Source: Xestospongia bergquistia (Eukaryota; Porifera; Demospongiae; Haplosclerida; Petrosiidae). Taken from it: a stretch of 64,000 nucleotides of DNA. Positions 1 through 64,000 of this stretch are shown here, piece by piece. The DNA lies in contig OZ014411.1 in the NCBI GenBank assembly GCA_963965975.1, forward strand, positions 19,558,446-19,622,445, in the 5' to 3' direction. Each line of letters begins with the position of its first letter. The stretch's first letter is position 1. The notes beneath the pieces were generated by a model. That model was given only the letters and a program-made list of their open reading frames with translations. It did no database searches and was not told where the DNA came from. The position numbers and the translations under genes are program-made.

Positions 1-184
1 TGAGCTGATTAAAATTGCTTTCAATTGAAGTAGGTGTTACACATCTTTCATCTGTCTGCCATACATGAGTTTTAGTCCAAGGGAAAGAGTCTTTGTAGTT
101 CAGAACTAATGCTTGATAAATACTCAATGGTGACATGCCTCCAGAAGAAGCTACATGATACACACCCCTCTCTTTAATAGATTT
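1..184 (-). pseudogene. Duplicated fragment of the H6PD gene (6-phosphogluconolactonase lobe)
   Basis: This stretch aligns base for base, at a constant offset of 56680 and with a few substitutions and no gaps, to 56681–56864. That is part of the C-terminal 6PGL lobe of the H6PD-like gene in this window. The copy covers the segment with the glycine-rich GGMSPLS motif and the following TDERCV motif. Similarity stops at 184, in the middle of coding sequence, and the left end is cut by the window edge. It is a partial segmental copy with no start, stop or splice context, so it is most likely non-functional unless a longer paralogue lies to the left. Confidence 0.85.
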
Positions 185-439
185 GTTGTGTGTATGATAC
201 ACCCATCTCATTCATCAAGTTCTTTTGTGTATTAACACTAAAACTGACTTTGTCAACATACAAAAATAGGTAAATAAATTTTAGATAATATATGTTATCA
301 AATAACACATGATAAAAAGTATACTGAATTACATAAAACAAACTTAATTAAATAACAAGTAATTATTACATAATTTTATCAACTAACTGGTATTTTAATG
401 AGATGTACAATGAATTAGAAATTTCATAAACAGACAATC
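185..439. other. AT-rich spacer, nothing recognised
   Basis: AT-rich sequence between the H6PD fragment and the 3' end of the decayed minus-strand gene. No open frame or clear repeat was seen. Confidence 0.5.
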
Positions 440-3400
440 TCATATGATCATATAGGTCCTTTTGTTTGACTACAGTAAATATATGGTCATGACTAACCAA
501 ATAGGAATGTAATTGATGTTCAAAAGATGAGTGAAGAGTATGTCACAAACTAAATAAAACTCATCAGTGTTGAAAACAATAATATCACTGATCACTCCAA
601 ATTCAGGAAGAAGGTCCATGTCTAAAACAACAACTCCACCTTTTTTGTATCTAGTCCCATTCATCTCTATCCACTGTAATCTAAATAGCAAATGTGGTAA
701 TTTAGAGTACTTAAAAAATAATACCAACCTCATAACTTTGTCACTTAATGATGGAAACTGTTCCAACAGTTCATCCTTGTATGTTAAAGAGACAATAGTA
801 GATTTTAACCCTGTAAGAATGATACGTGCAATAATGTTCATAATATGATTTTATTATTAATAATTATACCTGGCCCAGCATTGGTTTCTTTGAAATAGGG
901 ACTTGAATCAACACTATTATTTCTATAGTAACACATTAACAACTGGTGTCTAGTAGCCATTGTCTTGGGAACATTCTTAAAGCTTTTTATTCTGTGGCAA
1001 GGTCTTTAAAATAATTGTGCTTCTCTTCAAAATGCATACACCAGAAATGCACTAAAGGTCCAAATTTGTTTTAGTCACAATTAAAATAATCAACTGATCA
1101 GTTTTACTGACTTGCACATTATCTCCAGGTAGTGCACTAAATAATGAGTCTTGGGAATTAATCAACAAGATGGATATAGCTGTGCGAAACATTTATGATG
1201 TTCATCAATTGTCATACATAAGTAAGCAGCCCATTCTTTGCTAAAAGTTGGAGTAAAACAGTAATTCATTATTGTAAGTAGGAGTAGATAGTTGTCCCAT
1301 TGTGCACATCCTTTCTCAATTATTTCTCCAATCATCAATGGTAACAAACACCTCAAGCACAACATTTCAGATGCTAAATTAATAAATAAAAAGTAGCTAC
1401 TAATTTTACAATGATTATCAGTCTAACCAGTTTGTTTCAATGAGTGATCAGTTGAGCATAAAGTAGAAGTCTCAATAATATTTGGCTTATTGACAACATC
1501 AACAAACATGTAAGGGAAAGAACAAATAGCATCATTAACTTCGGCAAGAGTGATCACTTTTTCTGAAATCAAAAATTTCACCAAATCTTTTAATTCAAAA
1601 GGAAGAACACCCTCCAAAATATCATGCATTATATCAGGCACAAGACCTTCCATAACATGAAAATATCTGTCAAATAAAAAATAAAACAGATATCAATATG
1701 AACATGGCTATATAACTTTAAAAAGGCTTTGCAATGTAAAACAGACTGACCCTGTACCCCATCATAAATATCTATACCTGGAAGAGTTCACAATTGAATC
1801 TCAGTGAATACCATATGTCGTACTGAAACGATCATGACAAGGTCCATGTAGAGAGGCACAATGTAAGGTATGAGTTTGCTTTGATCTGGGTTCAAATGTC
1901 TTAGCAATGAACTATTTAAAAAAGTTTAATTTGGAGAATTAAAACAACCTAAAATCATTTTACCAGAGTTTACATTTGAACATTGACAGCCATACAATGT
2001 CTACACTTTCTCAGAGTGCTAGTCAAACTTTTATAACCACCAAGATACTGGCTGGCTAAATTATCCCCAGGAATAAGGATCACAGTTCCATTGAATTTAT
2101 AGTCAGTCTGATTAATGTTGATCTTAACTCCTTCGTCCTGTTGTTAAATATAGATTCAAGTTAAACCTAAAACAAATAACTTACAGATTCTAGTTTCTTG
2201 ATGTCCTCCATGAAATTGTGTAGAATAACATCAGGACAGTACTTGGTAAGGACACTTGATTTTGTAATTGCCAATAATTGAATGGCTTTCATTGTTGAGT
2301 GATAGACTGGGGAAATATTCCCAAGAGAGTAATAAAAATGGCTGTCAATGAGAATACACAAAATCATTGGGTTATTACACATAAGACATGCATGTGAATA
2401 CCTAGTTTGTGCTTCTTTGCTCATGATCCCAATGGGTTGCATACCTCAACATCATCATAGTATATGATTAGTTTCAAGGCAATGTGATCTTTAGAAAACA
2501 GTTCATGAGAGTTATATACAGATCCATCACAGTAATCATTTAAAAGATTCTCTCTTCATTGATGACCTCTAAAAATCTTTAACAATAATAATGATCTTAA
2601 CTTATTAATTGATAATTTATATATCGGCAATTATATTTACACATACCTCATCAAGTATAAACTGATCAGAAAGTAACTACTTCAAAGATGAAATTAATGG
2701 TATCTTGTATACAAAATACTGTATTGTTTTACCAGAAGCCAATTGCTGTTCACCTAGTTTTCTTTTCACTGGCTCCTATTCAATGATAAAATTAATATGG
2801 TACAACACCCACAATTTATTTTAACTAACCAATAATTGTAATTCCTCTTGACAGTATTTATCTCTGAAATATTCACTATGTAGTCCTTCAAATGGATTTC
2901 TCACTACAGCATTTTCAAAAACAGAATTAATCTCAGAATCAAACACAATGTTCCTTTGAGACAACTTAGCAACCAATTCATTACAAAAGGAATCAATTTT
3001 ATTATCCAATAGAGTTGTTACATCTTCAATAATACAATCAAGGACTGTTGATGTAACTTTAAACTCATTTTCAAGTTTCAGCAAAAACAGAGCAGATATC
3101 TTCATTAGGTTGTTAGCCGCTACATCTGTGGGAGATAGAGAAATACTGTCATCTTTATCAAAACCATCCTGTCTATAATCACTTGAAACTTCCATATCCT
3201 CGGACTGCAATAACCCAGCTCCACCAGCATGGCTTATCTTTATATGTTTTTCATAAATATGCTTCTTGTAAGAGACAAACTTCCTATATATAAGTTCTGT
3301 GACAACCATCAACTCCACAGCATATACGAAAGTTCGAATCATGGGCATAAACACTGCCAACATACCTTACTACTCCTTTCAAATTTTTGGCCGCAAATGA

Positions 3401-3655
3401 AGTGCAAAGGGGACAGTTCCATCTACCTTGACTACTCTGAGCAAAAGAGGCCATTTTGTGGTCACAGCCACGTTTCTCATGAATCTCCTCCCCTATTCGC
3501 TTTAGGAACCGCAGGTTGTCTGAGGTCGTAGAAGAAAGATGAGTAATAAGTCTGTCTTGGTGAATTATTTGGAGAGAAAAAAATTTTTCACCATTCTTAG
3601 AAAGAGAATTTCGGAAAGAATTTAAGTTCCATGGAAATGTCAACGTAGGAATCAC
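440..3655 (-). pseudogene. Decayed transposon-associated gene with C2H2 finger and 'MHDILEG' motif
   Basis: Blocks of one protein can be read in order along the minus strand. An N-terminal finger (C-x4-C-x12-H-x4-H, near 3240–3330) reads CGVDGCHRTY then continues one frame over as RKFVSYKKH. Further blocks are at 2821–3230, 2167–2442, about 1975–2130 (PGDNLASQYLGGYKS, CRHCM), 1790–1900, 1423–1653 (VPDIMHDILEGVLP), 1162–1365 and 470–841. Some joins look like introns, but there is a 1-base shift inside the finger and an in-frame TGA in the block near 1800, so it appears dead. The MHDxLEG motif occurs in repetitive uncharacterised metazoan proteins and loosely recalls CACTA/Tnp2 transposases; that link is inference. 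It is divergent to the decayed plus-strand gene starting at 3661, only a few bases away. Confidence 0.6.
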
Positions 3656-3660
3656 TTTTC

Positions 3661-5490
3661 AACGATTTGATAAGGCTTGGGAAGAGTACGTTGATGTTGA
3701 TAAAGGTTGTCAATTGGAGAACAGAGAGAAGCTCAAAGCAGTAGTTCTTCCACTACTTTTTGACATTAGTCAATTAGCTACACCATCAGATGCTCAATTG
3801 GATATGGTTAGATACATGTGATTTGAGAACATTGATAAAATTATTAATAATTATTATGATTTTTCTAATAAGTAGAGAGCAAGTAAAAGGCCTGCAATTG
3901 GTGGTACTGTACTTGAAGAAGATGATGAACTGGGCCTTGACATGGAGATTGATAGCGATTTGACTGATACTGGTCTTGGAACAGATTCTGTTTGCTCAAA
4001 TGCCAGCACCACTTTTACCACCGGCTTGGAAGAGGAAGGTACTAACTTTCAATTGAGGAAGTTGGTAATTCATCTAAAAGAAAAAGGAAAAGATAATAAA
4101 GTCAGAAGATGATCACATTCCTCTACCTAACCCTTTCCTCCTTCCAAAACACTCTCAAGCCGATGTCGAAGTGGGTTTGCTAAATAAGGAAATGACAAGT
4201 GAAACAACTAAGTCTTTTCTCTCAAGTGTTGCTTCCACAATGCTTGCGTATAAGAGGTACCCTACTCGCGAGGACTACATAAATGTAGGGAGATCGGTTA
4301 TTCAACAATATGATTTCATGGCTCAGCCAACAGGAGCTCCATATGTAAGTATGTTCTTGTTATTAAAGATAATGCTGTATAACTTTTTCTCATTAGGTGG
4401 TATTATACAATTATTAATGAATCACTTTAAAGAATTTAGACATCCATCTACTATTTGTGGTTCATCTTCCTCTGCTACTCCAGTCACTACAAGCAAAACG
4501 TCTCCAAAGAGAAAAAGCCCTGGCATCACACAGACACCAAGAAGGCCTCCACTATTTTCTCCAGGAGAAGATGCAGTGTCACTTGAAAGACATCATAACT
4601 TATTAAAAGCTGAGTTCAAGAGGAAAAAACGAAATGACACAGTTGTGTCTGATTTGATGAAGAGGTCATTTCCCTTGAGAAGACAAACCATTCTTGAAAA
4701 GCCTATGAATTTGGACTCAATGTTTGAAAGGTTACAGGATATGGATCAGGTATACACATTATATGAGTTATTAAACTTTTAGTTGTCATTAATTTTAATT
4801 AGGTAATGACAGATTTAGAACAAATTCATAATGAGGAAAATCTCTAAAAAAATTTTTGAAAGTCATGGACAGACATTGCAGCTAATATTATAGCACAGGC
4901 ACAATTAGAGAAAAAAGTCGTGCTGTGCACACTGCTCTTTAAAAGTATGAACCAATTAAAGGTACAAGGATTTATTTAACCATACTGAATAATTGATATG
5001 TGATATCCTTTTAGATATAAAGAAATTAGTTGCTCTCATTATTTTGGTGGCTTTACTACCAGAGAGGTGATGTAAGGTGGACACTGATAAAGTTGTTTTC
5101 ATTGCTTTGGTATGTTAATTATAATACATGTGTGTGTGTTCCTAATATGGTAATCTTTTTTTTTAGGGATGCACCTCTGATGTGAGTTCCATTGTCTCCA
5201 ACAACGATATTCTTGAGCCCTATATTATAATTACTGGTGAAGGTCAATCAGATGCCACTACGTACATGATTGTTGACAAACGTGTCATTGACACTAGAAA
5301 TGGCTGAACTGCCATTTGCTTTAATGGCAGCATTTTTTGTTTACAATATCTGTTATCCTAGGGACTGTAGTAACTTTTATTGTATGCTAGAAATTCTGGT
5401 CTTGAAGTACAATTCTGAGAAAGCATCACCCTCTGTTAAACATTTGTTACCCAAGATTCTTCCTACCTTGTCACACACAGGACTGAAATA
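3661..5490 (+). pseudogene. Decayed plus-strand partner gene of the same repetitive family
   Basis: Plus-strand blocks with intron-like gaps read through RFDKAWEEYVDV (3661), an acidic stretch (3880–4090), YPTREDYINVGRSVI (about 4255–4310), a Lys/Ser-rich linker with SPKRKSP (4440–4600), FERLQDMDQ (about 4725), and AELPFALMAAFFVYNICYP (about 5300–5360). Two in-frame stops (TAA, TGA) occur near 4845–4860. The block after 5166 changes frame near 5285–5300, where the peptide runs into a TGA in one frame and resumes as the conserved AFFVYNICYP in another. It is therefore a pseudogene. Its role is unknown. The head-to-head position against the finger gene suggests the two were one mobile unit or shared a promoter; this is inference. 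Confidence 0.55.
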
Positions 5491-6108
5491 AAAAGACTAG
5501 CAATTTGGCTGGTGGATTTTGTTTCTTTGATCAAGTTGATTGTTTGTTTTTGTTTTTCCCCCTTTTCATTTAGGTTTTATATTCAGTATTGTTTTATTAT
5601 TTTTTGTCGTTTTTTTCACATGTTAACTGGTAGCAATAATGTATTTAACACACTTCAATTCAATGTGGTGAGCATCCTTTCACAGTGGGTGTTGGCAGCA
5701 CACTTAGTGTGCATATGGAGAAACTGTTAGCACACCCGATTTAGGTGTGCTGTGCACACTACTGCTTTTACAGTGTACAATTAATGTCTATCATCTGTCT
5801 TTCTCTCAGTTCAAGGTGTAATAGACAATATCAAGAAGATGGATGTATCGTTTTGGGAGCTGTGGGTGGAGTCCTGTTTCATTTACCAGGTAACAGTGCA
5901 TCCTATCATCTTCGCTTCAGAAGCAACTTGACGGTTTTTACAGAAGTTCAAAATGGTTCGACTGGTTTGAACCATTACAAATCAATCATTTGTATTGAGT
6001 ATATATTTAATGTGGTTTTGCAGATGTTCAAGATGGTTCGACTGGTTCAACTATGACAAATCAATCATTTGTATTGAGTATAACTATTATACTCTATTGC
6101 TAACTAGC
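5491..6108. repeat. Non-coding stretch with a small palindrome and a short tandem duplication
   Basis: No convincing gene. An 8-bp inverted repeat, AGCACACC and GGTGTGCT, lies around 5727–5751. A sequence of roughly 70–80 bp containing ATGGTTCGACTGGTT is duplicated in tandem at about 5946–6016 and 6024–6082. The short open frames here match nothing I recognise. Confidence 0.45.
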
Positions 6109-6440
6109 TTAGCCATTGGAGTTAAGTGATGTAGAGCCAGTACTATCTGTTCCTCCTGCTAGAGGGAAGATCTAAGAAGAAGACTGGTAAGTATTTTAAA
6201 TTTTTAATGTATAACTATTATACTCTATTGCTTAGTAGCTGAGTCACTGGAGTTAAGTGACATAGAACCAGTGCTAACTGTTCCTCTTACTAGAGGAATA
6301 CCCAAGAAGAAGACTGGTAAGTATTTTAATGTATAACTATTATACTCTATTGCTTAGTAGCTGAGCCACTGGAGTTAAGTGACATAGAGCCAGCACTAAC
6401 TGACCTAGATACAAAATGTCCAGTTTGTCATTCAAAATAC
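6109..6440 (+). pseudogene. Three AT-hook-type exon copies, plus strand
   Basis: Three copies of the exon type seen again at 7.4–7.8 kb and 63.5–64 kb. The first (about 6109–6185) has an in-frame TAG at its second codon and a broken hook. The second (6239–6316) is open and encodes LELSDIEPVLTVP followed by a degenerate hook (TRGIPKKKTG) before a GTAAGT donor. The third (from 6361) starts the same way but runs into CPVCHSKYKCIF and then a stop. Each is preceded by a TTAG-type acceptor and is compatible with phase 1-1 splicing. Since the first copy is broken and no intact gene is visible around them, they are probably remnants. Confidence 0.5.
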
Positions 6441-6466
6441 AAATGTATTTTCATGAGAATTGACTG

Positions 6467-7216
6467 TTACTTCTTTACTTTATGAAGCTCTACAAAGAGA
6501 ACTATAAGAAGACTACACACAGGCAGATGACTTAGTCTTTTCCTTATTATATGAATGAAATTTATCAACTCTACAATAACACATTTGTAATGATACCATT
6601 GTTTACAAAGATCACATTGTATCAAAAAACTCTGGCATTCTACATAAACAAAACACCAATACAAAGCACTATTAACTTCTGTCAATTCTGGGAACTAAGT
6701 TAATGTACCTTGTTAGGCAAATAAGCTAATGATGGCACATCTTATTCTGTTCAAAGTTAACATAATCTGAAGTATTTTCCAGGCATGCTTCAAGAGCATA
6801 TGCAATAGCAAATAAACCACAGTCTCTTATTCCCAATTGTTGATGTCAAGTACTGCCACTGAGGATGAATTAATATCCTAACATGTGGTTGTGATAACAG
6901 TAGATTGGGTGTATTAATTAATGACCACATTATGGACAATTCATAAACCCCCAAAAATCTGCTTGCTTCACATGCAAAGGGACCCTCCATTCATTTCCCT
7001 GGGCCACCTGTAATGTCTCAATAGCCCTGCTTAAAGCTTGTGACAATAATTGTTTCTGGGCATGAACAATATGGCGGATTGAGCACATTAAAATATTTTG
7101 GAACGTTTTGATATTAATAATCCCCGTTATATGGTAAGTACATACAGTACAATTAAAAACAATATACCTGTGTGCAAAATCAGTACAGCATGAGTAGTAG
7201 AGGGAAGAGAGGAAAA
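6467..7216 (-). pseudogene. Decayed Ulp1-like protease / PHD finger gene
   Basis: On the minus strand, 6783–6825 reads DCGLFAIAYALEACLE. This is the Cys-box form of C48 (Ulp1-like) proteases found in many transposon-borne proteins. Upstream, 6930–7216 has matching-style sequence (HIVHAQKQLLSQ), but the catalytic His/Asp region is interrupted by stops and a frame change before DCG. Downstream, 6580–6650 reads IQCDLCKQWYHYKCV, a PHD-finger core (C-x2-C and W-Y-H-x3-C). Ulp1 followed by PHD is a familiar order in repetitive metazoan genes. Frame changes between the blocks make this a pseudogene. It sits between AT-hook exon groups of opposite orientation. Confidence 0.6.
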
Positions 7217-7391
7217 GCATAATTTTTGTCCCAAAAGTGTATTTTGAAGTCCATTTATATGGGGAAATTGTCGCTGCACGATTTTTTGAGAAGATAATAT
7301 CTGTCAGATGAAGCTAATCACAAAGGTAGTGATGATCAACCATTTTCAAATCCAAGTCTTTTAACACCACTCATCTACACATAAAATATAC

Positions 7392-7812
7392 CAGTCTTCT
7401 TCTTGGGTCTTCCTCTAGCAGGAGGAGCAGTTAGTACTGGTTCTACATCACTTAACTCCAGTGGCTCAGCTACTAAGCAATAGAGTATAATAGTTATACA
7501 TTAAAATACTTACCAGTCTCATTCTTAGGTCTTCCACTAGCAGGAGGGTCAGTTAGTACTGGTTCTATGTCACTTAACTCCAGTGGCTCAGCTAGTAAGC
7601 AATAGAGTATAATACTTATACATTAAAATACTTACCAGTCTCCTTCTTAGGTCTTCCACTCGCAGAGGGTCAGTTAGTACTGGTTCTATGTCACTTAACT
7701 CCAGTGGCTCAGCTAGTAAGCAATAGAGTATAATACTTATACATTAAAATACTTACCAGTCTTCTTCTTGGGTCTTTCTCTAGCAGGAGGGACAGTTATT
7801 ACTGGTTCTATG
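7392..7812 (-). pseudogene. Four tandem AT-hook-type exon copies, minus strand
   Basis: Copies at 7392–7469, 7514–7591, 7636–7712 and 7757–7812 sit about 122 bp apart. Each has a GT donor following ...ACTG and an acceptor before CTGAG, so exons of 78 nt splice in phase 1-1. The first encodes PPARGRPKKKTG, a canonical AT-hook core (RGRP with flanking Lys) after an acidic LELSDVEPVL segment. The second reads ASGRPKNE, a weakened hook. The third has lost one base (77 nt) and is frameshifted. The fourth is cut by the satellite at 7812. The closely related copies at the right end of the window suggest a common source. Confidence 0.6.
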
Positions 7813-10800
7813 ACGATAGAATTTGTACTAATGTGACACACTGGAATATCATATTGTTATTCACATTCAAAGTCTCAAAAGCCAGCAATAAGATGAAATG
7901 TACTAAAAAAATGCACAAATGGTCTTATTGCTGGGTGGGAAAGACACACACATATCAAAACAACTGACGATAGTATTTGTACTAACCTTACACACTTGAA
8001 TATCATATCATCGTTCATAATCAAAGTTTCAAACGCCAGCAATAAGAGAAAATGTACTAAAAAATAAACAAATGGCCTTATTGCTGGGTAGAAAAGACAC
8101 TCTCACATCAAAACAGCTGACGATAGTATTTGTACTAACATGACACACTTGAATATCATATTGTCGTTCACATTCAAAGTCTCATAAGCCAGCAATAAGA
8201 GGAAACGTACTAAAAAATGAACAAATGGCCTTATTGCTGGGTGGGAAAGACACACCCATATCAAAACAACTGACGCTAGTATTTGTACTAACCTAACACA
8301 CTTGAATATCATATTGTTGTTCACATTCAAAGTCTCAAAGCCAGCAATAAGAAGAAATGTACTAAAAAATGAACAAATGGCCTTATTGCTGGGTAGAAAA
8401 GACACTCACATCAAAGCAACTGACAATAGTATTTGTACTAACCTAACACACTTGAATATCATATTGTCGTTCACATTCAAAGTCTCAAAGCCAGCAATAA
8501 GAAGAAATGTACTAAAAAATGAACAAATGGCCTTATTGCTGGGTGGGAAAGACACACCCATATCAAAACAACTGACGCTAGTATTTGTACTAACCTAACA
8601 CACTTGAATATCATATTGTCGTTCACATTCAAAGTCTCAAAGCCAGCAATAAGAAGAAATGTACTAAAAAATGAACAAATGGCCTTATTGCTGGGTAGAA
8701 AAGACACTCACATCAAAGCAACTGACAATAGTATTTGTACTAACCTAACACACTTGAATATCATATTGTCGTTCACATTCAAAGTCTCAAAGCCAGCAAT
8801 AAGAAGAAATGTACTAAAAAATGAACAAATGGCCTTATTGCTGGGTAGAAAAGACACTCTCACATCAAAACAACTGACGATAGTATTTGTACTAACATGA
8901 CACACTTGAATATCATATTGTCGTTCACATTCAAAGTCTCATAAGCCAGCAATAAGAGGAAACGTACTAAAAAATGAACAAATGGCCTTATTGCTGGGTG
9001 GGAAAGACACACCCATATCAAAACAACTGACGCTAGTATTTGTACTAACCTAACACACTTGAATATCATATTGTCGTTCACATTCAAAGTCTCAAAGCCA
9101 GCAATAAGAAGAAATGTACTAAAAAATGAACAAATGGCCTTATTGCTGGGTAGAAAAGACACTCACATCAAAGCAACTGACAATAGTATTTGTACTAACC
9201 TAACACACTTGAATATCATATTGTCGTTCACATTCAAAGTCTCAAAGCCAGCAATAAGAAGAAATGTACTAAAAAATGAACAAATGGCCTTATTGCTGGG
9301 TGGGAAAGACACACCCATATCAAAACAACTGACGCTAGTATTTGTACTAACCTAACACACTTGAATATCATATTGTCGTTCACATTCAAAGTCTCAAAGC
9401 CAGCAATAAGAAGAAATGTACTAAAAAATGAACAAATGGCCTTATTGCTGGGTAGAAAAGACACTCACATCAAAGCAACTGACAATAGTATTTGTACTAA
9501 CCTAACACACTTGAATATCATATTGTCGTTCACATTCAAAGTCTCAAAGCCAGCAATAAGAAGAAATGTACTAAAAAATGAACAAATGGCCTTATTGCTG
9601 GGTAGAAAAGACACTCTCACATCAAAACAACTGACGATAGTATTTGTACTAACATGACACACTTGAATATCATATTGTCGTTCACATTCAAAGTCTCATA
9701 AGCCAGCAATAAGAGGAAACGTACTAAAAAATGAACAAATGGCCTTATTGCTGGGTGGGAAAGACACACCCATATCAAAACAACTGACGATAGTATTTGT
9801 ACTAACCTAACACACTTGAATATCATATTGTCGTTCACATTCAAAGTCTCAAAAGCCAGCAATAAGAAGAAATGTACTAAAAAATGAACAAATGGCCTTA
9901 TTGCTGGGTGGGAAAGACACACCCATATCAAAACAACTGACGCTAGTATTTGTACTAACCTTACACACTTGAATATCATATTGTCGTTCACATTCAAAGT
10001 CTCAAAGCCAGCAATAAGAAGAAATGTACTAAAAATGAACAAATGGCCTTATTGCTGGGTAGAAAAGACACTCACATCAAAGCAACTGACAATAGTATTT
10101 GTACTAACCTGACACACTGGAATATCATATTGTCGTTCACATTCAAAGTTTCAAACGCCAGCAATAAGAGGAAATGTACTAAAAAATGAACAAATGGTCT
10201 TATTGCTGGGTGGGAAAGGCACACCCACATCAAAACAACTGAGGATAGTATTTGTACTAACTTGACACACTTGAATATCATATTGTCGTTCACATTCAAA
10301 GTTTCAAACGCCAGCAATAAGAGGAAATGTACTAAAAAATAAACAAATGGCCTTATTGCTGGGTGGAAAAGGCACACCTATATCAAAACAACTGACGATA
10401 GTATTTGTACTAACCTTACACACTTGAATATCATATTGTCGTTCACATTCAAAGTTTCAAACGCCAGCAATAAGAGGAAATGTACTAAAAAATAAACAAA
10501 TGGCCTTATTGCTGGGTGGGAAAGGCACACCCATATCAAAACAACTGACGATAGTATTTGTACTAACCTTACACACTTGAATATCATATTGTCGTTCACA
10601 TTCGAAGTTTCAAATGCCAGCAATAAGAGGAAATGTACTAAAAAATAAACAAATGGCCTTATTGCTGGGTGGAAAAGACACTCTCACATCAAAACAACTG
10701 ATGATAGTATTTGTACTAACCTGACACACTTGAATATCATATTGTCGTTCACATTCAAAGTCTCATAAGCCAGCAATAAGATGAAATGTACTAAAAAATG

Positions 10801-11681
10801 AACAAATGGCCTTATTGCTGGGTGGGAAAGGCACACCCACATCAAAAGAACTGACGATAGTATTTGTACTAACCTTACACACTTGAATATCATATTGTCG
10901 TTCACATTCAAAGTTTCAAACGCCAGCAATAAGAGGAAATGTACTAAAAAATAAACAAATGGCCTTATTGCTGGGTGGAAAAGACACTCTCACATCAAAA
11001 CAACTGATGATAGTATTTGTACTAACCTTACACACTTGAATATCATATTGTCGTTCACATTCAAAGTTTCAAACGCCAGCAATAAGAGGAAATGTACTAA
11101 AAAATAAACAAATGGCCTTATTGCTGGGTGGGAAAGGCACACCCATATCAAAACAACTGACGAAAGTATTTGTACTAACCTGACACACTGGAATATCATA
11201 TTGTCGTTCACATTCAAAGTCTCAAAAGCCAGCAATAAGATGAAATGTACTTAAAAAATGCACAAATGGTCTTATTGCTGGGTGGGAAAGACACACACAT
11301 ATCAAAACAACTGACGATAGTATTTGTACTAACCTTACACACTTGAATATCATATTGTTGTTCACATTCAAAGTTTCAAACGCCAGCAATAAAAAGAAAT
11401 GTACTAAAAAATGAACAAATGGCCTTATTGCTGGGTGGGAAAGGCACACCCACATCAAAACAACTGACAATAGTATTTGTACTAACCTGACACACTGGAA
11501 TATCATATTGTCGTTCACATTCAAAGTTTCAAACGCCAGCAATAAGAGGAAATGTACTAAAAAATAAACAAATGGCCTTATTGCTGGGTGGGAAAGACAC
11601 ATCCATATCAAAACAACTGACGATAGTATTTGTACTAACCTAACACACTGGAATATCATATTGTTGTTCACATTCAAAGTC
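7812..11681. repeat. Satellite array, unit about 151 bp, about 25 copies
   Basis: A tandem array with units of 150–154 bp, each carrying ATTTGTACTAACC, TTGAATATCATATTG and GGCCTTATTGCTGGGT. A higher-order repeat is plain: 8477–8707 recurs at 9234–9464 and 8708–8905 at 9465–9662, both at 757 bp, which is five units. Copies on the right (10.1–11.7 kb) are a different variant class with AAAGTTTCAAACGCC and AATAAACAAATGG. Open frames on both strands are by-products of the periodic sequence. The left edge falls inside an AT-hook exon and the right edge abuts plus-strand coding remnants. Confidence 0.95.
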
Positions 11682-13080
11682 AAACACAATGATGAGGATG
11701 AAGATGTCATTATAACTTCTTTTCAACCTTGGTTGTTACCATCAAGACCTGTGAGTTAATAAAGACTCACCTTTGACAAGATGTTTTTATATGACAGATC
11801 TTTGAGACTGGAGCACCACTGGAGTTGTGCTATAGACCTAACAAGGGTTTTGAAAATCAAACCAGCAACCTATGTTGGATAAACTGTGTCCTCCAGTTAT
11901 TGCATGTAACCCCCCTGGCAAAACATCTGTGTGGTAATTAGAAACCCCAAACTTTGAAGCATTGATGAATTATTTTAATAGGTATACCACAAGTGGAATT
12001 AACACCAGTACAAAAAGAATACTTAAACATTGAGTGTGCAGTAGAAGATAACGTTGTTAATTCACAGATGATAACAGTGCTCATTTATTTCTAGGCAATA
12101 TGATATAATATATGTAATTTAATAGACATTGATGACATCAACACACATAGATTTTGGTGGCCAGAATGATGTAATAGAAGAAATAGAATTACTTGTTGAT
12201 GCCGTTACTGTTCAATCAATGGAGGTAATAGAGATTTAGAAATATACAACTGTAATAAAGTTTGTCTAATTAACAGAAACTGTTTAATATGTATACAATC
12301 ACTGAGAAACAATGTACTATCTGTAAGGAGGTCTGTTATAGTGATGATCACTGTGTTGTTTATATTAACAATTAGATATATGTTGGAGAAGAGTACACAA
12401 AAATACTATTAATTTCAGTAGTTGGACAGAAAGAACACCGGATATCAGAATTGTGGTGGAAGAGAATATCTTGTTACTCAGATGAAACATCCCATCATTT
12501 GTAAGCTGTTTATTGTGGACAATAATGTCATAATAAAGCCTACAGATGTATACCTTGCAATTAACGTCTAATGACTGTTAGCACAAAAGTTGCTTCATTA
12601 CCTGATGTACAGATAATAGGCATTTCTCGAAACACACATTCGAGTAAAAAATCAAACAAGCCATTGTTGCTACAAGAGTAAGATGCAGGCAATGTAATCC
12701 ATCTGATATTATATCTGATAGGTCAATTACAATTGAAAATACTACCAGACATGATTACACCTCAAGAACTTACAGATTATTTGGAATAGCTGTTAGTACT
12801 GATTACAATGAAAGTTTCCTTTTAATCTTGCTTCCGTTTAGGTTCATCATAGACATCCAACATCTATAGATACAGGTCACTGTAAGTTATTATACAGCTA
12901 TAAGATACCTACATTAAAACAAACACAATAGACACTGCATTGGTGAAAACACCAGGTGGAGAATGGATTGAATATGATGACAATAACATAAATACTAACT
13001 ACGATTACAACAGAAATATAGATTACATTTCAGTGAGTAAAGATAATGAAAACAATGCATCATTATGATTGCCTCTTAGA
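11681..13080 (+). pseudogene. USP-like (C19) ubiquitin protease domain, intron-rich, probably decayed
   Basis: Short plus-strand exons follow the order of a USP/UCH fold. An acidic lead (DEDEDVIITSF) ends with a GTGAGT donor. The exon 11798–11933 encodes GFENQTSNLCWINCVLQLL, which fits the Cys box (usually N-x-C-W/F-x-N). At 12126–12224 is FGGQNDVIEEIELLVDAV. At about 12300–12340 is a CTICKE zinc-type pair. At 12841–12882 VHHRHPTSIDTGHC corresponds to the His box, normally GHY. At 12930–13066 VKTPGGEWIEYDD matches the W-x3-DD tail. The first Cys-box residue (C of NLCW) is present. Exon joins in the middle are unclear and some frames close early, so the gene may be decayed. It leads directly into a Ulp1-like domain. 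Confidence 0.5.
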
Positions 13081-13449
13081 GAAATGTATGTCTAGTTATA
13101 TACAAGTCTGATGTGTCTGATGTTAGCATGCAATTATTGTATATCACATAATACATATTGTAATTCATTTTGCTAACTATAGACTGTATTATATATATAT
13201 ATATATATATAATCAGTATATATAATAGTATATACTTGTGTAGGTGATAATGAATTACTTAATATTGTTAGCAAAAGATGTAAATCAAATCATTTTACAT
13301 GCAAGTCACAGAAATTGTTAAAACTAGAGAAACATACCTGTTGTTGACTCCACATTCCTTCCATTATTAAGAGCAAGAGGCTTTAGTGGTGTTATAAAAT
13401 ATGTAAGGCTTTTACAATTTTAACAAAGTATGAAAAGTAATAAATTATA

Positions 13450-13947
13450 GGGCAAAAATCTGTTATAGAAAGACATTATCATATTTCCTATTCATTGTCC
13501 ACAACATTGGATTCTCATCATCAGTGCCTTAATCAACATAATATATGTTTGGGATACATTACATAGGTCATTGATGTAAATGATAAGGTAATATATGAAG
13601 TTGATTCATATCATAATAGTCGGCCTCATTTAATAAATAGCATATGGTAAGAAATTATTACATAAGATAACATTTAAAAAAACACAGGCTATATTTGTGT
13701 AGATTGTCAAAGTTTAAACTATCCATTCGTAAGTGGAGATACTGTGATGTAAGTACATTACACATCCGCAAATGTACTTTTATGGTACTTATATACACAC
13801 AGATGTGCAACAGTCAAACACAGAGTAATGCCTGCGATTGTGGGATATTTGTCTGCATGGTAAGACATCATTCACTTGCATACTGTTCATTTACATTTAC
13901 AGGCAGCAAAGTGTTTCATTGAGAAGAGAAAACTAAATTTTAAAGAA
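13450..13947 (+). pseudogene. Ulp1-like (C48) cysteine protease domain remnant
   Basis: The catalytic triad can be read in order. FPIHCPQHWILII has His at 13506–13508; EVDSYHNSRPHL has Asp at 13603–13605; SQTQSNACDCGIFVCM has Cys at 13839–13841 with the preceding Gln of the oxyanion hole. The last exons splice cleanly: GTAAGA after CVCM, acceptor at about 13902, then AAKCFIEKRKLNFKE and another GTAAGT. The join between the His and Asp segments needs a frame change or an unusual intron, so it may be dead. The order USP-like then Ulp1-like on one strand, within 2.3 kb, suggests one gene. Ulp1 domains are common cargo of eukaryotic DNA transposons, but no transposase was found here. Confidence 0.5.
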
Positions 13948-15560
13948 GTAAGTGTAAAAATGTCTACTTGTACAAGCAGGTTACGTAAATCATAGAGTGA
14001 AGCTCAAATAGCTTGAACAATGATCTTGTTGGAGCTAAATACTCTTCAAAAGCAAGAAAGTTAGTGATTCACGCAAAATGCTTAGATGAGTCTTTTCTTA
14101 TTGATAACCAGCATTGTCAACTATGTCTTGAAAGCAACAGCAATGATGATAATGAATTTCCACCAGTACACTTTAACTCTAATTGTGAGTTCTTAAACAC
14201 AAAACATTCCATTCTAGTGAGTGAAAAACTAATAAAACACATTCACTATTATCACTTTATCTATTACAGTTCAGTCAACATGATAATAAGGATATATTAG
14301 CATATACTATTGGTGATAAGATAATTGATAAGGTTAATGAACATATTCAATCTTTCAGGTATATTTACATGTGATACTGCACATGATTGAGATAACTTAC
14401 AGGAAAGCAGTTGCTACATGGAGGGCAATAGTAATGAAGGAAGCAAGAAGATATAACAATTGGAAAATTAATGTGGTGAAGGTTGGTAAAAAGTTTAATT
14501 AAAAATGGGGTACAGTAACATATTTAATCATAAGGACACATGCCCTGACATCTACAGAAATGTATATATATGTAAGGTATGTGAAAAGCATAGGTAAGAT
14601 TTAACATTTACATTAGTCAATTAAACTTAACAGTATGTGGCAAGTTATCTCAGAATACCATATGATGAGGATAATTTTGAGGTAGAGACTGTTTATTACA
14701 TGTTGACATTATTTATAAAAATAGCTGACAAATTACAAGAAATGAATCCTCAAAATTAGGTATGCTGTTCATCAAATGAGTACACTCATTATACATTAAT
14801 ACATTGTCTGTTAATATCTAGCCGTTCAGTAACAGAAGTGCATATGGAAAATGTTCCACCAGATTACATAGAAACGATCAAAACTTATGTCAACTCAGGT
14901 ACATAATAAATTACATAAATACTAAGTGATTATAATTTCAATCTTTGTTAACTTTAGGCTGTGATGGAGACAATGAAGTTAATTATATAATGGATCGTAA
15001 GCATACTGTTCTATAAATTCTATGTTGGTTGATATTTAGTAGAAGATTTAGAGGACAATGACATACTACTTCTATCATTTACATCTGAACCAGTAATAGA
15101 TAAGGATGATATATTTTGTACTGAACAAAAATGGGGCAAGGAATTTTACCTTAAAAGTTATCCAAACTTTAGACATGACAAATCAGATCAGTATGTTATT
15201 TATATATGTGAATACTATAGATAATATTCTATCATTGTATCAGTGACTGCATATTTACAAGAGGGTTCATTAGAACAACAATCAAAGCAAATGAAGTATG
15301 TTTACAAATATCATATAAACTTCATGTTTTTATAATACAAAATAGTACACAATCAGACAACTATTAAATGGAGAATGTTATAGTGACTTTGTTAAAGTAA
15401 AGTATGTGGATGATGATTGGCCAATTAACCTTGATGATATGGTGAGAATATCAGTCTAACAAACAATTACTTCATACAGTTTCATGTAGGTAATGGAAAT
15501 TAATTACTATTTACTTGCTTTGGCAAGTGATTGTCTAAAAAAAACCTGTTTTCTATTTAA
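13948..15560 (+). other. Possible downstream exons of the USP/Ulp1 gene, unrecognised
   Basis: Several short open plus-strand pieces have splice-like edges: 14013–14215 (KLVIHAKCLDESFLIDNQHC, with paired cysteines), about 14400–14480 (RKAVATWRAIVMKEARRYNNW), about 14640–14755, about 15030–15190 (acidic, WGKEFYLKSYPNF) and about 15400–15440 (KYVDDDWPINLDDM). They have no family I recognise. Their spacing and strand match the protease remnants to the left, so they may be the C-terminal part of that gene. Some have stops between them. Confidence 0.3.
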
Positions 15561-16222
15561 ATGATTTTATGAAATCAATCATCTGGCCAGAGGTAATTCC
15601 AGATAATAAGTCATAAGCTATAACCTCATTGAATTATACTTATAGATTCTCACTTTGTTAATAATAGAGAAATTTCATTTTTCATATGAAAAGGCAGTTA
15701 AGTGCCTCGTACAAGGACACCTTCCCTGTATCCAAACACAAAGTTCTTGATTTTAAGTTATTAACTTGAACTCTATTGTAGTGACAGAAATGACATATTG
15801 CTGTGTATTTTAATATGGATCTGATAGTCATATAGATCAAATTTGTACTGAAATGCTTGAAAGAAAGTCAGAAATTTGAATATTAATTGGAAACCCAGAA
15901 GTTATATTGGACTTACAAGTTACAAACCAATCCTAAGCCAATAAGAGTCTCATATCCTACAACATAAACACTTGATACACAATCAACAATGCTTTGAGCA
16001 GAAGAGTATACTACACTAATGTTTGCTATTGCTGCCTAGGCATCAATACAAAAACACTGACCTTCAGAGATCTTTCAGTGCAGTCTCATATCCAAAATAA
16101 TACAAATGTCCTTGTAGCATTGTCATGTGGTGATGAGACATTAGTTAGGCTTCTGCAGCAGCACATTCAAATAAGGAATGCACATTAACTGCAGCAACAC
16201 ATACCGCGGTTTTAAGATCCAC
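15561..16222. other. No gene recognised
   Basis: AT-rich sequence. A 64-codon plus-strand frame at 15994–16188 resembles nothing known and has no splice or start support. Confidence 0.4.
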
Positions 16223-16513
16223 CTACAGGAATGTGCTGCTAACTTGCAATCCGAGCAAAGCAACGGATATGCCTGTATTATTGATCGCCTCTATTTCAGT
16301 AATTATAACCGTTTCAGTGATGCTGCGCCTTTTCTCACTATGAGAAACATTAGATGAATGATAGACTAATGTTATAAGAAACAATCTCTGGAGCTCTTTA
16401 TCTTTTCTTACTTTCGTGAGCACTGTCTGAAGATCGATGAAAATGTCCGATGTTGCAGGTCTTCTGACGCTTCGTTTGTGAGCTCGTAACTTCGTTTCTA
16501 GTTGAACCTGGAA
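16223..16513 (-). CDS. Unrecognised exon or open frame in a GC-richer patch
   Basis: On the minus strand an uninterrupted frame runs from an acceptor-like AAACAG at about 16514 through QVQLETKLRAHKRSVRRPAT and FIDLQTVLTK to a TAG at 16223. A good donor, AAA followed by GTAAGA, lies after VLTK, so the exon may end there at about 16411 rather than at the stop. Base composition is visibly richer in G+C and CpG than the flanks, as expected for coding or promoter DNA. No family recognised. It may belong to the same minus-strand gene as the cysteine-rich exons near 17.4–17.8 kb, but no joining exon was seen. Confidence 0.35.
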   Translation of the reverse strand, partial: FQVQLETKLRAHKRSVRRPATSDIFIDLQTVLTKVRKDKELQRLFLITLVYHSSNVSHSEKRRSITETVIITEIEAINNTGISVALLGLQVSSTFL

Positions 16514-17406
16514 TCTGTTTGTTTGTACAATAGTGCATATGTATGTGTTTTACTTGCTGATAAAACATGAAACAAATAGCAAATGTAGTTTGGAAGATAC
16601 AAGCGTCCGAAGATTGATCTTGGTAAGAAGCTGGACAAATTAAAGTTTAGCATGTGATACACTTTTAAACGCTTTCTACAATTGAGGAAGAAAGCACAAA
16701 CATTTACTCCTACCTTCAGATACTTTAATTGTTCATATACAGTAGATATAAAGGCTAGAGCATAAGGGGAACTAATCCTTCATTGACTTGTGCTTCTCAT
16801 CAGTGTCAATAGTCACTTCAATGTTAACAATGAAAATTGGAATGTACATTTTCCACAAATACGCATAGTATCTGTAGTTAGAACTGGTGCTGCTGTTATT
16901 CAATAATTTATTTAGGAAGATATTGCCCATGCAAATAAAATGGTTAATAACAATACATGAGGTAGACCACAATAATGTATATTAAAAGTGATCAGTCAGT
17001 TGACTAAAGCAAAGATCATAAACAATACACTGATTAAATCCAAGTTCCAGTACTGTAATGGTACTTACTTGTCACAATTATTCCTGTAGTGTCATTTCAT
17101 AAAGGAATTTTGTTGCATGCAACAGACATCATCTTGAATAATACTCAATAGAAGAGGTTAGTGGACATTTTGTTGTGTTTGTTAATATATTTTATGATGA
17201 ATCTACATACACTGGTAATAAAACTTACTGCTACATTTTTCTTCACAGATAGATAGTGAGTTAAAATTGTTTTTCAAGGTTTCAGGTAGATTACAGAGAT
17301 ATGGCTCTGAATGAAAACAAATGAATTTTGATTATTAGTAATTATTTTACACATAATAGTGTTAATAATTATCAATTAAATTTGCTTTCTAACATTTCTC
17401 ACTTGA

Positions 17407-17790
17407 ACAGTCCCCATGAATATACACAATGTCCCTTCTCCTCATCAATAACCTGTCCATAAAGACAATAACAACCAGGAACATTGTCAATAGCACAAGG
17501 CAAGTCAAATGTTGTAAATGTACAAGAAATTCTTCTACTTGTTTATAAATCTGGCATTCAATAGAGCAATCTAAAATTTAACAAAACAGCAGTTAATAGT
17601 CTGTAGTATGTCATTGTGTTTACCATTGCACTTCCTTAAAATAAGTTTTGACAGCTTAACATTGACAGCATGAGAAGCACTTCTCTCTAAAGATGTTGTA
17701 GTGGATTCAGATGAAGCAGGAGAAGTAATTCTACACCTAGGAAATCCAACATGAGGTTCTTCTAGAACCCAACCAATATTAAGTATTCAG
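17407..17790 (-). pseudogene. Two exons of a cysteine-rich, TIL-like secreted protein, frameshifted
   Basis: Exon 1 (17790–17624) encodes NIGWVLEEPHVGFPRC, then a Ser/Thr-rich stretch ending LILRKCN with a GTAAAC donor. Exon 2 starts after TTTAG near 17572 with DCSIECQIYK. In the spliced frame it continues into a hydrophobic stretch. In the next frame it reads ISCTF, DLPCAIDNVPGCYC, YGQVIDEEKGHCV, which has the Cys spacing of trypsin-inhibitor-like (TIL) domains. One lost base near 17530 would explain this. I call it a frameshifted remnant of an extracellular TIL/von Willebrand-type protein; the alternative is a real membrane-spanning frame. Confidence 0.35.
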
Positions 17791-18759
17791 GTACCTTCAT
17801 TAGTTAAGGCCATCACTAAATCAATCATAGTGATTTGTAATTTTACCAACATTCATCTGATAACTCCATCTCTTCAGTAAAGTCATTTACCTCTATCCTT
17901 AACTCTAAAATCTCTTAATCAAGTTGTTGGAGGACATTTGTCTCACTTGCAGAATTGTTTTGAGTTGTTGAGGCTTTGAAAGTGAGGCCTCAATGGTGTA
18001 ATTATGAGAGCTGAAGATGGTGAACAGTTTTAATTGTTTGCTTAGTTGAAAATTCTCTCATTAGGTGATTCAATTTGGAGAACCTTTGATCTACTTTCAA
18101 CAATCAAAGTAGTAACAAAAGTGACAATTATATTAATTTAATCAATTTTAAATAACATAATTATAAGAAACTTCAAAAAACATAAATGTAGCTGCATTTT
18201 GTTTCTCGTGCATACTCTTAAAATAAAATGGTGTTTTACTGAGAGAGGCAAGTCTTATAAAATTAACTACTTTTATTATTGAGCTACTCTTAAGTTAAAC
18301 TTTCAAGTTCAGTCTTTATTACAATCATGACTCTTTATTGTAAAAACGATTATGAAAAGCCTTGTAGTACATAGACACATGTGGAATGTGGTGTTGAATG
18401 AAAATACTAAGGATCATAACTAAATATTTGGACTATGGCTCACTAGCCATGTTTCAAAAGAATTAATCAAATACACAAAATAAAAAATAGCTATTTGCTA
18501 TATTCTGTGAATACATGCACATGTTTGCATACATGCACACACATTATCTATATATTATTTAAATTATATTTATATATACATATTAATTTTTGATGATCTT
18601 GTGAAGATGCTAAACTTGTAGAAATATTTTGAGTTATTTGTATTTACACTATGTATCCAATGAAAGATGTAGTTATACTTTAAGCTATTAATTAACTATT
18701 TTTAGTGATTTATAATTGATTAATTCTAATATTTACAATTATTTTAGATTGTGGGCCAG
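17791..18759. other. AT-rich region without recognised gene
   Basis: No convincing coding blocks on either strand. The sequence is AT-rich throughout. Confidence 0.4.
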
Positions 18760-19560
18760 AAAACTATCAAAGCTATTACTTAGCACTTTAGGTAGTGTTA
18801 TGACATCATTCTATTACACATTAGAATCTTCTAACAAGTCTTTTATAAATGAGATTAATTTAATTATAGGAATGTAACTACTAACAATAATTCCAAAGTT
18901 TATATATATCCCATTAATAGTTCTTTGTAGCATATTGTATAATCAAGGTATCACCTAGAATACTTCTACTACTAAAGTAAGACATGATGACCAGTAGTGT
19001 CAGGTGTCATTGATAAGGTTATGAATCATGTATAAACATATTGATTATGATTATTTAATAATAATTTAAAAAGTGGGATCAGTTAAACCAGCAGTTATTC
19101 CTGTATTATCAGTGTCTATTTTATAATATGTAAAACAATCAATAAACAGATTAGTCTAACCTTGGTGTACTATCTCAGGAAGTGGTTTTGAGACTTGTTC
19201 TATGTTATTCTACTTTAATTAAGGAGATGCAAGATCCTGTACATGATATAGGCAGAATAATAAAATAAGTTCAAAATAAAAATAACATGTAATTATTAGA
19301 TAGACAGGTAAAAAGGATACACTACACATTACTTCAATGTGTTGACAATCTTGGATCAAACAGTGTTTTGTCACTAAAAGGAAAAATGGATCTTTACTTC
19401 CAACTATACTTGTATATATTTGACATTAATTTGATTATTATTAATTCCTTTAATATCAATTTTAGTAAGAGCACTAATAACAACATCTACTATGTAATAA
19501 AGTGTACTTGAAATACATCAAAAGTATGTAATAAATGTATTGCTTAATTATTGTAATGTA
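18760..19560 (-). pseudogene. Decayed copy of the 3' exons of the ANK–Roc–Death gene
   Basis: This region follows the same order as about 22740–23510 of the intact gene and is clearly alignable. 18790–18830 matches 22760–22800, 18940–19010 matches 22890–22965 (a 51-nt linker exon), 19076–19115 matches 23036–23071, 19162–19250 matches 23117–23200, and 19316–19410 matches the end of the Roc–COR exon at 23377–23510. Many small deletions destroy the reading frame of the Roc–COR exon. It is a partial tandem duplicate lying just downstream of the live gene's stop. Confidence 0.75.
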
Positions 19561-20386
19561 TTATTTCATAAGGTTTACACACTATAATGCTGAGAGCATT
19601 ATTAATGGTCATCTCCTGCTATAGGACTGTAGCCATTACTTTGTAATATTAACTTTTATTGCTTAGACAGACATATCAATAGTCAGATGAGTACTTTTTG
19701 TGATGGAAATAGAAACAATGTTAGTTATGACATTCGAGTGATGAGATCTATGTTTTTGATGCTAAGTATGCACTTTTCCTGAAAGTATGCACTTCTCCTA
19801 TTATATGTGTTTAATGTTTCACTTGATCTTTAAGAATTTACTAAGTTTAAAGTTGAGAGATTGATTATCATCAAAGAAACTATTAAAAAACAAATACAGT
19901 TGTCTTCACAATCTATTTATCTCCTAAAGAAACCACCAACTCACAGACTATCCACAAGTATACTGAGAAAGTGAAATATTTATTTATAACATCACAGAAA
20001 ATATTCATTCACACTTTGTGAGGTAAGGAACCAAACAAATTATATAAAGGAAAGGTATATTTTCAAGAAGTCATCATGTAATTGAGTTTGTATAATACAA
20101 TTAAAGTTGATGAAGTATGTAGCACACCAGCCAGAACCAACAATTATTAATCTTGTAGTTGTACATCTTCCCTGCTGTAAATGTTCAGTTTTAAATAACA
20201 TATTTTATTTAAACAAAGTGGCAAAATTATTAATAAAATTATCTAGAAATTAAGGGGGCAGCAATGTAACAAAGCATCAAATAATAATATTCTAAGTTAT
20301 TCTATGTGTAAAGAGGTCAAATATCTGGATTTAATAAAGCTAGTTCATTGACTGGAGATTTTCTAACAACTTCAAGAAATAATACT
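19561..20386. other. 3' flank of the receptor gene, nothing recognised
   Basis: AT-rich sequence between the decayed copy and the stop codon of the intact gene. It should include the 3' untranslated region. No further coding blocks were seen. Confidence 0.4.
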
Positions 20387-23300
20387 TTAGTTAGCAGTTG
20401 CTCCTTCTTTATGAGACACTACAAAAATTGCAAAAATAAAAAATCAAATAATGAAATTAAAACAATAGAATCTTGTTATAAGATGAATTTTAGTGATTAA
20501 AGATATTGTATAGTCATTAAATTACTTCTAACAATCAATCATTTAATATTATGGCCAAAAAAGAGAGTTAGTAAATAATCCCTTTAATATAGACTTAGTA
20601 AATAAAGTCTACATACTTACTATTTGGTTCTGTTATGTGTAAATTAGTCACATCAATTGTAGTCTCTTGAGTTCCTTCCTTTTCTTTAACCTATAAGAAA
20701 TGATTTACATTCTTAACTACTAATATAAGTGATACTAGCTATTTTTACATTTTCACAATATTTTTAATCCAGTATTGCATTAACCATAATAACAAAATAG
20801 TAAAATAAACAATAATGTTGAATAAAATATGTAACAGGATTATCTAGTCTAAGACAATCCTACATAATCACATCTTTACTTTGTGCAAATAAAGAGATGG
20901 GGTTAAAACCACAGGCATGGCAAGGTAAAATTATTTTTTTATAAAGTATATACTGACATGTTAACTATTATTAAAAACTAACCAGATATTTCTTTAAATA
21001 ATCTTCGTATTGATATGCCACATTATTCTGTCTTATAGCTCTTAAAGCAATTAACAAATTCCTCCTAGTTGCATCTTTAGCTTTTTGTTGAATCCATAAT
21101 TGATACATACGTCCTAAGTCATTACATCCAGCTAGATCCACATCATCCAGGTCTAGTTGTACACCCAACCGATGCCACTCAGCAGTTCGAGCAAACTCAT
21201 TTATTTCCTTCAATTTTGGTTGTTGATCTAAAAGCATCTCTAGTGAAGGAGATACACGTTTCTCAACCATTTTATTTGACATTATAATATCAGAGTAACA
21301 ATCTTATAAATATAGACATATATATAATATTCTAAATAACAACATTATCAACGTATGCAGTGACACACAAGTACTGTTAATCATGTTACCAAGCAACTCT
21401 TCATTTGACCAATCAAATTGTACTCCATGGAACATTTCATGTATGGCTTCAGTGTACAAACCACTCATACTATGAATAGATGTAATTTTTACAAATATAC
21501 TTGTTATTATTTATATTTTCTTCGAGTTTATCCTTAGGGAAATATCTACTCATACATTTACAATAAATAGTGGCTATCTACTATGTAATTAAAATAGTTA
21601 ATATTACATATATATGTCAACTATCACATATTGTTGTATGACAAATGAAAATGAATTAAACTACATCCTGTAACTGTTGACTTATATTTTAAAGTGATGC
21701 AATTAATAGTATTTATAAGGAATTATTGGTAACCATAATACTTTTCATTACTGATACTGAATTTAAAAACTTAAATAAACTACAAAACAATCGTTGCAGT
21801 GATATATAGCTGAATTACACTGAGTGTTGAGTGCTAAATAACTTAGGCAATAATATTGTCAACACTTATAAATTTAATGCAAATAAAGATGGTATTAAAA
21901 CCACAGGCATGGCAAATGGCATTAGTTAGCCCTAATGGTGTGAATTTGACTAGTCATGTTTTGCAAATAACACTTCTTTAAGACTTCTAAACATGCACAT
22001 TTAGAGTTTAGGGTTAAGGTTGTCCAGGGTTTAGGGTTTGATACACATCTACTATGTGTAATACACATACTTGGTTATAATTTTAAAATTTGTTAATGAA
22101 TAATGATTATAGATAGTTTGTACAGATGAATAAACAATTGAAATTTAAGGTTTGTAAGGAACAACTATTCTGTAAACTTTGTAGCTCAATACTCAATACT
22201 CAATATCAAAACTCAATAACAATAAAAAGGTGCCTAAATAAGTCTATCAAGTGACTTTAATGGTTATTTGAAGGGAATATAGTAGGAAAGCAATAGTTTT
22301 CAGACCTGTCCCCATATATTAAACTTAATGATAAGACATCATACATAAATTAATATTGAATTTCATTACTTAAGTAAAAAATCTCACCCAACTTATTCTC
22401 TTCTACAGTAGTAGTGTCACTAACAGTTAGTTCTGACTTTTCAGACCCTATGAGATAATGTATAATAAAATAATACAATTTAAGACTAACTTTGGTATGT
22501 TTTGTTAGGGGGTGACTTACTGGCTTGTTCCATGTCACGAAGGATGGGCTGGAGATCAATTTTTCTTGGTTCTTTCCCTGAATAAAGTACATAATATAGT
22601 TAACATGATATCTGAATAATGAATAGGGAAGTGAAAATTATAGTTCTCTTTTAAGTATAATGTAAATTAATAGGATATTCATAAAATTAGTCCTAATAAT
22701 GATCATGAAGATTGTGGACACAAAAACTCTTGCATATAAAGAGAGCACTTAGCAGTTTATCATAGAGCTATGACATCATTCCACTACATTAAATAAACCT
22801 TCTATAAATGAGACAAAATATACAAATATATTTCAATGTTTGACAGTTTACCAATAGCTATCTGTTGTTTATAATAAACATGTCAAACATAATTAAGGTC
22901 TCACCTAATATACCTCCTACTGTTAAAGTAGGACATGATAAACCAGCAGTGTCAGGTGTAATTCCTTTATAAATAAAATATATTAGTAATATAATTTATT
23001 GATAATGATTATTTTATTACTTAAAGAAACAGGATCAGTTGAGCTAGCAGTTTTTCCTGTGTTATCAGATTCTATATTAATAATATGTAAAACAATCAAT
23101 AAACAAATTAGACAAACCTTGGTGTACTTTCTGAAGAAGTGGTTTTGAGGTTTGTTCTATGACATTCTCAGTTAATGATGAGGAGGCAAGATCCTGTACA
23201 TTATATAAAAGGAGATTAATATAATATCTTTAAAACTAAATGACTTATACATTGTTACAGGTACACTAAAAGTAATAGTAGCTCACTTACCAAAGGATTG

Positions 23301-26300
23301 CGTCCAGCAAATATGCTGAACTGACTACAGTGGTCCCTTACAGATGTATACATACGTTCAACAGAAGATAAAAAAGATACACCACACATTTCTTCAATGT
23401 GTTGTAGATAATCTTGTTGGACTGGTAACTCAGCATTACTTGGGTCGAATAGTGCTTTGGTCACTAAAGGAGCAATTCGAAAAAATGGATCTTTACTCCC
23501 TACTATATCTTCAATGTGAACGTTGTTAATGTCAACTTTAGTAAGAATACCCACAGCAACATCTTCCATGGAATAAAGTGTGCGTTGACATACATCAAGA
23601 GTATGAGCATTAGCTACTTCATTAGGTGCAATCATGTACTCATCACTTGTACATGAACATAGTTGGTTCTTAAGGCTGAGAATGGTATTAATAACTGAGT
23701 TAAAAACTTTGTGACATTCAGTCTTCTCTTTATTCGAAGCAAGTACTGTAACACATCGATTGTGCTCAGATACTTCAACAAAAAGCTTAAAGTTAACTTC
23801 TTTCTCCCAATATATACCGTTAGTCCATACATTACAACGACGAGCTAACATTTCAACAATTGGATTAGCTTTGTAAAGTTTACCTGGTGTTCTTCGAGGT
23901 GGGAGGGGGAGACAATAGATATATGCAAGGCTAAGAAGAAGTACATGAAGAAATCGAGTTGACAGGAAGTCATTAGGATCAGGACACCATAGACACCATC
24001 CTAACCCATTCTCTATCTTGATATCGGTGGGTGGTTCAGCATCAATGAGTGCTGGGAAAAATAAGAGCTCATCAAATGGCATAGGTATTGATGTTGATAT
24101 GTTAGTTTCAAGGCAATCAAGTGCACTTGATTCAATAATGTGACAGAATTGTAGACTTCTAAGAAATCCTACTAACATATCAATATCATAATGAGGAAAA
24201 GCTTCCTTAAGAACTGATAGAGGTACAATGCCAGTATTACTAGCAATATCACGATAAACACGCTGGATTGCCTGTGGGGCAAATAGGACACCGTTTACTT
24301 CTTTGAGAAGAGCTGTTTTGTCAATTACTACCCAACTTTTACTTTCCTTATTTCTGAGGAATAATATAAGACCCTTGTCACTTAAAGTGGTCAGAAATTC
24401 TAATAACACTGACATTTCTGATGGAAGAGAAGGGTCATTATGCTCTTTTAATAATGCACATAGCTCTTCTAAACTAATAGCCACTTTTTTAAGAAGCTGT
24501 AGGAAGGAGTACTGGACGTGGCAATAAAAGCTGATTTTGTTGGATCGATCAAGGACAGCTTTACAGCTCTCAGAAAGCACAGAAATAAACTCTTTTACTC
24601 CTTTACCTCCTGGACGATGACATTCCATAGGTAGAAATCCACGGTATTCTTGTGAATGTATAGCCTTCTTAGTAATTCCATCAACCAATCTCTGGATTGG
24701 GTCAATACTAGTAGTCAGCTCATCCAGTCGACTACCAACAACGATGATTTGTGATTTCATTGAGCTCTTCATTCCTTTACTAATGTTCTCAATAAACTTA
24801 AACCAGTAATGAAGATTGTTTATCAGAATCTCCTCGTTTAAGATCAGCTGGAAAAGAACCAAAAATACAGCAGGTGAGCTCAACATGAGGTTTTCAAGGA
24901 CAGCAGAATGACTACTATAATATTCCTTATGACCAGCGAGATCATAGAGGACGACATTTCCTACTTCATGGCTTGTGAAGGTATGTGCATCAATACCAGC
25001 TGTTAGTGGTTCTACTGTGACACATTCGGATGTATCAAAATTGTGATTGGCTGGTTTGTTAGCTCGTTCCATAATAACTGCAGCAAGAGAACTTTTTCCA
25101 ACAGAAATGTCGCCACAGACAAATACCTTGCTGTAGGATTCCACAGGGAAGTCAGCTTGACACTGTTGAAATGGCGCAAACATTTTTAAAATCTCAAAAC
25201 GATTGGTATTGTAGTGAGGAACAAGTTCCATTGGTGCTTGTCCATATTTGTTCTTTGACATTGGATCAACTTTTCCAGAAGATAAGAGAAATTTGATGAC
25301 ACCAGTGGAGGCTTGGGAGCAAGCATTGTGTAGTGGTGTATTACCACTCTAAGTAAGATAGAACAGTAATAAAGGTCTACAGTATTTACATTATAGTGTA
25401 GTAAATAACTTAATAATAGACTGTTGTGATAAATAAACGGCTAAATTTTGTTAAGGAGATAGGAATAAGAGACTTTTGAAAGTGATATGCCAGATCACAT
25501 GTCATGAATTCATCATTCTACTTTTAATGCCTCCTATTCAGTTGATAAGTATACACAAAAATATACATTTAAATAGAAGATCATCTACAAATCAATAAAC
25601 CAGTAAATTCTATTGTCTATGTTAAAATTTATTATATATTAGAAAATGAATATCAATATCTCTAAAACCATGTTTACACACATGCAGCATAATTAGTTAA
25701 TGTAAATCGTATTTTCCAAACAAGCAAAAAGTTAAATTTATACAGAATTAATCATCACAGGATAAATGAGCTCCCAGTGTTTCATGTATGAACACATGTA
25801 TATAGTGAGACATAATTTAATATTATAATTATGATCTATTACAGCTCTTTTATTTATAAATGTATTCCATAACAAATTTAGAGAGAATCAAAACATTCCA
25901 ATTCAATTAACATAAACCTGAAAAATAAATAATCAAATGTTTAAAACCTTCAGGACACATTAGCTAGATGTATGTTTATAATGGAATAGTCTTTATTAAG
26001 TTATACATAATTGAGTTGGCCATGTGGGTGCTTTTTAAATATATAGTCTTAAAGATTGCAAAGTGTATTTAAAACTTGTGCCATCACCACAGTTACTAAT
26101 TCAAATATCTCCTTAGCATTTTGAACTATTGTTTCAAATTTGGAAATTTTTAAACTGGTCATGCTCATTTTAATCCATTATCTTCTAATGAGAAAGACCC
26201 AGTTTGAAACTAGACCTTAACATACACAGTAGATAGAACTCAATCACATATAAATAAATACTTTAATTCACAGAGAAAACAATCTATTTGCATAATATAA

Positions 26301-29300
26301 CAGACAATAACGTTTAAGAGTTTATAATATAAACCTAATTTATAACATTCTCAATTATGTACAAATAGCAGTTGTCAATATATAACTTATATTTATACTC
26401 ACCCTGTTCTTCACATCAATGTGAACAGTACAATTAAAAATAGTAGCAACAATATCAACATTGTTATGAAGAGCAGCAAAATGCAAAGCTGTGTCGTTGT
26501 TCTGAGAACACAAAGACAATATGACAAGTAAAATGTGCAAATTACCTTTAATGTAGCAACAACGTAACTGGATTATTTATTTATATAATGACATTGAATA
26601 TCAGTGTACTTAAAAGATGAAGTACATAGTACATGTATCAACCTTGTAATATTTATAATGTTGAATGTGACAAATGCATATGTATACCAATTTTAGCATT
26701 TTTATTAATATTATATCTACACTAAGCCCTATCCTAATAGTTGTTAGTAATTCTAATATAGCAATTTGTATGTGTAGCATGTAGGTACTCAAGTTATTAA
26801 TTTTAAACATTAACAAAACTTTTACGCTTTATTCCAAAGAGTTGCTGTACAAACTTTATTACTGTATATACAACACCACACTTACATAACATTTAGTCAC
26901 ACTGAATGCAAGTTTAGAAAACTGTGCCAATGTAAAACATAGCATCACTCAATGGCCAGAATTTCCTTAAAATAGAACAACTTATACTTAATCTCAAATT
27001 TCCTGTTGAAGTTGTTCTTTTTATCTCATGTTGACTAATTACTTGTAATTTACATGTCATCAAGTTGTAGTAAGTGAAGCTCTTTTAATAGTTCATTACA
27101 GAAGGTAAAATGTCACAAACTACTTTGTGAAGTAGTGCTACAACTTACATTATCTACAAAGTCAACAGAACAGCCACTCTTAATCAGAAAAAGTGCAATA
27201 TCTGTATGGTTATTGCTAACAGCAATCGTGAGTGCTGTCTCCCCTTCCTATAATATAATATGTAATGAAAATAAAAAGATAAATACATAAATGATACTAC
27301 TTTTGTAATTTTTTGGTTTTGTTAATTATGAAAAAGATCTCAATATCAACAAGAATGTTTAGTTTACATACAACATAGATTTAGAATATATTTTATTACA
27401 AATGACTTATTATAACCTTAATTAGTATTTTATAACCTATGGTATAAGCAGTTTAAAAATAGGTGTGGTTGCAAAAAAAGCTACACTGTAATATAATCTA
27501 CAAGTACAGATAGTCACACTCAATATTGTAGCATATTAAAACTCATTGCTTACAATGAATGTTAGTAGTCAAAGCATGCAGATCAATTTTTTGGGTAAGT
27601 CTCATGAAACAATACAATAAAACAATGAAAACAAATATACTCATACAGAAAACATGTAGTCCAAAAAATCTTAGTTATCACATGTATCTTGCCAACATTA
27701 CCAACTCAATCTCAAACCAATGCTGATATATACATGAATACATAGTAAATTTGGTTGTTGTTAGTTTAGTATGTAATAATAAATTATAGTTTATTTACTT
27801 CGATCACATACTTTGAATTTTACATGATAATATAAATTGGTTGGCACAAATGTCATAATAATAACTTCATAATAATATGACATGGACTTTGCTTTAATAC
27901 AAATGTTTTCAATATGAAATTTTTAGCATGGAAATTAAAGATAACAGAACCATTATTTTAATAGTATTAAAAATAAAAACTATCATTTAAACTTGCAAGG
28001 ACATAATGAGCCATAAAATCAAACTCAATATTTCGTAAAAAGCATAAAATTTTCACCAAATGATATAGACTGTGATTTAAAATACAATTTCTGTCAAAGA
28101 GCACGCTAGTTTTCATGTTAATATTACCATCAAGTTCTTCGGACTACTACCTGATTGAGAATGTAGTATAAAAATAATATACACATTTGTTAATGTCAGG
28201 TAAAACATCTTTTATCATTACAATGCTAATGCTTATTAAACAGTGATCTACCAGTCATAGCTTCTGATTACCAAAAAAACTGATTTTTATTATTATTTAA
28301 ATTACCTTGGTAGTGACAGTGTTGATATCAACACCATTATCAACTAATGCTTTAACAATGGCTGTGTGGCAGTAAAAATACTGCATTGAACAATGTGGTG
28401 GCTACTAGGAGGCAGATATAAGTAATCTTTACCTGGACATGCTTATTTTCCAGTATTATAATAGAGATACTAAATGTAACATGGCATTATAGAAGCTAAG
28501 GCTTACTCCACAATGGCCTGCATTTAGCCTAATAATATGTATGTTACTTTCAATACAGCCAGACATTCAGGTGGATATCAGTGGGTTGTCATGATATTCT
28601 TAAACAACAGGTGAACAAGGTCATATTCATGTACACATTATTTTGCATCTTTTCTTGTCTACTAATCAATCTTATGATCAAAACCTTCTTAATTGAGAAC
28701 TACTTCATAATATTATATTATTAGTTCAGTACATGATGTAAATAAACCTTATGACACTATGAAATGGACTACATCTAGATTCTGACATTCGCAATACTTA
28801 ATGTTTTAAAAATTACTTCTGCCTTCAATACTATGTCAAGTAATCTTGATATCATTTAAGAAATGAGTAGTAATACAATATTTACAGTAACAAACAAATA
28901 CATACTTACTTTGTCAACAAGATTTAGATTGGCTCCTCTCTCTATTAACATCAAAACGATGTCTTTATGTCCCCTCATTATTGCTATCATGACAGGACTA
29001 GATCCTTCCTAAGAATTATCATAATAAACAAGATAATATATAACAATCAGTATAAATAGATATCATAACAGTTGTATATTATCTATATTACATACACAAA
29101 CTGCTCTACATGTATTATATTGTAATCATCATATAGCTAAAATAAAGTACTAACAAAATATGTGTAACTGATGTAAATAAAGTAAAGATACACAATGTTC
29201 AAATATAATGTACACATCTAATAACAAGAAGATAATCAATAACTTGACTTTAGAGATAAAACATCATCACAATAGCAATGACTTTGTTATATCTTCTCTA

Positions 29301-32300
29301 ATAGTTAACTACCAGTCTTTCATTAAAAATTGCACTAAATTAGATAATACTTACCGGCTATTAAGTTATCAAGGTCATGGTAAAAGATAATCACAGTATC
29401 ATAAAATAGAAGGAAAAACAATACAGTAAACAAAGTAATTAAAATAATAACAATTAAACTGCATATACATACAAATTATACAACAGTAAACAAAGTAATA
29501 ACAAGATTATAATTCAATAATCATCCTATAATTTTATTTAGGAAGATAAAGACTTTACAGTCAAAAACTGACTACAAAAGTACAGGTTTGATAGACACAT
29601 CGACAACTAGCATACCAATGGATATGGAAGACTATAGACGAAGAAGCAAGATAGTAACAAACTTCAGACAATTGAAATATTATTAATCATGCATATATAA
29701 TCACTGTTAGTGGTATGTAATTCATTGGATGCTGCATATCTCATCAATTACTGTATGTAGTTTAATTTATACATAGTTTAAAACACCATATACAACAAAA
29801 AAATAAAACAAAGCAATTTACATCGCAGTATATATACATTACAAATTGTACTACATTATATCATACTTACCACCTATTATATTATAAGGATATATTCAGA
29901 TAACATTTAATACCCACCATCATAAAAGTACAGACAAAAATAATACAGTAAACAATGTAATAAATATTGAATTGCGTAGAATTACAAATTATACTACACT
30001 ATATCAGACTTACTTCCTATTATATTATAAAGGAATAATTCAGATAACATTCAATACCCACCATAATAAAAGTACAGACAAAAGCAATACAGTAAACAGA
30101 GTAACAAATATTGAATTGCATACAATTACAAATTGTACTACATTATATCATACTTACTTCCTATTATATTATAAAGGACATATTCAGATAATATACAATA
30201 CCACAATCATAAAAGTACAGACAAAAATAATACAGTAAACAAAGTAACAAATATTGAATTGCATACAATTACAAATTGTACTAGATTATATCATACTTAC
30301 TTTCTATTATATTATGAAGGACACAATCAGATAACATACAATCCCACCATCATAAAAGTACAGACAAAACAATACAGTAAACAAAGTAATAAATATTGAA
30401 TTGCGTACAATTACAGATTATACTACATTATATCATACTTACCCTCTATTATATTACGAAGGATATATTCAGATAACAGCATCATAAAAGTAGAAACAAA
30501 GACAATACAGTAAACAAAGTTATAAATATTGAATTGTTTACAATTAAAAATCGTACTTTAGTAGTGACAGTGTTGATGTCAGCACCATTATCAACTAATG
30601 CTTCAATATTAGCTGTGTGGCCTTCATTTAATGCAAAATGAAGAGCCATCCACCCATCCTATTATAACAGAAAAAACAAACAAACGATTTGATCAATGGA
30701 CATCAATATTGCTATAATTATATGTAGCTTTGAAGTTTAAAGTACAAACACAACATTAAATAATGTAAACTCATTTAGTTGGTAGCTACTAGGAGGCAGA
30801 TATAAGCACTCTTTACAAGGATATTGTCCTAAACAAGACTTTCATTGTTGAAAAATATCAAACAAAAAATTAAAGTTTAAGGAACTGATGTTTCATAACA
30901 TAGGCTTTATTACTAGATATGTGCATACAGTTGAACCAATTGTTAATAATAGATTTAGATGCCAAATGGAGATATTATCTGACACAAATGTTATAACAAA
31001 GTTATCACAAATACATAACATCACTTTGTTTAATTCTAATATGTAATGATGATATTCTTTGTTTTGGTATACTCCTATATTTAGACTTAGTCCTACATGA
31101 TTGTATTTATGTTGTTAACTGACATCCATACATGTTTATTTTCCAGTATTATAATAGAGATACTAAATGAAACATGGCATTATAGAAGCTAAGGCTTACT
31201 CCACAATGGCCTGCATTTAGCCTAATAATATGTATGCTACTTTCAATACAGCCAGACATTCAGGTGGATATCAGTGGGTTGTCATGATATTCTTAAACAA
31301 CAGGTGAACAAGGTCATATTCATGTACACATTATTTTGCATCTTTTCTTGTCTACTAATCAATCTTATGAACAAAACCTTCTTAATTGAGAACTACTTCA
31401 TAATATTATAATATTAGTTCAGTACATGATGTAAAAAAACCTTATGACACTATGAAATGGACTACATCTAGATTCTGACATTCGCTATACTTAATGTTTT
31501 AAAAATTACTTCTGCCTTCAATACTATGTCAAGTAATCTTGATAACATTTAAGAAATGAGTAGTAATACAATATTTACAGTAACAAACAAATAGATACTT
31601 ACTTTGTCAACAAGATTTAGATTAGCTCCTCTCTCTATTAACATCAAAACGATGTCTTTATGTCCCCTCATTATTGCTATCATAACAGGACTAGATCCTT
31701 CCTAATAATTATCATAATAAACATGATAATATATAACAATCAGTATAGATAGATATCATAACAGTTGTATATTATCTACATTTACAGTAACAAAAAAATA
31801 CATACTTACTATGTTAACAAGATTTAGATTGGCTCCTCTCTCTATTAACATCAAAACGATGTCTTTATGTCCCCTCATTGCTGCTATCATGACAGGACTA
31901 GATCCTTCCTAAGAATTATCATAATAAACATGATAATATATAACAATCAGTATAGATAGGTATCATAACAGTTGTATATTATCTATATTACATACACATA
32001 CTGGTGTACATGTATTATATTGTAATCATCATATAGCTAAAATAAAGTACTAACAAAATATGTGTAACTGATGTAAATAAAGTAAAGATACACAATGTTC
32101 AAATATAATGTACACATCTAATAACAAGAAGATAATCAATAACTTGACTTTAGAGATAAAACATCACAATAGCAATGACTTTGTTATATCTTCTCTAATA
32201 GTTAACTACCAGTCTTTCATTAAAAATTGTACTAAATTAGATAATACTTACCGGCTATTAAGTTATCAAGGTCATGGTAAAAGATAATCACAGTATCATA

Positions 32301-35300
32301 AAATAGAAGGAAAAACAATACAGTAAACAAAGTAATTAAAATAATAACATCAAATTGTATACACATACAAATTTTACAACAGTAAACAAAGTAATAACAA
32401 GATTATAATTCAATAATCATCCTATAATTTTATTTAGGAAGATAAAGACTTTACAGTCAAAAACTGACTACAAAAATACAGACTTGATAGAGATATGAAT
32501 AATTAGCATAGCAATGGTATCAAAGACTATATAGGCTGAGAAGCAAGATAGTAACAAACTTCAAACTATTGAAATATCATTAATTGTACACACTATCACT
32601 GTTAGTGGTATGTAATTTATTAAATGGTGCATATCTCATCAATTACTGTATGTAGTTTAATTCATACATAGTTTAAAACACCATATACAAAAACAAAATA
32701 AAACAAAGCAATTTACATCGCAGTATATATACATTACAAATTGTACTACATTATATCATACTTACCAGCTATTATATTATAAAGGATATATTCAGATAAC
32801 ATTTAATACCCACCATCATAAAAGTACAGACAAAAATAATACAGTAACCAAAGTAATAAATATTGAATTGCGTAGAATTACAAATTATACTACACTATAT
32901 CAGACTTACTTCCTATTATATTATAAAGGAATAATTCAGATAACATTCAATACCCACCATAATAAAAGTACAGACAAAAGCAATACAGTAAACAGAGTAA
33001 CAAATATTGAATTGCATACAATTACAAATTGTACTACATTATATCATACTTACATCCTATTATGTTATAAAGGACATATTCAGATAACATACAATCCCCA
33101 CCATCATAAAATACAGACAAAAACAACACAGTAAACAAAGTAATAATTATTAAATTATATTATATTAAGCTACAATTGTAACTTTAACAACTTTTGTAAC
33201 ACGCTATTCAATGAGACAATTTGTTAATTTATTTACTAGGAAGTAATTATATCATACTTACTTTCTATTATTTTATGAAGGACACAATCAGATAACATAC
33301 AATCCCACCATCATAAAAGTACAGACAAAACAATACATTAAACAAAGTAATAAATATTGAATTGCGTACAATTACAAATTGTATTATATAATATCATACT
33401 TACCCTCTATTATATTATGAAGGATATATTCAGATAACAGCATCATAAAAGTAGAAACAAAGACAATACAGTAAACAAAGTTATAAATATGAATTGTTTA
33501 CAATTAAAAATCGTACTTTAGTAGTGACAGTGTTGATGTCAGCACCATTATCAACTAATGCTTCAACAATAGCTGTGTGGCCTTTATTTAATGCAAAATG
33601 AAGAGCCGTCCACCCATCCTATTATAACAGAAAAAACAAACAAACAATTTGATCAATGGACATCAATATTGCTATAATTATATGTAGTTTTGAAGTTTAA
33701 AGTACAAACACAACATTAAATAATGTAAACTCATTTAGTTGGTGGCTACTAGGAGGCAGATATAAGCACTCTTTACAAGGATATTGTCCTAAACAAGACT
33801 TTCATTGTTGAAAAATATCAAACAAAAAATTAAAGTTTAAGGAACTGATGTTTCATAACATAGGCTTTATTACTAGATATGTGTGTACACTTTAACCAAT
33901 TATTAATGATAGATGTAGATGTCAAATGAAGATATTATCTGACACAAATGTTATAACAAAGTTATCACAAATACACAACATCACTTTGTTTAATTCTAAT
34001 ATGTTAATGATGATACTCTTTGTTTTGGTATACTCCTATATTTAGACTTAGTCCTACATGATTGTATTTATGTTGTTAACTGACATCCATACATGTTTAT
34101 TTTCCAGTATTATAATAGAGATACTAAATGAAACATTGCATTATAGAAGCTAAGGCTTACTCCACAATGGCCTGCATTTAGCTTAATAATATGTATGTTA
34201 CTTTCAATACAGCCAGACATTCAGGTGGATATCAGTGGGTTGTCATGATATTCTTAAACAACAGGTGAACAAGGTCATATTCATGTACACATTATTTTGC
34301 ATCTTTTCTTGTCTACTAATCAATCTTATGATCAAAGTCTTAATTGAGAACTACTTCATAATATTATAACATTAGTTCAGTACATGATGTAACAAAACCT
34401 TATGACACTATGAAATGGACTACATCTAGATTCTGACATTCGCTATATTTAATGTTTTAAAAATTACTTCTGCCTTCAATACTATGTCAAGTAATCTTGA
34501 TAACATTTAAGAAATGAGTAGTAATACAATATTTACAATAACAAACAAATAGATACTTACTTTGTCAACAAGATTTAGATTGGCTCCTCTCTCTATTAAC
34601 ATCAAAACGATGTCTTTATGTCCCCTCATTATTGCTATCATGACAGGACTAGATCCTTCCTAATAATTATCATAATAAACATGATAATATATAACAATCA
34701 CTATAGATAGGTATCATAACAGTTGTATATTATCTACATTTACAGTAACAAACAAATACATACTTACTTTGTCAACAAGATTTAGATTGGCTTCTCTCTC
34801 TATTAGCATCAAAACAATGTCTTTGTGTCCCCTCATTGTTGCTATCATGACAGGACTAGATCCTTCCTAAGAATTATCATAATAAACATGATAATATATA
34901 ACAATCAATATAGATAGATATCATAACAGTTGTATATTATCTATATTACATACACATACTGCTGTACATGTATTATATTGGAATCATTATATAGCTAAAA
35001 TAAAGTACTAACAAAATATGTGTAACTGATGTAAATAAAGTAAAGATACACAATGTTCAAATATAATGTACACATCTAATAACAAGAAGATAATCAATAA
35101 CTTGACTTTAGAGATAAAACATCACAATAGCAATGACTTTGTTATATCTTCTCTAATAGTTAACTACCAGTCTTTCATTAAAAATTGCACTAAATTAGAT
35201 AATACTTACCCTCTATTAAGTTATCAAGGTCATGGTAAAAGATAATCACAGTGTCATAAAATAGAAGGAAAAACAATACAGTAAACAAAGTAATTAAAAT

Positions 35301-38300
35301 AATAACAATTAAACTGCATATACATACAAATTATACAACAGTAAACAAAGTAATAACAAGATTATAATTCAATAATCATCCTATAATTTTATTTAGGAAG
35401 ATAAAGACTTTACAGTCAAAAACTGACTACAAAAGTACAGGTTTGATAGACACATCGACAACTAGCATACCAATGGATATGGAAGACTATAGACGAAGAA
35501 GCAAGATAGTAACAAACTTCAGACAATTGAAATATCATTAATCATACATATATAATCACTGTTAGTGGTATGTAATTCATTGGATGCTGCATATCTCATC
35601 AATTACTGTATGTAGTTTAATTTATACATAGTTAAAAACACCATATACAACAACAAAATAAAACAAAGCAATTTACATCGCAGTATATATACATTACAAA
35701 TTGTACTACATTATATCATACTTACCACCTATTATATTATAAGGATATATTCAGATAACATTTAATACCCACCATCATAAAAGTACAGACAAAAACAATG
35801 CAGTAAACAAAGTAATAAATATTAAGTTACATACAATTATAAATTGTACTACATTATATCATACTTACCCCCTATTATATTTTAAAGGACATATTCAGAT
35901 AACATACAATCACACCATCATAAAAGTAAAGACAAAAACAATGCAATACACAAAGTAATAAATATTAAGTTGCATACAATTACAAATTGTACTACATTAT
36001 ATCATGCTTACCCTCTATTATATTATAAAGGACATATTCAGATAACATACAACCACACCATCATAAAAGTAAAGACAAAAACAATGCAATACACAAAGTA
36101 ATAAATATTAAGTTGCATACAATTACAAATTGTACTACATTATATCATACTTACCAGCTATTATATTATAAAGGACATATTCAGATAACATACAACCACA
36201 CCATCATAGAAGTAAAGACAAAAACAATGCAATACACAAAGTAATAAATATTAAGTTGCATACAATTACAAATTGTACTACATTATATCATACTTACCAG
36301 CTATTATATTATAAAGGACATATTCAGATAACATACAACCACACCATCATAAAAGTAAAGACAAAAACAATGCAATACACAAAGTAATAAATATTAAGTT
36401 GCATACAATTACAAATTGTACTACATTATATCATACTTACCCTCTATTATATTATAAAGGACATATTCAGATAACATACAACCACACCATCATAGAAGTA
36501 AAGACAAAAACAATGTAATACACAAAGTAATAAATATTAAGTTGCATACAATTACAAATTGTACTACATTATATCATACTTACCCTCTATTATATTATAA
36601 AGGACATATTCAGATAACATACAACCACACCATCATAGAAGTAAAGACAAAAACAATGCAATACACAAAATAATAAATATTAAGTTGCATACAATTACAA
36701 ATTGTACAACATTATATCAAACTTACCCACTATAATATTATAAAGGACATATTCAGATAACATACAATACCCACCATCATAAAAGTATAGACAAAAACAA
36801 TACAGTAAACAGAGTAACAAATATTGAATTGCATACAATTACAAATTGTACTACATTATATCATACTTACTTCCTATTATATTATAAAGGATATATTCAG
36901 ATAACATACAATACCCACCATCATAAAAGTATAAACAAAAACAATACAGTAAACAGAGTAACAATATTGAATTGCATACAGTTACAAATTGTACTACATT
37001 ATATCATACTTACCAGCTATTATATTATAAAGGACAAATTCAGATAACATACAATCACACCATCATAAAAGTAAAGACAAAAACAATGCAATACACAAAG
37101 TAATAAATATTAAATTACAAACAATTACAAATTGTACTACATTATATAATACTTACCCACTATTATATTATAAAGGACATATTCAGATAACATACAATCA
37201 CACCATCATAAAAGTATAGACAAAAAGCAATGCAATACACAAAGTAATAAATATTAAGTTGCATACAATTACAAATTGTACAACATTATATCATACTTAC
37301 CCTCTATAATATTATAAAGGACATATTCAGATAACATACAATACCCACCATCATAAAAGTATAGACAAAAACAATACAGTAAACAGAGTAACAAATATTG
37401 AATTGCATACAATTACAAATTGTACTACATTATATCATACTTACTTCCTATTATATTATAAAGGACATATTCAGATAACATACAATCCCCACCATCATAA
37501 AAGTATAAACAAAAACAATACAGTAAACAGAGTAACAATATTGAATTGCATACAGTTACAAATTGTACTACATTATATCATACTTACCAGCTATTATATT
37601 ATAAAGGACAAATTCAGATAACATACAATCACACCATCATAAAAGTAAAGACAAAAACAATGCAATACACAAAGTAATAAATATTGAATTACAAACAATT
37701 ACAAATTGTACTACATTATATAATACTTACCCACTATTATATTATAAAGGACATATTCAGATAACATACAATCACACCATCATAAAAGTATAAACAAAAA
37801 CAATACAGTAAACAAAGTAAATATATATTGAATTACATACAATTACAAATTGTACTACATTATATCATACTTACCAGCTATTATATTACGAAGGACACAT
37901 TCAGATAACATACAATCCCCACCATCATAAAAGTATAGACAAAAAGCAATGCAATACACAAAGTAAATAAATATTGAATTACATACAATTACAAATTGTA
38001 CTACATTATATCATACTTACTTCCTATTATATTATAAAGGACATATTCAGATAACATACAATCCCCACCATCATAAAAGTATAGACAAAAACAATACAGT
38101 AAACAGAGTAACAATATTGAATTGCATACAGTTACAAATTGTACTACATTATATCATACTTACCCTCTATTATATTATAAAGGACAAATTCAGATAACAT
38201 ACAATCACACCATCATAAAAGTAAAGACAAAAACAATGCAATACACAAAGTAATAAATATTGAATTACATACAATTACAAATTGTACTACATTATATAAT

Positions 38301-41300
38301 ACTTACCAGCTATTATATTATAAAGGACATATTCAGATAACATACAATCACACCATCATAAAAGTATAAACAAAAACAATACAGTAAACAAAGTAAATAT
38401 ATATTGAATTACATACAATTACAAATTGTACTACATTATATCATACTTACTAGCTATTATATTACGAAGGACACATTCAGATAACATACAATCCCCACCA
38501 TCATAAAAGTATAGACAAAAACAATGCAATAAACAAAGTAATAAATATTGAATTACATACAATTACAAATTGTACTACATTATATCATACTTACCAACTA
38601 TTATATTATAAAGGACATATTCAGATAACATACAATCACACCATCATAAAAGTATAGACAAAAACAACACAGTAAACAGAGTAACAATATTGAATTGCAT
38701 ACAGTTACAAATTGTACTACATTATATCATACTTACCCACTATTATATTATAAAGGACAAATTCAGATAACATACAATCCCCACCATCATAAAAGTATAG
38801 ACAAAAACAATGCAATACACAAAGTAATAAATATTGAATTACATACAATTACAAATTGTACTACATTATATCATACTTACCCTCTATTATATTATAAAGG
38901 ACATATTCAGATAACATACAATCCCCACCATCATAAAAGTATAAACAAAAAAAATACAATACACAAAGTAAATAAATATTGAATTACATACAATTACAAA
39001 TTGTACTACATTATATCATACTTACTTCCTATTATATTATAAAGGACATATTCAGATAACATACAATACCCACCATCATAAAAGTATAAACAAAAAAAAT
39101 ACAATACACAAAGTAAATAAATATTGAATTACATACAATTACAAATTGTACTACATTATATCATACTTACTTCCTATTATATTATAAAGGACATATTCAG
39201 ATAACATACAATCCCCACCATCATAAAAGTATAGACAAAAACAATACAGTAAACAGAGTAACAATATTGAATTGCATACAGTTACAAATTGTACTACATT
39301 ATATCATACTTACCAGCTATTATATTATAAAGGACAAATTCAGATAACATACAATCACACCATCATAAAAGTAAAGACAAAAACAATGCAATACACAAAG
39401 TAATAAATATTGAATTACATACAATTACAAATTGTACTACATTATATCATACTTACCCACTATTATATTATAAAGGACAAATTCAGATAACATACAATCC
39501 TCACCATCATAAAAGTATAGACAAAAACAATGCAATACACAAAGTAATAAATATTGAATTACATACAATTACAAATTGTACTACATTATATCATACTTAC
39601 CCTCTATTATATTATAAAGGACATATTCAGATAACATACAATCCCCACCATCATAAAAGTACAGACAAAAACAACACAGTAAACAAAGTAATAAATATTG
39701 AATTGCATACAATTACAAATTGTACTACATTATATCATACTTACTTCCTATTATATTATAAAGGACATATTCAGATAACATACAATACCCACCATCATAA
39801 AAGTATAAACAAAAAAAATACAATACACAAAGTAAATAAATATTGAATTACATACAATTACAAATTGTACTACATTATATCATACTTACTTCCTATTATA
39901 TTATAAAGGACATATTCAGATAACATACGATCACACCATCATAAAAGTATAGACAAAAACAATACAGTAAACAGAGTAACAATATTGAATTGCATACAGT
40001 TACAAATTGTACTACATTATATCATACTTACTTCCTATTATATTATAAAGGACATATTCAGATAACATACAATCCCCACCATCATAAAAGTATAAACAAA
40101 AACACACAGTAAACAGAGTAAATAAACGTTGAATTACATACAATTACAAATTGTACAACATTATATCATACTTACCCTCTATTATATTATAAAGGACATG
40201 TTTAGATAACATACAATCCCCACCATCATAAAAGTAGAGATAAAAACAACACAGTAAACAAAGTAATAAATATTGAATTGCATACAATTATAAATTGTAC
40301 TACATTATATCATACTTACTTCCTATTATATTATAAAGGACATATTCAGATAACATACAATCCCCACCATCATAAAAGTATAAACAAAAACACACAGTAA
40401 ACAGAGTAAATAAACGTTGAATTGCATACAATTACAAATTGTACTACATTATATCATACTTACTTCCTATTATATTATAAAGGACATATTCAGATAACAT
40501 ATAATCCCCACCATCATAAAAGTATAAACAAAAACACACAGTAAACAGAGTAAATAAACGTTGAATTACATACAATTACAAATTGTACTACATTATATCA
40601 TACTTACCACCTATTATATTATAAAGGACATGTTCAGATAACATACAATCCCCACCATCATAAAAGTAGAGATAAAAACAATACAGTAAACAAAGTAATA
40701 ATTATTAAATTGCATTATATTAAGCTACAATTGTAAATTTAACAACTTTTGTTAGATACTATTCAATGAAACAATCATTTAATTTAATATGTACTACCTA
40801 CATTTTGAATTGTTCATAACATGTACATTTTATAAAATTACATACTATCACTGTACATTAATGGAGCTTATGACATATAACAAAATTACTTTTTAAAATG
40901 ATTAAAAAAACAGTAAATTAGTAAATCTTTTCTCAAATATCAATTGACATTTATCTTAAAGATACATTTATGTTATTCTTACTATGCTAGTGTACATGTT
41001 AATACTAATATCAACTTCTTTGGACTACTACCTAATTGAGAATTTTGTACAATTATAATACATAAAAACTTGTTAATGTCAGGTAAAACATCTTTTATCA
41101 TTATAATACTAATGATTATTAAACAATGATCTCCCAGTCATAGCTTTCACATTGACAAAAAACACTCATTTTTATTATTATTTAAATTACCTTAGTAGTG
41201 ACAGTGTTGATATCAGCACCATTATCAACTAATGCTTCAACAATGGCTGTGTGGCCTTCACTTGATGCATAATGAAGAGCTGTCCACCCATCCTATTATA

Positions 41301-44300
41301 ACAGAAAAAACAAACAAACAATCTGATCAATGGACATCAATATTGCTATAATTATATGTAGCTTTGAAGTTTAAAGTACAAATACAACATTAAACAATGT
41401 AAACTCATTTAGTTGGTGGCTACTAGGAGGCAGATATAAGCACTCTTTACAAGGATATTGTCCTAAACAGGACTTTCATTGTTCATGATGATATTCTTTG
41501 TTTTTTGCATACTCCTATATTTAGACTTAGTCCTACATGGTAGTATTTATGTTGTTAACTGACAACTGCATTATATGTTTATTTTCCAGTATTATAATAG
41601 AGATACTAAATGAAACATGGCATTATAGAAGCTAAGGATTACTCCACAATGGCAAGCATTTAGCCTAATAATATATATGTTACTTTCAATACAGCCAGAC
41701 ATTCAGGTGGATATTGGTGGGTTGTCCTGTTATTCTTAAACAACAGATGAACAAGGACATATTCATGTACACATTATTTTGCATCTTTTCTTGTCTACTA
41801 ATCAATCTTATGATCAAAGTCTTAATTGAGAACTACTTCATAATATTATAATATTAGTTCAGTACATGATGTAACAAAACCTTATGACACTATGAAATGG
41901 ACTACATTTAGATTCTGACATTCGCTATATTTAATGTTTTAAAAATTACTTCTGCCTTCAATACTACGTCAAGTAATCTTGATAACATTTAAGAAATGAG
42001 TAGTAATACAATATTTACAGTAACAAACAGATACTTACTTTGTCAATAAGATTTAGATTGGCTCCTCTCTCTATTAACATCAAAACAATGTCTTTGTGTC
42101 CCCTCATTGTTGCTATCATGAGAGGACTAGATCCTTCCTAATAATTATCATAATAAACATGATAATATATAACAATCAGTATAGATAGGTATCATAACAG
42201 TTGTATATTATCTATATTACATACACATACTGCTGTACATGTATTATATTGGAATCATCATATAGCTAAAACAAAGTTATAAATATTGAATTACATACAA
42301 TTACAAATTGTACTACATTATATCGTACTTACCAACTATTATATTATAAAGGACATATTCAGATAACATAAAATAGCACCATCATAAAAGTAGAAACAAA
42401 AACAATACAGTAAACAAAGAAATGAATATTGAATTGTTTATAATTACAAATTGTACTACATTATATCATACTTACCAACTATTATATTATAAAAGACATA
42501 TTCAGATAACATAAAATATCACCATCATAAAAGTACAGACAAAAACAATACAGTAAACAAAGTAATAAATATTGAATTGTTTACAATTAAAAATTGTACT
42601 ACATTATATCGTACTTACGTCCTATTATATTATGAAGGACACATTTAGATAACAAACAATTTCCACCATCATAAATGTAGAGACAAATACAACACAGTAA
42701 ACAGTAATAATTATTAAATTCCATTATATCAAATCTATTTCATTACATGTTATCAAATGATGAGAGACTTGATTTACATTATTTATTTAACTACTTATTT
42801 GTCATCATTGAGTCTTTTCAAGACTAGTAAGTCTTAAAACTTAAGAATGTTTTTATCAATTGGAGAACCAGAACTAGTTAAATAGCTATATGCTTCTACT
42901 TTTCTTGCTTTCATTCTCTACTAGCACAATATTGATTATAATTCTCATAATAGTTATAAAAAGCATTTTAAGACTATTTGGGAACAGGCTATACAAATAT
43001 TCCATAACTTAAAACTTTGTAGTAGTATTTTCTAGTAAAGTGAGCTCCGTCAATTGACATTATTTATGATAATTATTATATTTCAATATTCTTTAACAAG
43101 TATTACTACCAATATTATATCTTAATATGTATATTACCACATGGTGAATATTAATAGCTATTTAAACACTGTGGGTGTTTGTAGATATTTGTTGCTTAGT
43201 ATAGCTTCTATTTACTTGTGGAAAAAGATATAAAAACAATTTAAACAACGAAAATGGATGTAATGATGACAATGTCACAAAGCACTGAAACAAGGTTGTC
43301 ATATTACTTTGTATACACAAAGCCTTACAAAATCTATATATAACTATCATATTATTACTTTACGCTAATTTTGTAGGGGTTTTGTTAAAAAACTACAAAG
43401 TGAACAACAAAAATTTTTTATATCTGTTTATTCAAATTACCTTAGTAGTAACAACATTGATATCAGCACCATTATTAACTAATGCTTCAACAATGTTTGT
43501 GTGTCCTTGATGAACTGCATGATGAAGGGCCACCCATCCATCCTATTGTAATAACAACAATAATAAACAAACTATCAACAATATAATTACATTACTAACA
43601 GTCTATCCTAATTAGACAAATGAATTAAGATACTACAAATGGTTCCAGTGTTATACAAGTACATGTATACTTTGATAATAAAGTACAAGTGAATAAAATA
43701 CTCTCAAAAAATTCATGTAATGTAAGGATAGTAGTAAAATATATCTCAAAAGGACCAGAGTATAAATAGAAGTCTCAATATCTTTAATTAATACATGTAA
43801 AATGTCAACTCAAAATTTATTTCTAAAGGCTGCAAAACTTGGTCCTCAACATTGACTGTTTTTAATAGTCAGTATTGCTCTATCTTTTAATTCAACTGAA
43901 ATAGCTTCATGTACACTGCCCATTAGAGAGCATTCTACTTGAAACAAAGGTTATATTTGCTCTATACTATAGTATTATTGTTACAATCCTCATTGATAGA
44001 TTGTAAACATATATCTAAAAATATCCTAAATTTTTATTGAACTCAATACTCTTTTCCAATTATTATGATACAGCCAGACTGTAATACCTCCTATAACTAA
44101 AAAAGCAGTATAATCTTCATTTTGTGCCTGCAATATAGCATGTTCAGACTGTCATCCTACTTTATTAAAGATGATTTTGTTCCCATCCTTATATTTTAAG
44201 ACTTCTTTCTAAAATTTTAATTTATTTTTGTTTGTGCTTTTTAAGAAAATTTAAATAACTTACATCATCTGTAGCATATACATTTGCACCTTTTGAGATG

Positions 44301-44358
44301 GCATCAATTACTTTCGATAAGTTTCCTTCTTTGGCAGAATTAATTAGCTTGCTATTTA
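20387..44358 (-). CDS. Ankyrin–Roc–COR–Death-domain protein (DAPK-like without kinase), spliced
   Basis: A multi-exon minus-strand gene. Reading 5' to 3': exon 44264–44358 (start of ankyrin stack), 43441–43542, 42039–42137, 41191–41292, 34768–34866, 34561–34659, 33517–33618, 31810–31908, 31603–31701, 30557–30658, 28910–29008, 27149–27247, 26403–26501, then 23291–25348 (last ankyrin repeat plus Roc–COR), 23118–23193, 23021–23071, 22914–22964, 22521–22577, 22388–22447, 20983–21239 (Death domain), 20621–20690 and 20387–20418 (stop). Phases agree at every join from 25348 to the stop. Ankyrin exons are 99 or 102 nt, phase 0, one repeat each. Without microexons the product is about 1,330 residues. 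The first exon begins in phase and lacks a start, so one or more 5' exons lie further right. DAPK family members share ANK–Roc–COR–Death. A cytosolic signalling or death/immune role is inference. Confidence 0.85.
20983..21239 (-). CDS. Death-domain exon of the receptor gene
   Basis: Reads LKEINEFARTAEWHRLGVQL, then LDLDDVDLAG, MYQLWIQQ, RRNLLIALRAI and YEDYLKKYL, a textbook Death-domain run of six helices with the conserved W-x3-G and LxxAL positions. I place the acceptor at CTTCACTAG (21240–21245), which restores phase with the preceding 60-nt exon. An upstream ATG at 21282 also opens the frame, but it has no acceptor and is probably intronic. The donor is CTG followed by GTTAGT. Death domains pair with other Death domains in signalling complexes, so this is the effector end of the protein. 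Confidence 0.85.
22005..22040. repeat. Short telomere-like repeat (TTTAGGG-type)
   Basis: A degenerate cluster of TTTAGGGTT words inside an intron of the receptor gene. It is too short to mean much and may be a chance or insertion-end sequence. Confidence 0.35.
23291..25348 (-). CDS. Roc–COR exon of the receptor gene
   Basis: A single 2,058-nt exon encodes a final ankyrin repeat (SGNTPLHNACSQ) and then a Ras-like Roc GTPase. Counting from the Met at 25261, the P-loop GDISVGKSSL is at residues 50–59, the switch II/G3 motif DLAGHKEYYSSH starts at 107, and a G4-like segment VGSRLDE lies near 175–181. The usual G4 Asn/Ser-Lys-x-Asp is replaced by SRLD, so nucleotide specificity is uncertain. About 420 further residues fit a COR-like region, with ISLEELCALLKE and VPLSVLKEAFP. 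Together with the upstream ankyrin repeats and downstream Death domain this matches the DAPK1 C-terminal layout. The donor is TTG followed by GTAAGTGAGC at 23290. Confidence 0.85.
28307..28372 (-). pseudogene. Truncated, acceptor-less ankyrin exon
   Basis: Minus-strand ALVDNGVDINTVTTK with a GTAATT donor matches the 3' two-thirds of the 'DGW' ankyrin exon. The 5' part (DGWxALHFA) and its acceptor are missing: sequence jumps at about 28370 straight into what, in the paralogous blocks, is intron about 115 bp further away. A chance acceptor CCACACAG exists but would shift the frame into a stop. The exon is therefore dead. Its loss leaves the flanking 33-residue exons still in phase. Confidence 0.7.
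29351..30556 (-). repeat. Array A: six candidate 3-nt microexons
   Basis: Six sites of the form (minus strand) TAATAG–triplet–GTAAGT lie in the intron between the 30557 and 28910 ankyrin exons. The triplets lie at plus coordinates 29355, 29871, 30014, 30158, 30301 and 30443 (first base). Read on the minus strand they are CCG, GTG, GAA, GAA, AAA and AGG. The five right-hand sites sit in 143-bp tandem units; the leftmost is in a different context next to the EGS exon. All would add one codon in phase 0. Confidence 0.65.
32248..33516 (-). repeat. Array B: six candidate 3-nt microexons
   Basis: Paralogue of array A, in the intron between ankyrin exons 33517 and 31810. The triplets start at 32252, 32766, 32910, 33054, 33262 and 33414 and read CCG, CTG, GAA, GAT, AAA and AGG on the minus strand. 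Compared with array A, the second and fourth sites differ inside the triplet (GTG to CTG, GAA to GAT), while their immediate flanks are almost unchanged. Confidence 0.65.
35206..40760 (-). repeat. Array C: about 36 candidate 3-nt microexons in a 143-bp tandem array
   Basis: From about 35690 to 40700 a 143-bp unit repeats about 35 times; one further site in the leader context lies at 35210. Each unit has, on the minus strand, an acceptor-like TATAATATAATAG, three bases, then GTAAGTATGATATAATG. The rest is AT-rich intron-like sequence of 140 nt. Hand-counted triplets in the 36 sites are mainly GAA, AGG, CTG and TGG, with GTG, TTG, GGG and CTA more rarely. The array lies in the intron between ankyrin exons 41191 and 34768. 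Plus-strand open frames here are periodicity artefacts. Confidence 0.7.
42270..42720 (-). repeat. Array D: three candidate 3-nt microexons
   Basis: Three 143-bp-type units in the intron between ankyrin exons 43441 and 42039. Triplets start at 42333, 42476 and 42619 and read TTG, TTG and GAC on the minus strand, each between TAATAG and GTAAGTA. Same intron class as arrays A–C. Confidence 0.6.
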
Positions 44359-46461
44359 CTAAAGTAAAAACAAAAATACTAAATGCATTACATAATGATT
44401 CTCCTAAACAAAAATAATTTTAAATAAATATTACTTCTTTGGTCAATTTATTCTATTTTTCAGCAATGATTATCAATTTGCATTAGTAATACATTTTACT
44501 GTAAATAATGTAGCAAATAATTAATAAGAAAACTAAAAAGAAATGTATTTGATTTTTGGTTCTGTTAAACCTTGTTCAAGTATAGTTTGATCCAGACTCA
44601 ATGATTAAATCTTAGGATAAGAACATACTAACAAAATGGTTTGTACCACTAAATACCCTGTAAATTGAAGTGCTTAAAAGAAAAATACCTTAGTAGTAAT
44701 AATCTACTAAAAAGCTAACAATATTCTATTGTTTGAATATCATTATTATATATACTTTAACAAAATTTGAGATTAATAAAACAGAGAGTCTTAAGAAAGA
44801 AGACAATAAGTAAAGCAACAATGAAAGAGAATCACAAAAAGCTTTAATAACACTAAAACAATTCATATAATGCTGAATATAAGATGTACTGATATATTAT
44901 CATGATAATGTAACTTATTTACCAGTCTATAAACCACCTATCAAACACAGTATAGGATGTACTGACATCAAAACATGTAGTAGTGTTTATTAATAATACT
45001 TATATAGACCATTCTCAGGCTACTCAAACTAGGCCTAATAAGGTATTTTTGCAAGTACAGTTGTGTTAACTTGTCATCTATTTCTCAATTATTTACAAAC
45101 ATCTATATTTTCTACCAGAGTTATACATAACATAGAAATGTAATTATCTTTCTTCAGACAAACAGTTGACATCATTAATCATATGGTAATACAATTCACA
45201 TAATAGTTGTAACTGATTTATGGCTGTATAAACATATGTTTTGATTAATGGATTACATAGTTCAAATAGCTTAATTAATAAAATGTGACTTCTACAAAAG
45301 CTTCTTTTATCTCTAGTGTTATCCTATCATAATTTCTATCATCATAGCCCTAATTCAACAGTTAAGCCTCATAATTTTATTTGTCTAACTAATGAGACAA
45401 TAAACAGAACCTTCATTGCTATAACAATAAATTGCACAACTACATATCAATTAGATATAAAACATCTCATCCTGCACTATATGCAAACCAACTAACCATA
45501 GATTGGTTAAATCAATCTATTTTTGCAGTTTAGTTAGTCTTCTAAGAAAATTGTCATGAATTAAATTAGTAATTATAAAAATGTTGCATATCACAATATT
45601 TTAAAAATAAATATCTACCATGATTTAAGAATGACTCCAACCTTGAGAGAAAACACCTTATATACTTGTGCTAATATACACATTGATTACCTATAGCAAG
45701 TATAACCTGCCAGCATGTTATGGTCCATTACATGATACTTCCTTATTATTTTACTTCATTGTTATTTGACAAAGCTCAAACTTATATAGACTATTCTCAT
45801 ACATAGTATCAGCATTTGTTGTATCACAGGATTGTAAAAGTTCAATGCACCTCTGATCTCATTCATTGCTCTACATATACAACAATAATGTACAGTAATG
45901 TATGGTCTAGATACACTTGGTAGAAAAAATTTAAGTGGAAGACTTAGATAGGTACATAGGAACATTATAGACACTCCCTCTCTGAAGGAAATGGCTGATT
46001 ACACTTAAATACTACTCAGTCCTGTCATTTTACTTGTAGTAAAATATTATACTCTTACTTTTTCCCATGGCAACCACTATTAGCACAAACAGAACCCAAC
46101 AGGAGTTTAGAAAGGAAAGACTAGAGACAGGAACGTTGCAAATTAAATGAGTCGATACACAATAGAATGTTTTAGCTTATTTAATATCCTTTGTCAAAGA
46201 TTCATTATAATTCCAAAGTTATTTTAAAATAGCTCCCTGGATACAGAAATTGTGTTAAAGATTTTTTCCCTTAATGTCACAGGTAGGCTACCTTAGTCAT
46301 ATTAAATATGTAGGATGGTCCTACACAGCTTATATGCTCTAATTCAGTGTAAAGAAACAGGACTGTATTTTAATCACATGTGACTGTAAATTTTTAATAT
46401 ATTCTGATATTATATCCTAGCAAATTGCATTAACTTAAGAAAAATTTAGATACCTGTACAG
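44359..46461. other. Intron or 5' flank of the receptor gene, no exon seen
   Basis: A good polypyrimidine-AG acceptor (TTTTTACTTTAG) precedes the 44264–44358 exon, so transcription starts to the right. I found no convincing first exon here. Confidence 0.4.
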
Positions 46462-46659
46462 TGTGATAAACTGAAACATAACTTATACTTTGTATTTGTG
46501 TGTACTATTATCATTTATTATTATTATTATTATTATCATTTATTATTATTATTACTATTATTATTATTTCTATTTTGGTTAGTTATCTAACTATTGCTTG
46601 GTGAATCCATATAAATGTGGGTACAAGGTTGTTTTCATTCCATTTCCTCAGTCACTACA
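46462..46659 (+). repeat. 5' LTR
   Basis: Begins TGTGATAAACTGAAACA and ends CACTACA. It contains a long ATT microsatellite (46510–46575). It aligns to the 3' LTR except for an internal deletion of about 70 bp and a different microsatellite length. Confidence 0.8.
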
Positions 46660-46879
46660 TTGACTATGAGGTTACATGGAGTTGCTGTTCAACATATTAG
46701 TACGTGGAAAGATCTCGAGTTTCAACCTTGGTCATGAATGTTAGAGGTCATGTGCTGAACGAAGCTAAACAGAAAGTTAATAGCACTTACTGTATATGGC
46801 CCTTCAACATTTCAGCTATTTAATAAGAGTTGCTACAAGCAATTAGCTCAGGTGATAAATTGTAATGGATTTTAACCAG

Positions 46880-47110
46880 TTCCTCAACAGTCATTATAAC
46901 CTTACACCTTCTCTGATTTAAACTCAACATTAGAGCATGTAAAGAAAGCGAATCTGTAGCTACTTATGTAGCAGAATTGAAGAGAGTCAAAGAATATATA
47001 CTTGGGATTTAGCAAACGTTTGTGAATGAAAATTAATGGTTTACGATAGATTAATCTGTGACATCAATGATGTCTACTACAAGAACCACACCTCACATAC
47101 AAGAAAGCCT
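46880..47110 (+). pseudogene. gag remnant
   Basis: Plus-strand pieces read ESVATYVAELKRVKEYI and then MINDG-type sequence with DINDVYYK. This matches the usual gag core of metazoan gypsy elements (SVAQYVAELR followed by LVCGIND). Stops interrupt it. It lies between the 5' LTR and the zinc-knuckle segment. Confidence 0.55.
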
Positions 47111-47199
47111 TTTAACTACCTCAACTTGATCTATGGGGCTTGGTGATCTTCACATCCCAGACCTACTAAAACAATTACCTTCCTCGTCCACTATGCAGT

Positions 47200-48850
47200 T
47201 TCTACAAGATTGTCGACCTATATGTAATCATTGTGGAGGCAACCATGTTTGCCACCACTTGCAGTTTTCTTAAAAGTGAATACAGAGCCTGTGGGAAATT
47301 GGACTCATAGCAAAAGTGTCATAGTAAACTGATAGCCACAAGTCAGACCCCTCTGCCAACCTCAGATCCTTCTCAACTGTCTGATGGTGTAGGATGATGC
47401 CTACATCCTGTTTACCTTGCCTGGGAAAGTCAAAACCTATTGTATGACAAGTAAATGGGTTACTAAAGAACTAGAGATAAGGCGTCTTTGTCAATTGTAA
47501 GTGAACAAACTTATGATTCTATTTCTCATCCCACATTTCAAATGCAACCTATCGATATTACTCTCAGTACCTATACTGGAGAAAATCTCATGATTCTTGG
47601 CATTTGTGATGTACACGTAGATTACCAATCACAGTCTCAGATTCCCCCACTTCTAGTCATGCATGGACACCACTATACAGCTTCTACATGTTATCATTGT
47701 TGAGGCAACCATGTACTTGCAGTTTTCTTAAAAGTGATTACAGAGCATGTGGGAAATCGGACTCATACAAAAGTGTCATAGTAAACTGATAGCCACAAGT
47801 CAGACCCCTCAGTGGACCTCAGATCTCTCTTACCTGTCTGATGGGCCTGATGATGCCTACACCCCAGTTTACCTTGCCTGGGAAAGTCAAACCTATTGTA
47901 TGACATTCCAAGTAAATGGGTTCCTATAGAACTAGACATAGGGCGTCTTTGTCAATTGTAAGTGAACAAACTTATGATTCTATTTCTCATCCCACATCTT
48001 AAATGCAACCTATCAATATTGCTCTCAGTACCTATAAACTGGAGAAAACCTCATGATCCTTGGCATTTGTGATGTACATGTAGATTACCAATCACAGTCT
48101 CAGATTCTCCCATTTCTAGTCATGCATGGACACAGACTATACAGCTTCTACATGTTATCATTGTTGAGGCAACCATGTACTTGCAGTTTTCTTAAAAGTG
48201 AATACAGAGCCTTTGGGAAATCGGACTCATACAAAAGTGTCATAGTAAACTGATAGCCACAAGTCAGACCCCTCAGCGGACCTCAGATCTCTCTCACCTG
48301 TCTGATGGGCCGGATGATGCCTACACCCCAGTTTACCTTGCCTGGGAAAGTCAAACCTATTGTATGACATTCTAAGTAAATGGGTTCCTATAGAACTAGA
48401 CATAGGGCGTCTTTGTCAATTGTAAGTGAACAAACTTATGATTCTATTTCTCATCCCACATCTCAAATGCAACCTATCGATATTGCTCTCAGTACCTATA
48501 TACTGGAGAAAACCTCATGATCCTTGGCATTTGTGATGTACATGTAGATTACCAATCACAGTCTCAGATTCTCCCACTTCTAGTCATGCATGGACACAGA
48601 CTATACAGCTTCTACATGTTATCATTGTTAAGGCAACCATGTACTTGCAGTTTTCTTAAAGGTGAATACAGAGCCTTTGGGAAATTGGACTCATACAAAA
48701 GTGTCATAGTAAACTGATAGCCACAAGTCAGACCCCTCAGCCAACCTCAGATCTCTCTCACCTGTCTGATGGGTCAGATGTTGCCTACCCCTTGCCTGAA
48801 ACCTATTGTATGACACAGTCTAAGTAAATGGGTGTTAGATCTTCCAATGG
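47200..48850 (+). repeat. Tandem multiplication of the zinc-knuckle and protease segment
   Basis: The word GCAGTTTTCTTAAA recurs at 47261, 47719, 48183 and 48647 (spacing 458, 464, 464). Each unit carries a zinc-knuckle-like CYHC / GGNH piece followed by a retroviral-type aspartic-protease tail (SIVSEQTYDS, TYTGENLMILG, PLLVMHGH). So the gag–pol junction of the element has been multiplied in tandem, with a partial further copy to about 49010. Frames are broken by single-base changes and stops. Unequal crossing-over or replication slippage after insertion is the simplest cause. Confidence 0.85.
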
Positions 48851-49059
48851 AACTAAACATAGGGTGTCTTTATCAACATTGTAATTGCAACTTACCAATA
48901 TTACTCTCAGTACCTATACTAGAGAAAACCTCATGATCCTTGGCATTTGTGATATACACGTAGATTACCAATCACAGTCTCAGATTCTCCCACTCCTAGT
49001 TATGCATAGATGACACTGAACTTTTACATAACCAACAGCAAACTTCATTCCATATCACC

Positions 49060-49880
49060 AGCATCAAATGGAACTCAGTCTTTTAGACAATTGTTTATTC
49101 TGGGGTTCTCATGTGAATGTACCTCCCGTTAGACATAATACAGCTCTCATGAAACATATCCAGGAATGGGAAAAATGAAAACGTTAGCTCGATTGTATGT
49201 ATGGTGGTCTGGTATTGATTCTGATATCAAAACAAAAGTGCAAGCTTGAAATACTTGCACTACTTCCCAGAGCATCCTTACACATTTGGGAATTCCTTGA
49301 CAACCTTGGACTAGAGTTCATCTCAATCATGCTGGACTGTTTTTCAGCAAAATTTCTTCCTTTTGATAGACGTTCATTCAAAATGGCTCAAAGTTAACAT
49401 TATAGATTCTACCTCTTTGGAACTTATCATCAAGAAACTGAAACAAATTTTCTTAATGCATGGTTTACCAAAACAACTAGTTTCTGATAACATAACTGCC
49501 TTTATCAGTGATATCTTTCAATTTTTTATGAAACAACGCAGTATGAAGCACACTCACACCTCTCCTTAATTGTCGAAGGTCTTCTTAAATTTTTATAACA
49601 TTATCGTGTTACACCCCAGCAGAACTTCTAACAGGTAGACATTTATGAATTCAATTAGATTTTATCCACCCAGACTTTTCTCACAAGGTATCAAATAAAT
49701 AGAACCAACTTCTGTCAACAAAAATGTATGTGCCTTCAGTATAGGAGATCAAGTGTTCACACGTAATTATTATGGACCACCACAGTGGATTCATGCAGAA
49801 ATCATTCAAATTACAGACCCAGTCTCGTATAAGGTTAAAACCATAACTGACACTATTTTGTGTAGTCATCTCAACCAATT
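49060..49880 (+). pseudogene. Integrase remnant of the LTR element
   Basis: Across several frames the sequence reads YPGMGKMKTLARLYVWWSG, an H2C2-region marker, then a WTRVHLNHAG block (usually DHAG; the first catalytic Asp appears as Asn), then HSKWLKVNIIDSTS and HGLPKQLVSDN, which contains the second catalytic Asp. The region 49740–49880 reads GDQVFTRNYYGPPQWIHAEI and ITDTILC, the C-terminal domain. Stops and frame changes make it non-functional. Confidence 0.75.
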
Positions 49881-50048
49881 ATAGTATCTTTCCTCTGATA
49901 GTAGTACTTGTTTGAAGTTGATGATTTTGACTCATCACTTCAACTGTCATCACATGTTCTAGTTCTATCAACTCTCCATCATTCCACTCATGTTCGTAAA
50001 CCGGTTATTTGGTTCAGCCCCTTCACATTCTAGCTAGATGGGGGAGAG

Positions 50049-50093
50049 TGTGATAAATTGAAACACAACTTATACTTTGTATTTTGTGTAATA

Positions 50094-50129
<36 letters not shown>

Positions 50130-50282
50130 TTTTAATAGTTATCTAACTATTGCTTGGTGAATCCATATAAGTATTGTGTATTTAACTTGTAAACTGTCAG
50201 TTGATAGATGTCTTATTGTTAAGTTGTTCTGAAAATATAGTTGTTTGTTTGTTGCTTTCATCCTATTTCCTGTGTCATTACA
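50049..50282 (+). repeat. 3' LTR
   Basis: Starts TGTGATAAATTGAAACA immediately after a purine run and ends CATTACA. It is longer than the 5' LTR, retaining about 70 bp that the latter lost, and carries its own ATT microsatellite (50095–50130). Confidence 0.8.
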
Positions 50283-51898
50283 TACACACCTTACAATATT
50301 TTCTTTAAAACTGCTATGGCAATAACCATTGTTACTTACTGACAAATGTAATGGTGTTCTGATAGACGTTTCCAATTTAACGATGATGTATATGTGTTTG
50401 CTTTTTATGCTTTTCTATCAAGGATGAAGAAAATGACATGAAAATGACTTCTATAGAAAAAAGTACAGTGATACATTAACATCTGCTTTAGATAACAGTA
50501 AAGCATGAACTTAAAAAGTCCATATTTGGGCCTGATCATGTCAATTTGTCAAGTGCATGAAGCAGCTCCTATCATCATGTAAATTGTGGTTCCACCTTAA
50601 TTACTCTTTATTGAAGCAGCTACATAATCAATTAGGTATAGATCTCAATAATCTTGATAAGTACATTTATATACTAAGTTTTTGATCTTTGTAAGTAGGA
50701 TTGTTAAAATTTGAGGTGATACAAAATGTGAATCTGTAGAGATGAGGAAGTAGCAAAAGAGTACACATTGCTATACATGAATTATACTAGAAACATTATA
50801 TAGCTAAAGAATAAGGACAAACTAAATATATGTCACAGATGTAAAAATACTAAGGATCATATGGTTAAAATATACTTGTATATATTGGGACCCAATCTTA
50901 GGGACAGTAGCAACCAAAAAACTAGTATTTTTTGCTTTTATGATAGTAATAGATTATATCAGGTTACTAGTATATTAGTTTATTTTATAATTCTTTTATT
51001 CTGCACAAAATTCTAAATTGAAAGTATGCATTGATGTATCATGTTATTCAGTGTATAGTAAATGGTCTTTTCTATTACATAATTTTAACTTTCACTCTTT
51101 TTATGACTTTCCAAACATCTTCTACACCATTTACTGGTTCATAAACAGTTAGAAACTAATTTAAAAATTGCAGACTGCCTTGTACTTCATGAAAATAATC
51201 AGTGATCTTGAAGTATAAAGCACTTCTTAGCTCTAGTTATGTATAGTATGTTTAGGTATTTATTGTCTTTATTATATACTGTATGTATATATGTATGTGT
51301 ATAGTGTGTGCTGATTGTTGTGGTGGTAACCAGGTCAAGAATAAAGGCTAATTTATTATAGCCTCTAATACATGCTTGTTGCATAGTGATCATATCATTA
51401 ATTGGTTTACAATAGTGAATTCTGATTGACATTCTATGTAGACAAGCAAGTGATAGAGCAATATCTAACATATTGTTAACCTGGTTCTGGACTAAGTCTC
51501 AAAATAAACTATTACTTAATAATCAACTCTCTATGATGTATTTTCACAAACCTTAGATTGATTTCTATTAAGTCATCAAGCAGACAAGAAGTCTTTGCAA
51601 GTTGAAATTCCCTTGTACATGTTCTGCTAGTGAAAGTGGCAGGATGTAAAAATGTGACTTGTGCCATTTCTCTGAAGTTTAGACATTGTTGTCACCAAGT
51701 TAGAACAGTTCAAAGTGCATTGCCAACTAACAATTCTAGACAGACAGAAAGACACACACCCAAATATTTTAACCCTCTATGGAGCATTATCCACACAGTA
51801 TGCAGCAAGAGTTAATGATAAGTTCCCACAAATTACCAGAAACAAAAAGAAACCATTAATAATAAATACAAAAACTAAGTAGGTAGCATACTCAACTC
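50283..51898. other. No gene recognised
   Basis: AT-rich flank of the LTR element. Open frames here are short and match nothing. No RNA gene was seen. Confidence 0.4.
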
Positions 51899-52125
51899 AC
51901 CATCTTCATCAACTTGAGAAATATCTCCTGAGTGTAGCCAACTTTCATCTGTTTCTTTCACTTTCTTATCATCATACACAAGTATCCCATAAAAACATGA
52001 CCACAACAACATATCTTATATCACCTTTTTTAATATGAGTAAAAAAATCTATTTTAATTACAGGCAACATAATACCACCAGATCCAGCTTGTAATGACCT
52101 AGTAGATAATGTACTGTCAACAAAT
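51899..52125 (-). pseudogene. Acyl-CoA synthetase (bubblegum type) fragment
   Basis: The minus strand reads STRSLQAGSGGIMLPVIKI, then in another frame CGHVFMGYL, and then VYDDKKVKETDESWLHSGDI followed by SQVDEDG and a GTGAGT donor-like sequence. This matches the conserved core of ACSBG-type long-chain acyl-CoA synthetases (GRxxFMGYL then GWLHTGDxG). There is no intron between the blocks and at least one frame change between FMGYL and VYDD. No further exons were found nearby. It is a broken exon or an old partial copy. Confidence 0.65.
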
Positions 52126-53152
52126 ATGTAGATCAATGACACCAGTAATTATGAGAAATACCAAGTAATTATTCTTACTTCAAAATAATAAATTAATTAA
52201 TAATATATACATGTAGAGTTGTAGACTATCCAATTAAAATGTGTTAATAATTATCATTTACAATCAAATACAAGGAGAGAGAGAGAGAGAGTGAGAGATA
52301 GAACTAAACAATACTAAACAAAATTCAAAAGCTTGAATTACTAACTACTGAATGTCAAACACTATACAGACTGCTGCCAATTCCAAACACACTCACATTC
52401 CTACATGTGTCTCAATAATAACTGCTATTGAACAACAAAGCTTGGAGAAAATACTCCATAATATACATACTATAATTAATGGAAGATCAATGTACAATTG
52501 TGTAACTACTCATATTCATCATAAAATACTTTTTGACATGTCATCATAAGTAGGTACAGTACTAATGTGTAAACATCAGTACATATGTTAAAACAAATTA
52601 TTATTATTAAGGAAAGTTCAACAATACATCTCCTAGCATTTAGCTTGATAATTTATTAACACAGTGCAGACTGAACAGTTTCCTTTAAAAGATATGTGAT
52701 ATACTTACACATGCCGGTAATGGTCTTGATGGTTTATACAAAAGATCCCAAGAATGGAACATCATGTGGAAATTGTTTGAAACCAACAATAGAATGAATG
52801 CTTGCCAACGAGAAACCCAGTCATAGAAAGTGAAACTATTGGAGCTGGAGCTTAATCATGAGAATCATGAAAACTGAAACCAATAGAACTTAATAGAACA
52901 TAAGGAACTGTTACAATACAATTATAGAACCCAACAAACATTATCTCTAACATGGAACCCAGAGAACAAAATGTTGGAACCAATACACACAACATGACTC
53001 GTACGTGTATAACTCCTAGTTTTTTGTGGCACAAACTTTTTTCTCTCAGCAAGAAATTATGAAAGAAGTCGTATAATATCAACTCTTTTCTTCTGTTTCT
53101 AATAATAAAAATTAATAGCTAATAGTATAGTAGGAGGTGCTTCGTGCTGAAG
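52126..53152. other. Upstream flank of MRI1; simple repeat, no clear gene
   Basis: Contains a GA-rich microsatellite at about 52274–52296. A minus-strand piece at 52720–52830 ending in a GTAAGTATAT donor could be a short non-coding or first exon, but I cannot assign it. The MRI1 promoter should lie in the last few hundred bases. No TATA box was obvious. Confidence 0.4.
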
Positions 53153-56151
53153 ATGTCTCTGGAGTCTATTCGTTTTGATAAAGTACAAGGTAGTCTTCAA
53201 ATTCTTAATCAGCTTCTATTACCTGAACATACTGTCTATGAACCAGTCAATGGTGTAGAAGATGCTTGGAAAGTCATAAGGGAAATGAAGGTAAGAATCA
53301 TTTAGTATAATAATATATTATATTGTATGTACAATCATTTACTGGTTGTTGTTAGTTGTTGTTATTGTTGTTGTAAACTGGTATGGTAGCTTGTAAGTAT
53401 TTTATTAGGAGCTACATAGTTATAGTTCTTTATTAATAGAATTAATTGGTTAATATAGTCGATACTCCTTGAGATTCCATAGACAAGACAAATGTTAGTA
53501 AATAGAAGTAGTCTCACAAGCTAGACACTGTCCTATGACTGAAATATTACTAGGGATGGGTCTAGAAAACTAATACAGCAACTTGTTCTTCCTACATGAA
53601 ATATTGCTGGCCACATAAATATGAAACATTACCAAATAGTTTTCTGTCTCTCTGCAAATGTCATGTAAATTGTCATAATGACTATTTAAATAATAGCCTA
53701 GCATAATGATCATTAGACTTCATCTATGTATTAATAACAATACCTTGCTATTCTTTTAATAGATAGTACCCAATACTTATAGCTATTTACTTTAATTACT
53801 TTATCTAGTTCCATGTTGTTACTTCATACATCACATGAGGTCACCTAATTTTCAGTCATCCATTATTATATATTACAGAACAAGGTGTCATGTTAAAGTT
53901 TTACACAATCTTTCCCATCAATTGTTTGGTCATGGGGGCAGGTTTGGAAGGAGGAGAAGGGGAGGAGACATAATTTGTATAAGCAATGAAAGTGCACAGT
54001 TTACAACATATAATTATAATATATGTGTGATAAATCCATGTCTTTTTATCTATAATGTAGTTCATTGCCACCATTAAACACATTGGTATGTCATTCTTTA
54101 ACTTAGCCAGCTCCTTTTTAATAGCCACATGTGATAGCATAATGTATAGTGTAAATGGTTCATCCCATGAGATCACTTTGACCAATTATTAAATAATGTC
54201 ATACTCTCTTAACAATTGTCACACTTTGCTTCTTTGAGCAATTAACTTTAGCATACCAAATTGTGAATGTCATTGATTCATATACAGCTATAATGTATAG
54301 TGTAAATGGTTCATCCCATGAGATCACTTTGACCAATTATTAAATAATGTCATACCCTCTTAACAATTGTCACACTTTGCTTCTTTGACCAATTAACTTT
54401 AGCATACCAAATCGTGAATGTCATTGATTCTTATACAGCTGGTTGATTGTTTGATTAATCAAATTATTTTTCACCCAGTTTGTTAGTGAGGAGTGGAATT
54501 CATCATGCATACTTCTATATCACACAGTCAAAAATCAAACAGTAAGGGGGCAGAGCCCCCCCACTTTCAAAAGTGGGGGGTGCTCCAGCCCCCCCCTGCC
54601 CCCCCTAGTTCTCCACCACTGTTTGTTAGTGAGTGAGTTTGTTAGTGAGGAGTGGAATTCATCATGCATACTTCTATATCACACAGTCAAAAATCAAACA
54701 GTAAGGGGGCAGAGCCCCCCACTTTCAAAAGTGGGGGGGCTCCAGCCCCCCTGCCCCCCCTAGTTCTCCACCACTGATATTATAATATATGTGTGATAAA
54801 TCCATGTCTTTTTATCTATAATGTAGTTCATTGCCACCATTAAACACATTGGTATGTGTCCTAGACTTATTAAAAAAATTCAGCAACTAACTTTATTGTT
54901 TAAATAATGCTTTTATAAATTTAGCTAAATCTTTGCCTTTATATATTAGGAAGATTAATATACATTGTAAACTATGTAGCATTGTTTTACACATTAAGTA
55001 TGTCCCTTCCCTTCTCATCCTCTCAACTTACAATATACTATTATTTATGACATCAGATAATCATCACATTTGTCCATTTTCCATCCACATGTCAGATCTA
55101 GTGTTTGTCAACTTGTCTAATGTCTCTATGTAATCAGACATGTATTCATTTATTTCTGATTCTCATATAATAAATTAGGACATAATTTCACTAATTGCTT
55201 TAATATTTTAATATCATTATCTAGACACGAGGAGCTCCAGCAATTGCAATAGTTGGTGCTTTAAGTATAGCAGTTGAACTCAGACACAAAGCAAATACTG
55301 GTGAATTTAAATCAACACAAGATGTGGCCACATTTGTTAATGATTCTTTCTCTTATTTAAAGACTGCTCGACCAACTGCTGTCAATATATCTGAAGCAGC
55401 TACTCAATTTATGAAATACATTGCTGAACTTTCTAAAAATGAATTAGATACTAAGAAGTTTACAGATATTCTATATAATCAATTGTCACAGATGCTTAAA
55501 GATGATGTCACAACCAATCGAAAAATTGGGTTTCATGGAGCTGAATATATTCTTGCAAATTCTACTGGAGATCAAGTCACCATATTAACCCATTGTAATA
55601 CTGGATCTTTAGCAACTGGAGGTTATGGTACAGCATTAGGTGTTATAAGAGCACTATCAGAGAATGGTAAACTGTCCCATGCTTACTGTACTGAAACACG
55701 TCCCTATAATCAAGGCTCTAGATTGACAGCATATGAGCTAGTTCATGAGAAAATACCTGCCACTTTAATTTGTGACTCAATGTGTGCATGTCTTATGAAA
55801 GAGAAAGGTATCTCTGCAGTTGTTGTTGGTGCTGATCGAGTTGTAGCTAATGGAGATACAGCAAATAAAATTGGTACTTATCAACTAGCTGTTCTTGCAC
55901 AATACCACAACATACCCTTCTATGTTGCTGCACCATTTACTACTATAGATTTTGGATTGTCATCTGGTTCACAGATTGTTATAGAGGAACGTAAAAAGCA
56001 AGAAATGATTTATTTTGGAAATAAAATGATAACACCTGACAGTATTGATTGTTGGAATCCTTCATTTGATGTTACTCCTGCTGATCTTATCACTGGTATC
56101 ATAACAGAGAATGGTGTATACAAACCTGATGAATTAAAGAAAGTTACTTGA
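53153..56151 (+). CDS. MRI1: Methylthioribose-1-phosphate isomerase, two exons
   Basis: Exon 1 is 53153–53290, starting [20 protein letters not shown] and ending REMK before GTAAGA. Exon 2 is 55225–56151 and opens [19 protein letters not shown]. Phase is 0 and the product has 354 residues, close to the family norm of about 350–370. The catalytic Cys lies in [11 protein letters not shown] (about residue 170) and the catalytic Asp in [11 protein letters not shown] (about 250). The enzyme converts 5-methylthioribose-1-phosphate to methylthioribulose-1-phosphate in the cytosolic methionine salvage pathway. The gene appears intact. It is convergent with the H6PD gene, the two stops being about 60 bp apart, so their 3' ends probably overlap. 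Confidence 0.95.
53291..55224 (+). other. MRI1 intron with nested duplications
   Basis: A 1.9-kb intron. The segment 54011–54091 recurs at about 54777–54858, and 54126–54265 recurs at about 54287–54440. Between them lies a pair of GC-rich hairpin repeats. No coding exon recognised. Confidence 0.7.
54479..54776. repeat. Two direct copies of a GC-rich hairpin element
   Basis: Copies at 54479–54621 and 54638–54776 (offset 159 bp). Each has an AT-rich lead (GGAATTCATCATGCATAC) followed by GGGGGCAGAGCCCCCC and CACTTTCAAAAGTGGGGG, two nested inverted repeats, and CTGCCCCCCCTAG. The G/C runs stand out sharply from this AT-rich genome. They are probably mobile foldback sequences. Confidence 0.8.
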
Positions 56152-56213
56152 TTACATAACTAATAATTATTATTGAATGTAATATTTTACAACGAGAAAA
56201 CATGTTATTATAA

Positions 56214-58616
56214 TCAATTACACAAATCTCTGTCTATCCAAACTTTCACTGTTCCAGGAAGTGCCATATGAAGTAATTGTACTATAGGTAAAGTAATGTT
56301 GCTAGTGTCTAGACATTGTCTTTTGATTTTCATAAGTAGGTCACACTTTCCATCACCAGTGATCAGTACACTAATGATTCTTGTTTTAATAAGCTGTTTT
56401 ATAGTTAAGGACACACGCTTTTTGATGGCAATAGGATATGTAGACAATAAGTTAATTAGATGAATTGTGTCAGATATTGCTATTTCCTGTTCAATCATAT
56501 TTGATGTAAAAATAGATGTTATATGACCATCTCCACCCACACCTAACATTACATAATCAAATAATCCATCCACTTCCTGTGAAATATTAATCTGTGACTG
56601 TGTTTTTTCAGTCATACAGTTTTTGTACAATGGATGGATGTTCATATATGGTATAGGTACAAGATTAAGGAGATGATTCATGAGATTATTCAAATTGCTT
56701 TCAACTGAAGTGGGTGTTACACATCTTTCATCTGTCTGCCATACATGAGTTTTAGTCCAAGGGAAAGAATCTTTGTAGTTCAGAACTAATGCTTGATAAA
56801 TACTCAATGGTGACATGCCTCCAGGAAAAGCTACATGATACATACCCCTCTCTTTAATAGATTTAAGAGCAGCATGATATATGTCATGTGACATATTTTG
56901 AGCCAATTCTGATCGTGATAAAGTGTATATTTGATGTCCAAATAAGTCTTCACTGGTAAAAGATGTTATGTCATTAGTAGAAATGTAGTGTACAAAATTA
57001 TTGTCATTATCAAAGACTATTTCTTCATTTCTCCTTTGTCTATATTGTGTGTCCATGTGTTTGAAGGACAAGATCAAATCACTACCATTAACTGATAACT
57101 TCATGTTGTTCCACAAATCATTTGAATAAATTAATAGATTGCTATGTTTTCCATCTAGTTCATGTAACAGAGGTGACCACACATGCCATGATTGAAGTGC
57201 ATTTTTCAAAGGGATAAAATAACTTTCTTTTCCTTCAACCAAGTTTTTTATTATTGATGCATATGCTTGTAATGGTTGTTGCTTATCAGGAATGAAAGCA
57301 GTCGTTTTGCAAGTACTGTCAAGTTGATGACTGAGAAAGTGGTACATATTGTAATCTTTTCCAAATGGTACCTCAATGGAATAATTTCTGTAATTACCTG
57401 TTTCTATATTAAAGACAATTGTATCTGTACATTGTCTTGTTTCATAAGGAAACCAAGACAACAAGGACTGCTTAAAAACAACACGAGCATATGTTTCCTT
57501 TTTCCCAAGTGATTTGCCTGATATTAAAAAGATAGGTATCCCAAGCCATTGAGGAGATCGTACATTCATAAGTACAACAGCAAAAGTGGGCGTACAAGAT
57601 CTTGTTTTTGTCTTATCCAAATCTTGAAACAAGTGTGTTTGATAATCAGAGTATTGTCCTAATATAACATTGTTAACAAATGGAGGATACATTGTCTTCA
57701 AAGCTTCTAACTTTGCTTTGTTTAAATCAAAATTAGTTCCTGACTTTACAGAAGTGAAATTTGTTAGATCTGCTATCAGTAGAGCCACTATTTCAGTTAG
57801 ATGGTTCTGTAACATATCACGAATAACACCATACTGATCATAGTATGTTCTACCTTCCACACTTAACATTTCACGAGCAACAACTTCAATGTGACTAATA
57901 TACTTACCATTCCATATTGGATTAAGTTTATTCAAATTATTCAAACGGAAATCTAAGATCTGACTTACACCTGGTTTGTGAAGATAATGATCTATGATAA
58001 AAAGTTCATTGCTATTTAAATATTTCTGTAGATGACCTGCTAACGTTTGTGCCGATTGAAGATCTTTGCCAAATGGTTTTTCAACTGCAACTCTCAATAT
58101 GGTATTATTAGATGATGGTCTAGCATAATGGTCAATATTTTGAGCAATTGCTGTATAAGCAAAAGGTGGAACAGACAAATAAAATATGCGCACTGCTTCA
58201 TACAAACTTTCTTCAATCAGTCGAGAATTAATGAAGTGATGTAATTCCTCATAATCTTGTTCAACTTTTAGACTACATGGTGTCACAATTGAAGCTATTT
58301 TACAATTGAGTTCAGTACAGTTTTCATTAAAGTCCTTTATTGTCTCACAAGAAAGATGCTTAAAGTAATGCTTTAAATTGTCTACAGTTGTTTGTGTTGG
58401 TTCACGACTAGCAGCATATATGTGAAGTAGAGACGTGTCAACTAAGTTCCTGAAGATCAATTCTTGTACTGAAGGCCATATCTTTCTCTTTGCTAAGTCA
58501 CCATTAGCTCCCAAAATAATCAGAGTAGTAGCTCCTTTGTTGGATGACCTATCACTTGCATTTTCAACAAGTTGAAAACATGATATTATAATAAATAAGA
58601 TTGATTTCATTTTCAT
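56214..58616 (-). CDS. H6PD: Hexose-6-phosphate dehydrogenase / 6-phosphogluconolactonase
   Basis: One uninterrupted 800-residue frame, close in length to human H6PD. An N-terminal signal peptide (KSILFIIISCFQLVENA) points to the ER lumen. The NADP-binding motif GANGDLAKRK is at residues 36–45, the substrate motif EKPFGK at 179–184 and DHYLHK at 209–214. The C-terminal third is a 6-phosphogluconolactonase lobe with GGMSPLS, TDERCV and GVGGDGHITS (to residue 701). It therefore catalyses the first two pentose-phosphate steps and supplies luminal NADPH. No KDEL tail is present; it ends WIDRDLCN. It has no introns, unlike its neighbours, so it may descend from a retrocopy. Its start codon overlaps that of the plus-strand gene at 58615. 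Confidence 0.95.
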   Translation of the reverse strand: MKMKSILFIIISCFQLVENASDRSSNKGATTLIILGANGDLAKRKIWPSVQELIFRNLVDTSLLHIYAASREPTQTTVDNLKHYFKHLSCETIKDFNENCTELNCKIASIVTPCSLKVEQDYEELHHFINSRLIEESLYEAVRIFYLSVPPFAYTAIAQNIDHYARPSSNNTILRVAVEKPFGKDLQSAQTLAGHLQKYLNSNELFIIDHYLHKPGVSQILDFRLNNLNKLNPIWNGKYISHIEVVAREMLSVEGRTYYDQYGVIRDMLQNHLTEIVALLIADLTNFTSVKSGTNFDLNKAKLEALKTMYPPFVNNVILGQYSDYQTHLFQDLDKTKTRSCTPTFAVVLMNVRSPQWLGIPIFLISGKSLGKKETYARVVFKQSLLSWFPYETRQCTDTIVFNIETGNYRNYSIEVPFGKDYNMYHFLSHQLDSTCKTTAFIPDKQQPLQAYASIIKNLVEGKESYFIPLKNALQSWHVWSPLLHELDGKHSNLLIYSNDLWNNMKLSVNGSDLILSFKHMDTQYRQRRNEEIVFDNDNNFVHYISTNDITSFTSEDLFGHQIYTLSRSELAQNMSHDIYHAALKSIKERGMYHVAFPGGMSPLSIYQALVLNYKDSFPWTKTHVWQTDERCVTPTSVESNLNNLMNHLLNLVPIPYMNIHPLYKNCMTEKTQSQINISQEVDGLFDYVMLGVGGDGHITSIFTSNMIEQEIAISDTIHLINLLSTYPIAIKKRVSLTIKQLIKTRIISVLITGDGKCDLLMKIKRQCLDTSNITLPIVQLLHMALPGTVKVWIDRDLCN

Positions 58617-59483
58617 GGGCAGTACCGTTTATTTCCGCATTATTTCCGCATACTATTCAGCCACACCCCTTGTTTGCAACGAAATGGATGCTGTTTTTCT
58701 TCCTTCACCAAACGAACTTATATTAGATGGCATCAGGACAACTAATCTAATAGTTTTTATTGTTATTATTGTTATAGCTTGTTTATCAGTTGCTGTCGTT
58801 TGTATTACTCTTGGATACGCCTTCTTTTTAACAAGAACCAACAGGTAATATATATATATATGCACTTAATCTGTCCAGAGTGAATGAGTGGTCTAGAGTG
58901 GCAACATTTTCAAAACTAAATAGAATAGAGAGTATTAAAACATTTTGTCCAACTATGTGTGATTGGATTTACTAATTTTTACATACTTTTAGCCTCACCT
59001 TGTCCAAGCAGAAAAAAAATATGAAATATTCTGTTTCATCTAATAATAACAGAGACTCAACAGCTATAACTAAAAGTCAAGTGACATTACGATATATAGC
59101 CAGCCACAAAAATATTAGAGATAAGTCCTTAAAATTGGGAGCACAGTTATCAACAGAGACAACATATGAAGATAATAACTATGATGATGAAACTAATCTA
59201 GTTTGGGGAGATGATGAAATTGATACATCAAACATAGATCATACCAATGACAGCAGGTGAGTCAAAGATACTTTGTTACTATCAACCAATAATATTACAC
59301 CTAAAAAGCTTTTAAAATAAACATAATATTCATCAACTATATGTACTGATAAATTATGATGTTGTTAAATCATTATTTTATTTCAAATGTAGCACTGAAA
59401 ACAATAACAAATCATTACCACCAACTTACATTTATCCACAACATCTGTTTGATGATCATATTACAGCAATTGTGAAGGAATAG
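58615..59483 (+). CDS. Small single-pass membrane protein, three exons
   Basis: Exons 58615–58844, 58993–59256 and 59393–59483 join in phase (AG plus C at both junctions) to give 194 residues. An N-terminal segment of about 40 residues precedes one transmembrane helix (NLIVFIVIIVIACLSVAVVC), followed by a basic border (LTRTNR) and a polar, acidic, Asn-rich tail (YEDNNYDDETNLVWGDDE). It ends ITAIVKE. No family recognised. Topology with the acidic tail in the cytosol is inferred from the basic residues after the helix. The first ATG overlaps the H6PD start; the next in-frame ATG (MDAVFLPSPNEL, at 58684) is an alternative start. Donors are GTAATA and GTGAGT. Confidence 0.75.
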
Positions 59484-60063
59484 TCTATGTATTTTCATAT
59501 TACTAATATTTCTGGTTTATTTTTTCTTTATAACTTGATTATTTTCAACTTTTGTTAATTTATAAACTTTTGGTTAAGATTTTTTATAATAGACATAAAT
59601 AACAATAAGTTGACATTGATTACTAATTGTAAAAAAATTAAACAACAAAGAAAAATACATAATAAAATTATTGGTAAATTAAGAAGTGTAAAGACAATAA
59701 CAGATTGTCCACTCATCTTTTCACAATACCTACATAATGTAGAAAGAACAAGACACACATTAATGTACAAATTAAATGAACACCAGTTACAATTAGCCAA
59801 TTCATTAACAGATAATTCAATCATTATTTCACTAGTTATTTTAAAAACAAAGGCAAATCTACATACAGAGGAAGCCAGCTAAAAGAAACATCATAGCAAC
59901 CAAGGTAATAGCAGGGATAGTGTCATCCTAATATAGAGATGACATCAGATACATATACTAATATTGACTAGATATAGGAAAATACATATCCCACTGTGGA
60001 CTATGGATTATAATACTCTTAACACATAAATGTATAATTCTATGAATATAATATCTAACTCAC
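59484..60063. other. Intergenic stretch with a possible terminal TRIM exon
   Basis: A 90-codon plus-strand frame at 59610–59882 has no recognisable features. On the minus strand, after TATATTAG at 59928, DDTIPAITLVAMMFLLAGFLCM and a stop occupy 59859–59927; this could be a membrane-anchoring last exon of the TRIM gene. Phase fits only with the weak donor AGA/GTATTA near 60017, not with the strong donor at 60063. Confidence 0.35.
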
Positions 60064-62679
60064 TAGGAATGATAGAACATTTGTGTGTGTCACTCCATGG
60101 TCCTTCACCAACAGCATTACGACATTGTACACGAAAGTAATATGTTGCACCAGTAACAATACCAGAATATGAAAACTGACTATCTTGGCCACAGTAGATT
60201 TCTTCAAATGCATATCCTTTACAAAACCTTCCAATATTGATAGCATGATTATTGGATGTCTCTGTAGGCTCATCAGACAGTGTTGAATTACTACTACTTG
60301 CATCTGTGGTTTGAGAACTCATTTGTGTATGAAGCTGTGGTGGTGGTGGTGGTTGAGAAACCTGTTGTTGTCCGTTTGGTCTGGGTGTGTCTTCATTGTC
60401 ACTTAACATGCCACTTAAATTAGAACCAGACATAGGATCGTGCTCTGAGTCACTTGGACTCTGAATATCTCTTGTATTAACTTTACTAGCTCCATCTTTT
60501 GTCAAAAGAGGAGGTAAACTCAAAAGTGCACCAGATGCTCTAGCAGCTGGAGTAGTTTGAGCTAACCTCACTGACTGTGGCAATACTGGTGTTTTCTGTA
60601 GTACCTGCCCTTGAGGAGTATTTGAGTTGGAGGTTTTCAGTTTTTCTTTATGGTCTTCCAACTTACCATTGGAGTCTTTCATATCAGGTGTTTGCATTGT
60701 AATTAAGGAGACATTGTGACTACTGCTGGTACGTAATGAGGCAGGTATTGATGGAAGATTATAACTTTTAATGTCACTAGATTGTGAGGTACAGTCACTA
60801 CTCCCATCTTGATGGTAACCACTGTCTTGAGAGAGGCCAGGAGAATTGGCGCCAATATTCAAAAACCGTTTCTTAAAATTAACAAGCTTATCCTTTTTGA
60901 ATTTGAATGGTACATCAGCATAGCATTGAAGAGAGAATATAAGTGTTCGATCAGCTGTTACTTCTGCATTTTGGTCAGGTAACTCCCACCGTAAAACAAT
61001 TGATGTAGAATGAACTGAGATATTAGAGATGACAACTTTTCCTGGTAGCTGTAACACTGCTCCATGTTGATTTAATACTTGCTGTAATTTTGATGTCAAT
61101 TCACTTTTTGGACGAAGGCCAACAGGTAGAAGTTGCATGTTGCTTTTTTGAGTATTATCTTCATTGTAAGGAGATGGTGTAAATGAAGCTGTTTGTTTCA
61201 ATACATTATCTAAGACATTATCCATGTGTTTACGAGTGAGAAGAGCAGATATAGGATTGATCTCCAAGAGTCTCGTAACTGTGATGAAAGAGATCATGAT
61301 TTTAATGATACACTTAATCTATTTTGTATAGTGATATGTGATGTTATTACCAATAAACACAAATAGTTTAACAATAGTCTTTGAAGTGGTATTGTTCAGT
61401 TATATATAAAGTAGAGATAATTTACCTTCTTCTTTAGCAGCAATAGTCCTCGAGAGAGCAGCAGCTACTTCCATTCTTTGTTCTTGTAGTATTTGCTCTC
61501 TTAGTTCCACTTGTTTATCTAAGAGACATAACAGTACAGCTTCTCGATGTTCCAATGCAGCTATTAGCTCATTACGTGTATCTATGAAACAAAAGTATAA
61601 TTGTAATAACTAGTTGGTGATAGAGTGGTTAAGCACTTGCTTCTAATTTTACATAGTGGTAGGAAGGGGGCTGAGGAGGATGAAGCCCCTAATGTTTTTA
61701 TACAGGAGCAGAGCCACCATCACTTGTATAAGCTAACACACATCAACTGTAACATTTCCTTTTGATCACTTCCTATCATGTAGTTAGCCCCTTTCCCTCC
61801 TTTCTCAATATTTATGGGTCACCTATGTTCTATATATACATGTAAATTTCAGAGTTAATGTTTATTTTTATGTTGTATTACTAATTGTAAAACTACCATA
61901 TGTCTACAGAATTGATAAAGGACAATTGTATGTGACAAACAACACAAAAAGGCCAACATATAATAATCCTTACCCATGAAATGTTTCTCTAATTTATCTT
62001 GTGACTCCATTGCTTTATTACGAATCTCCTGTTTCATTTTCGATTGAGATTGAGCTAGTTCATATAAAGATCCCTCTAGTTTTTTCATGTCATCCAGTTT
62101 TGTAGAGAGAGAATTACGATATGCTGTAGCAGAATTGTTCAATAGCTGATAGTTATGAAATTTATGTTGCCCATAAAATTTACATAAAACACACATGGGA
62201 AGACGCTCTGTTTCACAATAAAGCACACAGCTCTGACCTGGATGTTTCTTACAAGTTGGTTGTGGTCGGGGCTTAAGCGTTATGGATACTGGCTTGTGTT
62301 TGGAACGAACTTTAGAACCAGTATGTTGTTGAAGGTTACATGATTCACAATACGATGCTGAGCATTCCCTATAGTACATTACAGCAGAGTTCTTTTCACA
62401 CTCTGCACATCGATCTAGCTTGGAATTGCTGATAACTGATGCAAAATCTTCACTTCCAATGAGATCTAAGATGGCTTCATTTTTAACAAAATCTTCTGGT
62501 CTACTTTGAGGCTCAATAGGAGTACATATACCACAGACACCAAATTTTAAAGATGGTGGATCATTCCATAATGCACGTTCAAGACAGTTACTACAGAAGG
62601 AGTGCCCACAAAGCAATAGAAATGGCAAATGAACAAAATTGCTAAATTGAGAGTTACATGACGGACAGAGAGTAGCCAT
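60064..62679 (-). CDS. TRIM-type RING–B-box–coiled-coil–FN3 protein
   Basis: Exons 61974–62679, 61426–61581 and 60064–61278, all joined in phase 1, give about 690 residues plus an unplaced 3' end. Order: RING (CPSCNSQF, CGHSFCSNCLERAL, CGIC), first B-box (CAECEKNSAVMYY, CESCNLQQH), second B-box (CKKHPGQSCVLYCETERLPMC, HKFHNY), coiled coil (YRNSLSTKLDDMKKLEGSLY and exon 2), then a fibronectin type III domain (VVISNISVHSTSIVLRWELP). The FN3 fold is interrupted by about 170 Ser/Gln/Pro-rich residues before it resumes with YSGIVTGATYYFRVQCRN. The layout resembles TRIM9/TRIM67/MID proteins, RING-type E3 ligases that bind microtubules, but no SPRY domain was found. The start could also be the ATG at 62724. 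Confidence 0.85.
61600..61740. repeat. Possible tRNA-like SINE in a TRIM intron
   Basis: GATAGAGTGGTTAAGCACTT resembles the D-arm/A-box region of a tRNA-Ser or Leu. It is followed by a G-rich stretch (GGAAGGGGGCTGAGGAGG). No B box or poly-A tail was identified, so this is a weak call. Confidence 0.25.
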
Positions 62680-62683
62680 TAGC

Positions 62684-64000
62684 TTATCTCCCTGATAACC
62701 TTGTACTTTCAATAAATACTTCATCTAAGCTGTCTGTCTCACATGGGTTAGGGTCAGTAATTGAGTTTTGGTGTTGACTCATATGGCGACGAAAAGAGTT
62801 GGATGGATCTGAACTAATACGACTCGTTTGGGAAATAGTTTTTAACCCATCTCCTTTACCATAAGAGGTAGTTAACCTGAATGAGCTACGTGAGCCAGGA
62901 CGAGAGAAATGTATAGCTCGAGGATGTGCACCTATTATAAAAAGACATAATTATATAACACTCACTAAATGCACAAAGAATTAACATATTAATTTCTTTT
63001 AATAGTTCAGGCAGATAAAACTATGTCAATAAATGAAAACTACAATGTATTCTCTTGATAATAAAATCCATTAATTCTTATACCACAGAGTCATAAATAT
63101 AAGGCTCTTTTTTACTTTTTTAATGAACATTGTGAATCCACACTATATAACATAGATATTACACTGAAGTAAATATCTAATTGTAATAATCTTTATAATT
63201 ATAATCTCATGCACCTTGGATAAATCTAGTCTTCCTACTATATCATGATAGTGGTCTCTTTGATCTTTGGCTTGCGGGACGTGAGTGACCTTTAGGAGAG
63301 GTACTGCTGCCACTAGATCGTCGACCATATGTAGAATTTAAGATTTGACTGTTTTCTAAGGAGTCCATAGGCCCAGAAACTGGAGCTACTTCAATTGCTA
63401 TAAAGAAATGGAAAAAAGATCATTTTTCTTTCTAGAAAACAAAGAGTTATACTAGCCTCGTACCCAGGCTTTTGCGATAGAAAAGAAAGCCTGGGTACGA
63501 GGCTAGGAGTTATACCTAACATTTCAAGTAAGGATATTATATTTTAAAATGATTTATTGCATTACCAGTCTTCTTCTTCTTGGGTCTTCCTCTAGCAGGA
63601 GGAACAGTTAGTACTGGTTCTATGTCACTTAACTCCAGTGGCTCAGCTACTAAGCAAAAAGGTATAATAGTTATACATTAAAGTACTTACCAGTCTTCTT
63701 GGGTCTTCCTCTAGTAGGAGGAGCAGTTATTACTGGTTCTAGTTCAGTGGCTCAGCTACTAAGCAATAGAGTATAATAGTTATACATTAAAGTACTTACC
63801 AGTCTTCTTCTTGGGTTTTCGTCTAGCAGGATGAACAGTTATTACTGGTTCTACGTCACTTAACTCAAGTGGCTCAGCTACTAAGCTATAGAGTATAATA
63901 GTTATACATTAAAATACTTACCAGTCTTCTTGGATCTTCCTCTAGTGGAAGGAACAGCTATTACTGGTTCTAGTCCAGTGGTTCAGATACTAAGTATAAT
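62684..64000 (-). CDS. AT-hook repeat gene, 3' part
   Basis: Reading right to left, four AT-hook exons (63922–63986, 63800–63877, 63691–63755, 63566–63646) alternate between long and short forms. Long copies encode AEPLELSDIEPVLTVPPARG then RPKKKK, all phase 1-1. An exon from about 63394 encodes IEVAPVSGPMDSLENSQILN and a Ser/Arg-rich run. If it is spliced at AAAG/GTCACT, it joins in phase to 62684–62938 (HPRAIHFSRPGSRSSFRL and onward), ending ESTRLSGR and TAA at 62684–62686; otherwise it ends at a TGA near 63255. AT-hooks bind the minor groove of AT-rich DNA, so a nuclear protein is likely. The 5' end lies beyond the window. Confidence 0.55.
63444..63515. mobile_element. 54-bp foldback element with 9-bp target duplication
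   Basis: Perfect 20-bp inverted repeats (63453–63472 and 63486–63505; TAGCCTCGTACCCAGGCTTT and its complement) surround a 13-bp loop. The 9-bp direct repeat GAGTTATAC lies on both sides (63444–63452 and 63507–63515). This is a minimal MITE-like insertion in an intron of the AT-hook gene. Confidence 0.85.
63566..63986 (-). repeat. Tandem AT-hook exons alternating long and short
   Basis: Period is about 110–122 bp. Long exons (81 and 78 nt) have an acceptor before CTGAG and encode LELSDIEPV or LELSDVEPV plus a Lys-rich basic run after the hook position. Short copies (65 nt by the same acceptor) lost part of LELSD and gained an in-frame TAG. That TAG, however, forms a new acceptor CTAG/AACCAG that leaves a 48-nt exon in the same phase (EPVITAPPTRGRPKKTG at 63691; EPVIAVPSTRGRSKKTG at 63922). 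So all four can be used. Confidence 0.6.

Follow-up and report, generated by a model that had tools for sequence, protein, structure and literature searches.

Tandem Arrays of Candidate Single-Codon Exons at One Ankyrin Boundary of a Putative Ank-Roc-Death Receptor Family in the Sponge Xestospongia bergquistia

Can part of a receptor gene be written one codon per exon? This question is raised by a 64,000-nucleotide stretch of the Xestospongia bergquistia genome (contig OZ014411.1, positions 19,558,446 to 19,622,445; called the window here), in which the motif TAATAG, three bases and GTAAGT recurs within a putative receptor gene. A first-pass annotation had counted 51 such sites, all on the gene's strand, and had proposed them as 3-nt exons. 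The strict scan for TAATAG-NNN-GTAAGT gives 48 sites on the minus and 0 on the plus strand of the window; the relaxed core scan, which allows up to 9 substitutions among 33 fixed bases, finds exactly 51 on the minus and again 0 on the plus strand. The 3 additional sites are one-base variants (TTATAG twice, GTAAGC once). The triplets counted by hand were reproduced without any change: GAA 13, AGG 11, CTG 8, TGG 5, GTG 3, TTG 3, CCG 2, AAA 2, and GGG, CTA, GAT and GAC once each. Likewise, the proposed 143-bp tandem unit is returned by Tandem Repeats Finder with a period of 143-144 and 35.0 copies at 35689-40715, 3.2 at 42269-42720, 3.0 at 32729-33156 and 5.1 at 29834-30557.

All features lie on the minus strand, and the sites are spread over four introns (3 + 36 + 6 + 6), each with a DGW-type ankyrin exon on one side and an EGS-type on the other; these ankyrin exons are phase-0, in agreement with the earlier placement in phase-0 introns between ankyrin exons. 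DGW-type exon 1 (43441..43542; DGWVALHH...VTTK; phase 0) precedes microexon array 1 (42333..42621), which holds GAC, TTG and TTG with first bases at 42621, 42478 and 42335, and EGS-type exon 1 (42039..42137; EGSSPLMIATMRG...LIDK). Between DGW-type exon 2 (41191..41292; DGWTALHYASSEG...VTTK; Pfam Ank 4.4e-11) and EGS-type exon 2 (34768..34866; Pfam Ank 1.7e-6) we find array 2, with 35 three-nt exons in the 143-nt tandem unit (35726..40610; serial reading VEEREEERWLEERWLLLRELWLERWLEWRRLLRGV) and a solitary terminal AGG (35210..35212), which is more diverged and has its splice motifs intact. EGS-type exon 3 (34561..34659) and DGW-type exon 3 (33517..33618) are followed by array 3 (32252..33406; AGG, AAA, GAT, GAA, CTG and a solitary terminal CCG, first base 32254) and by EGS-type exons 4 (31810..31908) and 5 (31603..31701). 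DGW-type exon 4 (30557..30658), array 4 (29355..30445; AGG, AAA, GAA, GAA, GTG and a solitary terminal CCG, first base 29357) and EGS-type exon 6 (28910..29008) come next. Further downstream lie a large exon with the last ankyrin repeat, the Roc GTPase and a downstream region (23260..25348; Pfam Roc 3.2e-7) and a Death-domain exon (20974..21303; Pfam Death 2.7e-5). Roc, the best Ank match and Death each exceed their Pfam cut-off and together give the domain set of a ROCO receptor; the Ank, Roc and Death exons are presumably joined as one transcript. By eye, the sequence after the donor in locus L010 and in DGW-type exons 3 and 4 of the window resembles the unit interior, which suggests a possible origin of the unit in that part of the DGW exon's donor side.

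Across the 146-Mb genome we count 2279 exact AATATAATAG-NNN-GTAAGT sites. Other gaps between the two motifs are rare: gaps of 0-2 together give 9 sites (4 in the reversed-pattern control) and gaps of 4-14 together 12 (control 9), the totals covering the whole genome and the places the first 100 sites listed. In the window and 23 fetched loci a spacing of 3 occurs at 605 sites and each other spacing from 0 to 30 at 0-2, so the pairing of the motifs is not chance. Loci L001-L008, which overlap with other loci, were left out of this 605-site count of spacing, stops and third bases, and L032-L038 stand outside the spacing, unit-family, anchored-flank, entropy, intron-type, paralogue-pair and once-per-locus stop counts. 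The position is also restricted. In the loci examined, microexons were found in 24/24 DGW-EGS introns, 0/28 EGS-DGW and 0/7 EGS-EGS introns, and hence in 0/35 of the ankyrin introns other than DGW-EGS; the 24/24 is partly ascertained, because the loci were fetched for holding arrays, the 0/35 less so. This count dropped exons near locus ends, overlapping duplicates and exons matched at less than 50% identity or with an E-value over 1e-6, and it required GTAAGT, so that the largest intron of the window contributes 35 of its 36 microexons. The loci L021, L022, L029, L032 and L033 showed no flanking ankyrin exon; in L036 an EGS-like exon was read by eye and gave no tblastn match, being cut by the locus end. 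That the EGS-EGS and EGS-DGW introns of array-bearing genes themselves are free of microexons adds to the first-pass annotation.

The annotation had also noted that no triplet is a stop codon. Over 13 loci, none of the 605 triplets is a stop, where 2000 column shuffles lead one to expect 42.8 and never give fewer than 29; this raw count overstates independence, since duplication relates the copies. When every kind is scored once per locus, stops are 0 of 133 against 7.8 (p = 5e-5); p is 0.015 when kinds are scored once per unit family and 0.21 when they are scored once overall. All 15 sense NNG codons are present in the 13 loci, while TAG is absent. Genome-wide, there are 0 TAG triplets beside 357 NAG sites and 2 TAA or TGA triplets among 259 NRA sites; the TAA belongs to an array with decayed neighbouring splice sites and the TGA to an isolated unit. 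Barring these two among 2279, the triplets have the properties of coding microexons (length divisible by three, reading phase preserved, free of stops) and appear to behave like translated codons. The third base in the loci examined is G in 74%, A in 20%, T in 6% and C in 0.3%, which bears out the reported preference for a final G and is splice-like, as expected for the base before a donor. A synonymous/non-synonymous count of the triplets was pseudo-replicated and remained unused.

How variable the three bases are can be seen when the outer flanks are fixed and the inner part is left unconstrained. This anchoring gives 745 matches, of which 629 have 16 inner bases. In these, the splice columns carry 0.05-0.26 bits, as anticipated from the near-constant flanks seen at first, and the triplet columns 1.97, 1.97 and 1.05 bits; AG or GT is missing at its expected place in only 19 of the 629. 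The other 116 matches differ in inner length and, among those listed, are mostly off target, some being units shortened upstream. Two entries scored as TAA in this test are stretches without splice motifs. Additionally, the units fall into five families with diverged middles, and GTAAGTRTKATATAATGTA and AATATAATAG are kept in all of them. The triplet word entropy exceeds that of every 3-nt intron window in 11 of 13 loci, and in the remaining 2 one or two intron windows equal the triplet in diversity; the family and entropy analyses used only units with neighbouring sites 120-160 nt apart. The triplets are poorly linked to their flanks. In a 6.9-kb C7 paralogue pair the change is 25% per triplet site versus 1.9% elsewhere, but such aligned rates were set aside and we rely on within-locus entropy, because the triplet order shows register shifts, together with unit gain and loss, which make aligned-pair rates unreliable. 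The proposal of 3-nt exons, still a reading of genomic DNA, has thereby gained several lines of evidence, namely spacing, stops, third base, kept splice blocks and junction.

We consider it very probable that each TAATAG-NNN-GTAAGT is a genuine one-codon exon, which would be added in frame by stepwise splicing at the DGW/EGS ankyrin boundary. Each 143-nt tandem unit would then consist of one codon and an entire GT-AG intron of about 140 nt, regarded as U2-type, with GTAAGTAT or GTAAGTGT as a strong donor and AATATAATAG as the acceptor. In a ratchet-like step, the DGW exon would join a triplet, the next strong donor would stand three bases on, and the step would repeat, leaving one or many in-frame codons between the DGW-type and EGS-type repeats. 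The boundary between ankyrin repeats is the beta-hairpin 'finger' of the stack, a usual ligand-contact surface. The Ank-Roc-Death receptor family would in this way vary its binding tip residue by residue. The anatomy, the length of 3 nt, the stop avoidance, the hypervariable triplets and, for the loci examined, the position can be read from the sequence itself; from these we infer the inclusion in mRNA, a serial rather than a single choice, and a function in recognition. Against this counts that arrays of 1-36 units per DGW-EGS junction would produce very different insert lengths if all units were included.

A spliced product of the array gene was not recognised among the best 120 each of 995, 5074 and 797 protein matches. 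At 70% identity or more, the matches listed in the 995- and 797-match searches are 609-725 aa long, as large as the Roc exon by itself. The matches listed in the 797-match search also include longer Ank-Roc proteins at 36-45% identity; two of these (P0241 and P0244) have a long uninterrupted ankyrin stack and may stem either from a single open frame or from a spliced model. The ankyrin query (5074 matches) gave ankyrin proteins at 25-42% identity among the matches listed. Pattern scans of viral and prokaryote contigs gave 0 matches, which has little weight as near records may be absent. Within the window, Rfam reports no family at gathering score. A conserved RNA structure of the introns found no support: for the consensus introns of the five families, folding was no better than after shuffling (z 0.35 to 0.83), with a home-made shuffle whose exact dinucleotide preservation is unchecked.

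Could every microexon always be used, so that an array would encode one fixed peptide and no isoforms? This constitutive inclusion is a sub-case of the stepwise explanation, so that the two likelihoods overlap, and we regard it as quite possible without expecting it. Near-identical splice motifs would favour neighbour-to-neighbour splicing of 140-nt introns, and the last triplets recur in many A-cluster arrays; however, steric competition would be expected between splice sites 3 nt apart, and with it some skipping. A different role would be that of mere splicing helpers, in which the sites are ratchet points that shorten the removal of long introns, the triplets being normally skipped or leaking in now and then and stops being avoided lest leakage truncate the protein. 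An acceptor beside a strong donor does recall recursive-splicing sites, as far as the available parts of the sources describe them (PMC8605326, PMC6224609). Ratchet points are there juxtaposed sites with nothing between (PMC8605326), whereas here gaps of 0-2 are near background, gap 3 dominates, and a gap of 0, the zero-nt exon of a recursive splice site, occurs at 0 sites in the loci. Moreover, the intron length is largely due to the arrays themselves, a DGW-EGS intron with a single microexon having 811 nt, and the hypervariable triplets are not predicted by a helper role, which we find improbable.

The conserved unit ends reach well past ordinary splice motifs and, together with the poor linkage of triplets to flanks, would suit a mobile intron-like element (introner) or a recombination site, whose three bases would be left over from a target site or a crossover and would not be codons. 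Such an origin is very doubtful in view of the stop avoidance, the G-biased third base, the restriction to one exon junction in the loci examined and unit ends that, judged by eye from the consensus, are unlike inverted repeats. Introners insert with target-site duplication at dispersed places in unrelated genes; here one junction type was seen, with gene context read for part of the 2279 sites. Satellite DNA with chance splice-like motifs would fit the tandem 143-nt layout and the differing copy number, but motifs kept over five diverged unit families, the near-exclusive spacing, the stop avoidance and the position make it the least credible reading of all.

Several known systems come close to one-codon exons spliced stepwise. 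The exons of schistosome MEGs measure 6-36 nt, and Dscam has mutually exclusive exons that code for portions of Ig domains. MEG coding regions are described as mostly very small symmetrical exons, alternative splicing of which can give similar proteins a few residues apart (PMC4350168); the sponge arrays resemble them in these small symmetrical exons and the possible few-residue variants. Unlike in MEGs, the sponge exons have 3 nt, sit in near-identical tandem intron units and belong to a Roc-Death receptor gene, inside its ankyrin stack; the recognised coding region of this gene is made up mainly of ankyrin exons, each about 100 nt, and the 2.1-kb Roc exon. Exons of 3 nt in mouse Ncam and fly TnT (PMC8042270) and a single-nucleotide exon in Arabidopsis (PMC4674806) are reported to be spliced; in the accessible portions of these reports they are individual exons, with no array or hypervariable codon. 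In recursive splicing, joining at the acceptor recreates a donor where the two ends meet, and a part-spliced reporter whose donor had been shifted to 6 nt downstream from the junction yielded a 6-nt microexon, in a study that also describes EJC-controlled microexons (PMC6224609). A ratchet point leaves nothing behind, while the sponge model would keep one codon per step. Tandem alternative exons diversify a receptor surface in Dscam (see also PMC6851185), similar in being tandem exons of a receptor gene, yet the sponge exons are one codon each. Brown-alga LRR-ROCO genes, also ROCO genes, have one repeat per exon, and exon shuffling with alternative splicing is proposed to diversify these immune receptors (PMC11378527); the variation lies in LRR repeat exons, and the abstract of that paper does not mention microexons. 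In the literature that we found, no array of single-codon exons is described.

We tentatively put forward a broader reading, which may well prove too bold: hundreds, perhaps more than 2000, single-codon exons of one receptor family could form a peptide library made by splicing. Ratchet splicing in series, with some units skipped, would place different codon subsets at ankyrin fingertips, and a single gene could thus supply many different binding loops, giving a somatic recognition repertoire by RNA splicing alone, in which selection keeps the codons diverse while the introns are homogenised. Exons under 8 nt are reported to be poorly studied since segments of such length are difficult to map (PMC8042270), and should the codons be included, coding sequence of this kind may also escape standard gene predictors and the mapping of short reads. 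The arrays make it testable how a spliceosome copes with dozens of 3-nt exons in a row, whether these are gated by the exon junction complex, and whether splicing can give an animal its recognition repertoire. With the codons included, part of a receptor would be written one amino acid per exon, dozens consecutively, which would push the limit of short-intron splicing and open a new route to receptor diversity.

A strict scan of the window for TAATAG-NNN-GTAAGT, in which a triplet (the candidate 3-nt exon) stands between an acceptor and a donor, gave 48 sites on the minus strand, where the gene lies, and none on the plus strand. A relaxed scan returned exactly the 51 sites that the first-pass annotation had reported on the gene's strand, with the same triplet tally as its hand count. 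Most of them lie in a tandem unit with a period of 143–144 nt (143 bp had been given), and the phase 0 claimed for the introns agrees with flanking exons that begin and end at codon boundaries. Four introns of one gene hold 3, 36, 6, and 6 of these sites. The gene had been described as encoding an ankyrin-Roc-Death receptor: ankyrin repeats (in the tested exons of the two ankyrin kinds, DGW and EGS), the Roc domain, and the Death domain each score above the Pfam cut-off, while the joining of all exons into a single transcript is deduced only from strand, order, and phase. We confirm the original observation and can extend it considerably.

The genome was scanned over 146.46 Mb in 21 contigs. 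The unit is repeated at many places on C1, C2, and C7, with more sites on C4 and C6, and AATATAATAG-NNN-GTAAGT has 2279 exact matches, compared to none for the reversed-pattern control. Gaps of 0–2 in place of 3 gave 9 matches versus 4 in the control, and gaps of 4–14, eleven spacings pooled, gave 12 versus 9. In the window and the 23 array-bearing loci fetched elsewhere in the genome (L009–L031), a gap of 3 occurs at 605 sites and every other gap between 0 and 30 at two at most.

We then surveyed the introns of these same loci with window peptides as probes. All 24 DGW-to-EGS introns contain microexon sites, 1 to 35 each by the criterion of the survey script, a proportion that is partly ascertained because the loci were fetched for having arrays; none were found in the 28 EGS-DGW and 7 EGS-EGS introns. 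The rule holds also in paralogues whose ankyrin exons are just ~55–70% identical to the probes. The splice ends of the host exons are ordinary: AG precedes all 37 DGW and all 42 EGS exons, GT follows 42/42 EGS exons; of the DGW exons, 24/37 have it right where the probe ends, and 12 of the remaining 13 show GTA one codon earlier. Most donors of DGW exons read GTAATT or GTACGA, which are weaker than the GTAAGT of the microexons. The intron just past some of them (GTACGA...) resembles the unit interior (window 33517 and 30557; L010 ~6659, minus strand), and there are hints that the array unit arose from the DGW donor region. Aligned to ankyrin-1 and ankyrin-1/2, the DGW-EGS junction is the passage between successive repeats, with a one-residue gap nearby because the DGW exon has 34 codons. 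We take this repeat boundary to be the β-hairpin fingertip.

Among the 605 sites we found 32 kinds of triplets and not a single stop codon, whereas permuting the three triplet columns within 13 locus groups (2000 times) gave a mean of 42.8 stops and a minimum of 29. Counting each kind once per locus group (598 full-flank sites) leaves 0/133 stops versus 7.8 expected (p = 5e-5), once per unit family, i.e., per group of units with diverged intron middles, 0/72 versus 3.4 (p = 0.015), and once overall 0/32 versus 1.3 (p = 0.21). All 15 sense NNG codons are seen in the 13 locus groups; TAG is the missing one. It is absent genome-wide as well, against 357 NAG matches, where ~116 would be expected if T were as common in the first position as in the 605 sites (24.5%), an arithmetic that ignores relatedness. 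TAA and TGA together appear twice among 259 NRA sites genome-wide. The sole TAA is in a decaying array (L037, C6:4724201-4725100) whose neighbouring units have mutated donors or splice motifs, and the sole TGA is in an isolated unit (L036, C1:9611801-9612900), 2.2 kb from the next exact site. The latter unit lies ~600 bases upstream of an EGS-like exon, read by eye, at the locus end. The third base of the 605 triplets is G in 74%, A in 20%, T in 6%, and C in 0.3%, as a donor site would prefer, and the first two are roughly even. The coding reading, in which the triplets would act as codons, is strongly supported.

To avoid circularity, we fixed only the conserved flanks further out and left the inner bases free. 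This gave 745 matches, 629 of them with 16 inner bases. In these 629 stretches the splice-site columns carry 0.05–0.26 bits, in line with the near-constant flanks annotated before, and the triplet columns 1.97, 1.97, and 1.05 bits. AG or GT is missing at the expected position in 19/629; some other anchored stretches have lost 1–2 bases upstream with the 3-nt exon still intact. Triplet diversity exceeds that of every 3-nt intron window in 11 of 13 locus groups; of the other two, the group with 17 units has one intron window that matches it and the group with 8 units has two. Where flanks are <1% apart, the triplet differs in 43% of 332 unit pairs, a figure made unreliable by register shifts and by gain and loss of units. 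The consensus introns of five unit families have diverged in the middle and kept the GTAAGTRTKATATAATGTA start, the AATATAATAG end, and the length of ~140 nt. A sixth family (L038, C1:9617001-9620700) has a ~136-nt unit whose triplets, mostly or only TTT, GAA, and CGA, are not bridged by intermediate codons; the flanks of these units are very similar. Many A-cluster arrays of the window and L009–L020 end alike, with recurrent triplets in the final one or two positions (GTG, then CTG or CCG); their inner triplets lack this recurrence.

The window holds further repeats. Tandem units at 6078-6402 (plus strand, period 122), 7382-7812 (minus, period 122), and 63572-63994 (minus, period 109–231) resemble a repeated ~80-nt exon ending G|GTAAGT; this candidate exon would encode AEPLELSDIEPVLTVPPARGRPKKKT variants, with GRPKK as an AT-hook-like motif. 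A 153-bp unit is present in 25 copies at 7811-11681, with minus-strand frames open across several units, and a 464-bp unit in 3.3 tandem copies at 47257-48788 (94% matches).

Published work describes three-nt microexons (PMC8042270), an exon of a single nucleotide (PMC4674806), the small symmetric exons of schistosome MEGs (PMC4350168), recursive splicing that yields a microexon (PMC6224609), and brown-algal ROCO genes with one repeat per exon and alternative splicing (PMC11378527). Among the matches listed, the titles and abstract openings of a literature in which subscription papers mostly fall out of scope mention no arrays of 3-nt exons. Because the parts are known singly and the whole assembly was not met there, we rate the arrangement, known here from DNA alone, as new as far as these searches go.

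The sequence shows the anatomy, 3-nt length, stop avoidance, and diversity, and for the examined loci also the position. The most likely mechanism is stepwise single-codon splicing, in which each unit would supply one codon plus a complete short intron. For introns of this length (140 nt), splice-site pairing by the spliceosome would occur by intron definition. Ligation of the upstream exon to a triplet would place a strong donor three bases downstream, so that splicing could walk along the array, one codon per step. Steps could be skipped with the frame kept, and the inserted codons would lie at the ankyrin fingertip. We infer microexon inclusion, its stepwise order, and a role in recognition. 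Splicing of these arrays may create receptor diversity.
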